From contig NZ_CP097484.1 of assembly GCF_023546765.1 (NCBI RefSeq), forward strand, positions 6,134,001-6,198,000: a stretch of 64,000 nucleotides of DNA, written 5' to 3'. The notes under the pieces are model-generated. The model made no database searches. It was not told the DNA's origin and saw nothing but the letters and a program-made list of their open reading frames with translations. Shown piece after piece: positions 1 to 64,000 of this stretch; position 1 is the stretch's first letter, and every line of letters begins with the position of its first letter. The stretch is from Methylobacterium tardum (GTDB lineage: Bacteria; Pseudomonadota; Alphaproteobacteria; Rhizobiales; Beijerinckiaceae). The translations under genes were made by a program, and so were the position numbers.

Positions 1-649
1 CGGGCTGCCCGCGCCTCATGCCGGGCCGGTGCGGCTGTTCTACCATGGCCGGGTCGACCGCCGGAAAGGCGTGCTCGACTTCATCAACGCCCTGGCGATC
101 CTGCGCGAGCAGGGCACGCCCTTCGCCGCAACGATCTCGGGCATCGGACCGGATGTGGATCCGGCCCGGGCACTCGCCGCGGAGCTGGCCTTCTCGGATC
201 GCGAGATCGCCTTCACGGGCTACGCCGAATACGGCTCCGTGCCCGACTTGTACCGGCGCGCCGACGTGTTCGTCTCGCCGACCTACGCGGAGGGGTTTTC
301 CAACACGATCCTGGAGGCGCTTGCGGCCGGGCTCGCCACGGTGTCGTGCCACGCGGTCGGCGTCTCGGACTGCCTGCGCGACGGCGAGAATGGGCTGCTG
401 GTCGATCCCGGCGACGTGCCCGCGCAGGCCGCCGCGCTCACCCGGGTGATCACGGATGCGGGCCTGCGCCGCCGCCTGGCGACCGCCGGCCTGGAGGAGT
501 GCAGGCGGGTCTATTCCTGGCATGCTGTCGGGCGGCAGATCATGGACGTCTACGCCCGGGTGCGCGACGAACGGCCCGCCACCGACTTCGCGACGGACCT
601 GCCCCACGATCCGACCTGCCGGTTCCGCGCCGAGCCGCATCTGCTCTGA
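1..649 (+). CDS. Glycosyltransferase family 4 (partial, 5' end outside window)
   Basis: C-terminal half of a GT-B glycosyltransferase that transfers sugar from an activated nucleotide donor. The reading frame is open to the left edge, so the start lies outside; an in-frame GTG at 29 is internal. Visible family features are the segment FYHGRVDRRKGV at the start of the donor-binding domain, the Y-RRADVFVSPTYAEGFSN stretch, and an EALAAGLATVSCHAVG segment typical of the donor phosphate/nucleotide site (the EX7E-like region). It ends in a short tail after residue 206 counted from the GTG. A cell-surface polysaccharide role is usual for the family but nothing here fixes donor or acceptor. The next gene on the same strand starts 104 bases downstream. 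Confidence 0.85.
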   Translation, partial: GLPAPHAGPVRLFYHGRVDRRKGVLDFINALAILREQGTPFAATISGIGPDVDPARALAAELAFSDREIAFTGYAEYGSVPDLYRRADVFVSPTYAEGFSNTILEALAAGLATVSCHAVGVSDCLRDGENGLLVDPGDVPAQAAALTRVITDAGLRRRLATAGLEECRRVYSWHAVGRQIMDVYARVRDERPATDFATDLPHDPTCRFRAEPHLL

Positions 650-753
650 AGGCGCTTCAGTCTTGGATATCCAACCCGCGGCCTCCGCTGCGCTCCGGCG
701 CCTTAGGGTGCGGTGACGGGTTGGAGCTCGCACCAGCCGATAGACCCTGAACC

Positions 754-1512
754 ATGCCCACCGCGCTCGCCCTCTCGCCCCATCTCGGCGATGCGGCCTT
801 CTCCTGCGGCGGCCTTCTGGCGAGCCTCGCGCAGGCCGGTTGGCGCGTGGTGATGGCGACCCTGTTCACCGGCAGCGTCGCCGACCCGCAAGGCTTCGCG
901 CTGGCCTGCCAGCTCGACAAGGGTCTGGCGCCAGATGTCGACTACATGGCTCTGCGCCGGGATGAGGATGTTCGCGCCGCCGCCGCGCTCGGCATCGCGC
1001 CGCCCGTGCACCTGCCGTTCCGGGAGGCGCCGCACCGGGGCTACGGCTCGGCGCCGGAGCTTTTTTCGGACACCCGCGCCGACGACGGCATCGCGGCCGA
1101 GCTCGCACCCGCGCTCGCGGGCCTGATCGCCGCGGAGAGCCCCGATCTCCTCCTCGCGCCCCAGGCGATCGGCGGCCATGTCGATCACGTGCAGGTCGTC
1201 CGGGCGCTCCGAAGCCTGGACGTCGCGGCGCCGATCCTGTGGTGGCGCGACTTCCCCTATACGGTGCGGGAGGACGCGCCGAAGGAGCCCCTCGTCGGCC
1301 TGTTCGCCACCCTCGCCGAGGCGAAGATGCGCCTGGATCCGGACGCGCAGGCCCGGAAGCGCGCGGCCTGCGCAGCCTATGCCAGCCAGATCGGCTTCCA
1401 GTTCGGCGGCGAGGCCGGACTGAACGCGCGCCTGGCCCGCGAGGCGGGGATCGAGCGCTTCCGCCTCTCGGGCCGGCTCGGCGCGGCGATCCCGGGTCTC
1501 GATGAAGGCTGA
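754..1512 (+). CDS. LmbE/PIG-L family deacetylase
   Basis: A 252-residue protein of the LmbE (PIG-L) zinc-dependent N-deacetylase family, which acts on N-acetyl sugars or related amides. The N-terminus reads ALSPHLGDAAFSCGG, matching the family's zinc-binding HP-DD region, although here the motif is H-L-G-D rather than HPDD; a second metal motif, GGHVDHVQ, lies near residue 140. The position after a glycosyltransferase fits glycan or glycolipid tailoring, but the substrate is unknown. Its end overlaps the next gene by 11 bases, suggesting co-transcription. Confidence 0.8.
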   Translation: MPTALALSPHLGDAAFSCGGLLASLAQAGWRVVMATLFTGSVADPQGFALACQLDKGLAPDVDYMALRRDEDVRAAAALGIAPPVHLPFREAPHRGYGSAPELFSDTRADDGIAAELAPALAGLIAAESPDLLLAPQAIGGHVDHVQVVRALRSLDVAAPILWWRDFPYTVREDAPKEPLVGLFATLAEAKMRLDPDAQARKRAACAAYASQIGFQFGGEAGLNARLAREAGIERFRLSGRLGAAIPGLDEG

Positions 1513-2131
1513 GCCGCAGGCGCCGAAGGCGCTGGCCGATCCCGATGCCCTCGCGGCGCGCCGCGCCCTGATCGGGGCGCCGCACATCGCGCCGATCCGG
1601 GCGCTCGCGGACCGGATCGCGGCGGAACGCGGGGCGCCGGTCCCCGTGCCGGACCCCCTGGACGGCGGCGTCGGGGCGCGGATGCTCCTCCTCCTCGAGA
1701 CGCCCGGCCCGGCCGTGCTGCGCACCGGCTTCGTCACCCGCGACAGCGCGAACGGCACCGCCGCCAACCTGTTCCGCTTCCTCGCCGAGGCCAGCATCGC
1801 CCGGGCCGACACGCTGATCTGGAATGTCGTGCCCTGGCTGATTCACGAAGCGGGCGCCCTCAACCGCGCCCCCCGCCGGGCCGAGGTCGCGGCCGCCGCG
1901 CCGTATCTGGCCCCGCTCCTCGACCTGCTGCCGCGCCTAGCCGTCGCGGTGCTGGCCGGCCGCTTCGCCGGCGAGGCGGCGCCGGCTGTCGCGGCGATCC
2001 GGCCGGGCCTGCCGGTGATCCGGGTGCCGCATCCGAGCCCGACCTATGTCTGCACCTCGCCGGACGTCCCGGCCCGGATCCGGAAAGGCCTCGCCGAGGC
2101 CGCCGCAATCCTCGGTCGGACGGCTCGTTGA
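1502..2131 (+). CDS. Uracil-DNA glycosylase-like protein
   Basis: A 209-residue member of the uracil-DNA glycosylase superfamily. Diagnostic pieces are LLLLETPGP (residues about 62-70, the catalytic water-activating loop in this superfamily), WNVVPW (about 107-112, uracil-binding strand) and HPSPTYV (about 178-184, DNA-intercalating loop with His). The family excises uracil or related damaged bases, but more divergent members have unproven activity. The start ATG overlaps the preceding LmbE-like gene by 11 bases. No Fe-S cysteine pattern is evident, which argues against the family 4 or 5 enzymes. Confidence 0.7.
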   Translation: MKAEPQAPKALADPDALAARRALIGAPHIAPIRALADRIAAERGAPVPVPDPLDGGVGARMLLLLETPGPAVLRTGFVTRDSANGTAANLFRFLAEASIARADTLIWNVVPWLIHEAGALNRAPRRAEVAAAAPYLAPLLDLLPRLAVAVLAGRFAGEAAPAVAAIRPGLPVIRVPHPSPTYVCTSPDVPARIRKGLAEAAAILGRTAR

Positions 2132-2282
2132 GGATAGAACGTCGGTCCGGGCGGCGCCTTCCCTGGCCTTGCGCGCCCGTTCGGCCTACATGCGGGGCAA
2201 CGGGCCGCGGTCCGGGAGACTCCGGCACGGGCTGATGCCCTGCGGCCGGGCCGCGCAGCCGGAAGGGCGGACGCCGAACGGC

Positions 2283-3368
2283 ATGAATTTTCAGGGACAG
2301 CACCGGAGCGCGGCCGAGAAGGCCGAGCCGGTCCAGCACGACCCCGCGGCCGTACCGCGGAAAAGCCGGCGCAGCCGCTATGCCTGGATCGGCACGGCCG
2401 CCAGCATCGTGCTGTTCGCGGTCTCCCTCGGCGTGCTGTGGAAGCTCGTCCAGAGCGTGAGCTGGGCCGAGGTCCACGCGGCCATCAAGGCGGCGACGTT
2501 CGAGCAACTCGGCCTGGCCTTCCTGTTCGTCGGCATCAGCTACCTGTTCCTCACCGGCTACGACGCGCTGGCCCTGCGCCAGCTCCGGATCAAGGTGCCG
2601 TACCGGATCACCGCGCTCGCCTCGTTCACGAGCTACGCGGTGAGCTTCACCCTCGGCTTTCCCCTGCTGACCGCCGGCACCATCCGCTACTGGATCTACG
2701 CCCGGCAGGGCCTGTCCACCGCCAAGATCGCGGCGCTCACGGTGATCGCCGGATTCACCTTCTGGCTCGGCATGGGTGTGGTGCTGGGCCTGAGCCTGAT
2801 CATCGAGGCGGGCCAGCTCGCCGGGCTCGCCTTCACGTCGATCCGGATCAACCAGAGCGTGGGCCTCGCGGCGCTCGCCCTGGTGCTCGGCTACCTCGCC
2901 TGGGTCTCGGCCAAGAAGCGCAGCATCACGGTCAAGCACTGGCGCCTGGAGCTGCCCGGCGCCTCGGTCTCCATCGGCCAGATGATCGTCGGAATCGGCG
3001 ACGTCTGCGCGGCGGCGGCCGTGCTCTACGTCCTGCTGCCGCAGGAGACGACGCTGGCCTTCACCACCTTCTTGGCGATCTACGTGCTCGCCGCCATGCT
3101 GGGCATCGCGTCGAACGCGCCGGGCGGCATCGGTGTGTTCGAGGCGACGATCCTGCTCGCCCTGTCGAGCCTGCCGCGCAACGAGGTGCTGACCTCGCTG
3201 CTCCTATTCCGGGGCTGCTACTACGTGGTTCCGTTCGTGACCGCCCTGGCGATGCTCGGCCTGTACGAGATCGTCAAGCGCGCGGGCGGCGCGCGGGATC
3301 CCGGGCCGCCGGAGGGCACCGCCGGCCCGTCCGGCCGGGCGTGGCACGACGAGTCCGGCCCCCGCTGA
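2283..3368 (+). CDS. Lysylphosphatidylglycerol synthase-type transmembrane (UPF0104) protein
   Basis: A 361-residue polytopic membrane protein of the UPF0104/LPG-synthase transmembrane (flippase-like) family. A basic N-terminus (KSRRSRYAWIG) leads into several hydrophobic segments, with the family signature SNAPGGIGVFEATILL near the C-terminal third. It lacks the aminoacyl-transferase domain of MprF, so lipid lysination is not implied; such stand-alone domains are usually considered lipid or lipid-linked substrate translocators. The frame is open upstream, but ATG 2283 (MNFQGQ) is preferred because the upstream residues are low-complexity and ATG 2190 lacks support. The protein ends in a Gly/Pro-rich cytoplasmic tail. 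Confidence 0.8.
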   Translation: MNFQGQHRSAAEKAEPVQHDPAAVPRKSRRSRYAWIGTAASIVLFAVSLGVLWKLVQSVSWAEVHAAIKAATFEQLGLAFLFVGISYLFLTGYDALALRQLRIKVPYRITALASFTSYAVSFTLGFPLLTAGTIRYWIYARQGLSTAKIAALTVIAGFTFWLGMGVVLGLSLIIEAGQLAGLAFTSIRINQSVGLAALALVLGYLAWVSAKKRSITVKHWRLELPGASVSIGQMIVGIGDVCAAAAVLYVLLPQETTLAFTTFLAIYVLAAMLGIASNAPGGIGVFEATILLALSSLPRNEVLTSLLLFRGCYYVVPFVTALAMLGLYEIVKRAGGARDPGPPEGTAGPSGRAWHDESGPR

Positions 3369-3387
3369 TCGGATCGGCCGGCCCGCC

Positions 3388-4668
3388 ATGCCCGACCGCC
3401 CGCTTCCGGAACGCCTGCGCGGTTCCCCGGCCTGGACGGGCGCCGCGATCGCGGCCGGTCTGTTCGGGCTCGCGGCCGCCCTGGCCGGGCGCCTCGACCT
3501 GCCGCTGATCCTCGCGGGCCTCGGCGCGGTCTGCCTCGGCGGCTGGCTGGCCGGCCGCGACCGGGCGCTGTCGCCGCCGCGGCCGGCCGCGGCCGCGCCG
3601 CGCAGCGCGGTCGCCGAGGCGCTGCTCGCCCACGTGCCGGACCCGGTGATCCTGGTGGACCGGCGGACCCTGGTGGTGGAGGCCAACCCCGCCGCCCGGG
3701 CGCTCCTGCCGGCTCTGCACCAGGCCCGGCCGCTGTCCTTCGCCCTGCGCGACCCGGAGGTCCTCGACGGCGTGGAGGCGGTGCTGAGTTCCGGCATGCC
3801 CCGCCGGATCGCCTTCTCGACCCGGATTCCCCTGGAGCGGACCTTCGAGGTCCAGATCGGCGCCCTGCCGATGCCCGACGGGTCCGGCGTCAGCGCCGTG
3901 CTGTTCCTGCGCGACCTGACCTCGGCCCGGCGCCTGGAGGCGATGCGGGTCGATTTCGTCGCCAACGCCAGCCACGAGCTGCGTACGCCGCTCGCGACCC
4001 TGATCGGCTTCATCGAGACCCTGCAGGGGCCGGCTCGCGACGATGCGCAGGCGCGCGCGCGTTTCCTGGAGATCATGCGCGTTCAGGCACTGCGCATGAC
4101 GCGGCTGATCGGCGACCTGCTCTCGCTGTCGCGGATCGAGCTGCGCGAGCACGTGGCACCGACCGCCGTGGTCGATCTCGGAGCCCTCGCGCGGCAGATG
4201 GTCGACGCCCAGGGGCCGCCCGCCGAGGCCCGCGGCGCGTCGATCCGGTTCGAGGACGGGGCCGGCCCTTATCCAGTGCCCGGTGATGCCGACGAGCTCG
4301 CCCGGGTGATCGAGAACCTGATCGAGAACGCGGTGAAATACGGCGGTGGCCAGGTCAGCGTCGGGCTGGCCCGGGAGGAGGATGCCCGGCTCGGCCGCCG
4401 CATCATCCTGTCGGTCTCCGATGACGGGCCGGGCATCCCGCCCGAGCACATTCCGCGCCTGACCGAGCGCTTCTACCGCGTCGATGTCGCGTCGAGCCGG
4501 GCGCGGGGTGGCACCGGGCTCGGGCTCGCCATTGTCAAGCACAGCCTCAACCGCCATCGCGGCCGCCTCGCCATCGAGAGCGCCGTGGGGCAGGGGACGG
4601 TCGTGCGGGTCAGCCTGCCGGAATACGGCGCCGCCGCGCCGCTCCCGGCGGCGGCCGATCAGGCATAG
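3388..4668 (+). CDS. phoR: PhoR-like sensor histidine kinase
   Basis: A 426-residue inner-membrane sensor kinase. Two hydrophobic stretches lie at about residues 17-35 and 38-54, followed by a PAS-like domain (about 75-175), a HisKA dimerisation helix with phospho-acceptor His196 in NASHELRTPL, and an HATPase_c domain with the N box ENLIENAVKYGG, G1 box SDDGPGIP and G2 box GGTGLGLAIVKH. The architecture and short cytoplasmic PAS resemble PhoR of the phosphate-starvation system. No phoB, pst or phoU genes follow; the next gene is a convergent glutathione transferase whose end overlaps this one by 10 bases. The phosphate role is therefore inferred from domain order only. Confidence 0.75.
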   Translation: MPDRPLPERLRGSPAWTGAAIAAGLFGLAAALAGRLDLPLILAGLGAVCLGGWLAGRDRALSPPRPAAAAPRSAVAEALLAHVPDPVILVDRRTLVVEANPAARALLPALHQARPLSFALRDPEVLDGVEAVLSSGMPRRIAFSTRIPLERTFEVQIGALPMPDGSGVSAVLFLRDLTSARRLEAMRVDFVANASHELRTPLATLIGFIETLQGPARDDAQARARFLEIMRVQALRMTRLIGDLLSLSRIELREHVAPTAVVDLGALARQMVDAQGPPAEARGASIRFEDGAGPYPVPGDADELARVIENLIENAVKYGGGQVSVGLAREEDARLGRRIILSVSDDGPGIPPEHIPRLTERFYRVDVASSRARGGTGLGLAIVKHSLNRHRGRLAIESAVGQGTVVRVSLPEYGAAAPLPAAADQA

Positions 4669-5261
4669 GCGCCGATCCCGAGCTTCGCCTCGACGCGCCC
4701 GATCCAGCCGCGGACTGCCGGATACGGTCCGAGATCGAAGCCGCCCTCATGCGCCATGCGGGTGTAGGCGACCAGCGCCACGTCGGCGAGCGTCAGGGCG
4801 TCCCCTGCCATGAAGGCGGAGTGCGCGAGCGTCCCATCCATCAGCCGCAGCGCGTCCGCGCCGCGTTCGGCGAGCTTCGGATCCAGATCCTCGGGCGCGC
4901 GCCTGAGGTAGTGGAGCTGGTAGCGCCGGACCGCGATGTAGGGCTCGTGACTGTACTGCTCCCAGAACATCCATTGCAGCATGCGGGCGCGGTCGAGCGG
5001 TGCCTCTGGGATGAGCGGGGAGCCCTCCGCCAGGTAGACGATGATCGCGTTCGATTCCGACAGAACCGCGCCGTCAGGCAGGACCACGACCGGCACGCGC
5101 CCGGCCGGGTTCAGCGCCAGGAACTCGGGCGTGCGCGTCCCGCCGCCCGGCACGTCCACATCGCGCCACGTCGCGGGAATGCCGAGATGGGCCGCGACCC
5201 ATTTGACCTTGAGGCAGTTCCCGGATCCTGGGTCGCCATAGATCGTGAGCGGCTCGGTCAT
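4659..5261 (-). CDS. Glutathione S-transferase family protein
   Basis: A 200-residue glutathione transferase. The thioredoxin-like N-terminal domain shows LTIYGDPGSGNCLKVKW, the conserved cis-Pro in GRVPVVVL and the ESNAIIVYLAE glutathione-binding helix; the all-helical C-terminal domain includes LTLADVALVAYTRMA (N-capping box). Start chosen at ATG 5261 because this is where the canonical fold begins; the frame runs open further upstream with no domain content. Such proteins conjugate glutathione to electrophiles or act as peroxidases; substrate not determinable. It is divergent from the copper operon on its right, with 181 bases between the starts. Confidence 0.85.
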   Translation of the reverse strand: MTEPLTIYGDPGSGNCLKVKWVAAHLGIPATWRDVDVPGGGTRTPEFLALNPAGRVPVVVLPDGAVLSESNAIIVYLAEGSPLIPEAPLDRARMLQWMFWEQYSHEPYIAVRRYQLHYLRRAPEDLDPKLAERGADALRLMDGTLAHSAFMAGDALTLADVALVAYTRMAHEGGFDLGPYPAVRGWIGRVEAKLGIGAYA

Positions 5262-5377
5262 CCCTGTTGTCCGCAAGGTTGCTGGCGGACTCTGGCCGGA
5301 CATGGCCGATTTCACAACCATTGCCTTGGGAAATCCCTGCGCGTTGCCGGGCATCGCTCTGGCGTCAGTCCCGCCTC

Positions 5378-5408
5378 TTGACCTTCCCATGATGGGAACC
5401 CCCATCTC
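5378..5408 (+). promoter_or_regulatory. MerR/CueR-type operator-promoter for copA-cueR
   Basis: TTGACC (5378-5383) abuts the near-palindrome TTCCCATGATGGGAA (5384-5398), as in CueR-controlled copper promoters where a dyad fills an over-long spacer and the start matches TTGACCTTCCC. A 19-base spacer would place a weak -10 around 5403-5408. It sits 35 bases before the copA ATG, and a CueR-like regulator is encoded in the same operon. Regulation by that protein is inference. Confidence 0.6.
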
Positions 5409-5442
5409 ACTGGGCCTGGAAGCTTCGAACGGAACCGCCGCC

Positions 5443-7912
<2,470 letters not shown>

Positions 7913-7916
<4 letters not shown>

Positions 7917-8386
7917 GCGCGGCGCTCCTGACGATCGGCGAGGCGGCACGGCGCACCGGCGTCTCGGCCAAGATGATCCGCTGGTACGAGGCGACCGGCC
8001 TGCTGCCGCCGGCCGCGCGGTCCGAATCCGGCTACCGCCATTACGGCGAGGCCGACCTGCACACGCTGCGCTTCATCCGCCGCGCCCGCGATCTCGGTTT
8101 CAGCGTCGACGCGATCGCCGACTTGCTGGCGCTCTGGCGTGACCGGGACCGGCCGAGCGCCGGCGTGAAGGCCATCGCGCAGGAGCAGATCGCGGACCTG
8201 CGCCGCCGCATCACCGAGCTGGAGGGCATGGCGCGGACGCTGGAGCATCTGGCGGGCGCCTGCTGCGGCGACGAACGGCCGGACTGCCCGATCCTGGACG
8301 ACCTCGCCGCGGCGGACCGTCCGCCCACGCCTCGGCCACAGCGCCGCGGGCTCTCCGGACGCGGGGCCGCGCGCAGAGCCGTGTGA
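7913..8386 (+). CDS. cueR: CueR-type MerR family copper-responsive regulator
   Basis: A 157-residue MerR-family activator: winged-helix domain starting [21 protein letters not shown], a dimerisation coiled coil, and a metal-binding loop [12 protein letters not shown] with the two cysteines spaced as in CueR-type Cu(I)/Ag(I) sensors. Its ATG (7913) overlaps the copA stop, so it is translationally coupled to copA and probably autoregulated through the operator at 5378-5408. The C-terminal 20 or so residues are Arg/Pro-rich and longer than usual for CueR. Confidence 0.85.
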
Positions 8387-9150
8387 GCGCGGCGGCTTCT
8401 CTTCGGAGGGAGGCCGCCACGTCCCTGGATCAGGCCGGTCTGGACCGTCGTTCAGACGCGAGAGCGTTTTCGGAATGAGCTGAGTCGGACGGTTTGGGTT
8501 CACGCAGGGCTTTTGGACTGCTTCATCGCGGGCTCCCTGTGAGGAGCACATCAGGGGTCGACCCTAAAGCCAGGATCTGCGTGAGCGGGTATGACCAACG
8601 ACCTGTGAACGAAGGGCCGTCTGCGTTTGCGACAAGCCCCGCAGAGCCGCGGAATTGGCTCACGCGAAACCGTGCGACTCAGCCCTGCGTCGTGTGACGT
8701 GCGTGAACCTGTGGCGGAGGATAGTCCTCCGCAGCGCTGAAGATCTGAATTGCTCCGACCCGGATGCCCTTTCAACGCTCTGGCGGCGCGACTTCAGCCG
8801 CACTGCGCTGGAGAGGCTCGGCTTTAGAAGCGGTCGTTCGCCGCTCTGGCGGCCGTACGACGTTGCCCTCCCAGTGCTTTGCTGAAGCGATATCGTTGCG
8901 GAAGCGCTAGCATTCAGGCGGTCTCAGATTGCTGATGCTTAGGAAGGCAATCAACGCTTCGCTCCTATGCAGACGCAGGCGCGTAAAGTCCATCGACCAC
9001 GGTTCTATAGGAATAATTTATCCGGGTTCAGAAATAGATCTCTATATTGCGCGCCTCTGCATTCCATGCTGATATGAGCCCGATCGACACCACTGATCGA
9101 TCATGAAATCAATAAATCAGACGGAGCATGGAGTCTGACGGAGGCGATCG
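8387..9150. other. Gene-poor region with lower GC
   Basis: 764 bases in which no convincing gene was seen. Base composition falls well below the surrounding 70% GC and short open frames on both strands lack recognisable motifs. A GGCGGC-rich hairpin (about 8389-8424) lies just after cueR and may end that operon, but there is no T-run. This is the left part of a low-GC island reaching about 10.3 kb. Confidence 0.5.
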
Positions 9151-9324
9151 ATGCGACGAGCAAGTATGTTTTTGGCCGCTCTCGGGCTCGCGACGGGCGT
9201 GTTCTGGCTGACGATGTTGACGACTCCGCCTGTCTCTGAAGCGAGCCCCCAGACGAGAATCGACACCCGCGATTTGACCTTGAAAGCACATCCGGATGGC
9301 GGATTGCCATGCGATGCATTCTAG
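9151..9324 (+). CDS. Small secreted or membrane-anchored hypothetical protein (57 aa)
   Basis: A 57-residue open frame with a strong GGAGG ribosome-binding site at 9140-9144, 6 bases before the ATG. The protein begins MRRASMFLAALGLATGVFWL, a classic basic then hydrophobic signal peptide or anchor, and ends with a polar tail IDTRDLTLKAHPDGGLPCDAF-like region carrying one Cys four residues from the end. Short secreted proteins of this build are common in Rhizobiales and have no known function. The island context and RBS support expression, but function is unknown. Confidence 0.55.
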   Translation: MRRASMFLAALGLATGVFWLTMLTTPPVSEASPQTRIDTRDLTLKAHPDGGLPCDAF

Positions 9325-9329
9325 GGACA

Positions 9330-9875
9330 TCACGCTTTCATAGAGTGTTCACTTAAAGGAAGTTGCCGATTTACTTGCGATCGAGGCCCGTCGGCATAGG
9401 GCCTCGCCGTCCTCAAACCGCTCGACTCAATGCTCGGCCGGGTTGAGGTTAAAGTATGCCATGCCGCCCGAAGCCTTCCCTCCTGCGCAAGCCATAACGT
9501 AGTGGCAGTATTGGGCAAGAGGAACGGAACAGCAACGCCGCCGCTGCGTACGATGTCGATGATTAACTGCGATGGAGCGACAAGCCAGAAGTGTTCCAGA
9601 TAATCGAAGGTACCTTCGTAAGAATATCGATTGTAAGTATTTAATGACCTGTTTGTCGGATTCGGCACACCAACACCGACGGTGAAAATCGAATTATTTC
9701 CAGGGCTCCGCCTCAAATCGTGACACGGTGGCTGCAGATCCGTGATATACTGGGCGCGGCTGATCATACGGGCTGCGGTTCTGCGATCTTCGGCTCGACC
9801 GCTGTTTCCGAGTGCATTTCGCAACATGTGTTTGCGAGTTAAGTGGCTGATCAAGGTCGACAAAGCTGCGAGCAA
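9330..9875 (-). CDS. Hypothetical protein in low-GC island
   Basis: A 181-codon open frame on the minus strand in a stretch near 50% GC, where such a length is unlikely by chance. No motif was recognised. The central part (SIFTVGVGVPNP, then an aromatic-rich FDYLEHFWLV) looks protein-like, whereas the N- and C-terminal parts are rich in Arg/Ser and could be non-coding. No clear ribosome-binding site was seen. It could be a remnant of a horizontally acquired gene. The remaining sequence up to 9935 shows nothing else. Confidence 0.3.
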   Translation of the reverse strand: MLAALSTLISHLTRKHMLRNALGNSGRAEDRRTAARMISRAQYITDLQPPCHDLRRSPGNNSIFTVGVGVPNPTNRSLNTYNRYSYEGTFDYLEHFWLVAPSQLIIDIVRSGGVAVPFLLPNTATTLWLAQEGRLRAAWHTLTSTRPSIESSGLRTARPYADGPRSQVNRQLPLSEHSMKA

Positions 9876-9935
9876 TGAGGCATCCTGACCAACAAGCGCA
9901 TCCGAAGAGTTGCGTTCGGGAGAGGGAATGCCGTC

Positions 9936-10232
9936 GTGGCAGTGGAACCATTACATCTCACCGTGAGCGCGCGTTATCGACTCAAGCTCCTCTCCCGGGG
10001 GCCTCGGCAGTACGGCCTTGAGGATTACCAGTGTAAAGCTCTGTCCCGCCGTGGCCTGATCGCGCCTCTTCCCGATCAGTCCGCAGATGGCACGCGCCGA
10101 TGGGCCATCACCGAGGACGGCCTGACCGTGTTGCAAAGCTACATTCAACCGATCAGGAAGGCCGCCAGACAGCCGGAACGCAGCGCCATGATCCCGCAGG
10201 AGCCCCGATCGATCGATGACAGCGCGGGTTAG
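9936..10232 (+). CDS. Small winged-helix-like hypothetical protein
   Basis: A 98-residue protein starting at GTG 9936. The middle reads RYRLKLLSRGPRQYGLEDYQCKALSRRGLIAPL, then RRWAITEDGLTVLQSY, resembling a helix-turn-helix followed by a beta wing, as in small MarR-like or restriction-linked winged helices. The family was not identified with certainty. It is too short for a full regulator with an effector domain. It lies beside the decayed Mo-locus fragments at 10.3-10.6 kb; a link is not demonstrated. Confidence 0.45.
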   Translation: MAVEPLHLTVSARYRLKLLSRGPRQYGLEDYQCKALSRRGLIAPLPDQSADGTRRWAITEDGLTVLQSYIQPIRKAARQPERSAMIPQEPRSIDDSAG

Positions 10233-10335
10233 ACCGGCTGCCCTTAATCATGCTTCCGGTGACGGATGGGGCACCGAACATTGTGGTAGCCGCCACTCAA
10301 TGCGTACAAGGTTTGAAAGAGCGGGAATCCTCCTC

Positions 10336-10454
10336 CGGGTTGAATTGGTAGCCGACCCTTGCTCGGACCGGGCAAAGCCGCCCCACTACAAGCTATCCGC
10401 GAGACTGGCTCTATCGCCGCCGCAGGACGCCGCATGGGGATGAGCTGCCGATAG
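10336..10454 (+). pseudogene. Relic of a ModE-type winged-helix gene
   Basis: Decayed copy of the DNA-binding domain of the ModE-like gene at 36.1 kb. After one frame correction near 10354-10366 the frame reads RVELVADP, then GPGKAAPLQAIRETGSIA and AAGRRMGMSCR before a stop. The intact gene has RIELGSDTLLGPGKAALL and AAGRRMGMSYKR at the same places. The nucleotide match is also visible (ggaccgggcaaagccgcc against ggaccgggcaaggccgcc). The fragment lacks the recognition-helix C-terminal half, so it cannot encode a working regulator. Confidence 0.7.
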
Positions 10455-10485
10455 TCTCGCCCTTGACCGCTCCGACGAGCATTCG

Positions 10486-10604
10486 GCAGCTCTGGGCACA
10501 TCCCGCTCGGACGGGTTGGCGGTATAGGGGCCGGACACGGCATCGCCGCAGCGCAGAAGGCGGATCTTGGCGCCTGTAGCGCTACGCCACGAGCCCTTAG
10601 ACAT
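10486..10604 (-). pseudogene. Relic of an avidin-like gene (N-terminal part)
   Basis: Minus-strand fragment starting MSKGSWRSATGAKIRLL and continuing RCGDAVSGPYTANP, clearly homologous to the first 32 residues of the avidin-like protein at 44.06 kb (MFDGVWRSQAGAELRLL, QMGEAVSGTYTAANP). After about residue 33 the similarity is lost. It lies tail-to-tail with the ModE relic, about 30 bases away. No counterpart of the 24-bp palindrome found before the intact gene was seen upstream of 10604. Confidence 0.65.
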
Positions 10605-10846
10605 CGGTGCGTCAGACTTCCAGCCTTGCGGGCCCTTCGCCGCGCGAAGTCCGATATTGATGCACGGCTCTTGACGCTGGTGTCAGCTGAACATGCCTGA
10701 TCGGGCGTTCGTCACAGCAGGCCTTCCGAAGGCCTCGATCGCGGTCGGCACGATCGCCGGGCCGCCGGCCGCACCGTCGATGAACCCAAGGGCACAGTCC
10801 ATTGTTCTCGTCGTGTCTGTTTTGGCACGAGTTCAGAGAGCCTGGG

Positions 10847-11479
10847 ATGCGCGGTGCCCTTCTCAAAGCCAGGATGCTGGGTGTCCTCCTCGTCACCGCC
10901 GCGCTGCCTGCGGCGGCATCGCCGTCCGCGCAGTCGGATGCCCCCGCGGCTCGGTTCATCGAAGGCCCCGAGCCCGGAACCATATCGGCCTCGCAGATGA
11001 TCGGGGTTCCGGTGATTGGAATGGACCACGTGGGGGTTGGAAAGATCGAGGACGTGTTGGTCGACGGAGGTGGTCAGGTCCGGGCCGTCATCATCGGGGT
11101 CGGCGGATTCCTGGGATTGGGCGAGAAATCCGTAGCGCTCCCCTTCGACCAGATCGCCTGGAATTTCAGCGATGTGTCGCTGACAAGCGGCCCGAGCTCG
11201 ATCGTCACGCCCGAGACCGCGCCCGGCGCCGAGGCGGCCGCGCGGGTGGGGCCGGACACGATGCCGGGCGCGCGGACCACCCGCGATACCCTCGGTGCGG
11301 TTCAGAACCAGCATAGCGGGCGCGTGACCGAAGCGACCGGCTCCGCGGGGGCCGAGCGACCCAGCGGCACGCCGGCGACGGTCCTCGTCGGCGAGAAGCC
11401 CTGGCGCGCCGAAATCCGCCTGACGCGGGCGCAACTGGAAGCAGCGCCGGCGTTCCGCTCCGGGAAGTCCCGCCTCTAG
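10847..11479 (+). CDS. Exported PRC-barrel domain protein
   Basis: A 210-residue protein with a signal peptide (MRGALLKARMLGVLLVTAAL, cleavage after the AAA region) followed by a PRC-barrel at about residues 45-110: GTISASQMIGVPVIG, then DHVGVGKIEDVLVDGGGQVRA, VIIGVGGFLGLGEKSVALPF. PRC-barrel proteins in Methylobacterium are common, often stress-linked, with unknown ligand. The C-terminal half is low-complexity with Gly/Ala/Thr. ATG 10847 is chosen over an upstream ATG at 10802 because it places the signal peptide at the N-terminus. Confidence 0.75.
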   Translation: MRGALLKARMLGVLLVTAALPAAASPSAQSDAPAARFIEGPEPGTISASQMIGVPVIGMDHVGVGKIEDVLVDGGGQVRAVIIGVGGFLGLGEKSVALPFDQIAWNFSDVSLTSGPSSIVTPETAPGAEAAARVGPDTMPGARTTRDTLGAVQNQHSGRVTEATGSAGAERPSGTPATVLVGEKPWRAEIRLTRAQLEAAPAFRSGKSRL

Positions 11480-11506
11480 CGTCCACGCCTCGCCCGGGAG
11501 AAAATC

Positions 11507-11746
11507 ATGCGAAGCGCCGTTCTCACCGGCCTGATCTGGGCGTCGAGCCTTCAGGGCGCGCTGGCACAGCAAACCCACCCGGCACCCCCGATCTCGGAGA
11601 CGGGCCCCGCGCAATCCAGCTCGGGCGCGGCCACGGCCGCGGCGATCGACTTCAACTGGGTCTGGCTGAGCCTGATTGTGGCCGTCGTGGTTCTTGCCCT
11701 CTGGTACATCGCGCGTCGACGTCAGTCCGGTCCGCCACCCCGCTGA
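11507..11746 (+). CDS. Small exported single-span membrane protein
   Basis: A 79-residue protein with an N-terminal signal peptide (AVLTGLIWASSLQGALA, cleaved before QQTHP), a Pro/Ser-rich linker, a transmembrane helix FNWVWLSLIVAVVVLALWYIA and a basic end RRRQSGPPPR. A short GGGAGAAA precedes the ATG. It follows the PRC-barrel gene after 27 bases and is likely in the same operon. Function unknown; possibly an envelope partner of the PRC-barrel protein. Confidence 0.55.
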   Translation: MRSAVLTGLIWASSLQGALAQQTHPAPPISETGPAQSSSGAATAAAIDFNWVWLSLIVAVVVLALWYIARRRQSGPPPR

Positions 11747-11756
11747 TCGCCGATCG

Positions 11757-11880
11757 GCGCGTCAAGGGCGCGCCGGCGCCGCACAGCAGGGGCAGCGCGT
11801 CCCGGAGCGGCAACAGAGACGCGGAGGCGGTTCGGATCATCGCCGGAGCGATGCGTCATCCCGGAGTGATGATCAGGATT
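11757..11880 (-). pseudogene. Relic of a MoeA-like gene (5' end)
   Basis: The minus strand from 11840 reads MIRTASASLLPLRDALPLL, matching the first residues of the MoeA-like gene at 32812 (MIRNASSALIPLREAANLL). About 30 bases upstream of each ATG are also alike (cgcatcgc and neighbouring cgggatg). Similarity ends after about 25 codons and the rest is absent. This is the third fragment in this 1.6-kb stretch that echoes the 32-44 kb Mo/W block. Confidence 0.6.
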
Positions 11881-12013
11881 CGACCTGTGCACCGCCCCGG
11901 CAATGCCGCGCGCCGTATCCGCGCCCGGAAGGCGATCGATGACCGCCGGAACCGCCGCGACAGGCCGGTCGGCGCTCCGCTATGGTGGGCGGCCCCTCCA
12001 GAGCCGAGCCTCG

Positions 12014-13300
12014 ATGACCAGCTTCGCGCGGATCCTAGGTGTGATCGCTCTCCTGCTGCTCTGCGGCGCCCCGGCCCGCGCGCAGATGCGCGGCCACGGC
12101 GGCCCGGTCCGGGCGCTCGCCGTGACCGCCGACGGCCGCCTCGCAATCTCGGGCGGCTTCGACCAATCCGCCATCGTGTGGAGCATCGAGACCGGTGCCG
12201 CGCTCGGCGTGCTGCGCTTCCACGACGGCGCGGTGAACGCGGTCGCCGCGCTTCCGGACGGCCGTTTCGCCACGGCCTCCGAGGACGGGCGGATCGCCCT
12301 CTGGCGCCTCGGGCGCGCGGAGCCGGAACGGGTGCTCGAGGGCCATACGGGCCCGATCGTCGCGCTCGCGATCTCGCCGGACGGCCTGTCTCTCGCCTCC
12401 GGCTCGTGGGATGGCACGGCGCGGATCTGGTCGCTCTCCGGTGAGGACAGCCGGTCGCTCGATCCGCACCGCGGGCCGGTGAACGCGGTGGCCTTCCTGC
12501 CGGGCGGCGCGCCGGTCACGGCCGGTGCCGACGGGGCGGTGCGGATCTGGCCCCCGGAGGGCGGATCCCAGGTCCTTGCCACCGCACCCACGGGCCTCAA
12601 TGCCGTCGCGGTGGCTGCGGACGGCGAGATCGCGGTCGCCGGGGCCGATGCGATCCTCCGCTTCGTCCGCACCGACGGCACGGTCCGGGCCGCTGCCGAG
12701 CTCGGCCCGAACCCGGTGATCGCCCTGGCCCTGTCTCCGGACGGAGCCAGGGTGGCGGCTGCGACGGCAGGCGGGACCATCGCGGTGGTCAACCGGGCGA
12801 CCGGCCAGGTCCAGCTGCGCCTCGTCGGACCCGGCCTACCGGTCTGGTCGCTCGCGTGGCGTCCGGACGGGGCCGAGCTCGTCACGGGCGGCGGCGACCG
12901 CCTCGTCCGGCGCTGGGACGCGAAGAGCGGCGAACCGATCGGCGCGCTGATCATGCGGCGCCCGGCAGATCCCCTCGCTGTCCGGCAGGGCGGCCGGGGC
13001 GCCGAGGTGTTCGGGGCGTGCGTCGCCTGCCACACCCTCACGTCCGACGAGGGCGAGCGGGCCGGGCCCACGCTGGCCGGCCTGTTCGGCCGCCGGATCG
13101 CCAGCGTGCCCGGTTACCGGTACTCGGATTCGCTGAAGCGGATGGACCTCGTCTGGACACCCGAGACCGTCTCGCGGCTCTTCGAGATCGGTCCCGCCCG
13201 CTACACGCCCGGGACGAAGATGCCCGAGCAGACGATCGGCAGCGAAGCGGACCGTGCGGCCCTGATCGAATTCCTCGAACGCGCCACCGCGCCCCGCTGA
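12014..13300 (+). CDS. Periplasmic WD40-repeat/cytochrome c fusion protein
   Basis: A 428-residue exported protein. A signal peptide (FARILGVIALLLLCGAPARA) precedes about seven WD40 repeats (e.g. GHGGPVRALAVTADGRLAIS, GHTGPIVALAISPDGLSLAS, SWDGTARIW) forming a beta-propeller, and the C-terminal 100 residues form a class I cytochrome c: haem site CVACH, GPTLAGLFGRR and a distal Met in PGTKMPEQ. This implies haem attachment in the periplasm. WD40-cytochrome c fusions occur in proteobacteria as electron carriers or sensors of unknown partner. It is convergent with the ferredoxin gene next to the fdh3 cluster, 8 bases away, so a role in formate-derived electron flow is conceivable but unproven. 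Confidence 0.8.
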   Translation: MTSFARILGVIALLLLCGAPARAQMRGHGGPVRALAVTADGRLAISGGFDQSAIVWSIETGAALGVLRFHDGAVNAVAALPDGRFATASEDGRIALWRLGRAEPERVLEGHTGPIVALAISPDGLSLASGSWDGTARIWSLSGEDSRSLDPHRGPVNAVAFLPGGAPVTAGADGAVRIWPPEGGSQVLATAPTGLNAVAVAADGEIAVAGADAILRFVRTDGTVRAAAELGPNPVIALALSPDGARVAAATAGGTIAVVNRATGQVQLRLVGPGLPVWSLAWRPDGAELVTGGGDRLVRRWDAKSGEPIGALIMRRPADPLAVRQGGRGAEVFGACVACHTLTSDEGERAGPTLAGLFGRRIASVPGYRYSDSLKRMDLVWTPETVSRLFEIGPARYTPGTKMPEQTIGSEADRAALIEFLERATAPR

Positions 13301-13308
13301 GGCGCCCG

Positions 13309-15428
13309 TCAGCCGCTCGCGCGCTCGCGCAGGTAATCCTCGGTCGTACGGGGCTTGTCGCGTTCCGGCGCCGAATGCGGATCGAAGCCCTGATTCACCG
13401 CGACTTCGACCCGGCAATCCTCGCACATCGTCAGCGCTTGCAGGCGCGCCTCGCCGCCCGCCCCGCTGAACATCCAGTGCCGCTCGCGCAGCCGCTCGAC
13501 GATGCGCTCGATCGTCGAGCGCGTGCCGAAGGGCTTGGCGCACTGCGTGCAGCAGAAGGGCTCTTCCTCCTTGACGACCCGACGGGGCGCCGCCCAGGCC
13601 TCGAAATCCACCTGCGGACGCAAGGCGATGACGTCCTCGGGACAGGTCGCGGCGCAGAGGCCGCACTGCACGCAGAGGCTCTCCTCGAAGCCGAGAAGCG
13701 GCTGCTCGGCGCTGTCGGAGAGCGCGTGGGTCGGACAGGCGCTGACGCAGGCCGGCACAGGGTGCAGTCCGCGACCCGGAAATCGAGGCCGCCGAAGGGG
13801 GCGCCGGCCGCGAGCGGAACCCGGCTCACGGGTGCCGGTGCGGCGCTGTGCATGTCGCGGAAGGCGTGGCGCAGCACCTCACGCTTGTTCCCCAGGAACA
13901 GCAGACCGGCCGGCACCGCGGCCTGCCGCCCCGGCGTGGCCTGCCGGAGGGCGGCGCCCAGGAGATCCGGATCATCGGTCTCGATGGTTTCGACCACGCG
14001 CCCGCCGCCTTCCGCACCGTAGCCCAGCGCCTGCGCCAGCGTCTCCCCGAGGGACAGGGTTCGGTACAGGGGTTCGAGGTCGTGCTTGCACGGGCCCGGA
14101 CCAGGACCCGGATTCCGGCCGCGCCGTAGGCAAACAGGGCCGCGATCACCTCGGGTCCGATCTGCGTCACCTCGTTGACCTGCACCGGCAGCACATGTGC
14201 GGGAAGGCCGTCGCCATAGCGGCCGAGCGCATCGGCGAGGGGTTCGCCGTGGTCGCCGTCGTGGAACAGGACGAGGCCGTTCTGTCCGCCCGCCGCCCGA
14301 TAGGCGCGCATCAGGCTGCGCAGCCGGCGCATCAGCGCGTCGGAGGTCGGCAGCGTGTAGGCGGCGGCTCCTGTCGGGCAGACCGCGGCACAAGAGCCGC
14401 ATCCCGCGCAGACGTAAGGGTCGATGTGCACGGTGTCGCCCGCGGGCGCGATCGCGCCGGTCGGGCAGATTTCGAGGCAGCGTGTGCAGCCCGTGATGCG
14501 GGAGCGGCTGTGCGCGCACAAGTCGCCGTGGAAGTCGATGAAGCGCGGCTTGTCGAACGTGCCGACCAGATGGGACGCGTCCGCCAGCACGCGCTCCACG
14601 GCGGCCGGATCGCCCGGGTCCGCGCGCAGATAACCGCTCCGCACCGCGTGTGCCGGAAACAACGGCGCGCCGGCCGAGAGGTCGATGACGAGATCGCAGG
14701 TCGACACGGCGCCGTTTCGCGGCGCGCCGAAAACGAGGTGCGTGCGCGAGGACGGGGCCGGGAGGGCGTAATCGTCCGATGCCGAGCTCGAACGCTCCGA
14801 GGTACCCTTTCGCGGTCCGGATCGTGCCCTGCAGGACCGGGAAGGCGTTGCGGTGCAGCGGCGGGATCTCGCGGGGGCGGGTCAGCAGGACGGTGATGTC
14901 CAGATGCTCGGCGAGCCGCCGGCCAGCCTCGAGGGCCACCTCGTCGCGCCCGTAGATCAGGGCCACGCCGCGGCTTTCCAGGGAGACGGTGGCGGCGTCG
15001 GGAAGCGGCTCCGCCGCCGCGGCGAGCAGGGCGGCCATCTTCGGTCCGGCCGCCGCGGCATCGGACGACCAGCCGGCGGTCTCCCGGATCTTGGCATAGG
15101 CGACCCGATCCTCCGCGCCTGCCTCCTCCGCCACCTCGTCGAACAGCGGCGCCTGCAGCGTGCAGGACACCGTGACGGGCCGCCCGGTGGCCAGGGCCTC
15201 CCGGAAGCGGTCGAGTTCGCGGCCGCAGAGCTGGTCGGCGGTGCGAAGCTCGCCGCCGCAGGCCTGGCCCATGGCGGCGGTATCGAGGGACATCGTCCGC
15301 TCGCAGGAGCAGGCGAGTACGAGGCGGTCGGACAAGATCGGACCCGAATACAACTGCGAATGGAAAGCCCCTTCGCGCGACGGGGCCGGTCCCTTATACT
15401 CGAACCATTCGAAACAACGATCCGGCAT
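13309..15428 (-). pseudogene. Multi-[4Fe-4S] ferredoxin-like protein of the formate dehydrogenase cluster, with three frameshifts
   Basis: Reassembled, this is a protein of about 680 residues or fewer with at least two ferredoxin domains: CTRCLEICPTGAI and CAGCGSCAAVCPTGA in the middle, DCTLC...CVSACPT and CVQCGLCAATCP toward the end, then FCCTQCAKPF. The N-terminus (VLACSCERTMSLD) is typical of this formate-linked family. Three single-base shifts break it: an extra base near 14770-14783 (before DYALPAPSS), a missing base near 14085-14090 (before HDLEPLYRTL) and a missing base near 13751-13758 (before ACVSACPT). The start is uncertain; ATG 15428 is given, but TTG codons nearer the CSC motif are possible. 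It is divergent from the accessory operon beginning at 15488. Confidence 0.75.
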
Positions 15429-15487
15429 GCGGGCGCAGGTCGCAACCCTGTCCCGCACTCTCATCGGCCCCTCGCCAAAGCCGCTCC

Positions 15488-16237
15488 ATGACCGTCCTTG
15501 TCGATGCCGGCCCGTCGAGGCTGGTCCTGCCCCCCGGCTTCAGCGAGCGCGCAGCGGAGCGGCATTCCGACGCGCACGCGGAAGCCTGCCGGCTCGCCGC
15601 ATCGGGCGAGGCGGAGGCGGCGACGCTCGTCCTGAGCCGGCGCGACGACCTGATCGACCTCGCCGTGGTGCTCGCCCCGGACGAGCCGCTCGCCACCGCG
15701 CGCCGCGCGCATTTCGCCGGCATGGTCGCCCTGGCGAATGCCGTCGGCGTCTTCGGACCGCCGGAGATCCCGGTGACGTTCGAATGGCCCGGGACGCTGC
15801 TGTTCAACGGCGCGCGCCTCGGAGGGGGGCGCCTCGGCTGGCCTGAAGCGTGCCGCGAGGACGAGGAGCCGGACTGGCTGGTCTTCTCGGGGATGCTGCT
15901 CGCCTCGAAGCTGGCGGCGGGCGACCCGGGCCACACGCCGGATTCCACCGCCCTGGAGGAGGAAGGTTTCGGCACGGACCTGCGCGCGCCCCTGGTCGAG
16001 AGCTTCGCGCGCCATCTGACCAAGACCTTCGAGATCTGGCGCGAGGACGGTTTCGGCCATGTCGCGGCGCTCTACCTCGCCCATCTGCCGCGGGAATCCG
16101 GTGTGCGGGCCGCGATCGAGCCTGAGGGCGACGGGAAGCTGACCTGGCCCGACGGGCGGGTCGAGCACCTCCCGCTGCGCGTGAGCCTGGAGGCGCCGGA
16201 CTGGCGCGATCCGAAGACCGGCGGGGTCCTTCTGTGA
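15488..16237 (+). CDS. Biotin/lipoate-protein-ligase-like protein (DUF4444-like)
   Basis: A 249-residue protein resembling the biotin/lipoate A/B protein ligase fold family that accompanies membrane formate dehydrogenases. Visible features are VLAPDEPLATARRAHFAGMVALANAVGVFGPP, the strand VTFEWPGTLLFNGARLGGGRL, and a C-terminal beta domain (AAIEPEGDGKLTWPDGRVEHL) with the small barrel seen in such proteins. Actual ligase activity is not established for this group. It heads a tightly packed operon: the next ATG-region GTG start overlaps its end by 4 bases. Confidence 0.65.
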   Translation: MTVLVDAGPSRLVLPPGFSERAAERHSDAHAEACRLAASGEAEAATLVLSRRDDLIDLAVVLAPDEPLATARRAHFAGMVALANAVGVFGPPEIPVTFEWPGTLLFNGARLGGGRLGWPEACREDEEPDWLVFSGMLLASKLAAGDPGHTPDSTALEEEGFGTDLRAPLVESFARHLTKTFEIWREDGFGHVAALYLAHLPRESGVRAAIEPEGDGKLTWPDGRVEHLPLRVSLEAPDWRDPKTGGVLL

Positions 16238-16785
16238 CGCTGAAGCTTCCCCGAACCCTGCGGCTCGATCCCTCCGACACCTTCGTCTTCGCGCAGGCCG
16301 CCGAACCCGGAGAATGGGCCGTCACCGGGACCTTCCTGTTCCTCGACGGGGATCCGTCGCGGCTGACCGGCAAGGCCCTGACGGCCTTCCGCTCGGGGTT
16401 CGTCGGCGTCCGCTCGCTCGGCTTCTCCACTCTGGTGGTGGTGAGCGAGGCCAGCGAAGCGGAGCGCGCGCAGGCCGAGGAGCACCTCGCCGGCCACATC
16501 CGCGCGCGCTTCGGGGCTCCCGACTGGGAGGCGGCCCGTGCGGCCGCCCGCGAGGAACTCGACGTCGCCGCGTCCCTCTGCGATCTGCCGGTCGGCAGCG
16601 TCGTGGCGATGCACCGCGTCGAGGCGGACGGTGCGATCCGGGAGGATTTCCGGACGCTGCACCACCGGCCCGGCGGCGACCGGTCCCACGGGCGCGCGTT
16701 CCACTTCGTCGAGGCCGACGCGGACGAGCCGGAGGAACAGGCCGACCTCGTCGGCCTTCTGCGTGATACGACGGCGGGAGGCTGA
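16234..16785 (+). CDS. Formate dehydrogenase-cluster accessory protein (DUF6505-like)
   Basis: A 183-residue soluble protein (start GTG 16234, GTGA overlap with the previous stop). Sequence highlights are LRLDPSDTFVFAQAAEPGEWAVTG and a C-terminal acidic tail. I recognise it as the kind of uncharacterised protein found between DUF4444-like and DUF6352-like genes in alphaproteobacterial fdh loci; assignment to DUF6505 is from memory. No catalytic motif is visible. The next gene starts 4 bases downstream. Confidence 0.6.
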   Translation: MTLKLPRTLRLDPSDTFVFAQAAEPGEWAVTGTFLFLDGDPSRLTGKALTAFRSGFVGVRSLGFSTLVVVSEASEAERAQAEEHLAGHIRARFGAPDWEAARAAAREELDVAASLCDLPVGSVVAMHRVEADGAIREDFRTLHHRPGGDRSHGRAFHFVEADADEPEEQADLVGLLRDTTAGG

Positions 16786-16789
16786 CCGG

Positions 16790-17800
16790 ATGACCGAGTT
16801 CTGGGTCTCAAGCGGCCATCACCTCACGCAGCGCACGGCCGGCGGCGGCCTCACGGTCACGGACGAACTGATCCTCGCGTATCTGGCGCGGCCCGAACTC
16901 GTGCCGCCGGACGACGCCTGCGCGTCCGAGGTCGCGCTCCACGCTGCCCTCATGGACGCGCCCCGGCGGCATGTGGAGCCCGCCGAGATCGCCGCCATCG
17001 CCGACGCCGACGCTCGGGAGAACTGGGCGGTGATCCTCGCCTTCCGCGATCGGCTGCTCGCCGCCCGCTCCGTCGAGGCCGGATATCTGTCGCTCGTGCG
17101 CGGCGACCTTCAGGGTGTGCCGTCCCTGTTCCTGAACCAACTCGTCCACCTGATCCTGCGCAACGCCCTCGACGGCTGCGACGACCCCTTCGTCCTGCGC
17201 GCGGCCGAGCTGTTCTTCCGCCCCCAATGCGTGAGCTTCCACGAGGGCGCTGTGCTCCTGGCCGACGCCGAGGTGATCGCCGCCCGCGAGGGAAGCGCGC
17301 CGCTCTCGCCCCTGCTGACGATGCTGGGCAAGGAGGCGGCGAACGAGCTGGACGTGCTGACGGCCGAGAATGCCTGGACGTACTGGAGCCGGTCGGACGC
17401 CTTCACGATGGCGCTCAATCTCGGCTCCGATCCCCGCAGCCGCGCGGGATTGGCGCGGGTGATCGAGACCTTCGTCGGCCACCTGCTGAACGTCGCGGTG
17501 CGCGTGACGCCCCTCGACCGGCTGGAGGACCCCGACTGGCGCTGGTTCGTCGGTCTCGACCAGGAGGCGACGCGCATCGGCAACGCGCTCTGGCGCGGCG
17601 ACACGCTCGATGCCGGAACACGCGACCGGGTGCTCGCCGTGTTCAGCCTGACCTTCGGCGACCCCGCGCAGGTCCTGCCGACAGTGGGGGAGCGCCCGGT
17701 CTATCTCCTGCTCGCGGCGGCGCCGGATCGAAGCGTGCAGCTCAAGCCGCACAATCTCGTCGTCGGATTGCCCCTCGCCGAAGGCCGGGAGGCCGCCTGA
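16790..17800 (+). CDS. Formate dehydrogenase-cluster accessory protein (DUF6352-like)
   Basis: A 336-residue, mainly helical soluble protein starting MTEFWVSSGHHLT. Start ATG 16790 is chosen because the typical N-terminus begins there and it follows the previous stop by 4 bases; the frame is open upstream but overlaps the preceding gene. The middle contains LFLNQLVHLILRNALDGCDDP and FFRPQCVSFHEGAVLLAD. Role unknown; conserved gene neighbourhood suggests maturation or insertion of the formate dehydrogenase. Confidence 0.65.
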   Translation: MTEFWVSSGHHLTQRTAGGGLTVTDELILAYLARPELVPPDDACASEVALHAALMDAPRRHVEPAEIAAIADADARENWAVILAFRDRLLAARSVEAGYLSLVRGDLQGVPSLFLNQLVHLILRNALDGCDDPFVLRAAELFFRPQCVSFHEGAVLLADAEVIAAREGSAPLSPLLTMLGKEAANELDVLTAENAWTYWSRSDAFTMALNLGSDPRSRAGLARVIETFVGHLLNVAVRVTPLDRLEDPDWRWFVGLDQEATRIGNALWRGDTLDAGTRDRVLAVFSLTFGDPAQVLPTVGERPVYLLLAAAPDRSVQLKPHNLVVGLPLAEGREAA

Positions 17801-17801
17801 C

Positions 17802-18314
17802 ATGTCCACGACGCCCGAGCATCGTTTCGAGGTCGGCATCATCGTCGCGCGGCGGCGCCTTTCCGGTCCCTGGGCGAGCCATGCACGGCTCCCGGTCGGG
17901 GCCCTGCCGGCGGCGGCGGCCGCGTCGCCCTGGACGAAGCTCTCCGAGACCGAGGACGAGGCGACCTTCTATGCCGGCTCGTACGAGGTCGCGCTGCATC
18001 CGGGCGAGACCGGGCACTACCGCGACAATCTCGTCTCCGGTCGCCCCTCCCTCTGGGTCGCCCTGCGCAACACCGGCGACGAGACCTACGAGGTCGCGAG
18101 CGTCACGGCCGACCCGTATGAGGGGGAATCCATGGCCGAAGGGGTCGGCGAGATCGTCGAGCCGGTGCCGATGCCGCCGGAGGTGCAGGCGAAGCTTCTG
18201 GCCTTCTTCGAGGCCTTCCACGTCGAGCGCAAGTTCGAGAAGCGCAAGCGCGATCGCGCCGATCCCGAGGCGCTGGCCCGCCGGGCGCACGGCGCCCGGG
18301 AGCGGCGCGAATGA
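17802..18314 (+). CDS. DUF3305 family protein of the formate dehydrogenase cluster
   Basis: A 170-residue protein with the DUF3305 pattern: FEVGIIVARRRLSGPWASH, ETGHYRDNLVSGRPSLWVALR and EVASVTADPYEGESMAEG, then a basic tail EKRKRDRADPEALARRAH. DUF3305 proteins almost always neighbour DUF3306 proteins and TorD-type chaperones in respiratory molybdoenzyme loci. No enzymatic residues are evident. Starts just after the previous stop and overlaps the next gene by 4 bases. Confidence 0.75.
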   Translation: MSTTPEHRFEVGIIVARRRLSGPWASHARLPVGALPAAAAASPWTKLSETEDEATFYAGSYEVALHPGETGHYRDNLVSGRPSLWVALRNTGDETYEVASVTADPYEGESMAEGVGEIVEPVPMPPEVQAKLLAFFEAFHVERKFEKRKRDRADPEALARRAHGARERRE

Positions 18315-19060
18315 GTGAGAATTTCCTCTCGCGATGGACGCGGCGCAAGCTCGCCGTGCGCGCCGCCGCCCTGACGGAACGCGGCGTGCCGGCCGTCCCC
18401 GACACGGCGCCCCTCCCGGAGCCGGACGCGGGGGCTGCCGAGGCGGATCTCATCGCGCCGCAGCCCGGACCCGAGGCGCGGCCACCGGAACCGGTGCCGG
18501 CGGACGATCCGGTGGTGGATCTCCCGCCCCTCGAAGCCCTGACCCCGGAGACCGATCTCGCCCCGTTCCTGCGGGCCGGCGTTCCGGCGGCCCTGCGCAA
18601 CGCGGCCCTGCGCCGGATGTGGTCACTCGACCCCGCCATCCGCGACTTCGTCAGCGAGGCGCGGGAATACGCTTACGACTGGAACAGCCCGGGTGGCGTC
18701 CCCGGCCTCGGTCCGCTTCTGCCCAGCGACGACGTCCAGGCGATGCTCGGGCGTCTGCTGGGCGGGGCCGCCAAAGCGATGCCGGCGTCGGGTGAGACCC
18801 GCGATCGCCAGCCCGAAGCTTCGCCGGAGTCCGGTCGGACGCCGGAATGTCCCCTTGTGGCCGATGCCGCTCCGCCCGGACCCGATCCGCAGGACCACGC
18901 GCCGGCCCTCCCGGCCCCCGCGGCCACGGTCCAGCAAGCCGCTCCGGCCTTTCCTGATCCGACGCCCGCGCGCGATTCCGTGCCCGCAGCCGACGGAATG
19001 GAGGCGCGTCCGGGACCCCGCCTGCGGCGTCACGGCGGCGCGATGCCCAATACGGGCTAG
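18311..19060 (+). CDS. DUF3306 family protein of the formate dehydrogenase cluster
   Basis: A 249-residue protein with the DUF3306 core near its N-terminus and middle: NFLSRWTRRKLAVRA, PFLRAGVPAALRNAALRRM and AREYAYDWNSPGGVPG. The C-terminal third is long, Pro/Ala-rich and probably disordered. The partner of the preceding DUF3305 gene (ATGA-type overlap). Its role in membrane formate dehydrogenase biogenesis is inferred from context. Confidence 0.75.
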   Translation: MSENFLSRWTRRKLAVRAAALTERGVPAVPDTAPLPEPDAGAAEADLIAPQPGPEARPPEPVPADDPVVDLPPLEALTPETDLAPFLRAGVPAALRNAALRRMWSLDPAIRDFVSEAREYAYDWNSPGGVPGLGPLLPSDDVQAMLGRLLGGAAKAMPASGETRDRQPEASPESGRTPECPLVADAAPPGPDPQDHAPALPAPAATVQQAAPAFPDPTPARDSVPAADGMEARPGPRLRRHGGAMPNTG

Positions 19061-19148
19061 GAGTTTTGGATTGCGGGAGATAAGAGCCTTTCTTATTGTC
19101 GTTCCAGAGAGCGGGATCGGTCCGATCTCGGGCGAGTAGAAAACTCCA

Positions 19149-19772
19149 GTGGCGTCGGCGTTCGGACCTGTGGAATCGGAGGCGCTGGGCGGCGCCCGCG
19201 TGGACGACGTCGACGGGCTCCGCGCGCGGCACTACGATCTCCTGGCCGTCCTGCTCGGACGTCCACCCAGTCAGGACCTGCTCGATACGCTCGCCGGCCT
19301 TTCGGGCGGTGAAGGGATCCTTGGCCAGCACGTCGCGGATCTGAGCCGCGCGGCGGCAGAGGCGACGGGCGCGGGAGTCGAGCGCGAGTTCTTCGCGCTG
19401 TTCATCGGCGTGGGCAGGGGCGAGCTTCTTCCCTACGCCTCCTACTATCTCACCGGCTTCCTCAACGAGCGCCCGCTCGCGCTGGTCCGAGAGGATCTCG
19501 CGGCCCTCGGCCTCTCGCGGGCCGAGGCCATGAGCGAGCCGGAGGACCACCTGGCCTTCCTCATGGAGGTGATGGCGGGGCTCGCCGGCGGGCGGTTCGA
19601 GGCCGGGCCCGATGTACAGGCACGCTTCTTCGGCCGGCACCTCGTCCCCTGGGCGGACCGCTTCTTCGGGGATCTTGAGCGGGCGAAGAACGCGCGCTTC
19701 TACCGTGCGGTGGGCAGCCTGGGACGGACCTTCATGGAGGTGGAGGCGGAAGCCTTCGCGATGGATTCGTGA
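19149..19772 (+). CDS. TorD/DmsD family molecular chaperone
   Basis: A 207-residue chaperone that binds apo-molybdoenzymes and their Tat signals before export. Typical features: all-helical sequence, YDLLAVLLGRPPSQDLLD near the N-terminus, EFFALFIGVGRGELLPYASYYLTGF, and AFLMEVMAGLA followed by FFGRHLVPWADRFFGDL, matching the conserved H-x3-W of the family. Start is GTG 19149. It precedes the Tat-targeted Fdh3A, so that is the likely client. Confidence 0.8.
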   Translation: MASAFGPVESEALGGARVDDVDGLRARHYDLLAVLLGRPPSQDLLDTLAGLSGGEGILGQHVADLSRAAAEATGAGVEREFFALFIGVGRGELLPYASYYLTGFLNERPLALVREDLAALGLSRAEAMSEPEDHLAFLMEVMAGLAGGRFEAGPDVQARFFGRHLVPWADRFFGDLERAKNARFYRAVGSLGRTFMEVEAEAFAMDS

Positions 19773-19856
19773 CGGGGATGCGGTGCCCGGTGGTCGAGCG
19801 TGACCGAAAGGCGTGACGTGAGTTTGCTATCAAGCGGGTGTCGCTGAGGGAGTTGG

Positions 19857-20102
19857 ATGATGCGGCAGGATCCGAAGACGCTCGGTCGTCGCCAGTTCTT
19901 TCGGGCGCTCGGCGGAAGCACCGTGGCGGCCGCCGCCGCGGTCGCGTCGCCGATGGCTGCGACGGAGGCCCAGGCCTACGACCCGGGCCAGGACGAGACG
20001 CGCAGCCGGTACCGCCTGAGCGATCACGTAAAGGCGTTCTACCGGACCAACGGCTACGAGACGCTCCTGAAAAATCCCGATCCTGCGCCGGGGACGAAGT
20101 GA
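19857..20102 (+). CDS. Small Tat-targeted protein of the formate dehydrogenase 3 operon
   Basis: An 81-residue protein with a twin-arginine signal (GRRQFFRALGG, then an Ala-rich hydrophobic stretch ending ATEAQA) and a 50-residue mature part with RLSDHVKAFYRTNGYETLLKNP. It lies 7 bases before fdh3A. Small Tat partners of this size recur in front of membrane formate dehydrogenase genes; function is unknown, possibly a subunit or a targeting helper. Confidence 0.7.
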   Translation: MMRQDPKTLGRRQFFRALGGSTVAAAAAVASPMAATEAQAYDPGQDETRSRYRLSDHVKAFYRTNGYETLLKNPDPAPGTK

Positions 20103-20109
20103 GGCTGCC

Positions 20110-23052
20110 ATGCTGACGAAGCGGAAGAGCGGCGAGGCCAGCCGCAGCAAGCATCAGGCGGTCGCGGCCGGTCTCGCGGCGGGCGTGCTCGACCGGCGTG
20201 CGTTCCTGCGCAAGTCCGGGCTCACGGCCGGGGCGCTCGCCGCCGCGGGCTCGATCCAGCTCGGCGCCGTCCGCAAGGTCGAGGCCGCCGGCTCGTCGGC
20301 GGTCGGGCCGGGGACGGTCATCAAGAAGAACATCTGCACGCATTGCTCGGTCGGCTGCACGGTGACCGCCGAAGTCGTGAACGGCGTGTGGGTCGGCCAG
20401 GAGCCGTCCTGGGCAAGTCCCATCAACCGCGGCACCCACTGCGCCAAGGGGGCCGCCATCCGCGAGCTGGTCTCGTCGGACCGCCGCCTGAAATATCCGA
20501 TGAAGCTCGTGGGCGGCCAGTGGCAGCGGATCTCCTGGGATCAGGCGATCGACGAGATCGGCGATAAGCTGCTGCAGATCCGCGAGAAGTGGGGTTCCGA
20601 TTCCGTCTACTGGCTCGGCTCGGCCAAGTACACGAACGAGGCCGCGTACCTGCTGCGGAAATTCGGGGCCTTCTGGGGCACCAACAACGTCGACCACCAG
20701 GCGCGCATCTGCCACTCGACCACCGTGGCGGGCGTGGCGAATACCTGGGGCTACGGCGCCCAGACCAACTCGTACAACGACATCCGCAACGCCAAGACCA
20801 TGATCATCATGGGCGGCAATCCCGCCGAGGCGCACCCGATCTCGATGCAGCACGTGCTGTCCGGGAAGGAGATCAACCGCGCCAACCTGATCGTCATCGA
20901 CCCCCGTTTCACCCGCACGGCGGCGCACGCCACCGACTATGTGCGCATCCGCTCGGGGACCGACATCCCGGTCGCGTGGGGCATGCTCTGGCACATCTTC
21001 CAGAATGGCTGGGAGGACAAGGACTTCATCCGCCAGCGCGTCTACGCGATGGACGACGTCCGCAAGGAGGTCGCCAAGTGGACGCCCGAGGAAGTGGAGC
21101 GCGTGTCCGGCGTGCCGGGCGAGCAGCTCCGCCGGGTGGCGGAGAAGTTCGCCAAGGAGAAGCCCGCCACCATGATCTGGTGCATGGGCAACACGCAGCA
21201 CACGGTCGGCACCGCCAATGTGCGCGCGCTCTGCATCCTGTGCTTGGCCACGGGCAATGTCGGCAAGCCGGGCACGGGCGCCAACATCTTCCGCGGGCAC
21301 ACGAACGTGCAGGGCGCGACCGACCTCGGCCTCGATGTGACGACCCTGCCGCTCTACTACGGCCTCGCCGAGGGCGGCTGGCGGCACTGGGCCCGCGTCT
21401 GGGAGGTGGACTACGCCTGGCTGCAATCGCGCTTCGATGAGGTTCCCGCGGCTGCCGGCCGCAAGGCGCGATCCCGCAAGGAGAACATGGAGACCCCGGG
21501 CATCACCTCGACCCGCTGGTTCGACTCCGTGAACCTTCCGCCCGACCAGATCGATCAGCGCAGCCCCACGCGGGCGATGATGATCTCGGGCCATGGCGGC
21601 AACACCGTCACGCGCCTGCCCGAGGCCCTCGAAGGCCTGAACAAGCTCGACCTGATGGTCGTCGCGGACCCGCATCCGACCACCTTCGCGGCGCTCGATG
21701 CCCGGCAGGACAACACCTACCTGCTCCCGATCTGCACCTCGCTGGAGATGGACGGCTGCCGCACGGCCTCGAACCGGTCCCTGCAATGGGGCGAGCAGAT
21801 CGTGAAGCCCGCCTTCGAGTCCAAGAACGACTACGAGTTCCTCTACCTGCTCTCGAAGAAGCTCGGCTTCGCCGACCCGATGTTCAAGAACATCAAGGTC
21901 GAGAACAACGTCCCCCTGGCCGAGGACATCCTGCGGGAGATCAACCGCGGCGGCTGGTCGACGGGCTATTGCGGGCAGTCGCCCGAGCGCCTGAAGGCGC
22001 ATATGCGCAACCAGCAAAAGTTCGACCTCGTCACCCTGCGGGCGCCGAAGGACGATCCGGAGGTCGGCGGAGACTATTACGGCCTGCCCTGGCCCTGCTG
22101 GGGCAAGCCGGAGATCCGCCATCCGGGCTCGGCCATCCTCTACAACACGGCGCTGCACGTGAAGGAGGGCGGCGGCACGTTCCGCGCGCGCTTCGGCACC
22201 GAACGCAACGGCGAGACCCTGCTGGCCGAGGATTCCTTCTCGAAGGGCTCCGACCTGACCGACGGCTATCCGGAATTCACCCTCGGCGTGTTCAAGAAGC
22301 TCGGGTGGGACAAGGATCTCACGGCGGACGAGCTGGCGACGATCCTGAAGATCGGCGGCGACAAGCCCGACACGGTGAGCTGGGCGACCGACCTCTCGGG
22401 CGGCATCCAGCGCGTCTGTCTCGAGCACGGCGTCTCGCCTTTCGGCAACGGCAAGGCGCGCGCGAATGCCTGGAACCTGCCCGACCCGGTGCCGGTCCAC
22501 CGCGAGCCGATCTACTCACCGCGCCCGGATCTCGTGGCCAAGTACCCGACCCGGCCCGATGAGCGTCAGTTCCGCATGCCCAATATCGGCTTCTCGGTGC
22601 AGAAGGCGGCGGTCGAGCGCAACGTCGCCCGGGACTTCCCGATCATCCTCACCTCGGGCCGCCTCGCCGAGTACGAGGGCGGCGGCGAGGAGACGCGCTC
22701 CAACCCATGGCTCGCCGAGCTGCAGCAGGACATGTTCGCCGAGATCAACACCGGCGACGCGGCCGAGCGCGGCATCAAGGATGGTCAGTGGGTCTGGGTC
22801 ACCGGCGCGGAGAACAACTCCAAGACGAAGGTGAAGGCCCTCGTGACCGACCGCGTCGGGAAGGGCGTCGCGTTCATGCCGTTCCATTTCTCCGGCTGGT
22901 ACCAGGGCAAGGACATGCGCGACTACTACCCGAGGGGCACCGACCCGGTCGTGCTCGGCGAGAGCGTCAACACCGTCACGACCTACGGCTTCGATCCCGT
23001 CACCGGCATGCAGGAGACGAAAGCCACCCTGTGTCAGATCCGAGCGGCCTGA
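20110..23052 (+). CDS. fdh3A: Formate dehydrogenase 3, catalytic alpha subunit (molybdopterin)
   Basis: A 980-residue periplasmic bis-MGD formate dehydrogenase. An N-terminal Tat motif DRRAFLRKSG (residues 28-37) is followed by the [4Fe-4S] ligands C76, C79, C83 and C111 (CTHCSVGC, then THCAKG). Metal ligand C201 with H202 (RICHSTTVAG) shows it is a cysteine, not selenocysteine, enzyme. Later motifs include GGNPAEAHP and the C-terminal MGD-binding domain with TSGRLAEYEGGGEETRSN. It forms a complex with Fdh3B and Fdh3C and oxidises formate on the periplasmic side, passing electrons to the quinone pool. Order fdhX-like, fdh3A, B, C is a compact operon. Confidence 0.92.
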   Translation: MLTKRKSGEASRSKHQAVAAGLAAGVLDRRAFLRKSGLTAGALAAAGSIQLGAVRKVEAAGSSAVGPGTVIKKNICTHCSVGCTVTAEVVNGVWVGQEPSWASPINRGTHCAKGAAIRELVSSDRRLKYPMKLVGGQWQRISWDQAIDEIGDKLLQIREKWGSDSVYWLGSAKYTNEAAYLLRKFGAFWGTNNVDHQARICHSTTVAGVANTWGYGAQTNSYNDIRNAKTMIIMGGNPAEAHPISMQHVLSGKEINRANLIVIDPRFTRTAAHATDYVRIRSGTDIPVAWGMLWHIFQNGWEDKDFIRQRVYAMDDVRKEVAKWTPEEVERVSGVPGEQLRRVAEKFAKEKPATMIWCMGNTQHTVGTANVRALCILCLATGNVGKPGTGANIFRGHTNVQGATDLGLDVTTLPLYYGLAEGGWRHWARVWEVDYAWLQSRFDEVPAAAGRKARSRKENMETPGITSTRWFDSVNLPPDQIDQRSPTRAMMISGHGGNTVTRLPEALEGLNKLDLMVVADPHPTTFAALDARQDNTYLLPICTSLEMDGCRTASNRSLQWGEQIVKPAFESKNDYEFLYLLSKKLGFADPMFKNIKVENNVPLAEDILREINRGGWSTGYCGQSPERLKAHMRNQQKFDLVTLRAPKDDPEVGGDYYGLPWPCWGKPEIRHPGSAILYNTALHVKEGGGTFRARFGTERNGETLLAEDSFSKGSDLTDGYPEFTLGVFKKLGWDKDLTADELATILKIGGDKPDTVSWATDLSGGIQRVCLEHGVSPFGNGKARANAWNLPDPVPVHREPIYSPRPDLVAKYPTRPDERQFRMPNIGFSVQKAAVERNVARDFPIILTSGRLAEYEGGGEETRSNPWLAELQQDMFAEINTGDAAERGIKDGQWVWVTGAENNSKTKVKALVTDRVGKGVAFMPFHFSGWYQGKDMRDYYPRGTDPVVLGESVNTVTTYGFDPVTGMQETKATLCQIRAA

Positions 23053-23068
23053 GAGGAGCGACCTGATC

Positions 23069-23665
23069 ATGGCGCGCATGAAGTTTCTCTGCGACGCGGA
23101 TCGTTGCATCGAGTGCAACGCCTGCGTCACCGCCTGCAAGAACGAGCACGAAGTGCCGTGGGGCATCAACCGGCGGCGGGTGGTGACGCTCAACGACGGC
23201 AAGCCCGGCGAGCGCTCGGTCTCGATGGCCTGCATGCACTGCACCGACGCGCCCTGCGCGGCCGTGTGCCCGGTCAATTGCTTCTACACCACCGCCGACG
23301 CGGTGGTGCTGCACTCCAAGGACATCTGCATCGGCTGCGGCTACTGCTTCTACGCCTGCCCGTTCGGCGCACCGCAGTACCCGCGGGTCGGGAACTTCGG
23401 GTCCCGGGGCAAGATGGACAAGTGCACCTACTGCTCGGGTGGCCCCGAGCCCGATCTCTCGACCGCCGAATACGAGAAGTACGGTTCGAACCGGCTCGCG
23501 GAGGGCAAGCTGCCGCTCTGCGCCGAGATGTGCTCGACCAAGGCTCTGCTCGCGGGCGACGGCGAGATGATCGCCGAGATCTACAAGCAGCGGGTGATCA
23601 AGCGCGGGTACGGCTCGGGGGCCTGGGGCTGGAAGACGGCCTACCGCGAGACGATCACGATCTGA
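23069..23665 (+). CDS. fdh3B: Formate dehydrogenase 3, iron-sulfur beta subunit
   Basis: A 198-residue electron-transfer subunit carrying four [4Fe-4S] cluster motifs: CDADRCIECNACVTACKNEH, CMHCTDAPCAAVCP, CIGCGYCFYACPFGAP, and C-x2-C ... CAEMC near the end. This matches the FdnH/HybA type subunits that hand electrons from the catalytic subunit to the cytochrome b. No C-terminal membrane anchor is present; the separate gamma subunit provides it. The ATG is 17 bases after the fdh3A stop. Confidence 0.9.
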   Translation: MARMKFLCDADRCIECNACVTACKNEHEVPWGINRRRVVTLNDGKPGERSVSMACMHCTDAPCAAVCPVNCFYTTADAVVLHSKDICIGCGYCFYACPFGAPQYPRVGNFGSRGKMDKCTYCSGGPEPDLSTAEYEKYGSNRLAEGKLPLCAEMCSTKALLAGDGEMIAEIYKQRVIKRGYGSGAWGWKTAYRETITI

Positions 23666-23754
23666 TGTAGGGCTGCTCCTCTGCTGAGGGGCGCGCAGGA
23701 ACAGGGACCGCGGCAGAATCCGCGGACCGCTCGACCGATCTGAAAGGAACGCCG

Positions 23755-24792
23755 ATGCGGCGGGCATGGACGCTTCTCAGCACTCTCGTCCTGGCAACGG
23801 CGCTCTGGACGGCACCGGGTGTCTACGGGGCCGCGCAGGCGCAGAACCCGATCCAGGCCGATGGGCAGAACCCGACGGGCGCGAACCCCACGGCGGATTC
23901 GATCAATGAGGAGCTTCTGTTCCGGCAGGCCCCCAAGATCAGCGGGCGCATCAGCATCCCGGACGGCAAGGCCGCCAACCTGATCCAGCCGCAGGGCCGC
24001 GCGTACCAGATGTTCCGCGAGGGGTGGCTGCCCTGGATCGGGGCGCTCGTGATCCTCGGCATGCTCGGGGCCCTGGCGCTCTTCTTCCTCTGGCGCGGCC
24101 GCATCATCACGGATCACAGCCAGGAATCCGGCAAGAAGATCCTCCGGTTCAACGCATTCGAGCGGTTCACGCACTGGATGACGGCCGTGTGCTTCATCAT
24201 CCTGTCCCTGTCCGGCCTGAACTACATCTTCGGCAAACGGCTGCTGATGCCGCTGATCGGGCCGGATGCCTTCGGCGCGCTGGCCCAGTACGCGAAGTAC
24301 AGCCACGTCTATCTCGCCTGGCCCTTCATGCTGGGCGTCGCCTTCATGATCGTCGTCTGGATCCGGGACAACATCCCGAACCGGATCGACTGGGAGTGGC
24401 TCAAAGCTGGGGGCGGCTTTATCGGCAGCAAGCACCCGCATGCCGGCCGCTTCAACGCGGGCCAGAAGGGCGTGTTCTGGATGGTGGCCGGCTTCGGCGC
24501 CGCCATGGGCGCCACCGGCCTGATGATGCTCTTCCCGTTCGCGCTCTTCGACGTCAACGGGATGCAGATCATGCAGGTGATCCATTCCCTGATCGGCATC
24601 GTCTTCATCGCCGGTATCCTGGCCCACATCTACATCGGCACGCTCGGGATGAAGGGCGCCTACGACGCGATGGGCAGCGGTCAGGTCGATCTGGCCTGGG
24701 CGCGCGCGCACCACGACCTCTGGGTAGAGCAGGAGCAGGCCCGCACCGCGAGCGGCCCGCAGCTCGGATCCCGCCCGGCACCGGCCGAGTGA
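23755..24792 (+). CDS. fdh3C: Formate dehydrogenase 3, cytochrome b gamma subunit
   Basis: A 345-residue cytochrome b subunit. A signal peptide (TLLSTLVLATALWTAPGVYGA) and a periplasmic segment precede a transmembrane region with at least four helices: WLPWIGALVILGMLGALALFF, FTHWMTAVCFIILSLSGL, KYSHVYLAWPFMLGVAFMIV, VIHSLIGIVFIAGILAHIY. Histidines in FTHW, HVYL and the last helix are the expected haem b ligands. It accepts electrons from Fdh3B and reduces quinone. It follows fdh3B by 89 bases. Confidence 0.88.
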   Translation: MRRAWTLLSTLVLATALWTAPGVYGAAQAQNPIQADGQNPTGANPTADSINEELLFRQAPKISGRISIPDGKAANLIQPQGRAYQMFREGWLPWIGALVILGMLGALALFFLWRGRIITDHSQESGKKILRFNAFERFTHWMTAVCFIILSLSGLNYIFGKRLLMPLIGPDAFGALAQYAKYSHVYLAWPFMLGVAFMIVVWIRDNIPNRIDWEWLKAGGGFIGSKHPHAGRFNAGQKGVFWMVAGFGAAMGATGLMMLFPFALFDVNGMQIMQVIHSLIGIVFIAGILAHIYIGTLGMKGAYDAMGSGQVDLAWARAHHDLWVEQEQARTASGPQLGSRPAPAE

Positions 24793-24822
24793 TGGGCCGG
24801 GCTCATATCAGGACAAGCTGAC

Positions 24823-25062
24823 ATGAAAGCTTTCATCGCCGCCGTCCTTGCCGCCGTTCTCCTGGGCGTTGCGGCCATGCTGGCGCTCACGAGCAATCAG
24901 AAGTTCGCCTACCAGGCATTCGCCACCTCGGGTGCGCGGGTCTCCGAGCCGGGCACCAACCTGGTCGGCCCGCGTTGGAACGGCGACCCGTCCCCCGATG
25001 AGTTCGCCGGCGAGCCGCATGGGAAAGCCGAGGGCGCCGCCTCGCAGCCGAAGCGCTCCTGA
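24823..25062 (+). CDS. Small membrane-anchored protein after fdh3C
   Basis: A 79-residue protein with one N-terminal hydrophobic helix (FIAAVLAAVLLGVAAMLAL) and a short soluble part FAYQAFATSGARVSEPGTNLVGPRW. It lies 30 bases after fdh3C in the same orientation and may be an accessory subunit. No family was recognised. Confidence 0.65.
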   Translation: MKAFIAAVLAAVLLGVAAMLALTSNQKFAYQAFATSGARVSEPGTNLVGPRWNGDPSPDEFAGEPHGKAEGAASQPKRS

Positions 25063-25120
25063 GACCCGGCATTCGAGCGCCAGCTGCGACGAGACCAAGC
25101 TTTCAGGAGGAGCGCATCCG

Positions 25121-25672
25121 ATGAAGCGGCGACTGAGCACTTTCGCCCAGGCAATCGGCTTGGCAGGGGCCCTGCTCGTAGCGGACAACGCGCTCGCGCA
25201 GGAGAGCGGCACAGCCGCCCCATCCGGGCGTCCAGCCAATCTCTGCCAGGAGCTTCTGGCTTTCGTGAAGCAGCCGGAGCCGGCGAAGGAGGCCGCCGCG
25301 ACGCCTCCGCAACAGGCGACCGCTGTTTCAAATCCCTCGGGGGCAAGCCAGGGTGCGGCCTCTTCCGCGGGCGGCGACGTCCAGCAGAAGTCCGGGCTGA
25401 GTGGCCCGACCCCGGGAGGTTCGCCAAATCAGGCGGGCACCGATGCTCAGCGCGGGCCGGCGAACCAGGCGAAGGATGCGCCGGCTGCCACCAAGCCGGC
25501 ATCGGCACCTCACCCGGACGCCGCCACCATCGCGGCGGTCGAGGCCGCGGCCGCAGCCGACGACCAGCTCGGATGCCGTTCCGCCGCGCGGACAATGCGG
25601 ATGCACGGTGTCGCCCTCCCGCCACCGCTTCTTGCGCTCGCCGCGCTCGATCCGAAATTCTACGGTCGGTAG
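25121..25672 (+). CDS. Exported Ala/Pro/Gln-rich hypothetical protein
   Basis: A 183-residue exported protein with a strong AGGAGG (25105-25110) before ATG 25121 and a signal peptide (FAQAIGLAGALLVADNALAQ). The mature part starts LCQELLAFVKQPEP, has a low-complexity middle (PSGASQGAASSAGGDVQQK) and ends with a conserved-looking segment DDQLGCRSAARTMRMHGVAL. The single Cys near each end could pair. Terminal gene of the fdh3 cluster; function unknown. Confidence 0.65.
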   Translation: MKRRLSTFAQAIGLAGALLVADNALAQESGTAAPSGRPANLCQELLAFVKQPEPAKEAAATPPQQATAVSNPSGASQGAASSAGGDVQQKSGLSGPTPGGSPNQAGTDAQRGPANQAKDAPAATKPASAPHPDAATIAAVEAAAAADDQLGCRSAARTMRMHGVALPPPLLALAALDPKFYGR

Positions 25673-25812
25673 CATCCGGTCTTCAGCACCTCACATCGCG
25701 GTGCGCCGGCGGCTTCCGGAACCGGCGCGCACCGGCCGCCTCCGGCCTTCGTGATCCTTCGCGATGACGTCTCAGGCCAAGGGGCGGACGTAGGGCACCG
25801 CGGAGCGGTGGA

Positions 25813-26967
25813 TCACGCCGCGGCGTGCGCAAGGGCGTCGAGGACCAACTCGATCACGGCCTCGGGTTGCTCCTGCTGCACCCAGTGGCCGGCCCCCTCG
25901 ACGAAGTGGCAGCCGAGCATGCGCGCGCACGCTTCCTCCTGCATGCGCTCCAGCGCGCCGGGGGCTTGGAACGGACCCCAGTCACTCCGCCCGGCCACGA
26001 ACAGCGCGGGGACCTCGATCCGCTGACCGGCGAACCGCGCGAGGTCGCGGGCAAGGCTCCCATCCATTCGGCAGCGGTAGCCCTGGAGCGCCCCCTGGAA
26101 ACCGGTCCGCGCGTACTCGTCGACGTAGACTGCAAGTTCCCGATCGGTCAGCCACGCGCAGTTGCCACCCGCGTCGGCGGGCATCTCGGGGGCGACCGTC
26201 GCCGGCATGCTCCGGCCGAGATCCATGATGTAGTAGGTCGGCAGCTCCGCCAGCGTCTCGGCGGTCCAACGCGCGAGCGCGTGCGGGCGGTTGTCCGGCC
26301 AGTCCGCACTCTTGTGGTGGAAATAGGCGCGCAGGAAGGCCGTCAGGCCCTGCGGGCTGCCGTCCATGTCGGGCGCGGCCGATCGTGACGCATAGTAGAG
26401 GTGGTAGTGCTCGCGCGGGCGCGGCAGGGCCGCGAGCGCGGCGTGGATCGGGTCGTCGGCGGGGGCATGCAGACTTCGCCCCAGCGCGTCGAACGTGGGG
26501 GCACCGGCAAACGGGGCGCTCATCAGCACGACTGCTCCGAACACATCGGGGCGGGCCAGCGCGCAGTAGCCGGCGATCCAGGACCCAAAATCATGCCCGA
26601 TGATGGCGGCGGCTCGGTGCCGGCCAAGCGCGCTCGCCAGACACAGCAGATCGAGAAGGTGATTGTGGAGGCGGTAGGGCGCGAGGTCATCGTCGTAGCC
26701 GACCGAGCCGTTCGACGTGCGGCCATAGCCGCGCAGGTCGGGGGCTACGACGTGGTAGCCGGCCGCAGCCAGGGCCGGCATGATCTTGCGCCAGGAAAAG
26801 GCGATCTCTGGGAAGCCATGCACCAGAAAGATAAGGGGGCGGCCGGGCTCACCGTGGCCGGCCTCCAGCACGTGCATGCGCAGCCCGTTCACGCCGTCGA
26901 CGAAGCGCGCGCGGATCCCGTGTGGAAGCGCCTCGAAGGAAAGTGGCGGGAGGTTGGCCATACCCAT
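25813..26967 (-). CDS. Alpha/beta hydrolase, epoxide hydrolase-like
   Basis: A 384-residue alpha/beta hydrolase. Visible catalytic features are the oxyanion-hole segment FLVHGFPEIAFSWR, the nucleophile elbow GHDFGSW with Asp as nucleophile (as in epoxide hydrolases and haloalkane dehalogenases), an acid candidate in FVAGRSDWGPF and the catalytic His in VEGAGHWVQQEQP. The cap domain lies between about residues 135 and 290. Substrate unknown. The gene is longer than typical 290-330-residue members, mainly by an N-terminal tail. Divergent from the DUF2188 gene. Confidence 0.8.
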   Translation of the reverse strand: MGMANLPPLSFEALPHGIRARFVDGVNGLRMHVLEAGHGEPGRPLIFLVHGFPEIAFSWRKIMPALAAAGYHVVAPDLRGYGRTSNGSVGYDDDLAPYRLHNHLLDLLCLASALGRHRAAAIIGHDFGSWIAGYCALARPDVFGAVVLMSAPFAGAPTFDALGRSLHAPADDPIHAALAALPRPREHYHLYYASRSAAPDMDGSPQGLTAFLRAYFHHKSADWPDNRPHALARWTAETLAELPTYYIMDLGRSMPATVAPEMPADAGGNCAWLTDRELAVYVDEYARTGFQGALQGYRCRMDGSLARDLARFAGQRIEVPALFVAGRSDWGPFQAPGALERMQEEACARMLGCHFVEGAGHWVQQEQPEAVIELVLDALAHAAA

Positions 26968-27078
26968 GTCGTGCGCTCCACGGCTGCCAAAGGGGCGCGG
27001 TCCTCGAACCTAGCGCGCGACCCGGGACCGGCCAATCCGGCCGCGGGGCAACGCACCTGACCTCCGGCAGCTTTCCCA

Positions 27079-27114
27079 AAGCGCCTGTCTATAGACCGGT
27101 TCAGACAGGCGCTT
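27079..27114. repeat. Perfect 12-bp inverted repeat in a divergent intergenic region
   Basis: The arms aagcgcctgtct (27079-27090) and agacaggcgctt (27103-27114) are perfect complements around a 12-base loop. No T-run follows on the plus strand. It lies between the hydrolase gene (minus) and the DUF2188 gene (plus), so it may be an operator or transcript end. Confidence 0.6.
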
Positions 27115-27153
27115 GGACGAGCGGCCCGCGTCCGCTTGCGGTTGCATCCCGCT

Positions 27154-27179
27154 AGAACTGAAGAGCGGAGTGCCGCGTT
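27154..27179 (+). promoter_or_regulatory. EcfG-like promoter candidate before the DUF2188 gene
   Basis: AGAAC (27154-27158), 17 bases, CGTT (27176-27179) is one mismatch from the EcfG consensus GGAAC-N16/17-CGTT. It ends 27 bases before the ATG at 27206. Weak on its own. Confidence 0.4.
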
Positions 27180-27205
27180 GCCTCGTGCAAGCGCGAGGTT
27201 CCGCC

Positions 27206-27445
27206 ATGGCAAGCGTCACGTACCAAGTGGTCGAGCACGATGGAGGTTGGGCGTATAAAGTCGGCGATGTGTTCTCCGAGACGTTCCCAACTCGGAAGGA
27301 TGCGCATGCGGCCGCGGAACGTGCGGCAGCGGAGCAGCGTGCACCGGACGATGACACCGTGATCAGCTACGAAGATGAGAAGTACCGGTGGCACGACGAG
27401 ACCGCCCGGGGCGGTGACCGGCCCGAGACGAAGGTCGAGGATTGA
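27206..27445 (+). CDS. DUF2188 domain protein
   Basis: A 79-residue protein: SVTYQVVEHDGGWAYKVGDV, TFPTRKDAHAAAERAAAEQ, then an acidic end. This fits the DUF2188 domain (W-K-V, F-x-T-K-x-A-x4-A), small proteins common in Rhizobiales and often stress-linked. ATG 27206 is used since the domain starts there. The EcfG-like element 27154-27179 suggests possible general-stress control, which is inference. Confidence 0.65.
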   Translation: MASVTYQVVEHDGGWAYKVGDVFSETFPTRKDAHAAAERAAAEQRAPDDDTVISYEDEKYRWHDETARGGDRPETKVED

Positions 27446-27618
27446 TGGTGGTGGGTTGCAGACCTGCCTGCTTCTCCCGGCCTTGGCGTTCGTCCACCGT
27501 TAGGTCGACTTCCGCGCTCTCATCCGGGCCTGAGGGCGCCTTGGGGCTGATCGGGGGACTGGACAGCCGTTCAGGTCAGATGCTGTCCGGTAGCCGCATT
27601 TGCCGGTTGAAGCGCGCC

Positions 27619-29487
27619 TCAGCGGACAGTCCGCTCGTGCGTGTCAGCAAGCGGCAGGTCGATCGAGCAGCGTAGCTCGTCCTCACCCAGTTCGTAGCTC
27701 GTGTGCGCCTTGAGCGCGTAGGGCAGCGCCTTCTCGATCAGCTCGCGCCCGTAGCCGCGCTGGACCGCGCTCTGCCCCTCAGGCTTCCGGATCCCCTCCT
27801 CGAGCCACAGCAAGGAGAGCCGCTGCTCCCCGGCCTTGGCGGTATAGGTGTCCCAACTGACCCATAGCTCGCCCTGCGCGCTGGCCAGAGCCCCGTATTT
27901 ATGCGCGTTGGTGGCCAGTTCATGCAGGGCCAGAGCCAGTGTCTGCACGCTGGCCTTGCGCAGAACCACGCGTGGCCCCTCCAGCGCCACGCGGTTCTGC
28001 ATCGCAGACACCCCGAAGGCGTCGAGTTCCGTGCGGATCAGCCCCCTGAGCGTGATGGGCTCCTGGTCCGAGCGCGAGAGCAGCCCCTGCACGCGGGCCA
28101 GGGCTGAGAGCCGGTCGTTGAACTGCTCGCAAAACGTCTCCGTCGGGCCGGTCTGCGCCATGGTCTTCTGCGCGATGGCGCGCACCACCGTGATCAGGTT
28201 GCGGGTGCGGTGCTGCAGCTCACCGACCATCACGGCCTGACGCTCCTGCAACTCGCGCAGCTCGTGAATGTCCATGGCCGCGCCAAACCATTCCGTCACC
28301 TGGCCCTGCGCGTCGAAGATCGGCACCTGTCGCGCCAGAAACCAGCGGTACTGCCCGTCTCGGCCGTGCAGGCGGAGCTGCATGCTGATCGGCTGCCGGC
28401 TCTCGATCCCGCTTCGGAAGAGTTCACGGGCGGCCTTTCGGTCGTGGGCGTGAATCGGCTCAAGCCAACCGAAATCGTCCACCTCACCTGTCAGCTGGCC
28501 GGTGTAGTCGAGGAAGGACCGGTTCTCCGAGAAGTTCGTGCCGCTTGCGTCCGAGCGCCACAGGATGACGGGCACAAGGCTCGCCAGGGCCCGGAACCGC
28601 TCTTCGCTTTCCCGGAGACGCTCTTCGGCGCCGTGCCGGTCTGTGAGGTCGGCTGTGACCGCCAACAGCGTGCTCGGCTGATCTGGTCCATGGTGCAGCG
28701 GCTGTACGCGGCTGTTGGCCCACACGAACGTGCTGTCCGGGCGCATGTAGCGCTTGTCGAGGGAAGCGGGCTGATCGGTCCGGAGTGCCTCGGAGACGGC
28801 CTTCAGGCTCGGTGGGACATCGTCCGGGTACGTGACATCCATGACCGTCAGGCGCAGAACCTCGTCACGGGTGCGCCCCAGGATTCGGCAGAGTTCATTG
28901 TTGGCCCGCAGGAAGCGGCCATCCTGCGCGAGTTCCGACAACCCGACAGCTGCGTTGCCGAAGATCGCGGCGAGTTGCTCGTCACTCGCACGCAGAGCCG
29001 TCTCGGCGCGCGTGCGCCTGCCGATCTCGGTGCCCACCATGTGGACGTAAGCCACATGTCCCGCCTCCTCGCGCACGGGCGTGAGAATGGCGTCGAACGC
29101 GTCGGCTTGCGGATTGCCGTCGCCGCGCGTGTCGAGCGGCTGACCGTGGACTTGCACGACCTCGCCCGCGAACGCCCGCCGGTAGAGGGTTTCAACCGTA
29201 ACCCAACCGGCCGGAAAGGCTTTTGGCAGAGGCTGGCCGAGAGCTGCGGGATGGTGCGCACCGTAGAGCGCGGCGGCGGCATCGTTGTAGATCAGGATGT
29301 GATCGGGCCCGCAGACAAGACTGGCCACCAGCGGGTTGGCCAGCACCATCTCGACAGCGAGCTTGAGGCGCGGCGACCAGTGCTCGATCGATCCGAGCGG
29401 TGTTGCCGCCCAGTCATGAGCACGAATGCACTCGGCCATCTCTCCCTGGCCGGGTCTCCACACAGGCGAGCTGGTATTGCTACCCAT
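27619..29487 (-). CDS. PAS-domain HWE-family histidine kinase
   Basis: A 622-residue soluble sensor kinase. Several PAS-like domains cover about residues 10-410 (three are identifiable, with LRASDEQLAAIFGNAAVGL, LRESEERFRALASLVPVILW, and an N-terminal one near WSPRLKLAVEMVL). The kinase core is of the HWE type: phospho-acceptor region VGELQHRTRNLITVVRAI, and an N box HELATNAHKYGALAS with a catalytic domain near the end (RLSLLWLEEG). HWE kinases in alphaproteobacteria often feed PhyR-type response regulators; a PhyR lies at 62.9 kb, but pairing is not shown. Confidence 0.82.
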   Translation of the reverse strand: MGSNTSSPVWRPGQGEMAECIRAHDWAATPLGSIEHWSPRLKLAVEMVLANPLVASLVCGPDHILIYNDAAAALYGAHHPAALGQPLPKAFPAGWVTVETLYRRAFAGEVVQVHGQPLDTRGDGNPQADAFDAILTPVREEAGHVAYVHMVGTEIGRRTRAETALRASDEQLAAIFGNAAVGLSELAQDGRFLRANNELCRILGRTRDEVLRLTVMDVTYPDDVPPSLKAVSEALRTDQPASLDKRYMRPDSTFVWANSRVQPLHHGPDQPSTLLAVTADLTDRHGAEERLRESEERFRALASLVPVILWRSDASGTNFSENRSFLDYTGQLTGEVDDFGWLEPIHAHDRKAARELFRSGIESRQPISMQLRLHGRDGQYRWFLARQVPIFDAQGQVTEWFGAAMDIHELRELQERQAVMVGELQHRTRNLITVVRAIAQKTMAQTGPTETFCEQFNDRLSALARVQGLLSRSDQEPITLRGLIRTELDAFGVSAMQNRVALEGPRVVLRKASVQTLALALHELATNAHKYGALASAQGELWVSWDTYTAKAGEQRLSLLWLEEGIRKPEGQSAVQRGYGRELIEKALPYALKAHTSYELGEDELRCSIDLPLADTHERTVR

Positions 29488-29673
29488 CCTGCGTCTCAGA
29501 TCTTGGCGTCTGGACCGAGTTTATCCGAGATTTGAAGCGACGGATAGCAACGCAGGTGACGCCGCTTGGCTCAGAGTCTCGCGTGATAAGGGCTAGGCAG
29601 TAATCAGGTCTGCCCCGTCGGAGAACAGCCGACACCTTCAGTCCGCTGAGCGGCCGGAGGCAGCGGAGCGCAT

Positions 29674-29898
29674 TCAGCAGCGCACGCCAGTCTCAGCTTC
29701 CACGTAATGCCGCGCCTTGCTGAGGACTGAGCAGGGATCATACCCTCTGGTTCTCGGAAGAAGCAGCAGGTCGGTGATCAAGTCTACGATCTCGCAGGCG
29801 GGCACACCACCGGTCCAGCGCCGGTCAGCGCCTTCGACGTGGAGGTAAGCGTCGAGAGCGGCTTGCGCGAGTTCAACGCGTCTGATCGTCGTGGGCAT
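29674..29898 (-). CDS. Small hypothetical protein
   Basis: A 74-residue open frame starting MPTTIRRVELAQAALDAYL with composition like a soluble globular protein, including VPACEIVDLITDLLLL and two cysteines. No family recognised and no ribosome-binding site is evident. It lies 186 bases upstream of the HWE kinase gene, on the same strand. Confidence 0.4.
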   Translation of the reverse strand: MPTTIRRVELAQAALDAYLHVEGADRRWTGGVPACEIVDLITDLLLLPRTRGYDPCSVLSKARHYVEAETGVRC

Positions 29899-30203
29899 AG
29901 GCGTTCTCCCAGCCGCCCAGCCATGTCGACGATTGAGCTGGCGCGGACATGCGCGCGCTGCGCCTTGAGAAGAACGTTGCGGAACCGGAATGCGTCCCCT
30001 GGTGATCCCTGGGACGCTGACATCGCGGCGGTGCTGTCGCGGCCCACGAGCGCGATGCCAAAGCGCCTATCGGGCCGTGCGCTGCTGAGTTGGTGTCTTC
30101 GACGACGAACCTTGGAACGCGCACAACATACCTGGTCGCCGCGTGTCAGCCCGCGGGGCCGCGCGTCGATGCCAGTCCGGCCCTCCAACGCGCGGATACC
30201 GGG
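29899..30203. other. Intergenic region before tupA end
   Basis: 305 bases between the small gene and the end of tupA. Short frames on both strands have no recognisable motif. No terminator hairpin with a T-run was seen. Confidence 0.4.
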
Positions 30204-31049
30204 TCAGCGCGTCACAGGCGCGCCGGCGCTCGGGAAGAACAGCTGTTCGCCGCCGACCTTGTAGCCCGCGATCGCCTGCTGCCCCGCCGGTGAGACAAGC
30301 CAGTCGATGAAGGCCTGCCCCTCCTTCGCCTTCACGCCGGGGTGCTTGTCGGGGTTCACCAGCATCACGCCGTAGGGGTTGAACAGGCTCGGATCCCCCT
30401 GAACCAGGATGACCAAGTCGGCGCGGTTCTTGAACGCGAGCCAGGTCCCTCGGTCGGCGAGGATGTAGGCGCCGAGCGCTGAGGCCGCGTTGAGCGCGGG
30501 GCCCATGCCCTGGCCGACATCCCGGTACCAAGGACCGCGCACGGCCGCGAGATCGACGCCCGCCTCCTTCCAGCTGCGCAGCTCGGCGCTGTGGGTGCCC
30601 GAGCGGTCACCGCGCGACACGAACGCCGCCTTGCTGGCCGCGAGCTTGGCGAAGGCCTCGCGCACGCCCAGGCCGCGCACGCCGGCCGGATCGGAGGCCG
30701 GGCCGATCAGCACGAAGTCGTTGTACATCACGTCGTACCGCGTCTTCGCGAAGCCCTCGGCGAGGAACTTGTCCTCGGCCGGACGGTCGTGGACCAGCAC
30801 CACGTCGGCATCGCCGCGGCGCGCGGCGTCGAGCGCCTGGCCCGTGCCCAGAGCGACGACCTTCACGTCGATCCCGGACGTCTCCCGGAAGAGCGGGAGG
30901 ATGTGCTTGAACAGGCCGGACTGCTCGGTCGAGGTCGCCGAGGCGACGACGATCGAGGTCGGTTCGGCGTGAGCCGACGGCAGGAGGCCAGCCGCGCTCA
31001 GGAGCGCGGCCAATCCCAGGGTCAGGAGGCGACGACGGAAGGGGTCCAC
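30204..31049 (-). CDS. tupA: Tungstate ABC transporter substrate-binding protein
   Basis: A 281-residue periplasmic tungstate-binding protein. Signal peptide LTLGLAALLSAAGLLPSAHA, then the anion-binding loop ASATSTEQSG (the TupA family TTTS-x3-SG region), VVALGTGQALDAARRGDADV, YDVMYNDFVLIGP, and the terminal SLFNPYGVMLVNPDKHPG seen in TupA-type proteins. Start GTG 31049 is inferred from signal-peptide position and overlaps the tupC end by 28 bases. The TupA assignment (tungstate over molybdate) is by sequence resemblance, not by measurement. The order tupB-tupC-tupA differs from the usual tupA-B-C. Confidence 0.85.
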   Translation of the reverse strand: MDPFRRRLLTLGLAALLSAAGLLPSAHAEPTSIVVASATSTEQSGLFKHILPLFRETSGIDVKVVALGTGQALDAARRGDADVVLVHDRPAEDKFLAEGFAKTRYDVMYNDFVLIGPASDPAGVRGLGVREAFAKLAASKAAFVSRGDRSGTHSAELRSWKEAGVDLAAVRGPWYRDVGQGMGPALNAASALGAYILADRGTWLAFKNRADLVILVQGDPSLFNPYGVMLVNPDKHPGVKAKEGQAFIDWLVSPAGQQAIAGYKVGGEQLFFPSAGAPVTR

Positions 31050-31732
31050 GGCAATTCCCCAGCGAGGTAGGCCCGCGCCTCGGAGGTGCGGGGCGAGAAC
31101 AGGATCTGGCGGGATGGACCATGCTCGACGGCGCGGCCGGAGGCCAGCACGATCGCCGTGTCGGCGAGGCGCGCCACCTGCCCGAGATTGTGTGAGACGA
31201 GCACCACCGTGGTGCCCGCCCGCGCCATCGCGGACACCAGTCCCTCGGCGATCTCGGTCGAAGCCGGGTCGAGGTTCGCGGTCGGCTCGTCGAGGAGGAG
31301 CAGGTCCGGTTCGACCGCCCAGGCGCGGGCCAGCGCCAGCCGCTGCTGCTCGCCGCCGGAGAACCGCGTCGCGGCATCGCGTGCACGCTCGGCGAGGCGG
31401 ACGCGGGCGAGCGCCTCCTGCACCCGCACGGCGCGCGCAGGACGGGGGAGGCCTCCGAGAGCCAGCGCGACGTTCGCGGCCGCGCTTGCGCGGATCAGCG
31501 CGGGCCGCTGAAACACGAAGGCCCGCCGGTGCAGGCCGACCCGGACCGTTCCGCTGTCGGGTCGCAGGAGCCCGTCGATGACCCTGAGGGTGACGCTCTT
31601 GCCCGCTCCGTTTGGGCCGATGATGGCCGTGACGCTGCCCGAGGCGACCTCCAGGCAGAGATGGTCGAGCACCGTTCGCCCGTCGAGGGACAGAGCTACG
31701 TCTTCGAGGCGGATGGCAGGCGTCGCGCTCAT
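31022..31732 (-). CDS. tupC: Tungstate ABC transporter ATPase
   Basis: A 236-residue ABC ATPase with Walker A IGPNGAGKS, signature FSGGEQQRLALARA, Walker B LLLLDEPTANLDP and H-loop VLVSHNLGQ. ATG 31732 is preferred as the domain begins there; the frame is open further upstream but lies over the permease gene. It energises import by the TupB permease and TupA binding protein. Overlaps the tupB stop by 4 bases. Confidence 0.85.
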   Translation of the reverse strand: MSATPAIRLEDVALSLDGRTVLDHLCLEVASGSVTAIIGPNGAGKSVTLRVIDGLLRPDSGTVRVGLHRRAFVFQRPALIRASAAANVALALGGLPRPARAVRVQEALARVRLAERARDAATRFSGGEQQRLALARAWAVEPDLLLLDEPTANLDPASTEIAEGLVSAMARAGTTVVLVSHNLGQVARLADTAIVLASGRAVEHGPSRQILFSPRTSEARAYLAGELPWTPSVVAS

Positions 31733-32424
31733 CCATACACCCGTGCGGCGTGCCGGCGGAGCAGGGCCACGGCGACGTTCACCACCAGAACGAGGCCGAT
31801 CAGCACGAGGCCGAGCGCCAGGGCGAGGCTGAGATCGCCCTTCTGGGTCTCCAGCGAGATCGCCGTCGTCATCGTGCGGGTATACCCGTCGATGTTCCCG
31901 CCGACGACGAGGACCGCCCCGATCTCCGAGATTGCCCGGCCGAACGCGGCGAGCGCCGCGGTCACGAGGGAGAAGCGCACGTCGTAGATCATCGCCCCGG
32001 CCTGACGCGGGGCGGAGAGCCCGAGGGAGCGCAGCTGCTCCCCGAGATGCACCCGGGCGTCGGCGACGACCTGCTGCGTCAGGGCGGCGACGAGCGGGGT
32101 CGCGAGCGTCGCCTGTGCGGCGATCATCGCGCCGGGGGTGAACAGCAGGCCGAGCGGTCCGAGCGGACCGGAGCGGGAGAGGACGAGGTAGAGCGCGAGG
32201 CCGACGAGCACCGGCGGCAGCCCCATGAACGCGTTCAGCAGGCCGACCACAGCGCCGCGCCCGGGAAAGCGGGCGACAGCCACGCACGCACCCAGGGGTA
32301 TGCCGAGCACGAGACCGATGCCGACGGCGGTGAGGCTGACACGCAGCGACAGCCACGCGATCGCCAGCACGTCGCGATCCAGACTGCACAGGCGGGACAG
32401 GATTTCCTGAAGCGTCTGCATCAT
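31729..32424 (-). CDS. tupB: Tungstate ABC transporter permease
   Basis: A 231-residue inner-membrane permease of the ABC-2/BPD type with around five hydrophobic helices (WLSLRVSLTAVGIGLVLGIPLG, GLPPVLVGLALYLVLS, GMIAA region, AFGRAISEIGAVLVVGGNI, LALALGLVLIGLVLVVNVAVAL). The GRAISEIG segment is the EAA-type contact for the ATPase. Start ATG 32424. First gene of the tupB-C-A operon; its upstream gap (388 bases) is divergent with the MoeA-like gene. Confidence 0.85.
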   Translation of the reverse strand: MMQTLQEILSRLCSLDRDVLAIAWLSLRVSLTAVGIGLVLGIPLGACVAVARFPGRGAVVGLLNAFMGLPPVLVGLALYLVLSRSGPLGPLGLLFTPGAMIAAQATLATPLVAALTQQVVADARVHLGEQLRSLGLSAPRQAGAMIYDVRFSLVTAALAAFGRAISEIGAVLVVGGNIDGYTRTMTTAISLETQKGDLSLALALGLVLIGLVLVVNVAVALLRRHAARVYG

Positions 32425-32811
32425 GCGCCCGGGCCCGTCCTCAGGAAGGGGACGGGGCGGATGGCGCGATCAGCCGATGAGTCCGACCTTGAGACGCAGG
32501 TTCGGCGGAATGGACCTGTCATGCCTACCAGGGAAGCGCGTGCGGATAGTCAGTGAGCATATCGCCCGAGGCGACCGTTGTCGTGGCGTCGGGACGTTCG
32601 GCGAGGCCATCGCTGTCCGTCAGGGATGCGAGCAGTAACCCTTCGCGGGGGAACATGCTCGCCACGGGAGCATCGTCGGTGCCGCATTCCAGGCAGAGCC
32701 GCACGTGTTCTCGCCGACGCTGCTTCTTTCGGTACTCGAACGCGGCGCACGCCGGGTCGACCGCTGCGCCGCCCCTTGATCCTCGAACCCGGATGGCGCA
32801 TCGCCGCCACG
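32425..32811. other. Divergent intergenic region between tupB and the MoeA-like gene
   Basis: 387 bases with no gene of its own. It must hold the promoters of the tup operon and of the MoeA-like gene. A half-site gcatatcgcc (32558-32567) resembles part of the ModE-like palindromes found at 41989 and 43984, but no full 24-bp match was seen. Confidence 0.4.
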
Positions 32812-33903
32812 ATGATCCGAAATGCGTCCTCGGCGCTGATCCCGCTTCGGGAGGCGGCGAACCTGCTCAGCGGCGAAGCTGCTCCCGTCGCCCCCGTGAC
32901 GGTTGCGCTCGCAGCGGCGCTCGGACGCATATCCGCAGGAGCGGTCGTCGCGGGCTCCGACGTGCCCGTGGGCCTGACGGCGATGCGAGATGGCTTCGCG
33001 GTCGATGCCGCTTCGGTGGGCGGTGCGTCGGCCTACGCGCCGATCTTCCTGGGGCGGCCGCCGCCATGGGTCGAGGCCGGACAGCCGCTGCCGTCCGGCA
33101 CCGATGCCGTCTTGCCCCCGGAGGGATTTGTAGACGGCATGGTCGTCGCGGACATCGCCCCGCGGGAAGGTGTGTGTGGAGCGGGCGATGACGTCGCTGG
33201 CAGCGACAGGCTGATCGAGGCGGGCACACGGATCGAGCCGCTTCACCTGCTCGTCTTGGAGGCAACCGGCCTCAAGGCGTTGGACGTCCGTCAGCCACTC
33301 TTGCGCGTCGTCACCGCGGGGGCGTCCAGCCTCGATACCGTGTCGCCCCTGCTGAGGCGTCTGATCGCGCGGGCAGGTGGGACAACCGAGGCCGTTCGCG
33401 CCCAGGGAGTCCGGGACATCGTCGAGGCCATCCGCGGCGGCACGGCAGACGCGGTGCTGGTGGTTGGGGGGAGCGGTTTCGGTCGCTCGGACCAGAGCGC
33501 TGCGGCCCTTGCCATCGCCGGGGAAGTCCGCGCGCACGGCATCGCAATGCGGCCCGGGGAAACCACCGCCGTCGGCTCCGCAGCCGGCAGGCCGGTTCTT
33601 CTGGTGCCCGGGCGTCCCGAGGCGGCACTCGCCGCGTTCCTGGCCCTCGGCCGTCCTCTCATCGCGCGGCTCGCCGGCGCGCAGGACCGCTTGCCGCGGC
33701 GGCACGTCCTCGTACGGAAGATTGTCTCGTCGATCGGTCTGTCCGAAATCGTCTTCGTCCGAAGCGGGCCGGATGGCGTCGAGCCACTTGGCGGAGCCGG
33801 CCTTCCGCTTCGTCGGTTGGTGCAGGCGGACGGCATCATCGTGGTCGAGCCGGAAAGCGAAGGCTTCCGGGCCGGCGAGGAGGCAGAGGTTTGGGCCCTG
33901 TGA
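32812..33903 (+). CDS. MoeA-like molybdopterin biosynthesis domain protein
   Basis: A 363-residue divergent MoeA homologue. It keeps the N-terminal MoeA layout (LIPLREAANLL, LGRISAGAVVAGSDVP, MRDGFAVDA in place of the usual DGYA) and an MPT-binding-like middle (VVTAGASSLDTVSPLLRRL, VVGGSGFGRSDQSAA) followed by PGRPEAALAAFLAL. MoeA inserts Mo (or W) into molybdopterin-AMP; here several conserved positions have changed, so activity is not assured. ATG 32812 is where similarity starts. A decayed copy of its 5' end lies at 11757-11880. Downstream GTG overlaps its stop. Confidence 0.7.
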   Translation: MIRNASSALIPLREAANLLSGEAAPVAPVTVALAAALGRISAGAVVAGSDVPVGLTAMRDGFAVDAASVGGASAYAPIFLGRPPPWVEAGQPLPSGTDAVLPPEGFVDGMVVADIAPREGVCGAGDDVAGSDRLIEAGTRIEPLHLLVLEATGLKALDVRQPLLRVVTAGASSLDTVSPLLRRLIARAGGTTEAVRAQGVRDIVEAIRGGTADAVLVVGGSGFGRSDQSAAALAIAGEVRAHGIAMRPGETTAVGSAAGRPVLLVPGRPEAALAAFLALGRPLIARLAGAQDRLPRRHVLVRKIVSSIGLSEIVFVRSGPDGVEPLGGAGLPLRRLVQADGIIVVEPESEGFRAGEEAEVWAL

Positions 33904-35888
33904 ACGCCGATGCAGACCGTAACGAGGCGGCGGATTTCGCCGAGCGTCTCGCCGCGGCCTCAAGCCAGGAGCAGTTTCTCAGGGTGATGAGCCGGGACGA
34001 TGCGCTCGCAACGTTCCGGGCGGCGGTCCCGCACACGCGCCTGCCTTCCGAGACGGTGCCCTTGGAAGACGCGCTCGGGCGCGTGCTCGCCCGCGACGTG
34101 GCCTCCCCGATGGACGTTCCGCCCTTCGACCGTTCCCTGGTCGACGGGTTCGCCCTGCGCGCGGCCGACACCGAAGGAGCCGGGCCGGCGAGCCCACGGC
34201 GTCTCACGCTGAACCGCGAGATCCTCGCCTGCGGCGTCGCGCCGACAACCGTAGTCCGGCCGGGAACGGCGACGCCGATCTCAACCGGCGGCATGATCCC
34301 TCGTGGTGCCGACGCGGTGGTGATGGTCGAGCACTCGGAATTCGACGCCCGGAGCCTTGCCGTCGATGTCTTGACCGCGGTTCGGCCCGCGCAGTTCGTG
34401 GGATATGCCGGGGCCGACATGGCCCGCGGCGAGACGGTGCTGCGAAAGGGGACGCGGATCACTGCCCGCGAAATCGGTATGCTGGCGGCGTGCGGCCTGG
34501 CGGCCGTCGACGTCACCAGACGCCCGCGCGTCGCGGTCCTGTCCACGGGAGACGAGCTGGTCGCACCGGGCGAGCCCCTTCCCGAAGGCGCGATCTACGA
34601 CTCGAACGGCGCGATCATCGCGGCCGCGGTGACCGAGAACGGCGGGGAGCCGGTTCGGCTCGGGATCGTGCGCGACGATGCTGCCGTCCTCGAGGCCGCC
34701 CTTCGGTCCGCCCTCCAGGACAGCGACCTCGTCGTGCTCTCGGGAGGCACGTCCAAAGGCGCCGGCGACGTCTCGCACCGTGTGCTGTCCCGCCTCGGCG
34801 AGCCGGGAATCCTGTTCCACGGCGTGGCCCTGAAGCCCGGGAAGCCGCTCTGCGTGGCGGTGGCTCAGGGAAGGCCCATCATCGTCCTGCCGGGATTCCC
34901 CACCTCCGCGATGTTCACCTTCCACGACTTCGTCGTTCCGTTCGTGCGGGCGCTTGCCGGGCTGCCGCCGCGGGAGGACGAGACGATCGAGGCGCGCGTG
35001 TCCCAGCGGGTACCCTCCGAGCTTGGTCGCACCGAGTTCGTGATGACCTCGCTCGCCCTCGGTCCCGAGGGGACGATGGCCCTGCCGCTGCCGAAGGGCT
35101 CGGGTTCGGTCACCGCCTTCTCGCAGGCGGACGGGTTCTTCGCGGTTCCAGCCGCGCGCGCAGGCATCGAAGCCGGAGAGGGCGTCGCCGTGGTCCGCCT
35201 GGGCGCCGGCGTTCGGGCGCCCGACCTGACGATCGTCGGCAGCCATTGCATCGGTCTGGACCGGGTGGTCGGCCTGCTCGCCGAGCGCGGCTACCGCGCC
35301 CGCACCATCTGGGTCGGGTCGGCCGGCGGCCTTGCCGCCTTGCGACGCGGCGAATGCGATGTCGCCGCCATGCACCTCTTCGATCCCGAGACGGGCCGAT
35401 ACAATGCCCCGTTCCTCGCCGAGGGGATGTCCCTCGTGCCCGGCTGGCGCCGCCTCCAGGGCGTCGTGTTTCGCCGCGGCGACGTCAGGTTCGAAGGTCG
35501 GGACGCCGCGGACGCGGTCGCCTCCGCGCTCGCCGACCCCGACGCCGTGATGGTCAACCGCAACGCCGGATCGGGCACGCGCCTGCTCGTCGACCGGCTG
35601 CTGAACGGTGCCCGGCCGGCGGGGTTCTGGAACCAGCCGCGCTCGCATAACGCCGTCGCCGCGGCGGTCGCGCAGGGCAGGGCGGACTGGGGCGTGGCCA
35701 TAGCAAGCGTCGCGGATGCCTACGGGCTGGGCTTCCGTCCACTGACGGAAGAGGCTTACGACCTGGCATATCGCGAGGACGCCCAGGGGATGCCGGCGCT
35801 CGCGGCCTTCCTGAGTCTGCTCGGCGAGCCCGGGACGGCCGCCGCGCTGCGCGATCTGGGCTTCTCGCCCGCCGCAGAAGCCGCGTGA
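33900..35888 (+). CDS. MoeA fused to a periplasmic-binding-like (PBP) domain
   Basis: A 662-residue fusion starting at GTG 33900 (GTGA overlap). The first 400 or so residues are MoeA: PPFDRSLVDGFALRA, PISTGGMIPRGADAVVMVEHS, LSTGDELVAPG, VVLSGGTSKGAGD, ALKPGKPLCVAV, LPGFPTSAMFTFHDFV. The remainder is a type-2 PBP/LysR-substrate-like domain: IVGSHCIGLDRVVGLLAERG, GECDVAAMHLFDPETGRYNAP, MVNRNAGSGTRLLVDRLL, HNAVAAAVAQGRADWGVAI. The C-terminal domain resembles molybdate/tungstate-binding proteins, so it may select or deliver the metal. Such fusions are known in other bacteria; their metal preference is uncertain. Next to tupABC, tungsten is the plausible metal. Confidence 0.85.
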   Translation: MNADADRNEAADFAERLAAASSQEQFLRVMSRDDALATFRAAVPHTRLPSETVPLEDALGRVLARDVASPMDVPPFDRSLVDGFALRAADTEGAGPASPRRLTLNREILACGVAPTTVVRPGTATPISTGGMIPRGADAVVMVEHSEFDARSLAVDVLTAVRPAQFVGYAGADMARGETVLRKGTRITAREIGMLAACGLAAVDVTRRPRVAVLSTGDELVAPGEPLPEGAIYDSNGAIIAAAVTENGGEPVRLGIVRDDAAVLEAALRSALQDSDLVVLSGGTSKGAGDVSHRVLSRLGEPGILFHGVALKPGKPLCVAVAQGRPIIVLPGFPTSAMFTFHDFVVPFVRALAGLPPREDETIEARVSQRVPSELGRTEFVMTSLALGPEGTMALPLPKGSGSVTAFSQADGFFAVPAARAGIEAGEGVAVVRLGAGVRAPDLTIVGSHCIGLDRVVGLLAERGYRARTIWVGSAGGLAALRRGECDVAAMHLFDPETGRYNAPFLAEGMSLVPGWRRLQGVVFRRGDVRFEGRDAADAVASALADPDAVMVNRNAGSGTRLLVDRLLNGARPAGFWNQPRSHNAVAAAVAQGRADWGVAIASVADAYGLGFRPLTEEAYDLAYREDAQGMPALAAFLSLLGEPGTAAALRDLGFSPAAEAA

Positions 35889-35991
35889 CGCTTGCAGGGC
35901 TTGCCGGCCTGCGCGGGTGGCGTGCCCCCGACCCGCGATGAGGTGGACCCACCTCGGTGGAACGAAACGGACGATCCTGTCGCTCGCCGGG

Positions 35992-36416
35992 ATGATCGGC
36001 GAGGCCGTTTCGCGTAGGGACGCCTGCGAGGCGCAGGGGCCTCCAGCGAAGCGGCGGTGGGCATTGGGCGAGGACACGAGCATCAGTTTGCGGATCGAGC
36101 TCGGCTCGGACACCTTGCTGGGACCGGGCAAGGCCGCCCTTCTGAGCGGCATCCGCGACACGGGCTCCATCGCCGCCGCAGGGCGCCGGATGGGCATGAG
36201 CTACAAGCGAGCCTGGTACCTCATCGATACGTTGAACAAGGCTTTCCAGGAGCCGCTCGTCTTCGCGAGCAAGGGGGACGCCGCGGCGGCGGGGCGGTCC
36301 TGACGAGCACGGGCGACACCATCCTCGACAGTTACCTGCGCATGGAGCGGCTCGCTTCAGCTGCCGTGGCGGGCGAACTCGACCTTCTCGCTTCGCTCAT
36401 GAAACCCGACTCCTAG
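35992..36416 (+). pseudogene. ModE-type winged-helix regulator (DNA-binding domain only), with a frameshift in a G-run
   Basis: Encodes the ModE N-terminal winged-helix: ELGSDTLLGPGKAALLSGIR, TGSIAAAGRRMGMSYKRAWYL, IDTLNKAFQEPLV. After GDAAA the frame closes at 36303. One missing G in the run 36273-36277 restores RRGGGAVLTSTGDTILDSYLRMERL to the end at 36416. No molybdate-binding TOBE (MopI) domain is seen, so it is a short form and may sense Mo/W indirectly. The start is uncertain: ATG 35992 is given; TTG 36088 directly before RIELG is possible. It follows the two MoeA homologues and may regulate the two 24-bp palindromes. Confidence 0.75.
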
Positions 36417-36764
36417 GATCGAGGATGGCGCGCGGAGGCGCGCCTCCGTCGGGCGCAGTCTCTCGAGGTTAGGCGTCGGCCCGTCATACGGTGTCCGGTT
36501 GAATGCTTCGGTCTGTGCAGCCCGCTGCGTCATCGCGAGCGCAGCGAAGCGACCCAGGGCTGCGCGACATCTGTCAGCGCGGCGCCGACTGGACTGCTTC
36601 GCTGCGCTCGCAAAGACGGCACCGACCGATCAACCGGAAACGGTATCAGCCCGCGGCTCGGGGCCGGCAGCCCTGCTGCTCCCGGCGCAGCCCGCCGAAG
36701 CCTCCTGTGATCCGCCGTCCAAGTCCGGCGGCATGCCTGGGCGCGCCGCCGGAGGTCTCGCCGC
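36417..36764. other. Intergenic region with a palindromic repeat
   Basis: 348 bases between the ModE-like gene and fdh1A, which converge. It holds the palindromic repeat at 36528-36618 and no gene. Confidence 0.6.
36528..36618. repeat. Palindromic intergenic repeat
   Basis: Left arm cgtcatcgcgagcgcagcga (36528-36547) continuing to agg near 36558, and right arm ctggactgcttcgctgcgct ending cgcaaagacg near 36618, are near-complementary. This is the well-known widespread cgtcattgcgag type of intergenic palindrome. A degraded copy of the same type sits at 49763-49786. Confidence 0.7.
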
Positions 36765-39737
36765 CTACTCGGCGGCCATGGGCGTCGCGTGGACGGCGGA
36801 GGCCCGGGCCGCGCAGAACTTGAACTCGGGGATCTTGCCCATCGGGTCGAGCGCCGGGTTCGTCAGCAGGTTGGCCGCGGCCTCGGCGTAGCAGAACGGC
36901 ATGAAGATCATGCCGACCGGCACGTCGCGGTCGGAGCGCACCTTCAGGTGGACGGCGCCGCGGCGCGTCTCCAGCTTCATCGTATCGCCGGGCTCCAGCC
37001 CGAGCCGGTAGAGCTCCTTCGGGGCCATGAAGGCGACCGCCTCGGGCTCCAGCGCGTCGAGGACGCCGGCGCGCCGGGTCATCGACCCGGTGTGCCAGTG
37101 TTCGAGCACGCGGCCGGTCGACAGGACCATCGGGTAGTCCTCGTCCGGCAGCTCGTCCGGCGGCACCACGGCAGCCGGGACGATCTTCGCGCGCCCGCTC
37201 TCCGTGGGAAAGCCGGCGTAGAAGATGATCTCGTTGCCGGGCTTGTCCGGCGCGTCGACCGGGTAGGTCACGGCGCCCTCGCGCTCCAGGCGCTCCCACG
37301 TGATGTTGTTGAACGACGGCATCACCATGGCCATCTCGCGGAAGATGTCGGCCGGGCCGCCGTAGTTCCAGGGCAGGCCGAGGCGCTTCCCCAGTTCCTG
37401 GATGATCCACCAATCCTGCCGCGCGTCGCCCGGCGGGGACACCACCGGCTGCGAGATCTGCACGCGACGGTCGGTGTTGGTGAAGGTGCCGGCCTTCTCG
37501 GCGAAGGCGGAGGCCGGCAGCACCACGTCGGCGTGGAAGGCGGTCTCCGTCAGGAACAGGTCCTGCACGACGAGGTGGTCGAGCATCGCCAACGCGTGCC
37601 GGGCGTGGTTCAGGTCGGGGTCGGACATCGCCGGGTTCTCGCCCTCGGCGAACATGCCCTTGATCTCGCCGGCGTGGATCGCGCGCATGATCTCGGCGAC
37701 GGTGAGACCCCTCTGCGGGTCGAGCTTCTGACCCCAGAACTCCTCGAACATCTCCCGCACCGCGGCCTTCTCGACCGACTGGTAATCCGGGTAGACCATC
37801 GGGATCAGGCCGGCGTCGGACGCGCCCTGGACGTTGTTCTGGCCGCGCAGCGGATGCAGGCCGGTGCCCGGACGCCCGATCTGCCCCGTGACGAGGGCGA
37901 GCGCGATCAGGCAGCGCGAGTTGTCCGTGCCGTGGACGTGCTGGCTGATGCCCATGCCCCAGAAGATGATCGAGGACTTGGCGCGGGCGTAGAGCCGGGC
38001 GACCTCCCGCAGCGTCTCCGCGTCGATGCCGCAGACCGAGGCCATCTTCTCAGGCGTGAACTCGGCGATCTTCTCCTTCAGCGCCTCGAAGTTCTCGGTG
38101 TAGCCGGCGATGTACTGCTCGTCGTAGAGCCGCTCCTCGATGATCACGTTGAGCATCGCGTTGAGCATCGCCACGTCCGAGCCGGGCTTGAACGCGAGGT
38201 GCTTGTAGGCGTGCCGCGACAGAACCTGCCGGCGCGGGTCCATGACGATCAGCTTGGCGCCGCGCTGCTTCACGGCGTTCTTGAGGAAGGTCGCCGCGAC
38301 CGGGTGGTTCACGGTCGGGTTGGCGCCGATCACGATGATGACCTCGGCGTCGAGCGCCGCCGAGAACGGCGCCGACACGGCGCCCGAGTTCAGCCCCTCC
38401 ATGAGGGCGGCCACCGACGAGGCGTGGCACAGCCGGGTGCAGTGGTCGACGTTGTTCGAGCCGAACCCGAGCCGCACCAGCTTCTGGAAGAGGTAGGCCT
38501 CCTCGTTCGACCCCTTCGCGGAGCCGAAGCCGGCGAGCGCCTTGCGGCCATGCGTGTCGCGGACCGTCTTGAGGCCGCCGGCGGCGCGGTCGAGCGCCTC
38601 CTCCCAGGTCGCCTCGCGGAAGTGCGTCCACGGGTTGGCCGGGTCGACCTGGTCGTTGGCGTCCTTCGGGACGTTGTCCAGGCGGATCAGCGGCGCCGTC
38701 AGGCGGTGGGGGTGGTGGACGTAGTCGAAGCCGAAGCGCCCCTTCACACAGAGCCGGTTGTGGTTGGCCGGGCCGTTCACGCCCTCGGCGTAGACGATCT
38801 TCTCGTCCTTCACCTTGTAGGAGACCTGGCAACCGACGCCGCAATAGGGGCACAGCGAGGTCACCTCGCGGTCGGGATAGACCGTCCGGGTCTTGTGCTC
38901 GGCGTCGAGGTAGGCGGACGGCATCAGCGCGCCGGTCGGACAGGCCTGGACGCACTCGCCGCAGGCCACGCAGGTCGAGCCGCCCATCGGGTCGTCGAAG
39001 TCGAACACGACCTTGGTGCCCGCCGAGCGGTAGGCCATGCCGATGACGTCGTTGACCTGGACCTCGCGGCAGGCGCGGACGCAGAGATTGCACTGGATGC
39101 AGGCGTCGAGATTGACGCTCATGGCCGGGTGGCTGAAGTCGCCGGTCCAGCGCTCGGCCGCGGGAAAGCGGCTCTCGGATACGTCGAGGAAGTCGGCCTG
39201 CACCCAGAAGTGCGATGTCGGGTCGTGCGAGGTCTCGCGCTCGGGCTGGTCGGCCACGAGCAGTTCGAGCACCATAGCGCGCGCCTTGGTGGCGCGCTCG
39301 GTCGCGGTCTTGACCTTCATGCCCACGGCCGGCGTGCGCTTGCACGAGGCGGCCAGCACGCGCTCGCCCTCGATCTCGACCATGCAGGCGCGGCAATTGC
39401 CGTCCGGACGGTAGCCGGGCTCGGGCTTGTGGCAGAGGTGCGGGATGTGGGTGCCGAGGCGCTTGGCGACGGCCCAGATCGTCTCGCCGGGGCCGGCCTC
39501 GACCTGCTGTCCGTCGAGCTCGAAAGCGATGGTCGGGGGTGCGGTCGGCCGCTCCTTCAGATTGTGCAGTCCCGACGGCTCCGGTGCCGCCTGGCCGCCC
39601 GCCTTCGCGCCTTCCGAGTAGGAGCCGCCGGCCTCCGGCTTCGGGCCCGACGCGGGGCCGCCTGCATCCTGCAGCCCGTCGGCCCGGATCTCGGACTTCT
39701 CGGTCTTGTTGCCGTGCTGTTCGGGGGCGTTGCTCAT
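36765..39737 (-). CDS. fdh1A: Formate dehydrogenase 1, catalytic alpha subunit (tungsten/molybdenum)
   Basis: A 990-residue cytoplasmic NAD-linked formate dehydrogenase alpha subunit. After a charged N-terminal tail come a [2Fe-2S] ferredoxin-like domain (C102, C115, C118, C132), a [4Fe-4S] pair region (CIQCNLCVRAC, CVACGECVQAC), the cluster near the active site (C296, C299, C303, C330) and the metal ligand C437 with H438 (DHCTRLCHAS). The bis-MGD domain follows with IGANPTVNHPVAA, MGISQHVHGTDNSRCL and a C-terminal STGRVLEHWHTGSMTRR. I recognise it as close to M. extorquens FDH1 alpha, which carries tungsten. The metal here is inferred, supported by the nearby tup genes. Confidence 0.93.
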   Translation of the reverse strand: MSNAPEQHGNKTEKSEIRADGLQDAGGPASGPKPEAGGSYSEGAKAGGQAAPEPSGLHNLKERPTAPPTIAFELDGQQVEAGPGETIWAVAKRLGTHIPHLCHKPEPGYRPDGNCRACMVEIEGERVLAASCKRTPAVGMKVKTATERATKARAMVLELLVADQPERETSHDPTSHFWVQADFLDVSESRFPAAERWTGDFSHPAMSVNLDACIQCNLCVRACREVQVNDVIGMAYRSAGTKVVFDFDDPMGGSTCVACGECVQACPTGALMPSAYLDAEHKTRTVYPDREVTSLCPYCGVGCQVSYKVKDEKIVYAEGVNGPANHNRLCVKGRFGFDYVHHPHRLTAPLIRLDNVPKDANDQVDPANPWTHFREATWEEALDRAAGGLKTVRDTHGRKALAGFGSAKGSNEEAYLFQKLVRLGFGSNNVDHCTRLCHASSVAALMEGLNSGAVSAPFSAALDAEVIIVIGANPTVNHPVAATFLKNAVKQRGAKLIVMDPRRQVLSRHAYKHLAFKPGSDVAMLNAMLNVIIEERLYDEQYIAGYTENFEALKEKIAEFTPEKMASVCGIDAETLREVARLYARAKSSIIFWGMGISQHVHGTDNSRCLIALALVTGQIGRPGTGLHPLRGQNNVQGASDAGLIPMVYPDYQSVEKAAVREMFEEFWGQKLDPQRGLTVAEIMRAIHAGEIKGMFAEGENPAMSDPDLNHARHALAMLDHLVVQDLFLTETAFHADVVLPASAFAEKAGTFTNTDRRVQISQPVVSPPGDARQDWWIIQELGKRLGLPWNYGGPADIFREMAMVMPSFNNITWERLEREGAVTYPVDAPDKPGNEIIFYAGFPTESGRAKIVPAAVVPPDELPDEDYPMVLSTGRVLEHWHTGSMTRRAGVLDALEPEAVAFMAPKELYRLGLEPGDTMKLETRRGAVHLKVRSDRDVPVGMIFMPFCYAEAAANLLTNPALDPMGKIPEFKFCAARASAVHATPMAAE

Positions 39738-39792
39738 GCGGCCGCTCCTGGCTCGGACATCGGGGTAGGGTTCGCCAGCGCCATCGGGTGCC

Positions 39793-41512
39793 TCACTCGG
39801 CAGCCGCGGCGCGCGGGGCGGGGAACAGGTCGGGGAAATACTTGATGACGCTGCTGAGCGGGTTCGAGGCGGCTTGGCCCAGGCCGCAGATCGAGGCGTC
39901 CCGCATGCACTGGGACAGCTCGCCCAGGAGCTCGGTATCCCAGACGCCCTGCTCCATCAGGATGCGGGCCTTCTGGGTCCCCGAACGGCAGGGGGTGCAT
40001 TGCCCGCAGCTCTCGTCCTCGAAGAACCGCATCAGGTTCAACGCGGCGCCGCGCACATCGTCCCGGTCCGACAGGATCACGACGGCGGCGGACCCGATGA
40101 AGCAGCCGTACTTCTCCAGCGTCCCGAAATCGAGCGGGATGTCGTTCATCGACGCCGGCAGGATGCCGCCCGACGCGCCGCCCGGCAGATAGGCCGCGAA
40201 GGTGTGGCCGTCCGCCATGCCGCCGCAATACTCGTCGATGAGTTCTTGGATGGTGAGGCCGGCCGGGGCGAGCTTAACCCCCGGTTCCTTCACCCGCCCC
40301 GAGACCGAGTAGGAGCGCAGGCCGACGCGGTCGTTGCGGCCGTGGCTCTTCCACCAATCGCCGCCCCGCTCGATCAGGTCGCGGACCCAGAACAGCGTCT
40401 CGATGTTGTTGATCAGCGTCGGACGGTTGAACAGGCCGACCTGGAACGGGAACGGCGGCTTGTGCCGCGGCAGCCCGCGCTTGCCCTCGAGGGACTCGAT
40501 CAGCGAGGATTCCTCGCCGCAGATGTAGGCGCCGGCGCCGCGGCGCAGGTGGATACGCGGGCCGCCCTCGGGAAGCTTCGCGATCTCGCGCGTCAGGATC
40601 TCGCGGGAGATGGGGTACTCGTCGCGCAGGTAGATATAGACCTCCGGCGCCTCGGCGACGTGGGCGCCGATCAGCATGCCTTCGAGGAAGCGGTGCGGGT
40701 CGGTGTTGAGGTAGAGCTGGTCCTTGAAGGTGCCGGGCTCGCCCTCGTCCCCGTTGACCGCCATCAGCCGGGGGCCGGGCTCGCCACGCACCGAGCGCCA
40801 CTTGCGCCCCGTCGGGAAGCCGGCGCCGCCGAGGCCGCGCAGGCCGCCGTCGTCGAGCACCTTCAGGATGTCGTCGACCGGAAGGTCGCCGCTGCGGAGC
40901 CGTTCGAGGGTCGCGTAGCCGCCGGCGGCTCGATAGGCATCGTAGTCGACGTAGTCCGGGACGTGGGCGTGCGTGTCGCCGGCCTCGATCGCGGCCCTCA
41001 CGGACGCGAGGTCGGCCTTGTGCAGGAAGTTGTGCCCGACCTCGACGGCGGGCGCGTGGTCGCACAGGCCGACGCAGGGTGCGCGCACGACGCGGACGGC
41101 GTCGGAGGCGAGTTCCCGCTGGAGCGTCTCCAACAATTCGTCGGCGCCGAACATCGCGCAGGTGATGCTGTCGCAGACTCGGACGGTCAGCCTCGGGATG
41201 GAGGCGTCACCCTCCTTCACGACGTCGAAATGCGCGTAGAAGGTCGCGGTCTCGAACACCTCGGCGAAGGCCAGGGCCATCTCGTCGGCCAGCGCCGCCA
41301 AGTGCTCGGCGCTGATCTGGCCGTAGGTGTCCTGGATCAGGTGGAGGTGCTCGATGAGCAGGTCGCGCTGGCGCGAGCGGGAGCCGAGAAGCTCCTCGAT
41401 CTCGACCTTCGCCCGCGGCTCGACCTCGGCGCCCCTTGGGCACGCTGCGCGCCTTGTTCCGCCCCCGGCCGGGATGCGAGAAGGTCCTGACTGTCCCCGG
41501 TGCCTCACTCAT
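39793..41512 (-). pseudogene. fdh1B: Formate dehydrogenase 1, beta subunit (NADH dehydrogenase-like), with an N-terminal frameshift
   Basis: About 572 residues: a fused NuoE-like domain (thioredoxin fold, [2Fe-2S] with CDSITCAMFGAD and CVGLCDHAPA) and a NuoF-like domain with FMN/NAD-binding (GLGGAGFPTGRKW, AVNGDEGEPGTFKD, GAGAYICGEESSL) and [4Fe-4S] CGQCTPCRSG. The natural start ATG 41512 reads MSEAPGTVRTFSHPGRGRN and then KARSVPKG, but the frame is lost at a run of four C/G at 41432-41435; the rest continues in the next frame as AEVEPRAKVEIEELLG. One extra base explains it, so a sequencing indel is quite possible. Transfers electrons from Fdh1A to NAD. The stop-to-start gap to fdh1A is 55 bases. 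Confidence 0.9.
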
Positions 41513-41574
41513 TGCGGTATCTGGTTCTCAACTGCTGGGGCGGGTGGTCGCGGCGTCCTGCGGTTCGGTCGGGT

Positions 41575-41895
41575 CTACTGGCCGCCGAAGGCCCGGAGCG
41601 GCTGGCCGGCCTCGGACCGGTGTTTCATCGCGACGGCTCCCGTCGCCTCGTCCAGGGACGTGACCCTGGGCCCGACGACGGACCGGAGCTCGGTCTCGAA
41701 TGCGTCGAGGGCGTCGTTCAGGCGGTCCATCAGGGAATTCGGGGCGTCTCCGGCCGGGGAAGCGACCGCTTTCGCGAGCACGTCGCGGACTTGGCCGGCG
41801 AGCTCCTGCGTGAGCGGCGGTTTCGCGTCGGCGCAGTAGGCGCCCGTCACGATGTCGGCCCAGTCCGCCGCAGGGGATGCTTGGCCCATGGTCAT
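41575..41895 (-). CDS. Small hypothetical protein upstream of fdh1B
   Basis: A 106-residue protein (MTMGQASPAADWADIVTGAY, then helical LAGQVRDVLAKAVASPAG, NSLMDRLNDALDAFETELRS, ending LRAFGGQ). It is the first gene on the minus strand after the palindrome at 41989, 62 bases before fdh1B, so it is likely co-transcribed with fdh1BA. An alternative start is ATG 41889. No family recognised; possibly a regulatory or accessory subunit of FDH1. Confidence 0.55.
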   Translation of the reverse strand: MTMGQASPAADWADIVTGAYCADAKPPLTQELAGQVRDVLAKAVASPAGDAPNSLMDRLNDALDAFETELRSVVGPRVTSLDEATGAVAMKHRSEAGQPLRAFGGQ

Positions 41896-41988
41896 GCCTG
41901 CGCGATCGAGGGAAGGTTGAAGTCGTGCATGGCGTGCCCGTTCGGGTCCGTTGGCGTGGCGTTCGCTCGTGGCATACCAAATGGCAGC

Positions 41989-42012
41989 CGTTATAGCGCA
42001 GGTGTTATATCG
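41989..42012. promoter_or_regulatory. ModE-like 24-bp palindromic operator, divergent fdh1/mobB region
   Basis: The sequence reads CGTTATAG, 8 bases, TTATATCG. The halves CGTTATAG and the reverse complement CGATATAA fit CGnTATAn, close to the ModE half-site CGnTATAT. It lies 94 bases before the minus-strand gene 41575-41895 (leading fdh1) and 127 bases before mobB, so it could control both. Binding by the ModE-like protein is inferred. Confidence 0.55.
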
Positions 42013-42139
42013 TTTTTGAAGGCGTTTCAATTTGCGCGGGGCCGCAGTCACGCGTCCCGGCGGCGTGACTGATGCTTGCCCTGAGCCGTCGAGCGGGGCA
42101 GTGGAAACGTCACGAGGGAGGCGGTCAGTGGTGTCCGGC

Positions 42140-42658
42140 ATGCGCTTAATCGGACTTGCCGGGTGGAGCGGGGCTGGCAAGACCAACCTGCTGGTTCGGG
42201 CCATCCCCGTGCTCGTCGCCCGCGGGGTGAAGGTGGCGACCATCAAGCACGCTCACCACGACTTCGACACGGACTTGCCCGGGAAGGACTCGTACGAGCA
42301 CCGCAGGGCGGGAGCGAGCGAGGTTCTCGTGTCGTCGGGTCGCCGGTGGGCCCAGGTCCACGAGCTGCGGGATGAGGAGGAGGCGACCCTGGGTCAGCTC
42401 CTGCAGCGGATCAGCCCCTGCGACCTCATCATCGTGGAAGGGTACAAGCGGGAGCCGATCCCCAAGATCGAGGTTCATCGCGCTGGCAACGGCCGCCCGC
42501 CCATCCATCCTCTGGACACCACCATCGTGGGCATCGCGAGCGACGTCGCATTTCCGACCTCGGGCATTCCCGTCGTAGATTTGAACGACGCGGAGGCGGT
42601 GACGGGGCTGATGCTCGACGTGGCCGTTTCGTTCGAAGACGTCCTCGGGAGGCTCTAG
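42140..42658 (+). CDS. mobB: Molybdopterin-guanine dinucleotide biosynthesis protein MobB
   Basis: A 172-residue GTP-binding P-loop protein. Walker A is GWSGAGKTNLL (about residues 8-16), followed by KVATIKHAHHDFDTDLPGKDSY, the R-R-A-G-A segment, LIIVEGYKREPIPKIEVHR (Walker B-type region with EGYK) and a final DLNDAEAV segment. MobB assists MobA in making bis-MGD, as needed by both FDHs. ATG 42140 is chosen; GTG 42131 is possible. No mobA is in the window. Followed by moeA after 4 bases. Confidence 0.88.
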   Translation: MRLIGLAGWSGAGKTNLLVRAIPVLVARGVKVATIKHAHHDFDTDLPGKDSYEHRRAGASEVLVSSGRRWAQVHELRDEEEATLGQLLQRISPCDLIIVEGYKREPIPKIEVHRAGNGRPPIHPLDTTIVGIASDVAFPTSGIPVVDLNDAEAVTGLMLDVAVSFEDVLGRL

Positions 42659-42662
42659 CCGG

Positions 42663-43919
42663 ATGGCCCAGCTCAGCGACGACTGCTTCGCGTTCGGCGG
42701 TCCTCTGATGACCATCGAGGATGCGCACGCGCTGTTCGGCGAGCGGCTCGTCGCGGTCGTCGGCACCGAGGACGTTCCCGTTTTGGAGGCGGACGGACGC
42801 ATCCTGGCCGAGGATTGCGTCGCGCCCATCGACGTCCCGCCGTTCCCCAACTCGGCCGTCGACGGCTACGCGGTCCGTTTCGCGGACCTGCGCGCCTCCG
42901 ATGCGACGGTGCTGCCGGTCGGGGCGGTCGTCGCGGCCGGCGCGTCGTCCGAGGGCGTGTCGGCGGCGGGCTCGGCTACCCGGATCTTCACCGGGGCCCC
43001 GATGCCGGCCGAGGCCGATACCGTCTTCATGCAGGAGGACGTCCACGTCCTGCCCGACGGCCGGGTGTCCTTGCCGCTCGGGCTGAAGCGCGGCGCCAAC
43101 AGCCGCGACGCCGGCGAGGACGCGGCGAAGGGCTCGTCGATCGTCCCGGCCGGCCGGCGTCTCCGGCCGCAGGACCTGGCTCTGGCGACCGCGGTCGGCC
43201 TGCGCACGTTGAAGGTCCGCCGCACCCTGCGGGTCGGCGTGTTCTCGACGGGCAACGAGCTCGTCGAGCCGGGGGCGCCCTTGAGGCCGGGCGCGATCTA
43301 CGACTCGAACCGCATCCTGCTGCTTGCTCTTCTCCGGCGGATGGGCGTCGCGGCGCGTGACCTCGGCGTCATCCGTGACGACCCGGCGGCACTCGCGGCG
43401 AGGCTCTCGGCGGCAGCCGCCGAGCATGACGTGATCCTGACTTCGGGCGGCGTGTCGACCGGCGACGAGGATCACGTGAAGACCGCCGTCGAGACCGTCG
43501 GGCGCCTCGTGTTCTGGAGGCTGGGGATCAAGCCGGGACGGCCGGTCGCGATGGGCATGATCGACGGCAAGCCGTTCCTGGGCCTGCCGGGCAACCCGGT
43601 GGCTGTCTACGTCACCCTGGTGTTCGTCGTGCGGCCGCTTCTCGCCCGGCTCGCCGGCGAGGCTTACGCGCCGCCGCGCGGATTCACCGTCAGGGCGGCC
43701 TTCTCCTATCGGAAGCGCGCGGGCCGCAGGGAGTTCGTCAGGGCCAGCCTCGCTCAGGACGCCGACGGCACCTGGGAAGCCCGGAAGTTCCAGCGCGACG
43801 GCGCGGGCATGCTGTCATCGCTCACTGATACCGACGGCCTCGTGGAGCTGGAGGAGGACCGGATCGAGGTCGTGCCGGGCGACATCGTGCGGTTCCATCC
43901 GCACGAAGCCCTCTGGTAG
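42663..43919 (+). CDS. moeA: Molybdopterin molybdenumtransferase MoeA
   Basis: A 418-residue MoeA with the usual conserved blocks: DVPPFPNSAVDGYAVRF, GSATRIFTGAPMPAEADTV, GVFSTGNELVEPG, LTSGGVSTGDEDHV, GIKPGRPVAMGMIDGK, GLPGNPVAVYVTLVF. It inserts molybdate (or tungstate) into adenylylated molybdopterin. Starts 4 bases after mobB. It is the most canonical of the three MoeA homologues here. Confidence 0.9.
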   Translation: MAQLSDDCFAFGGPLMTIEDAHALFGERLVAVVGTEDVPVLEADGRILAEDCVAPIDVPPFPNSAVDGYAVRFADLRASDATVLPVGAVVAAGASSEGVSAAGSATRIFTGAPMPAEADTVFMQEDVHVLPDGRVSLPLGLKRGANSRDAGEDAAKGSSIVPAGRRLRPQDLALATAVGLRTLKVRRTLRVGVFSTGNELVEPGAPLRPGAIYDSNRILLLALLRRMGVAARDLGVIRDDPAALAARLSAAAAEHDVILTSGGVSTGDEDHVKTAVETVGRLVFWRLGIKPGRPVAMGMIDGKPFLGLPGNPVAVYVTLVFVVRPLLARLAGEAYAPPRGFTVRAAFSYRKRAGRREFVRASLAQDADGTWEARKFQRDGAGMLSSLTDTDGLVELEEDRIEVVPGDIVRFHPHEALW

Positions 43920-43983
43920 CGAAGCCGCACCCAGGGCCTCACCAGACACGAACCGCGCCCGAGCATTGCCGAGCCCGCGCTTC

Positions 43984-44007
43984 CGTTATATCAAATCTGC
44001 TATATCG
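43984..44007. promoter_or_regulatory. ModE-like 24-bp palindromic operator before the avidin-like gene
   Basis: Reads CGTTATAT, 8 bases, CTATATCG, with the same length, spacing and half-sites as the copy at 41989-42012. It lies 50 bases before ATG 44058, in a promoter position. Sharing with the fdh1/mobB copy suggests a common regulator. Confidence 0.6.
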
Positions 44008-44057
44008 CTTGTGATTGGCCGTGCGAACGGCCGCTCGGTCGGCGGGCTTGGGCAACG

Positions 44058-44411
44058 ATGTTCGATGGTGTCTGGCGGAGCCAAGCAGGCGCGGAACTTC
44101 GCCTCCTCCAGATGGGCGAGGCCGTCTCCGGGACCTACACCGCCGCCAATCCCGGCTTTGCGCAGACGAGTCGAAGCCGCATCCTCGTCGGCACGGCCGA
44201 GGGCGACATCATCGGCTTCGTGACCAGCACGTCGTCGCCACAGGAAATCACGGCCTGGACCGGGCGTCTCGTCCGGGCCGACGAAAAAACGGCCGAGGAG
44301 ATCCACGCGGTCTTCCATGCCGTCGAACGGTGTGCGCAGCCGAAGGCCGTGGACAGTCACATCGCGCTCGAAACGACCATCTTCTCAAAGGTCGAGAACG
44401 CCTGTTCATAA
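44058..44411 (+). CDS. Avidin/streptavidin-fold protein with altered biotin site
   Basis: A 117-residue protein (no signal peptide) that aligns by eye with streptavidin: GVWRSQAGAEL (GTWYNQLGSTF), SGTYTAANPG (TGTYESAVG), RSRILVGT (RYVLTGR), IIGFVTST (LGWTVAW), TAWTGRLV (TTWSGQYV), IHAVFHAV (INTQWLLT) and TTIFSKV (HDTFTKV). Retained: Trp6, Tyr27, Trp67. Lost: positions equivalent to streptavidin Asn23, Ser27, Trp79, Trp108, Trp120 and Asp128 are Ser, Ala, a non-Trp residue, Phe, His and Thr. Biotin binding is therefore doubtful and the ligand may differ. Context is unusual: 50 bases downstream of a ModE-like palindrome and 138 bases after moeA; a relic of the same gene sits beside a ModE relic at 10.5 kb. 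Confidence 0.75.
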   Translation: MFDGVWRSQAGAELRLLQMGEAVSGTYTAANPGFAQTSRSRILVGTAEGDIIGFVTSTSSPQEITAWTGRLVRADEKTAEEIHAVFHAVERCAQPKAVDSHIALETTIFSKVENACS

Positions 44412-44641
44412 AGGCAGAGCCTTGTCCCTCCTCGATCTTGTTCTGAGGAACGGGAGGCGAAATCGAAGCGACGCGCGGTCGGCGCATCGATTGCCGACAA
44501 ACATCGGCTTTCCCTCACCGCAACCGTTCCTAACCCCAGCACAGGACGCGCCGCAGCCTCGCCGAGCGCGGCCGTTGACGCCGGCTCTGGCCCCGGCTTT
44601 GCTGGAGGCCGAAACCCCAAGGCCACGAGAGCCCCAACCCA

Positions 44642-45814
44642 ATGCCCGTCCTCGAACGGATCCGCGACTTCGCCGACACGATGCAGGCGTGGCGCCACGA
44701 CCTGCACGCCCATCCCGAGCTGCTCTACGACGTGGAGCGGACGGCCGGATTCGTCGCCGAGAAACTCCGGACCTTCGGCTGCGACGAGGTGGTGACCGGC
44801 ATCGGCCGCACCGGTGTAGTGGGCGTGATCCGCGGCAGGGGCCGCGGCTCCAACCGCGCCATCGGCCTGCGCGCCGACATGGACGCCCTGCCCATCCAGG
44901 AGGTGCGGGATCTGCCCTACCGCTCCACCGTCCCGGGCATGATGCACGCCTGCGGCCATGACGGGCACACGACCATGCTCCTCGGGGCCGCCAAGTACCT
45001 CGCCGAGACCCGCGAGTTCGACGGCGCCGCCGTGCTGATCTTCCAGCCTGCCGAGGAGGGCGGCGGCGGCGGCGAGGCCATGGTCGAGGACGGGCTGATG
45101 GAGCGGTTCGGCGTCGAGTCGGTCTACGGGATGCACAACATCCCCGGCATGAAGGTCGGCACCTTCGCGGTTCGGCCAGGGCCGATCATGGCCTCCACCG
45201 ACCGCTTCACCATCACCATCGAGGGCCGGGGTGGCCACGCGGCCCTGCCGCAGAACGCCGTCGACAGCGTGCTGGTGTCGAGCCACGTGATCATCGCCCT
45301 GCAGAGCATCGTGTCGCGCAACCTCGACCCGGTGCAGTCCGCGGTGGTCTCGGTCTGTACCCTCGAAGCCGGCGAGGCCTTCAACGTGCTGCCGCAGACC
45401 GTGACCCTGCGGGGCACCGTGCGCACTCTGTCCCAGGCGGTGCGGACGCAGGTCCGGACGCGGATCGAGACTCTGGTGGCCGAGATCGCCGCGGGTTTCG
45501 GCGCGACCGGCGTCACCGAGTTCGGCGGCAGCTACCCGGTCACCGAGAACCATCCGGCCGAGACGGTTTTCATGGCCGACGTCGCCGAGGCTGTGGTCGG
45601 TGGGGAGAACGTCGACCGCGCGGTGGCGCCGATGATGACCGCCGAGGACTTCTCCTACATGCTCGAGCGCCGCCCCGGCGCCTACATGTTCATCGGCAAC
45701 GGCGACAGTGCCTCACTCCACCACCCGCATTACGACTTCAACGACGCGGCCGCGCCGTACGGGGCTTCCCTGTGGGCGCGCCTGATCGAGACGGGGCTGC
45801 CGCTCACGGCCTGA
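44642..45814 (+). CDS. M20 family amidohydrolase (hippurate hydrolase-like)
   Basis: A 390-residue metallopeptidase of the M20D group that cleaves N-acyl amino acids. Conserved pieces: WRHDLHAHPELLYD, LRADMDALPIQE, HACGHDGHTTMLLGAA, FQPAEEGGGGGEAMVEDGL and a dimerisation domain with GRGGHAALPQNAVD. HACGHDGH, the Glu pair in PAEEGGGG and a distal HH in LHHPHYDFND are expected zinc ligands or catalytic residues. Substrate not determinable. Its end overlaps the chrA start region by 43 bases. Confidence 0.85.
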   Translation: MPVLERIRDFADTMQAWRHDLHAHPELLYDVERTAGFVAEKLRTFGCDEVVTGIGRTGVVGVIRGRGRGSNRAIGLRADMDALPIQEVRDLPYRSTVPGMMHACGHDGHTTMLLGAAKYLAETREFDGAAVLIFQPAEEGGGGGEAMVEDGLMERFGVESVYGMHNIPGMKVGTFAVRPGPIMASTDRFTITIEGRGGHAALPQNAVDSVLVSSHVIIALQSIVSRNLDPVQSAVVSVCTLEAGEAFNVLPQTVTLRGTVRTLSQAVRTQVRTRIETLVAEIAAGFGATGVTEFGGSYPVTENHPAETVFMADVAEAVVGGENVDRAVAPMMTAEDFSYMLERRPGAYMFIGNGDSASLHHPHYDFNDAAAPYGASLWARLIETGLPLTA

Positions 45815-47145
45815 AACGCCTGCCGACCCTCGCCGAGGCCGTCCCGGTCTGGCTGCGGGTGGCGGCCCTGTCGTTTGGCGGCCCGGCCGGGCAGATCGCC
45901 GTGATGCACCGCATCCTGGTGGAGGAGCGGCGCTGGATCTCGGAGCGCCGCTTCCTGCACGGGCTCGGCTTCTGCACGCTCCTGCCCGGGCCGGAGGCGC
46001 AGCAGCTCGCGACCTATATCGGCTGGCTGATGCACGGGCCCGCGGGCGGCCTCGTGGCGGGCGGGCTGTTCGTCCTGCCGGGGCTCCTCGCCCTGATGGC
46101 GCTGAGCTGGCTCTACGTGCTGTACGGCCATGTCGATGTCGTCGCCGGCCTGTTCTTCGGGCTGAAGGCGGCGGTGCTGGCGATCGTGCTGCACGCCCTC
46201 TGGCGGCTCGGCGGCCGCGCCCTGCGCGACCGAACGGACCGGCTCATCGCCCTCGCGGCCTTCGTGGCGATCTTCGCGCTGGCCGTGCCGTTCCCGCTGG
46301 TGGTCATCGCGGCCGGCCTGCTGGGCCTCGCCCGCGGCCGGCGCCCGGCCCCCGAGACCGATGCGGCGCCCGCGGACGAGGCGGACGTGATCATCGGCGA
46401 GGCGGCGCTGCCGCGGGAGCGCGTCGGCGCCGCGGCCTCGCTGCGCGTGGCCGCCCTCTGGCTGGCGATCTGGCTCCTGCCGGTGGCGGCGCTGCTCGTT
46501 TTGCCCGGCGTGCCGCCGGTCTTCGGCCAGACGGCCCTGTTCTTCTCCAAGATGGCGCTCGTCACCTTCGGGGGCGCCTACGCGGCCCTGGCCTACGTGG
46601 CCCAGCAGGCGGTGGAGCATTATGGCTGGCTGCAGCCCGGCGAGATGCTCGACGGGCTCGGGCTCGCCGAGACCACCCCCGGCCCGCTGATCATGGTGCT
46701 CCAGTTCGTGGGCTTCCTGGCGGGCTTCCGGGCGCCCGGCACCCTGCCGCCGCTCGTCTCCGGGACGCTCGCGGGGCTCCTCACCACCTGGGTCACCTTC
46801 GTGCCGTGCTTCCTGTGGATCTTCGCCGGCGCGCCGCTGATCGGGCGCCTGCGCGGCAGCCGCCGGCTGGCGGGCGCGCTCTCGGCGATCACCGCCGCGG
46901 TGGCGGGGGTGATCCTCAATCTCGCAGTGTGGTTCGGATTGCGGACGCTGTTCACCCAGGTGGAGACGGTTCCGCTCGGGCCGCTGCGCCTCGACCTGCC
47001 GGTGCCGACGAGCCTCGACCCAGCCGCTCTGGCGCTGACGCTCGCCGCCATCCTGGCGGTGTTCCGCTTCGGGCTCGGCACGCTGCAGACCCTGGCGCTG
47101 TGCGCCGGGGCCGGGATGCTGCTGCGGCAGGCGGGGCTCGCTTGA
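45772..47145 (+). CDS. chrA: ChrA chromate transporter
   Basis: A 457-residue CHR-family membrane transporter with two homologous halves, each with a conserved opening: VRVAALSFGGPAGQIAVMHRILV and FFSKMALVTFGGAYAALAYV (FGGP/FGGA signature), followed by PGPEAQQLATYIG and TTPGPLIMVLQFVGFLAG. It probably effluxes chromate with sulfate-linked exchange. The start is uncertain: GTG 45772 lies inside the preceding gene; a later start just before VWLRVAALSFGG is possible. Confidence 0.85.
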   Translation: MGAPDRDGAAAHGLKRLPTLAEAVPVWLRVAALSFGGPAGQIAVMHRILVEERRWISERRFLHGLGFCTLLPGPEAQQLATYIGWLMHGPAGGLVAGGLFVLPGLLALMALSWLYVLYGHVDVVAGLFFGLKAAVLAIVLHALWRLGGRALRDRTDRLIALAAFVAIFALAVPFPLVVIAAGLLGLARGRRPAPETDAAPADEADVIIGEAALPRERVGAAASLRVAALWLAIWLLPVAALLVLPGVPPVFGQTALFFSKMALVTFGGAYAALAYVAQQAVEHYGWLQPGEMLDGLGLAETTPGPLIMVLQFVGFLAGFRAPGTLPPLVSGTLAGLLTTWVTFVPCFLWIFAGAPLIGRLRGSRRLAGALSAITAAVAGVILNLAVWFGLRTLFTQVETVPLGPLRLDLPVPTSLDPAALALTLAAILAVFRFGLGTLQTLALCAGAGMLLRQAGLA

Positions 47146-47217
47146 GCCGCGCCGTCATCGCGCGCGGCAATCCGATAATTCGATGCCCGAAAGGACCCAA
47201 AGCGCGCCATCACAGCC

Positions 47218-47329
47218 CGTCATCCCGGGGCCGCGCAGCGGAGCCCGGGATCCAGAGCCGCCGAGGCGCCCGATCATGGGCGACGGAGTCTCTGGGTTCC
47301 GGGCTCGCCTTCGGCGCCCCGGAACGACG
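47218..47329. repeat. Palindromic GC-rich intergenic repeat, copy 1
   Basis: Begins cgtcatcccggggccgcgca and ends cgccttcggcgccccggaac. Similar elements lie at 49797-49937 (opposite orientation) and 53047-53158. The outer parts are near-complementary. No coding content. Confidence 0.7.
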
Positions 47330-47401
47330 AGGGTGATCCGGTTTGCGCACGGGCGCTGATACGGCTCGACCGTTGCCTCCGCCCTTGGCGCCGAGGACGG
47401 A

Positions 47402-48802
47402 TCAGCCGCCGTAGCGCGCCTTCAGAAGTGCGTAGGTCAGCCGCGCGGTCTGGACCTCGCCGCCCTCCGGGCGACCGGGCTTCGTGGACGGGTTCCAGCC
47501 GTAGAGGTCGAAATGGCCGTGGGCCTTGGTCTTCGGCGCGAAGCGGCGCAGGAACAGGGCGGCGGTGATGGCACCCGCGAACGGGCCGCCCGAGACGTTG
47601 TTGAGATCGGCCACCTTGGAGTCGAGCAGGCTCGCGTAGGGCGCGTGCAGCGGCATGCGCCAGACCGGGTCGATCGCCCGCAGCCCGGCCTCCGCCACGG
47701 CGCCGGCCAGAGCCTCGTCCTCGGTGAAGAAGGCCGGGAGGTCCGGCCCGAGCGCCACGCGCGCCGCACCCGTGAGCGTCGAGAAGTCGAGGATCAGCTC
47801 CGGGCCCTCCGCGTCCGCCAGGGTCAGCGCGTCGGCGAGGATCAGCCGGCCCTCCGCGTCGGTGTTGCCGATCTCGACGCTGAGGCCGGCCCGGCTCGGC
47901 AGCACGTCGCCCGGGCGGAAGGCGTTCCCGGACACCGCGTTCTCCACAGCGGGGATCAGCACGCGCAGGCGCAGGTTCAGGCCGGCGCCCATCACCATGT
48001 CGGCGGCGGCCAGCGCCGCGGCGGCGCCGCCCATGTCCTTCTTCATCAGCAGCATCGCGGCGGACGGCTTGATGTCGAGACCACCGGTATCGAAGGCGAC
48101 GCCCTTGCCGACCAGGGTCACGCGCGGCGCCTCAGCCGGTCCCCAGGTCAGGTCGATCAGACGCGGCGCCCGCGGCGAGGCGGCGCCGACCGCCTGGATC
48201 AGCGGAAACTCCCGTTCCAGGGCATCGCCCTGCGTGACGCTGACGGCGGCACCGTGGCGCGCGGCGAGCGCCCGCGCGGCGGCCTCGATCGCGTCGGGCC
48301 CGAGATCGTTGGCCGGCGTGTTGACGAGATCGCGGCCCAGCGCCATCGCGGCGGCGATCCGCTCCACCTCGGCGGCATCAATGCCGGCCGGCGCCGCGAG
48401 GCGCGCCTTGGTTCCGCCCGCGGAGCGATAGCGGCCGAACCGGTAGCTTCCCATCAGCCAGGCGAGGGCGGCCTCGGCGGGTTCGGGCGCATTCTCCAGG
48501 CGGAAGGTGCCCTCGGGCAGCAGGCCGGGCAGCTTGCCGGCGAGCAGCCGGTCGTAGGCTCCCGCCTCGGGATCACCGAGGCCGAACAGCACTCGGGCGA
48601 GGGTGCCATCCGGGCCGGGCAGCAGGGCGAGGCTGCCCGCCTTCGGCTTGAACCCGACGGCGTGCGCGAAGCTGCGCTGGAGCGGCGCCAGGGCAGCCTC
48701 GGCCTCCACCCAGGTCGCCGTGGTCACCAAGGTGACCGGCACGGCCGGCGTGTCGCCGGGCAGCAGGGCGGGCGTCGATGCCTGGGTATCGGCCTGGGTC
48801 AT
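47402..48802 (-). CDS. Leucyl aminopeptidase family (M17) protein
   Basis: A 466-residue M17 metallo-aminopeptidase. The C-terminal domain carries the dinuclear-metal and catalytic motif NTDAEGRLILADALTLA, preceded by VGKGVAFDTGGLDIKPSAAM and LLMKKDMGGAAA. The N-terminal ~170 residues are a divergent non-catalytic domain. It removes N-terminal amino acids from peptides. It stands alone between two convergent/divergent neighbours. Confidence 0.88.
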   Translation of the reverse strand: MTQADTQASTPALLPGDTPAVPVTLVTTATWVEAEAALAPLQRSFAHAVGFKPKAGSLALLPGPDGTLARVLFGLGDPEAGAYDRLLAGKLPGLLPEGTFRLENAPEPAEAALAWLMGSYRFGRYRSAGGTKARLAAPAGIDAAEVERIAAAMALGRDLVNTPANDLGPDAIEAAARALAARHGAAVSVTQGDALEREFPLIQAVGAASPRAPRLIDLTWGPAEAPRVTLVGKGVAFDTGGLDIKPSAAMLLMKKDMGGAAAALAAADMVMGAGLNLRLRVLIPAVENAVSGNAFRPGDVLPSRAGLSVEIGNTDAEGRLILADALTLADAEGPELILDFSTLTGAARVALGPDLPAFFTEDEALAGAVAEAGLRAIDPVWRMPLHAPYASLLDSKVADLNNVSGGPFAGAITAALFLRRFAPKTKAHGHFDLYGWNPSTKPGRPEGGEVQTARLTYALLKARYGG

Positions 48803-48928
48803 GTGCCTCTCATGCGCCGCCGAGACCGGCGGCTTAACCGGTGATTAGGGTTAATGCTCTATCACCGGCCGGCCGGGGGCGTGAAGCACGCGCCAGAGTC
48901 CTCGGCTGAGCTGGCGGCGGAGCGCACG

Positions 48929-49732
48929 ATGATGACGGCCCTGATCCGGGTCCCGGGACCTGCGGCATCCGCCGGACGCCGCGTAACGCTCATGGCGATG
49001 TTCGTCGCCCTCGGGCTCGCCGGCTGCAACACCCGCTCCCCCGAGACCACAGGCTCGATCGGCGAGCTGGGCGGACGGCCGCCGGCCGCGCGTCAGGAGA
49101 CGGCGTCCCTGGCCGAGCGCTTCAACGCCAATCCCGGCGATGCCCGCGCGGCGATCGCCTATGCCCGCGCCCTGCGGGCGAACGACCAGATCAGCCAAGC
49201 CTCGGCGGTCCTGCAGCAGGCGGCCCTGCGCAACCCGCGCGACACGGCGCTCCTCGGCGCCTACGGCAAGTCGCTGGTCGAGGCCGGCCGCTTCCGGGAG
49301 GCGATCGACGTGCTCGCCAACGCCCATTCGCCGGCCGCGCCCGACTGGCGCATCCTGTCGGCGCAGGGCTCGGCCTCCGCGCAGCTCGGCGAGCAGGCCC
49401 GTGCACAGAGCTTCTACGAGGCCGCCCTCAAGATCCGACCGAACGAGCCTTCGCTCCTGTCCAATCTCGGCCTGTCCTACGCGCTGTCGCGCAACCTCGA
49501 CCAGGCCGAGCAGACCCTGCGGCTCGCTGCCGATCAGCCCGGCGCCGATGCGCGGGTGCGGGCGAATCTCGCCATGGTGCTGGGTCTCAAGGGCCGCTTC
49601 GCCGATGCCGAGGCGCTCCTGCGCCGCGACATGAGCCCCGAGGAGGCGGCCGCCAATGTCGCATCCCTGCGCAAGCTCGCGGCCCAGCCGAACCGGTCCA
49701 AGGCGCTGCCGGGGGTAAGCGTCCCGGGCTAG
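48929..49732 (+). CDS. TadD-like TPR lipoprotein
   Basis: A 267-residue exported TPR protein. Signal peptide with lipobox FVALGLAGC (lipid attachment at the Cys), a Ser/Thr linker, then TPR repeats: FNANPGDARAAIAYARALRAN, AALRNPRDTALLGAYGKSLVE, ALKIRPNEPSLLSNLGLSYAL, ADQPGADARVRANLAMVLGLK. The layout matches TadD of Flp-type pilus assembly. No other tad genes are in the window. Start ATG 48929 (or 48932) is chosen so that the lipobox is near the N-terminus; earlier in-frame codons are not supported. Confidence 0.75.
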   Translation: MMTALIRVPGPAASAGRRVTLMAMFVALGLAGCNTRSPETTGSIGELGGRPPAARQETASLAERFNANPGDARAAIAYARALRANDQISQASAVLQQAALRNPRDTALLGAYGKSLVEAGRFREAIDVLANAHSPAAPDWRILSAQGSASAQLGEQARAQSFYEAALKIRPNEPSLLSNLGLSYALSRNLDQAEQTLRLAADQPGADARVRANLAMVLGLKGRFADAEALLRRDMSPEEAAANVASLRKLAAQPNRSKALPGVSVPG

Positions 49733-50307
49733 GGCCGAGACGGCTTCGCCTCAATCGACCTTGTGAGCGGAGCGAAGCAATCCAGGGCAGCCGCGCCGTC
49801 ATTCCGGGTCGCCCCTGGCGAGCCCGGACCCGCCGGGGCACGCCGGAGGCGGGCAATCCAGAACCGCTTTCGGTGCCGGGACTTGGCGGGTCGGCGGGTC
49901 TGGATCCCGGGCTCCGCTGCGCGGCCCCGGGACGACGGGCTGACGCGGCTGCGACGCGACCACACCGGGAGACGGGGATGGTGCCCCGTTCCGAGATCGC
50001 ACGGCAGACCTGAACGTCCGTCGCAGCCAGTCACGGCCGGCCGCCTCCGCTCGTCCATCGTATCTCCGACAGGAAAACGCGCCTGTCATCGCGACCCGGT
50101 AGCGGCCAGATTCGAAAAGTTCTATATCCCTCCCTGGCTGCGCCGCGCGGCTCCACGGGCGTCCAAATCGCCCCCGCGCATCGTCTCCTGCCCGGGCACT
50201 CCCGGGGCGGCGCGCGCCCGTCGGGCGCTACACAGGCCGAACACAACTTCGTAGCGCAGGTCTTGCCTGCGCGTGTTCGACAACCCGCAGCGAGGATAGA
50301 ACCAGCC
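49733..50307. other. Intergenic region upstream of acnA with repeats
   Basis: 575 bases without a gene. It holds the degraded palindromic fragment 49763-49786, the repeat copy at 49797-49937, and the acnA promoter region. Several GC-rich hairpins (for example around 50195-50232) are seen; no regulatory motif was recognised. Confidence 0.5.
49797..49937. repeat. Palindromic GC-rich intergenic repeat, copy 2 (with fused repeat fragment)
   Basis: Begins cgtcattccgggtcgcccct and ends cgcggccccgggacgacg. It corresponds to copies at 47218 and 53047 in inverted order. A fragment of another palindrome type (gtgagcggagcgaagcaatc, 49763-49782) is joined to its left. Confidence 0.65.
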
Positions 50308-53007
<2,700 letters not shown>

Positions 53008-53046
53008 TCAGATCGGGTCCTTCCAGAGAGGCGATCGCAGCCGATC

Positions 53047-53158
53047 CGTCATCCCGGGGCCGCGCAGCGGATCCCGGGATCCAGATCCGCCGCGGTGTCA
53101 GAATGGGCACCGCTGTGGTTCCGGTTTTAGGGCTCGCCTTCGGCGCCCCGGAATGACG
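53047..53158. repeat. Palindromic GC-rich intergenic repeat, copy 3
   Basis: Begins cgtcatcccggggccgcgca and ends cgccccggaatgacg. It is highly similar to the copy at 47218-47329 in its outer arms, while the centre differs. Together with flanking sequence it fills the 306-base gap after acnA. Confidence 0.7.
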
Positions 53159-53313
53159 GTGCGAGGCGCCGGCCCAGCCCAGGCAGCATGAGGTGGCGCT
53201 CAATCGGGCGCCGCCTCATTTGTTTTCCAGATCGCGCATTTCGTTTGCGCACAACCTTGTTTGCCGTGCGCAGCGCCCCATAACCCGGCTCCTGAAGCCA
53301 GGATGGGACCTCG

Positions 53314-54000
53314 ATGAAGCACCTCAGCAAGACCCTCGTCGCCGCCGGCCTGACGGCTCTCCTGTCGAGCGCCGCCTTCGCCGCGCAGGTCGAGCGCGTC
53401 CGCGGCACCGTCGACAAGGCCGACGGCAGCACGGTCACGATCAAGACCGACGACGGCAAGTCCGAGACCGTCGATGTGAGCGGCGCGAAGTTCGCCTGGG
53501 TGGTCCCGTCGAGCCTCGACCAGATCAAGGACGGTGTCTTCATCGGCACCGCCACCAAGGGCGAGAACCCGATGACCGCCCTGGAGGTGGTCCTCTTCCC
53601 AGAATCGATGCGCGGCACCGGCGAGGGCCATTACGGCTGGGACACGATCACCGACCAGACCGCGGGCGCCGGCGCCAAGGTGAAGAGCGCCATGACCAAC
53701 GGCACGGTGAAGGCCGAGACGTCGAACGCGCCGAAGGTGAAGAGCGCCATGACCAACGGCACGGTGAAGGCCGACAAGGCGGCCTCGGGCGGCGAGCGCA
53801 CCTTGACGGTGAGTTACGGCAAGGACGGCTCCAAGGAGATCGTGGTGCCGTCCTCGGCGCCGATCGTCGCCTTCGAGCCGGCCGACAAGGCGATCCTGAC
53901 CCCCGGCTCGAAAGTCTTCGCGGTGGTCGCCAAGGACGGCAGCAAGGCGGAGGGCAAGCTCGTGGCGGTCGGCAAGGATGGCCTGACCCCGCCGATGTAG
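53314..54000 (+). CDS. Exported hypothetical protein with an internal tandem repeat
   Basis: A 228-residue exported protein: signal peptide LVAAGLTALLSSAAFAAQ, then an OB-like segment QVERVRGTVDKADGSTVTIK, and GENPMTALEVVLFPESMRG. Between residues 121 and 154 the motif KVKSAMTNGTVKA occurs twice with a 19-residue period (42 identical bases, 53677-53718 and 53734-53775). The first strands resemble periplasmic OB/metal-binding proteins of Rhizobiales; no family was assigned. Confidence 0.7.
   Translation: MKHLSKTLVAAGLTALLSSAAFAAQVERVRGTVDKADGSTVTIKTDDGKSETVDVSGAKFAWVVPSSLDQIKDGVFIGTATKGENPMTALEVVLFPESMRGTGEGHYGWDTITDQTAGAGAKVKSAMTNGTVKAETSNAPKVKSAMTNGTVKADKAASGGERTLTVSYGKDGSKEIVVPSSAPIVAFEPADKAILTPGSKVFAVVAKDGSKAEGKLVAVGKDGLTPPM
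53677..53775 (+). repeat. Intragenic direct repeat, 57-bp period
   Basis: Two 42-base identical copies separated so that they start 57 bases apart, in frame, in the gene 53314-54000. Likely produced by slippage or tandem duplication. Confidence 0.9.
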
Positions 54001-54320
54001 GCAGGAGCGCAGGACGCCCTCTTAACCCAATCCCATCATTCGGCGGCCGCCATGCTTCCCGTTGAGGCACGGCGACCGCCGCGACGTGCCGCTTGCGTTG
54101 ACATTACGACCTGCCATCTCGCGACTGAACCAGTGTGCAAAATTATTTCACAGACTCGGGCGCCATAAAATCCGGCTGGTCTTCGTTGTGTGCCCGACTT
54201 GCGGAGTATGTTCAAAGACATTTAACCCATAGTTCGCGGTATTTCTCCTAGGTTTGCTGGACATCTAGTTTTTTGAATCATAAAGATCCGCGCGTTTGAG
54301 CCCGTAATGCGAGACGTGTC
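54001..54320. other. Intergenic region upstream of the chemoreceptor gene
   Basis: 320 bases with lower GC than the surroundings. A TTGACA box at about 54098 is present without a clear -10. No gene seen. The unusual composition extends into the 5' part of the next gene. Confidence 0.4.
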
Positions 54321-56018
54321 ATGTCTATGCTTCGCGACGCCAGGATCTTCATCAAAGTTATGCTGCCTATTCTTCTGGTCGCCGTGATCTCCGGCGGTCT
54401 GATCGCATACGCGCGGCTGAACATGTTGAGCTTATCGTCTCAGATGCGTCGGATCGTCGACGTCGAGGCTCAGCATCTCAATCTGATGTTGCGATTCCGG
54501 GTCGTGGTCGGCGATCTGGCCACGCACGTTCGGGATCTGATTATCGAGACCGGCGAGAAGGAAATGGCGGCCTACAAGGCGCGGTCCGATCAAAGTCGAG
54601 CGCGTGCAGACACATTGCTGCAGCAATTGATTGCCTTGCCGGATGATGACGCGCAACACGCTGCGGATGTGCGTCTTCGGGCAAAATTCGCCGATTTCTT
54701 ATCTGCGCTCGATCACGTGTCCGCGCGTGCTCTCGTGAACGACAACGTGACGGCCAGAACTATCCTGATCAACGAAGCGGTTCCGATCAGTGTTGAGATG
54801 AACAGCATCGTGCGTGCGCAGCTCGAAACGCTGGAAAGCGCGCTGCAGGCGGTGCGTGACCAATCCGATCATGAAGTCGAGCGGTCCGTGACCATGCTGG
54901 TCATTGCCACCGTCCTCGGTCTCCTCTCTGCGATCGGTGTCGCCGGCCTCGTCGTCCGCGTCGGGGTCACCGGTCCGCTGCGTGGCTTGCGTGGCGTCCT
55001 GCAGCGTATGGCTCAGGGGGATGTGGAGATCGCGATCCCACAGGCGGCCCGTGCCGACGAGATCGGGGCGGTGGGCCGGGCCGTCGGCGATATCAAGCAG
55101 TTGGTTGCCCAGCAGGCCAAGGAGCAGGCCGAGATGCGTCAACGAGCCGCCGTCGCAGCCGAAGCGGGGCGCAAGCGTGCCATGAGCGAACTTGCGGACA
55201 CGTTCGAGCAGACGATCGGCGGGGTCGTGGACGTGGTCTCGTCCTCCGCTACGCAGCTGTACGCGACGGCCGAGATGTTGACAGCCACGGCCGCGGACTC
55301 GGCCGCGCAATCCAGTACCGTTGCGGCGGCGGCCGGGCAGGCGGCCGCCAACGTCGAGACGGTCGCGGCCGCTGCCGAGGAACTCGGTTCGTCCATCCAG
55401 GAGATTGGGCGCCAGATCGCAGCTTCGGTCGGCCTCGCCCGGAACGCGGTCGGCGAGGCCGGTGCGACAACGCAATTCGTCAACACCCTGCACGAATCCT
55501 CGCACCGGATCGGCGAGATGGTCGGATTGATTGCTGATATCGCGAGCCAGACCAATCTCTTGGCGCTGAACGCGACGATTGAGGCTGCCAGGGCGGGAGC
55601 GGCCGGGCGCGGCTTCGCGGTGGTCGCGGCCGAGGTGAAGGCTCTGGCTGAGCAGACCGCCAAGGTCACCGCGGCGATCACCGGGCAGATCGGCGAGGTT
55701 CGGTGCGCCACCGGACAGGCCGTCACGGCGATCGGCACGATCACGGCGCGGATCGGCGAGATCAACGGTGTGGCGGCGACGATCGCTGCTGCGGTCGAGC
55801 AGCAGGGCGCCGCGACCAGCGAGATCGTGCGCAACGTCAGCGAAGCATCAGCCGGCACCGGAGAGGTGACGACCAACATCGCCATCGTCGCCGAGGCCTC
55901 GGGTCAGACGGGGACGGCTGCCACGCAAGTCCTTGGCGCCGCCTCGGAGATGTCGAGTCAGGCCGATCGGCTGAGATCCGAGGTGATCCGTTTCCTCGAC
56001 AGCGTGCGTGCGGCCTGA
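54321..56018 (+). CDS. Methyl-accepting chemotaxis protein
   Basis: A 565-residue transmembrane chemoreceptor. TM1 is near residues 13-29 ([21 protein letters not shown]), the ligand region about 35-190, TM2 about 191-215 ([22 protein letters not shown]), HAMP about 215-265 ([20 protein letters not shown]), and the signalling coiled coil with hairpin segment [20 protein letters not shown] and [20 protein letters not shown]. It signals through CheA/CheW, none of which are here. Its ligand is unknown. The 5' half has a lower GC content than its neighbours. Confidence 0.9.
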
Positions 56019-56073
56019 TCGGCGGGCATCCCTGGACGGGAGCCGCCGACGCGCGGCCCCCGTCCGAAATCGG

Positions 56074-56736
<663 letters not shown>

Positions 56737-56760
56737 ATCGTTCGCTCCCTTCCCGTCCGA

Positions 56761-57501
56761 TCAGTGCGTGCCGCCGCCGGCCGCCGCGGCCGGGGTGCTG
56801 TCGCCGCGCTTGCGCGTGGTGCGCTGCTCGATGCGCTTGTCGCGCACGCCCACGTTAATGATGCGCTTCACGAAGATGCCGGGCGTGTGGATCGTGTCCG
56901 GATCGATCTCGCCCGGCTTCACGAGGTGCTCGACCTGCGCCACCGTCATCTTGGCCGCGGTGGCCATCATCGGGTTGAAGTTGCGGGCGGTCATCCGGTA
57001 GCGGAGGTTGCCCTCGGTGTCGCCGGTATGGGCGTGGACCAGGGCGATGTCGGCGAACAGGCCGCGCTCCATCACGTACTGCTCGCCGTCGAACTCGCGG
57101 ACCTCCTTGCCCTCGGCGACCTTGGTGCCGACGCCGGTCTTGGTGAAGAAGGCCGGGATGCCGGCGCCGCCGGCGCGGATCCGCTCGGCCAGCGTGCCTT
57201 GCGGGTTGAACTCGATCTCCAGCTCGCCGCCGAGATACTGGCGGGCAAATTCCTTGTTCTCGCCGACATAGGACGAGATCATCTTCCGCACCTGGCGCGT
57301 GTCGAGGAGCTTGCCGAGGCCGACGCCGTCGATGCCGGCATTGTTCGAGACGACCGTCAGGCCCTTGACGCCCGAGAGGCGCACCGCCTCGATCAGTTCA
57401 TCCGGGATGCCGCACAGCCCGAAGCCGCCGCACATCACCATCATGTCGTCGCGCAGGAGCCCAGCCAAGGCCGCGGCGGCATCCGTGTAGACCTTCTTCA
57501 T
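56761..57501 (-). CDS. scoA: 3-oxoacid CoA-transferase subunit A
   Basis: A 246-residue alpha subunit with MMVMCGGFGLCGIPDELIEA, VVSNNAGIDGVGLGKLLDTR, EFNPQGTLAERIRAGGAGIPAF, and KTGVGTKVAEGKEV. Start ATG 57501 (MKKVYTDAAAA) matches the usual N-terminus; the frame is open further upstream. Pairs with scoB in one operon. Divergent from the AsmA-like gene. Confidence 0.85.
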   Translation of the reverse strand: MKKVYTDAAAALAGLLRDDMMVMCGGFGLCGIPDELIEAVRLSGVKGLTVVSNNAGIDGVGLGKLLDTRQVRKMISSYVGENKEFARQYLGGELEIEFNPQGTLAERIRAGGAGIPAFFTKTGVGTKVAEGKEVREFDGEQYVMERGLFADIALVHAHTGDTEGNLRYRMTARNFNPMMATAAKMTVAQVEHLVKPGEIDPDTIHTPGIFVKRIINVGVRDKRIEQRTTRKRGDSTPAAAAGGGTH

Positions 57502-57806
57502 CGAACCGTCCTTTTCCCGCCGGGCCTGACCGGCCGAAACTTTGGCAAGCGCGTTTCCTCGCGCCTGCTGTTCCCGATTCCGCCGTCGAAATCCAGTGCT
57601 GCGCCGCGCGAGCTGGTGCGGTCCGGGTTGATCCGTAACCGCCGCGGCCTGGGGAGGGATCGGCGGCTTCGCGCAGGTCCGGCAGACAAACGCCGCGAAG
57701 GGCGCTAGAACACCCCCTCGACGTGCAGACCCTGCCGGGCCGCGACGGCTTGAGGGGGCCTGTCGCGGCACCCGGCTTCCGGCCGCAGCCGCGGCCCGTC
57801 CGGAGC
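57502..57806. other. Divergent promoter region (scoA / AsmA-like gene)
   Basis: 305 bases between divergent starts. No gene, operator or terminator could be recognised; open frames cross it but carry no family content. Confidence 0.4.
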
Positions 57807-59642
57807 ATGATGTCGCTGCGCCGCCCGACCCTTGTCCTCGCTCTCGGGAGCCTGATCGTTGCCGGCCTCGGCCTGCGCGACTGGCCGGTCGACGGCGGCC
57901 GGGCGACGGCCTTCGTCAGTCAGGCCCTCGACGCCTACGGGCTCACCCTCAGCGCGCAGGGACCTGCGAGCCTGACCGTGCTGCCGCTGCCGCGCCTCAC
58001 CCTCGGCCGCGTGCGGGTCGCGGCCGGGACCGCGGGACCGGCCCTGGTGGAGGAAGGCCGCCTGAGCATCGACCTCGATCCGTTCAGCCTGCTCGGCGGC
58101 CGCGCGGCCATCGGCGGGCTGCGCCTCGAAGGCGCGCGCCTGTCGGGGGAGGCCGCCGCCTGGAGCGGGCCCCTGGGGCGCCTCGGCGCGCAGGTCCGGT
58201 CCGATGTCACGGCCCGGCCGCGCCGGATCATCGTGACCGGCGCGCGGATCGCGCAGGGCACGGAGGTCCGGGATCTCGATCTGGACCTCGCATGGCCGTT
58301 CTGGAGCGGGTCGGCCGAGGGACACGCGACGCTGACATGGCGGGGCGTCCCGACGCAGGTCGCGCTCACGCATCTCCGGCCGGCCGACATGGCCCTGGGC
58401 GGGCGCAGCCCGTTCACCGCCGACGTGACATGGCCGGGCGGCAGCTTGGCGGCGGATGGGACCGTGGAGGCGTCTTCGGAGACAGCCGCGCTGCCCAACC
58501 TCAGGGGCCAAGTGCGTTTCGAGACCCGCGCGCTGCCGGAGACCCTGTCGTGGATCGGCTGGGACGTCCCGCTCTCGCCGCTGGCGGGCGTGGTCTCGGT
58601 CGCCGGCCGCTTCGAGACGGCGGAACGGTCCGTGTCCTGGCCGAGCCTGCGGGTCGGATTCGGTCAGAACGTGCTGGAGGGCGCGGGTGCCGTCGCGCTC
58701 GGCCCGGGCGAGGCGCCGCGGCTGTCAGTCCAGGCGACGCTGGCGGCCGAGACGCTCGATCTCGCGCCCCTGGTCGGTGATCTCGTGCGGCTGTCGGAGC
58801 CGGAAGGCGTGCCGCTGGCCTTGGCGCCGTTCACCCAGGGCGATCTCGACCTGCGTCTGTCGGCGGCCGATGCGCGGGTCGGACCGGTTCCGGTGCAGGA
58901 CCTCGCGGCGAGCGTCCTTGTTCGGGACGCCGCGATGGAGGTCGCGGTGAATCGGGCGCGCGTGCAGGAGGGCACCTTCAAGGGACGGATGACCCTGGCG
59001 AGCGGGGCCGACCCGGCCGAGACCGAGATGCGCCTGCAGGGAAGCGTAGACCACCTCGATCTCGGGAGCCTGTCCGGCGACATGGGGGCCGGGCGCTGGG
59101 TGGGGGGACCCGTGCAGGGGCAGTTCTCCCTGGACTCGAGCGCCCGGGACAGCGCCGGCCTCCTGGCGCATCTCGGCGGACGGGCGGCGCTGTCCGTCGA
59201 GGGCGGCGCGATCGCCGGCCTCGACCTCGCCGACGTCATCCACCGCAACGGCGCCATCGCGCCCGGCGCGCTCGCGCGCCGCAACAGCCGGACCGCGTTC
59301 GAGCGCGCCGCCATCACCCTGCGCTTCACCGACGGGATCGGCGAGATCACCGAGGCGGGCTTGGTCGGTCCGAGCGTCGGCGCGACCCTGCATGGTCAGG
59401 TCTCGCTTCCGGATCGGCGGCTCGACGCCAGGGGCAATCTCGCCCTGCGACCCGCGTCCGCCCCGCCGCGCGGTCTGCTGTTCGCCGTTTCGGGACCCTG
59501 GAGCGCACCGGCCGTCCAGATCCTGGCGCATGGCGAGGCCGCGGAAGCCGCGAGCCGGCCCGGCGAGGCGATGCTGCCTGAGAGCCTCAAGCAGCCGGCC
59601 ACCCTCGGCCTGCACGGCAATGCCCGCGCCTATGCCCCGTAG
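57807..59642 (+). CDS. AsmA-family outer-membrane assembly protein
   Basis: A 611-residue protein with a short N-terminal anchor (TLVLALGSLIVAGLGL) and the AsmA pattern of beta-rich repeats: VSQALDAYGLTLSAQGPASLTVLPLPRLTLG, AIGGLRLEGARLSG, and the C-terminal domain LDARGNLALRP preceded by DGIGEITEAGLVGPSVG. AsmA-like proteins span or attach to the inner membrane and affect lipid transport to the outer membrane. Start ATG 57807 (or 57810) is used; the frame is open to 57723. Confidence 0.8.
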   Translation: MMSLRRPTLVLALGSLIVAGLGLRDWPVDGGRATAFVSQALDAYGLTLSAQGPASLTVLPLPRLTLGRVRVAAGTAGPALVEEGRLSIDLDPFSLLGGRAAIGGLRLEGARLSGEAAAWSGPLGRLGAQVRSDVTARPRRIIVTGARIAQGTEVRDLDLDLAWPFWSGSAEGHATLTWRGVPTQVALTHLRPADMALGGRSPFTADVTWPGGSLAADGTVEASSETAALPNLRGQVRFETRALPETLSWIGWDVPLSPLAGVVSVAGRFETAERSVSWPSLRVGFGQNVLEGAGAVALGPGEAPRLSVQATLAAETLDLAPLVGDLVRLSEPEGVPLALAPFTQGDLDLRLSAADARVGPVPVQDLAASVLVRDAAMEVAVNRARVQEGTFKGRMTLASGADPAETEMRLQGSVDHLDLGSLSGDMGAGRWVGGPVQGQFSLDSSARDSAGLLAHLGGRAALSVEGGAIAGLDLADVIHRNGAIAPGALARRNSRTAFERAAITLRFTDGIGEITEAGLVGPSVGATLHGQVSLPDRRLDARGNLALRPASAPPRGLLFAVSGPWSAPAVQILAHGEAAEAASRPGEAMLPESLKQPATLGLHGNARAYAP

Positions 59643-59697
59643 CACCGCGATGGTGTCCGCCATGGCCAAGCTGTAAGATTGGGCCCCGAACGCCTCC

Positions 59698-60486
59698 ATG
59701 ATGCCCATGCGCCGCCTACTCGTCGAGGAACCCGTCACCCGTGCGGGGCTGCTGGCCCGGCGGCTGGCGCTGTTCTCCATCCTCGTGACCGGGCTCGCCC
59801 TGATCCTGGTGCGCGATCCGCGTGCCGATACCGACGCGGCGCTCGCCGCCCTCATGGCCGGGTTCGGCGTCGCGCTGGTGGCGGCCGCTGCCGCGATCTT
59901 CGCCTTCGTCCGGGTCTGGCGCGAGGGGGCGCGCGGCCTGGGCGCCGCCCTGGCCGGGCTGATCCTGGCGCTCGTCGTCCTGGGCTATCCCGCTTTCCTG
60001 GGCCTGCGCGGTCTGCGCCTGCCCGCTGTTCCGGACATCAGCACCGACATCGACAATCCGCCCGCCTTCTCGCGCTCGCGCGCCGCCTTCGCGGCCCGCG
60101 GCGGACGTTATCCACCGGATCCGGGACCGGCGCTCCGCGAGCGCCAGCGCGGCGCCTATCCGCAGATCGCGCCGCTCACCCTCGATATCGGCGCCGACGA
60201 GGCGTTCGAGCTGGCCCGGAAGGCCGCTCTCAATCGTCACTGGCAGATCGTGGAGGCGATCCGGCCGGGCGGCCGCACTGGAAACGGCCGGATCGAGGCG
60301 GTGGCCCGGGGCCTGATCCTCAATCTGCCCGACGACGTGACCGTGCGGATCCGCCCGCGCGCCGATGGGGCGCGGATCGACGTGCGCTCAGCCTCCCGGC
60401 TCGGCGGGCGCGACTTCGGCAGCAACGCCGACCGGATCCGCGCCTACCTGGACGATGTCGCCAACCTCGCCCTCGCGGTGAAGTGA
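59698..60486 (+). CDS. DUF1499-family membrane protein
   Basis: A 262-residue protein with three or so hydrophobic helices near the N-terminus (RLALFSILVTGLALILV, ALMAGFGVALVAAAAAIFAFV, GAALAGLILALVVLGYPAFLG) and a soluble C-terminal DUF1499 domain with EAIRPGGRTGNGRIEAVARG, VRIRPRADGARIDVRSASR and RDFGSNADRIRAYLDDVANL. Function of DUF1499 proteins is unknown. It lies after the AsmA-like gene in the same direction. Confidence 0.7.
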   Translation: MMPMRRLLVEEPVTRAGLLARRLALFSILVTGLALILVRDPRADTDAALAALMAGFGVALVAAAAAIFAFVRVWREGARGLGAALAGLILALVVLGYPAFLGLRGLRLPAVPDISTDIDNPPAFSRSRAAFAARGGRYPPDPGPALRERQRGAYPQIAPLTLDIGADEAFELARKAALNRHWQIVEAIRPGGRTGNGRIEAVARGLILNLPDDVTVRIRPRADGARIDVRSASRLGGRDFGSNADRIRAYLDDVANLALAVK

Positions 60487-60505
60487 TCGTCGGCCGCGAA
60501 GGGGT

Positions 60506-61426
60506 TCAGGCGGCCGCGTAGGCCCCGTCCAGCCGCGGTGCGCCGTCGGATGCGGCGAGGCCGCGCCCGACGAGATCCTCCAGATGGGCGAAGACCGACA
60601 GGGCTGCCGCGCCTCTGAGGCGCGGATCGAGCCCCTGGTAGATCGCCGCGACGATGTCGGCGATCCGCGTATCGCCGGCGGCCAGACGCGCGCGGATCGC
60701 GGCCTCGCGCTGCCGGCGATGGCCCGCGAGGCCGCGGAGGAACCGCGCCGGATCGCGGACCGGACCGCCATGGCCCGGCCAGAAGATCGTCTCGGTGCGG
60801 CCCCGCAGCTTGTCGAGGGACGCCATGTAGGACCGCATCTCGCCGTCCGGCGGGGCCACGATCGTCGTGGACCAGGCCATGACATGATCCCCCGAAAACA
60901 AGGCCTGCGCCTCCGGCAATGCGAAGGCGAGGTGATTCATCGTGTGGCCGGGCGTTTCCACGGCCACCAGCGTCCAGCCTGGGCCTGAGACCGTATCGCT
61001 CTCCGCCATGACACGCTCGGGCGCATGGGCCCGGTCGGCGCTCGCGTCGAGCATCGGCATCTCGGCCTCGGACAGCGCCCGTGCGGCCCGGTGCGGAGCG
61101 CATCCGAGGATGGGCGCGCCGGTTCGGGCGGCGAGGAGGCGTGCCCCCGGAGAATGGTCGCGGTGCGTGTGGGTGACCACGATGGCTTCGACCCGCTCAC
61201 CGGCGAGATCCCGGAGGAGCGCATCGATGTGGGCCGCGTCGTCGGGCCCTGGATCGAGGACGGCGACGCGGTCGCGGCCCACCACGTACGTGCAGGTGCC
61301 GCTGGCCGTGAACGGGCCGCCGTTCGGCGCGATCCGTCGGCGGATCAGCGGCGCCACGGTTTCCAGCCGATCCGGCTGCGGCATCGATCGATCGAAGGTC
61401 AGGCTGCTCGCGTCCGTGTCCGCCAT
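60506..61426 (-). CDS. Metallo-beta-lactamase-fold hydrolase
   Basis: A 306-residue MBL-fold protein with the metal motif THTHRDHSPGARLL (HxHxDH), a further ligand in GHTMNHLAFAL, and the C-terminal DDxGHG-like FWPGHGGPVRDP. The C-terminal ~70 residues form a winged-helix-like extension (AAIYQGLDPRLRGAAALSVFA), as in LACTB2-like endoribonuclease/hydrolases. Substrate unknown. Convergent with the DUF1499 gene. Confidence 0.8.
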   Translation of the reverse strand: MADTDASSLTFDRSMPQPDRLETVAPLIRRRIAPNGGPFTASGTCTYVVGRDRVAVLDPGPDDAAHIDALLRDLAGERVEAIVVTHTHRDHSPGARLLAARTGAPILGCAPHRAARALSEAEMPMLDASADRAHAPERVMAESDTVSGPGWTLVAVETPGHTMNHLAFALPEAQALFSGDHVMAWSTTIVAPPDGEMRSYMASLDKLRGRTETIFWPGHGGPVRDPARFLRGLAGHRRQREAAIRARLAAGDTRIADIVAAIYQGLDPRLRGAAALSVFAHLEDLVGRGLAASDGAPRLDGAYAAA

Positions 61427-61640
61427 CGCTTACCCCGCGCGAGATGGTCGGCCGTTCCTAAAGCGGCTTCCGGCTGCATCTGCAATCGGGAGGCGGCCGG
61501 AGCCCCGCATCACGAGGCCCTGCCGCTCTGCAGGTTCCGGCCGTCCACGGCTGGTGCGATGCGCGGCGCCGGCAATTCCGCCGCGCGAGGGCGGGGCCGG
61601 CTGCTCCGCTCGGCCCCGCGGCGTGCTGGGAAGGGGTGTC

Positions 61641-61817
61641 TCAGCGCGATCGGTCAGAACGGCGGGCGCGCACGCGGACCGGCACAGGCGCCGGCGATAC
61701 GACAAGCCCGAGAAGCGCGGCACGCAACGCGTCGCCGGCCTTGTCGGCCACGGCGGCGAGACGGCGCGCCATCGCGGCGGCCTTTGATCGAACGGCACTC
61801 TTGGCAGATTGCAGCAT
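61641..61817 (-). CDS. Small basic hypothetical protein under an EcfG-type promoter
   Basis: A 58-residue Ala/Arg-rich protein: MLQSAKSAVRSKAAAMARR, LAAVADKAGDALRAALLG, then PVPVRVRARRSDRSR. It is too short for most gene callers. A perfect EcfG-type promoter on the same strand (61854-61878) lies 37 bases upstream of the ATG, which supports a real, stress-induced gene. Function unknown. Confidence 0.5.
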   Translation of the reverse strand: MLQSAKSAVRSKAAAMARRLAAVADKAGDALRAALLGLVVSPAPVPVRVRARRSDRSR

Positions 61818-61853
61818 CGCGGATCCCGGATCGAACCTGAAGACCTATCTTCG

Positions 61854-61878
61854 AACGCTAGCGCCCTTGTCCCGTTCC
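61854..61878 (-). promoter_or_regulatory. EcfG-type promoter for the small gene 61641-61817
   Basis: On the minus strand GGAAC (61878-61874), 16 bases, CGTT (61857-61854), matching the known GGAAC-N16/17-CGTT consensus exactly. Confidence 0.6.
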
Positions 61879-61942
61879 GTCACCCATCGTCGCGGCCGGA
61901 TCGGCTAACCCGGATCTACGCACACGACTCTGTCAAGTTGGC

Positions 61943-61967
61943 GGAACCGGACCGAAACCTTGGCGTT
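61943..61967 (+). promoter_or_regulatory. EcfG-type promoter for the DUF1328 gene
   Basis: GGAAC (61943-61947), 16 bases, CGTT (61964-61967), 57 bases before ATG 62025. Confidence 0.65.
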
Positions 61968-62024
61968 TTTGTGTTCAGAACGGCGCGGCTGAGCCCGCGT
62001 TGGCACTTTTGAAGGATACGAACG

Positions 62025-62201
62025 ATGCTCGGTTGGGCCGTAACTTTTCTTGTCGTTGCCCTCGTGGCGGCTCTGCTTGGTTTCGGCGGCATTGCCGGCA
62101 CCGCCATGGAGGCTGCGAAGCTGGTCTTCTTCGTGGCAATCGTCCTGTTCGCGATCTCGGCCGTTGTCGGCCTGATGCGGGGCCGCTCGCCGACCCTTTG
62201 A
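62025..62201 (+). CDS. DUF1328 small membrane protein
   Basis: A 58-residue, two-span membrane protein of the DUF1328/UPF0391 type: [52 protein letters not shown]-like site GAAGGA lies 8 bases before the ATG. Members are strongly stress-induced in alphaproteobacteria but function is unknown. Preceded by an EcfG-type promoter and followed by a strong terminator. Confidence 0.8.
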
Positions 62202-62251
62202 GGTAGGACTGTAGCAGCCGGGACTGGTCTCAGGCTGGTGAAGAAGGTCTG

Positions 62252-62284
62252 AAAGGGCTGCTGCCCGACGCGGCAGCCCTTTTG
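62252..62284 (+). terminator. Intrinsic terminator after the DUF1328 gene
   Basis: Stem AAAGGGCTGC / GCAGCCCTTT separated by about 11 bases, with flanking AAA and TTTT, so it may act in both directions (also for nepR on the minus strand). Confidence 0.8.
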
Positions 62285-62370
62285 CAAGTCCCGGTCCTGC
62301 GCGGTTTTGCCTCCACGCCCGAAGCGGGCGTGAGGGGCAGACTGACGGACTTGAAGACGGGTGGATGGCG

Positions 62371-62658
62371 TCAGGCCTTCTCGCGGTCGCCGCTGTCGAG
62401 CTTGGCGATGAGGTCGGCGAAGCGGTCGGGCACGGGCTGTTGCGCGATCGAGTCGTACATGGTGCGCAACTGAGAGGCGATCCGGTTGCGGGTGTGCTCG
62501 CTCAATCCCGTACGGGACGCAGTCGAGCCAGTATTTGAAGCGGATGATGCGCCCGCCTCGACGGGATCGCTGGTCTGCTCGTCGGAAACGTCGTCCGTAG
62601 CACCGTCCGCGCGCGGCCGCGGCGCGCGGGAACGCGTTTCCTTTCCCTGGTCCACCAT
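62371..62658 (-). CDS. nepR: Anti-sigma factor NepR
   Basis: A 95-residue anti-sigma factor of the general stress response. A long polar N-terminal tail precedes the conserved NepR core: RNRIASQLRTMYDSIAQQPV, PDRFADLIAKLD. NepR sequesters sigma-EcfG until phosphorylated PhyR displaces it. The promoter at 62734-62759 makes ATG 62658 (MVDQGKETR) more likely than ATG 62721, which would sit almost at the transcription start. Divergent from phyR. No ecfG gene was found beside it. Confidence 0.88.
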   Translation of the reverse strand: MVDQGKETRSRAPRPRADGATDDVSDEQTSDPVEAGASSASNTGSTASRTGLSEHTRNRIASQLRTMYDSIAQQPVPDRFADLIAKLDSGDREKA

Positions 62659-62733
62659 CAACAGGCCCCTTGTTGCCGAAGTCGGCCCGGCCGCATTGTG
62701 CTGCGGCTCGACATACGCCATGGCTGCGCCGGC

Positions 62734-62759
62734 AACGCCTGCCCGCCGGCATCGGTTCC
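62734..62759 (-). promoter_or_regulatory. EcfG-type promoter for nepR
   Basis: On the minus strand GGAAC (62759-62755), 17 bases, CGTT (62737-62734). Ten bases from the divergent phyR promoter. Confidence 0.7.
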
Positions 62760-62768
62760 GCCGGGGGT

Positions 62769-62793
62769 GGAACGGAGTGCTGGCCTCCGCGTT
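62769..62793 (+). promoter_or_regulatory. EcfG-type promoter for phyR
   Basis: GGAAC (62769-62773), 16 bases, CGTT (62790-62793), 103 bases before the phyR ATG at 62896. Suggests autoregulation of the stress switch. Confidence 0.7.
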
Positions 62794-62895
62794 GGGCGGT
62801 AGGCTGCGCAGGACACAAAGCCGGCCCCGGCAGGCTCTCGGTCAACGGATCGAGGCGATCGCGGCCGGGCAACACGGCGAGGCACAGGGGATCGA

Positions 62896-63699
62896 ATGTC
62901 GACATCGCAACTCGTGGTACAGCACCTGCCGTACCTGCGCCGCTACGCGCGTGCGCTCACGGGTAGCCAAGTGGCGGGCGACGCCTACGTGGCCGCCACC
63001 CTGGAGACCCTCGTCAACGAGCCAGACACGCTCGGCCGGAGCACCAACATCAAGGCGGATCTGTTCCGGGTCTTCACGCGGATCTGGAATTCGCTGTCGG
63101 TGAACGGCCGCAGCGAGCAGGTCCAGCACGACCTGCCCGCCGAGGTGCGCCTCGGCCAGATCACGCCGCTGCCGCGTCAGGCCTTCCTGCTCTCCTGCCT
63201 TGAGGGCTTCTCCGAGGAGGACGCCGCCATCATCCTGGGCGTCGACGTCTCCGAGGTGCGCGATCTCGTCGACGAGGCCGGCCGCGAACTCGCCGCCGAC
63301 ATGGCGACCGAGATCCTCATCATCGAGGACGAGCCGCTGATCGCCATGGATCTCGAGGCGCTGGTCGAAGGCCTCGGACACAACGTGATCGGCGTGGCCC
63401 GGACCCGCACCGAGGCGGTCAAGATCGCCGGCGAGGGCAAGCGCCCGGGTCTGATCCTGGCCGACATCCAGCTCGCAGACGGCTCGTCCGGCCTCGATGC
63501 GGTCAACGACCTGCTGAAGTCCTTCGAGGTGCCGGTGATCTTCATCACCGCCTATCCGGAGCGCTTCCTGACGGGCGAGCGTCCCGAGCCGGCCTTCCTC
63601 ATCGCCAAGCCGTTCCAGCCCGCCAACGTCTCCGCGGTGATCAGCCAGGCGCTGTTCTTCCAGCAGACGGCGCGCCGGCGGGAAGCCAAGACGGCCTGA
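62896..63699 (+). CDS. phyR: General stress response regulator PhyR
   Basis: A 267-residue regulator: an N-terminal sigma-factor-like (SL1/SL2) region (residues about 1-135, LRRYARALTG to AAIILGVDVSEVRDLVDEAGRE) and a receiver domain (about 138-260) with IIEDEPLIAMDLEAL, phospho-acceptor Asp190 in LILADIQLADGSSG, the Thr in VIFITAYPE and the Lys in IAKPF. This domain order and D190 match M. extorquens PhyR. Phosphorylated PhyR binds NepR through sigma mimicry, releasing sigma-EcfG. Divergent from nepR. Confidence 0.95.
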   Translation: MSTSQLVVQHLPYLRRYARALTGSQVAGDAYVAATLETLVNEPDTLGRSTNIKADLFRVFTRIWNSLSVNGRSEQVQHDLPAEVRLGQITPLPRQAFLLSCLEGFSEEDAAIILGVDVSEVRDLVDEAGRELAADMATEILIIEDEPLIAMDLEALVEGLGHNVIGVARTRTEAVKIAGEGKRPGLILADIQLADGSSGLDAVNDLLKSFEVPVIFITAYPERFLTGERPEPAFLIAKPFQPANVSAVISQALFFQQTARRREAKTA

Positions 63700-63770
63700 G
63701 CCAAGGTTGCCCTAACATGGTGTCGCGGCCGAAACCCTGACGCGTCGGCGGCACTCTCATCGACTCGAAG

Positions 63771-63796
63771 AACCCCGGCGCAAGCCGGGGTTTTTT
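63771..63796 (+). terminator. Intrinsic terminator after phyR
   Basis: Stem AACCCCGGC, loop GCAA, GCCGGGGTT followed by a T-run (63791-63796), about 70 bases after the phyR stop. Confidence 0.85.
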
Positions 63797-63823
63797 GTTG
63801 CCATGCGGTCGGAGACAGGACGC

Positions 63824-63855
63824 AAAAAAACGGGCCGGAGAAGGCTCCAGCCCGT
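63824..63855 (-). terminator. Intrinsic terminator for a gene on the minus strand to the right
   Basis: On the minus strand ACGGGCTGGAG pairs with CTCCGGCCCGT (one bulge each side) and is followed by seven Ts. The gene it serves is probably beyond 64000; nothing convincing was seen between 63856 and 64000. Confidence 0.6.
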
Positions 63856-64000
63856 CGGTGAGGTTCCGGCCGATGCACAAGGGGAATGCGGGGAGGACCA
63901 GGTGGCCGGGTGCTCAGGTAACGGCCGCCGGGCAGGCAGGTTCCAGAAAATGCGCTTTTTCGGCGGGCGTGGTTTCGATGCAACAGGGGATGGGTGTGGA

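What the first reader, a model, noticed from the sequence alone, without database searches (positions are those of the whole stretch)
43984..44411. Avidin-fold protein without a biotin pocket in a Mo/W-linked locus
The gene product shows the whole avidin strand pattern, from GVWRSQAG through SGTYTAANPG and TAWTGRLV to TTIFSKV, but positions equivalent to Asn23, Ser27, Trp79, Trp108, Trp120 and Asp128 of streptavidin are not conserved. It sits directly after moeA behind a ModE-like palindrome. An avidin barrel repurposed for a pterin, metal-cofactor or other ligand in this context would be new; biotin binding looks unlikely. Alignment is by eye.
Basis: partly seen in the sequence, partly recalled or inferred. 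Interest (0 to 1): 0.75.

Follow-up and report, generated by a model that had tools for sequence, protein, structure and literature searches.

The report
Non-biotin avidin in tungsten formate locus
A small protein built like avidin but lacking the usual biotin-gripping residues sits, behind a molybdenum-type control sequence, beside formate dehydrogenase and tungsten or molybdenum genes in many of the Methylobacterium genomes that carry it, which suggests that the avidin barrel has been put to a new use in metal-enzyme biology.

The parts
44058..44411 (+). avidin-fold gene, 117 aa, no N-terminal hydrophobic signal by inspection (MFDGVWRSQ...)
   Evidence: purifying selection among 8 close sequences, pairwise dN/dS 0.11-0.41
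43984..44007 (.). ModE-type palindrome CGTTATATCAAATCTGCTATATCG, starting 74 nt upstream of the avidin-gene ATG
41989..42012 (.). second exact ModE-type palindrome, between the 106-aa gene/fdhBA (-) and mobB-moeA (+)
42663..43919 (+). moeA; carries Arg293 (PGRP motif) and Ala314 (LPGNPVA motif), which I equate, at an offset of two, with R291/A312 reported for the tungsten-selective MoeA1 of M. extorquens
   Evidence: PMC13197769 passages; the equivalence is inferred from residue and spacing, no MoeA1 sequence was fetched
42131..42658 (+). mobB (start codon uncertain)
41575..41895 (-). conserved 106-aa protein of unknown family, directly upstream of fdhB
   Evidence: no Pfam or NCBIfam match (105-aa reading); 45 of 111 genus genomes with a match of 66 bits or more
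39793..41508 (-). fdhB-type NuoE/NuoF fusion (start uncertain: relatives match only from residue 13-16)
36765..39737 (-). fdhA, 990 aa, formate dehydrogenase alpha (TIGR01591, 731 bits against cut-off 666)
35917..36303 (+). single-domain ModE-type regulator (TIGR00637 44.5 bits, below its cut-off of 98.5); reading frame interrupted near 36270-36300 compared with relatives
33987..35888 (+). MoeA fused to a PBP-like domain
32785..33903 (+). divergent MoeA-like protein
31729..32424 (-). TupB-like ABC permease (162.6 bits to TupB, below its equivalog cut-off of 320; no Pfam match)
31022..31672 (-). ABC ATPase next to the tup-like genes
30204..31049 (-). TupA-like tungstate-binding protein (203.5 bits, below its equivalog cut-off of 400)
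10491..10604 (-). degraded second copy of the same avidin-like family (residues 1-38 only, then frame lost)

Best explanation
This is a cytosolic, non-biotin member of the avidin family that belongs to a Mo/W-controlled formate dehydrogenase system. Shown here: avidin fold; replacement of the biotin contacts; one clade, whose named members are all Methylobacterium or Methylorubrum; repeated proximity to FDH and Mo/W genes; a conserved ModE-type palindrome in front of the gene. Inferred: a ModE-family regulator binds the palindrome and ties expression to molybdate or tungstate status. The barrel keeps the pocket residues Trp21, Tyr43 and Trp92, has lost the three other tryptophans, and carries a near-constant Arg at the Tyr54 position and an invariant Arg (R39) in the loop before strand 4. 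It holds a polar or anionic molecule of this pathway (tungstate/molybdate, a pterin-cofactor intermediate, or formate/bicarbonate) and buffers it or hands it to the MoeA1-MobB pair or the FDH. It is accessory, not essential, because 31 of 44 genomes with this fdhB have no avidin gene beside it. I give about 0.8 to 'not a normal biotin binder', about 0.75 to 'works in the Mo/W-FDH regulon', and about 0.25 to any one ligand class.
For: Fold. Pocket: in 18 family rows S27, W79, W108 and W120 are kept in 0, N23 in 6, D128 in 4, while W21, Y43 and W92 are kept in 18; 12 of 12 hand-picked biotin-type bacterial avidins keep N23, S27, Y43, W108, W120 and D128. One clade, support 100/99. Linkage: 17 of 18 genomes have an FDH gene 0.7-2.6 kb away. 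Palindrome: 17 of 18 within 150 nt, at most 1 mismatch, against 0 of 3 biotin-type avidins; half-sites 1.78 bits against 0.52-0.53 in the flanks over 8 representatives. Palindrome identity: of 30 exact copies in 111 genomes, 10 precede this gene, 9 lie before the 106-aa gene/mobB, and 9 lie within 100 nt of a modE-like match. Tungsten context: MoeA1-like residues, tup-like genes, published W pathway (PMC13197769). Named examples: pCMU01 and pMRAD01. Pocket columns vary less than the rest, mean entropy 1.11 against 1.54 bits.
Against: No ligand, binding or expression data exist here. Neighbourhood and palindrome are linkage evidence, not function. The FDH next door is metal-independent in 4 genomes, and in one of these (G306) I recognised no Mo gene from the starts of the called ORFs in the 15 kb around it (no mobB or moeA match), so the common theme may be formate rather than metal. 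The gene is present in only 18 of 111 genomes; fdhB of this type occurs in 44, of which 13 have the avidin gene beside it, so W-FDH evidently does without it. In G368 a contig end hides the upstream side and none of the window's FDH, mobB or moeA proteins matches the 7.4 kb on the other side. At 1 or 2 mismatches the palindrome is no commoner genome-wide than its reversed control (31 against 44 in the own genome; 42 against 50 in 32 genomes), so only the exact copies and the positions are informative; even for exact copies the reversed control gives 11 against 30. R39 lies in a low-confidence loop of the model. The pCMU01 copy, which is not among the 18 rows, has Cys where the others have Tyr43. 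The entropy difference includes structural core residues and was not tested for significance.
Confidence: 0.55

Rival explanations
1. The barrel binds no small molecule. Like the avidin domain of fibropellin it serves protein assembly, for instance as a small scaffold or chaperone for MoeA1-MobB or for the FDH.
For: Loss of both H-bonding and aromatic contacts; [quoted passage not shown] Residues outside the pocket positions that I listed are also strongly conserved (for example Q18, E21, E81). The pCMU01 copy has lost even Tyr43.
Against: Pocket residues W21, Y43 and W92 are invariant in 18 of 18 rows, which a pure scaffold would not obviously need.
Confidence: 0.2
2. It is a partner or sensor for the single-domain ModE regulators. 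These appear to lack the molybdate-binding domain of E. coli ModE (recalled), so the barrel could sense the metal or cofactor and act on ModE.
For: The ModE-type proteins looked at are short: 115-aa ORF in L043, and C-termini soon after the HTH domain in L039 and L040. A ModE-type match lies 6.0-7.7 kb from the avidin gene in 10 of the 13 W-type loci and a degraded one 5.4 kb away in an eleventh; 12 of the 14 genomes that I grouped as ModE2 carry the avidin gene.
Against: 102 of 111 genomes have a modE-like match at E <= 1e-3 (weak ones are probably ordinary LysR-type regulators) and only 18 have the avidin gene. The ModE2 grouping was post hoc and includes that degraded copy. The window's own ModE2 frame is interrupted.
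Confidence: 0.1
3. It is a weak or altered biotin(-derivative) binder that travels with an accessory island.
For: Basal clade members keep N23 and D128; the gene lies on plasmids in M. radiotolerans, M. oryzae and M. extorquens CM4; the 2021 survey warns that biotin binding cannot be judged reliably from such changes without biochemistry (PMC8033661 passage).
Against: W79, W108 and W120 are gone in all 18 rows. Two substitutions (Trp70 to Arg and Trp110 to Lys) were enough to virtually abolish biotin binding of chicken avidin according to PMC8033661; here the changes are to other residues. No signal peptide by inspection. A ModE-type palindrome in front has no obvious place in a biotin-antagonist role.
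Confidence: 0.1
4. Passenger: the gene rides in Mo/W-FDH islands without functional connection.
For: Patchy occurrence (18 of 111), plasmid carriage and a degraded second copy in the window.
Against: It sits at two different kinds of FDH locus yet keeps the palindrome at nearly the same distance while the flanks diverge; purifying selection.
Confidence: 0.05

Closest known systems
Biotin-binding bacterial avidins (streptavidin, shwanavidin, afifavidin, rhizavidin) and zebavidin
   Same: Eight-stranded barrel, Pfam PF01382, W21/Y43/W92 framework
   Different: N23, S27, W79, W108, W120 and D128 replaced in the window protein; no signal peptide by inspection; ModE-type palindrome and FDH/Mo/W neighbourhood
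'Metavidins' of the 2021 bacterial-avidin survey (PMC8033661; passages read)
   Same: [quoted passage not shown] the survey's enrichment set includes M. extorquens CP001298-1300, and strain CM4 carries a family member on pCMU01 (that these accessions are strain CM4 is recalled)
   Different: I could not read the supplement that lists the clade, so identity is likely but unproven. The survey took 500 bp of flank, reports GO terms for DNA processing, mobile elements and defence, and concludes that there is no clear pathway association; its main text has no hit for 'formate' or 'molybdenum'
Fibropellin avidin-like domain (cited in PMC8033661)
   Same: Avidin fold without biotin binding
   Different: Described in the cited title as an extracellular mosaic protein; no metal or FDH link known to me
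Tungsten-specific MoeA1-MobB maturation pathway of MeFDH1 (PMC13197769; abstract and passages)
   Same: The window holds mobB, a moeA with Arg/Ala at the positions that I equate with R291/A312, fdhAB of that type and tup-like transporter genes
   Different: The main text has no hit for 'avidin'; the avidin gene is an extra, optional member found here

Membership tests
Avidin family (PF01382, homology and fold) | Profile match above curated cut-off | tested here: met
   30 bits against 24 for the window protein; some relatives below it
Avidin family (PF01382, homology and fold) | Eight-stranded avidin barrel | tested here: met
   [not shown]
Biotin-binding avidins | H-bond residues N23, S27, Y43, D128 | tested here: not met
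   S8, A12, Y27, T107 in the window protein; only Y43 kept
Biotin-binding avidins | Aromatic box W79, W92, W108, W120 | tested here: not met
   only W92 kept; the other three lost in 18 of 18 rows (W79 by the hand-corrected match)
Biotin-binding avidins | Measured biotin binding | not testable with these tools
   needs purified protein
Metavidin clade (PMC8033661) | Named member of that clade | tested here: inconclusive
   clade list is in a supplement that could not be read; the CM4 family member suggests identity
ModE regulon | ModE-type palindrome at the promoter | tested here: met
   17 of 18 genes within 150 nt, at most 1 mismatch; the E. coli ModE consensus itself is recalled, not searched; the promoter itself was not located
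ModE regulon | ModE-type regulator encoded in the genome | tested here: met
   TIGR00637 94 bits for the L043 protein, just under its cut-off of 98.5
ModE regulon | ModE binding and Mo/W-dependent transcription | not testable with these tools
   needs EMSA/footprint and RNA data
W-FDH (MeFDH1) maturation cluster | mobB plus moeA with R291/A312 equivalents | tested here: met
   R293 and A314, spacing 21, in the window and 7 relatives; equivalence inferred
W-FDH (MeFDH1) maturation cluster | Avidin protein required for FDH activity | not testable with these tools
   31 of 44 genomes with this fdhB have no avidin gene beside it, which argues against strict need

The most novel reading that the evidence does not exclude
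The avidin barrel has been converted into a tungsten/molybdenum-pathway binding protein: a cytosolic carrier or sensor for tungstate/molybdate or a W/Mo-pterin intermediate, switched by single-domain ModE regulators and working with MoeA1-MobB and formate dehydrogenase. It would, as far as I know, be the first avidin with a physiological non-biotin ligand in metal-cofactor biology.
Probability: 0.25. Interest if true: 0.9.

Novelty: new variant of a known kind. Interest (0 to 1): 0.72.

Why it matters
Avidins are known almost only as biotin binders, and the natural role of bacterial avidins is an open question. This clade gives a strong genomic clue to a different role: expression apparently tied to Mo/W status and a seat inside what looks like the tungsten pathway of an FDH that is wanted for CO2 reduction and is hard to produce outside its host (abstract of PMC13197769; start of the abstract of PMC13396061). 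If the protein carries or senses the metal or cofactor, it could matter for producing active W-FDH, and it gives a test of how a famous ligand pocket is rebuilt.

Tried and rejected
Rejected: 'mis-called ORF' (conserved start, dN/dS 0.11-0.41). Rejected: 'link only to moeA' (5 of the 13 fdh1-type loci have no moeA match in the 15 kb fetched). Rejected: 'box found anywhere in a GC-rich genome' (exact copies 2 against 0 for the reversed control in the own genome; 30 against 11 over 111 genomes), with the caveat that at 1-2 mismatches there is no genome-wide excess (31 against 44; 42 against 50). Rejected: 'secreted biotin antagonist' (no hydrophobic N-terminus by inspection; no signal-peptide program was run).

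Led nowhere: promoter scan of 41850-44700 found no sigma-70-type site; no Rfam family at gathering threshold in 26-50 kb; searching 397 order genomes found no match outside the genus, and 298 family genomes gave one outside it, G272, a biotin-type avidin by sequence. In those two searches only 15 or 11 first-look candidates per genome were scored, so absence elsewhere is not proven; one search returned no paper. The direction of ModE control (repression or activation) could not be read from the sequence.

Counting notes: one search lists 20 of 111 genomes (at most 41 candidates per genome scored); I left out G083 and G345 because they keep the biotin residues. In one search I used 12, and 15, of the 120 listed of 282 biotin-type avidins, chosen by hand. 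The 18 rows are 15 of A2 plus P0012-P0014, not the same set as the 18 genomes: L032, L034 and L035 are not among the rows, and the pCMU01 copy (Cys at Tyr43) is in neither set. The footprint used 8 of the 18 and leaves out the exception L042. Entropies use 10 representatives. Fisher values are not corrected for relatedness. In L038 the mobB match comes in three pieces and in L045 the moeA match is partial.

The odds did not change. One search was a filing with a format error.

Full report

The pocket. Against streptavidin (typed, verified) and 12 hand-picked biotin-type bacterial avidins, the window protein has S8 for N23, A12 for S27, T58 for W79, F86 for W108, D99 for W120 and T107 for D128, while W6, Y27 and W67 keep W21, Y43 and W92 (the W79 column was corrected by eye). 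Over 18 family rows S27, W79, W108 and W120 are kept in none, N23 in 6 and D128 in 4. The four rows that keep D128 (L046, L047, P0013, P0014) form one side of the deepest split in the clade on the midpoint-rooted tree. So the loss looks stepwise. R39 (before strand 4, in the low-confidence loop) is invariant, and R41, at the Tyr54 position, is Arg in 15 of 18. I read this as a hint of an anionic or oxo ligand; it is not a result. Against a tightly kept pocket, the copy on pCMU01, outside the 18 rows, has Cys at Tyr43.

The clade. A search of the protein database with the alignment gives 15 proteins at E <= 1e-3; the named ones are all Methylobacterium or Methylorubrum. In the genus, 20 of 111 genomes match; two of these (G083, G345) are ordinary biotin-type avidins, leaving 18. 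A maximum-likelihood tree sets the 18 rows apart from 16 biotin-type rows with 100/99 support (the streptavidin branch is very long). Eight close sequences are under purifying selection, pairwise dN/dS 0.11-0.41.

The neighbourhood. In 8 of the 18 genomes the order is fdhA-fdhB-(106-aa protein) divergent from mobB-moeA-avidin gene, as in the window; in 5 more the gene sits beside fdhAB, with mobB in three of them (in pieces in L038) and no moeA match in the 15 kb. The fdhB gene lies 0.7-2.6 kb from the avidin gene in these 13. In 4 the avidin gene lies about 1 kb from a metal-independent NAD-FDH. Three of these four (L043, L044, L045) also have a single-domain ModE-type gene, DUF2478 and an HPP-type membrane protein; L043 and L044 further have a moeA relative (37% identity), a DUF2325 protein and an ORF that I read as modA from its sequence, whereas L045 has only a partial moeA match. 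The named relative on pCMU01 of M. extorquens CM4 has annotated modABC, DUF2478, DUF2325, winged-helix regulator and glp/moeA nearby, no FDH in the 18 kb shown, and the avidin gene itself is not in the gene table used, which is known to be incomplete. In G306 (L046) NAD-FDH is the only link that I recognised. G368 is cut by a contig end. NAD-FDH occurs in 14 of 111 genomes, in 7 of the 18 with the avidin gene (Fisher p 0.0016, not corrected for relatedness). fdhB of the window type occurs in 44 of 111 genomes, in 16 of the 18 with the avidin gene; 31 of the 44 have no avidin gene beside it.

The window island. Between 30.2 and 44.4 kb lie a TupA/TupB-like ABC transporter with an ATPase (matches below the curated TupA and TupB cut-offs), two further MoeA-type proteins, a ModE-type regulator, fdhAB, mobB, moeA and the avidin gene. 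The same order is annotated, under general names for the transporter, on plasmid pMRAD01 of M. radiotolerans. PMC13197769 (abstract and passages) reports that moeA1, mobB and fdhD are essential for W insertion into MeFDH1 of M. extorquens AM1, names a moeA1-mobB-tupBCA cluster, and ties W preference to R291 and A312 of MoeA1. The window moeA has R293 and A314 with the same spacing, as do 7 relatives. This makes a tungsten island likely; orthology was inferred from these residues and gene content, as no AM1 sequence was fetched.

The palindrome. CGNTATA-N10-TATANCG was drawn up by me from the sites upstream of this gene seen. In the 150 nt before the start codon 17 of 18 genes have it with at most 1 mismatch at -69 to -84, each with 0 of 500 shuffles as good; 0 of 3 biotin-type avidins have it. 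Because the pattern was drawn from these sites, the shuffles overstate the surprise; the modE and fdh positions below are the independent test. The exception (L042) has a 1-mismatch copy 173 nt before its ATG, in the intergenic region shared with the 106-aa gene. Over 8 representatives the half-sites hold 1.78 bits per column, the flanks 0.52-0.53 (the rows were centred on the best match, which favours the half-sites). The exact pattern occurs twice in the window genome, both in this locus, and at 30 places in 21 of 111 genomes, against 11 places for the reversed control: 10 before the avidin gene, 9 before the 106-aa gene/mobB, 9 within 100 nt of a modE-like match, one 1.4 kb from such a match (G049), one unassigned (G323; 10.5 kb from a NAD-FDH on the same contig). 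Among 32 genomes with a 106-aa gene that has no avidin gene beside it, 6 have a 1-mismatch copy 66-87 nt before the match to that gene, so the control sequence at fdh1 does not depend on the avidin gene; the other 26 have none there at this threshold. On pCMU01 further copies at 1 mismatch lie before a TonB-dependent receptor gene, DUF2478 and between the ModE-type and DUF2325 genes. That this is a ModE operator rests on its position at modE genes and on the E. coli consensus as I recall it; binding was not tested.

Reading. The gene is found both at W-FDH and at NAD-FDH/molybdate loci and has an FDH nearby in 17 of 18, and the palindrome within 150 nt in 17 of 18. That argues for a role in the Mo/W-FDH system rather than for hitch-hiking. 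Its absence from 31 of 44 fdhB loci says that the role is accessory. The invariance of W21, Y43 and W92 in the 18 rows with loss of the other biotin contacts argues for a different ligand, without naming it.

Prior knowledge. PMC8033661 (passages) defined 11 bacterial avidin clades, doubted biotin binding in 'Metavidins', and saw no clear association with distinctive processes, though GO terms for mobile elements and defence were enriched. That likely covers this clade, so 'avidin without a biotin site' is not new as such. The Mo/W/FDH link was not found in print by searches of the open full-text library (listings read, three papers opened: PMC8033661, PMC8969499, PMC13197769, in passages); most subscription papers, and bioRxiv preprints, are not held there.

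Noticed in passing
window 10491-10604 (-): Degraded second copy of the same avidin-like family in the same window: residues 1-38 align, then the frame is lost.
   Followed up: partly
window 35917-36416 (+): The ModE-type regulator's frame is interrupted near 36270-36300, whereas the two relatives read (L039, L040) have an open frame; natural change or sequencing error in a G-rich run. A second modE-like match lies elsewhere in the genome.
   Followed up: partly
window 15488-16237 (+): A biotin/lipoate protein ligase family protein (PF16917, 211.7 bits) lies a few kb from a second, membrane-type FDH in the window; another biotin-related fold near an FDH.
   Followed up: no
window 41575-41895 (-): A conserved 106-aa protein with no Pfam or NCBIfam match precedes fdhB; 45 of 111 genus genomes have a match of 66 bits or more, some with a second copy. 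Possible unknown FDH subunit or maturation factor.
   Followed up: partly
L122 2587-2610: On pCMU01 a 1-mismatch ModE-type palindrome lies before a TonB-dependent receptor gene, which hints at outer-membrane uptake of a Mo complex.
   Followed up: no
L043 8891-10057, L046 8762-9928 and the places: Metal-independent NAD-FDH (14 of 111 genomes) lies within 5 kb of a modE-like match in 9 of the 14: a possible Mo/W-free stand-in enzyme under Mo control.
   Followed up: partly
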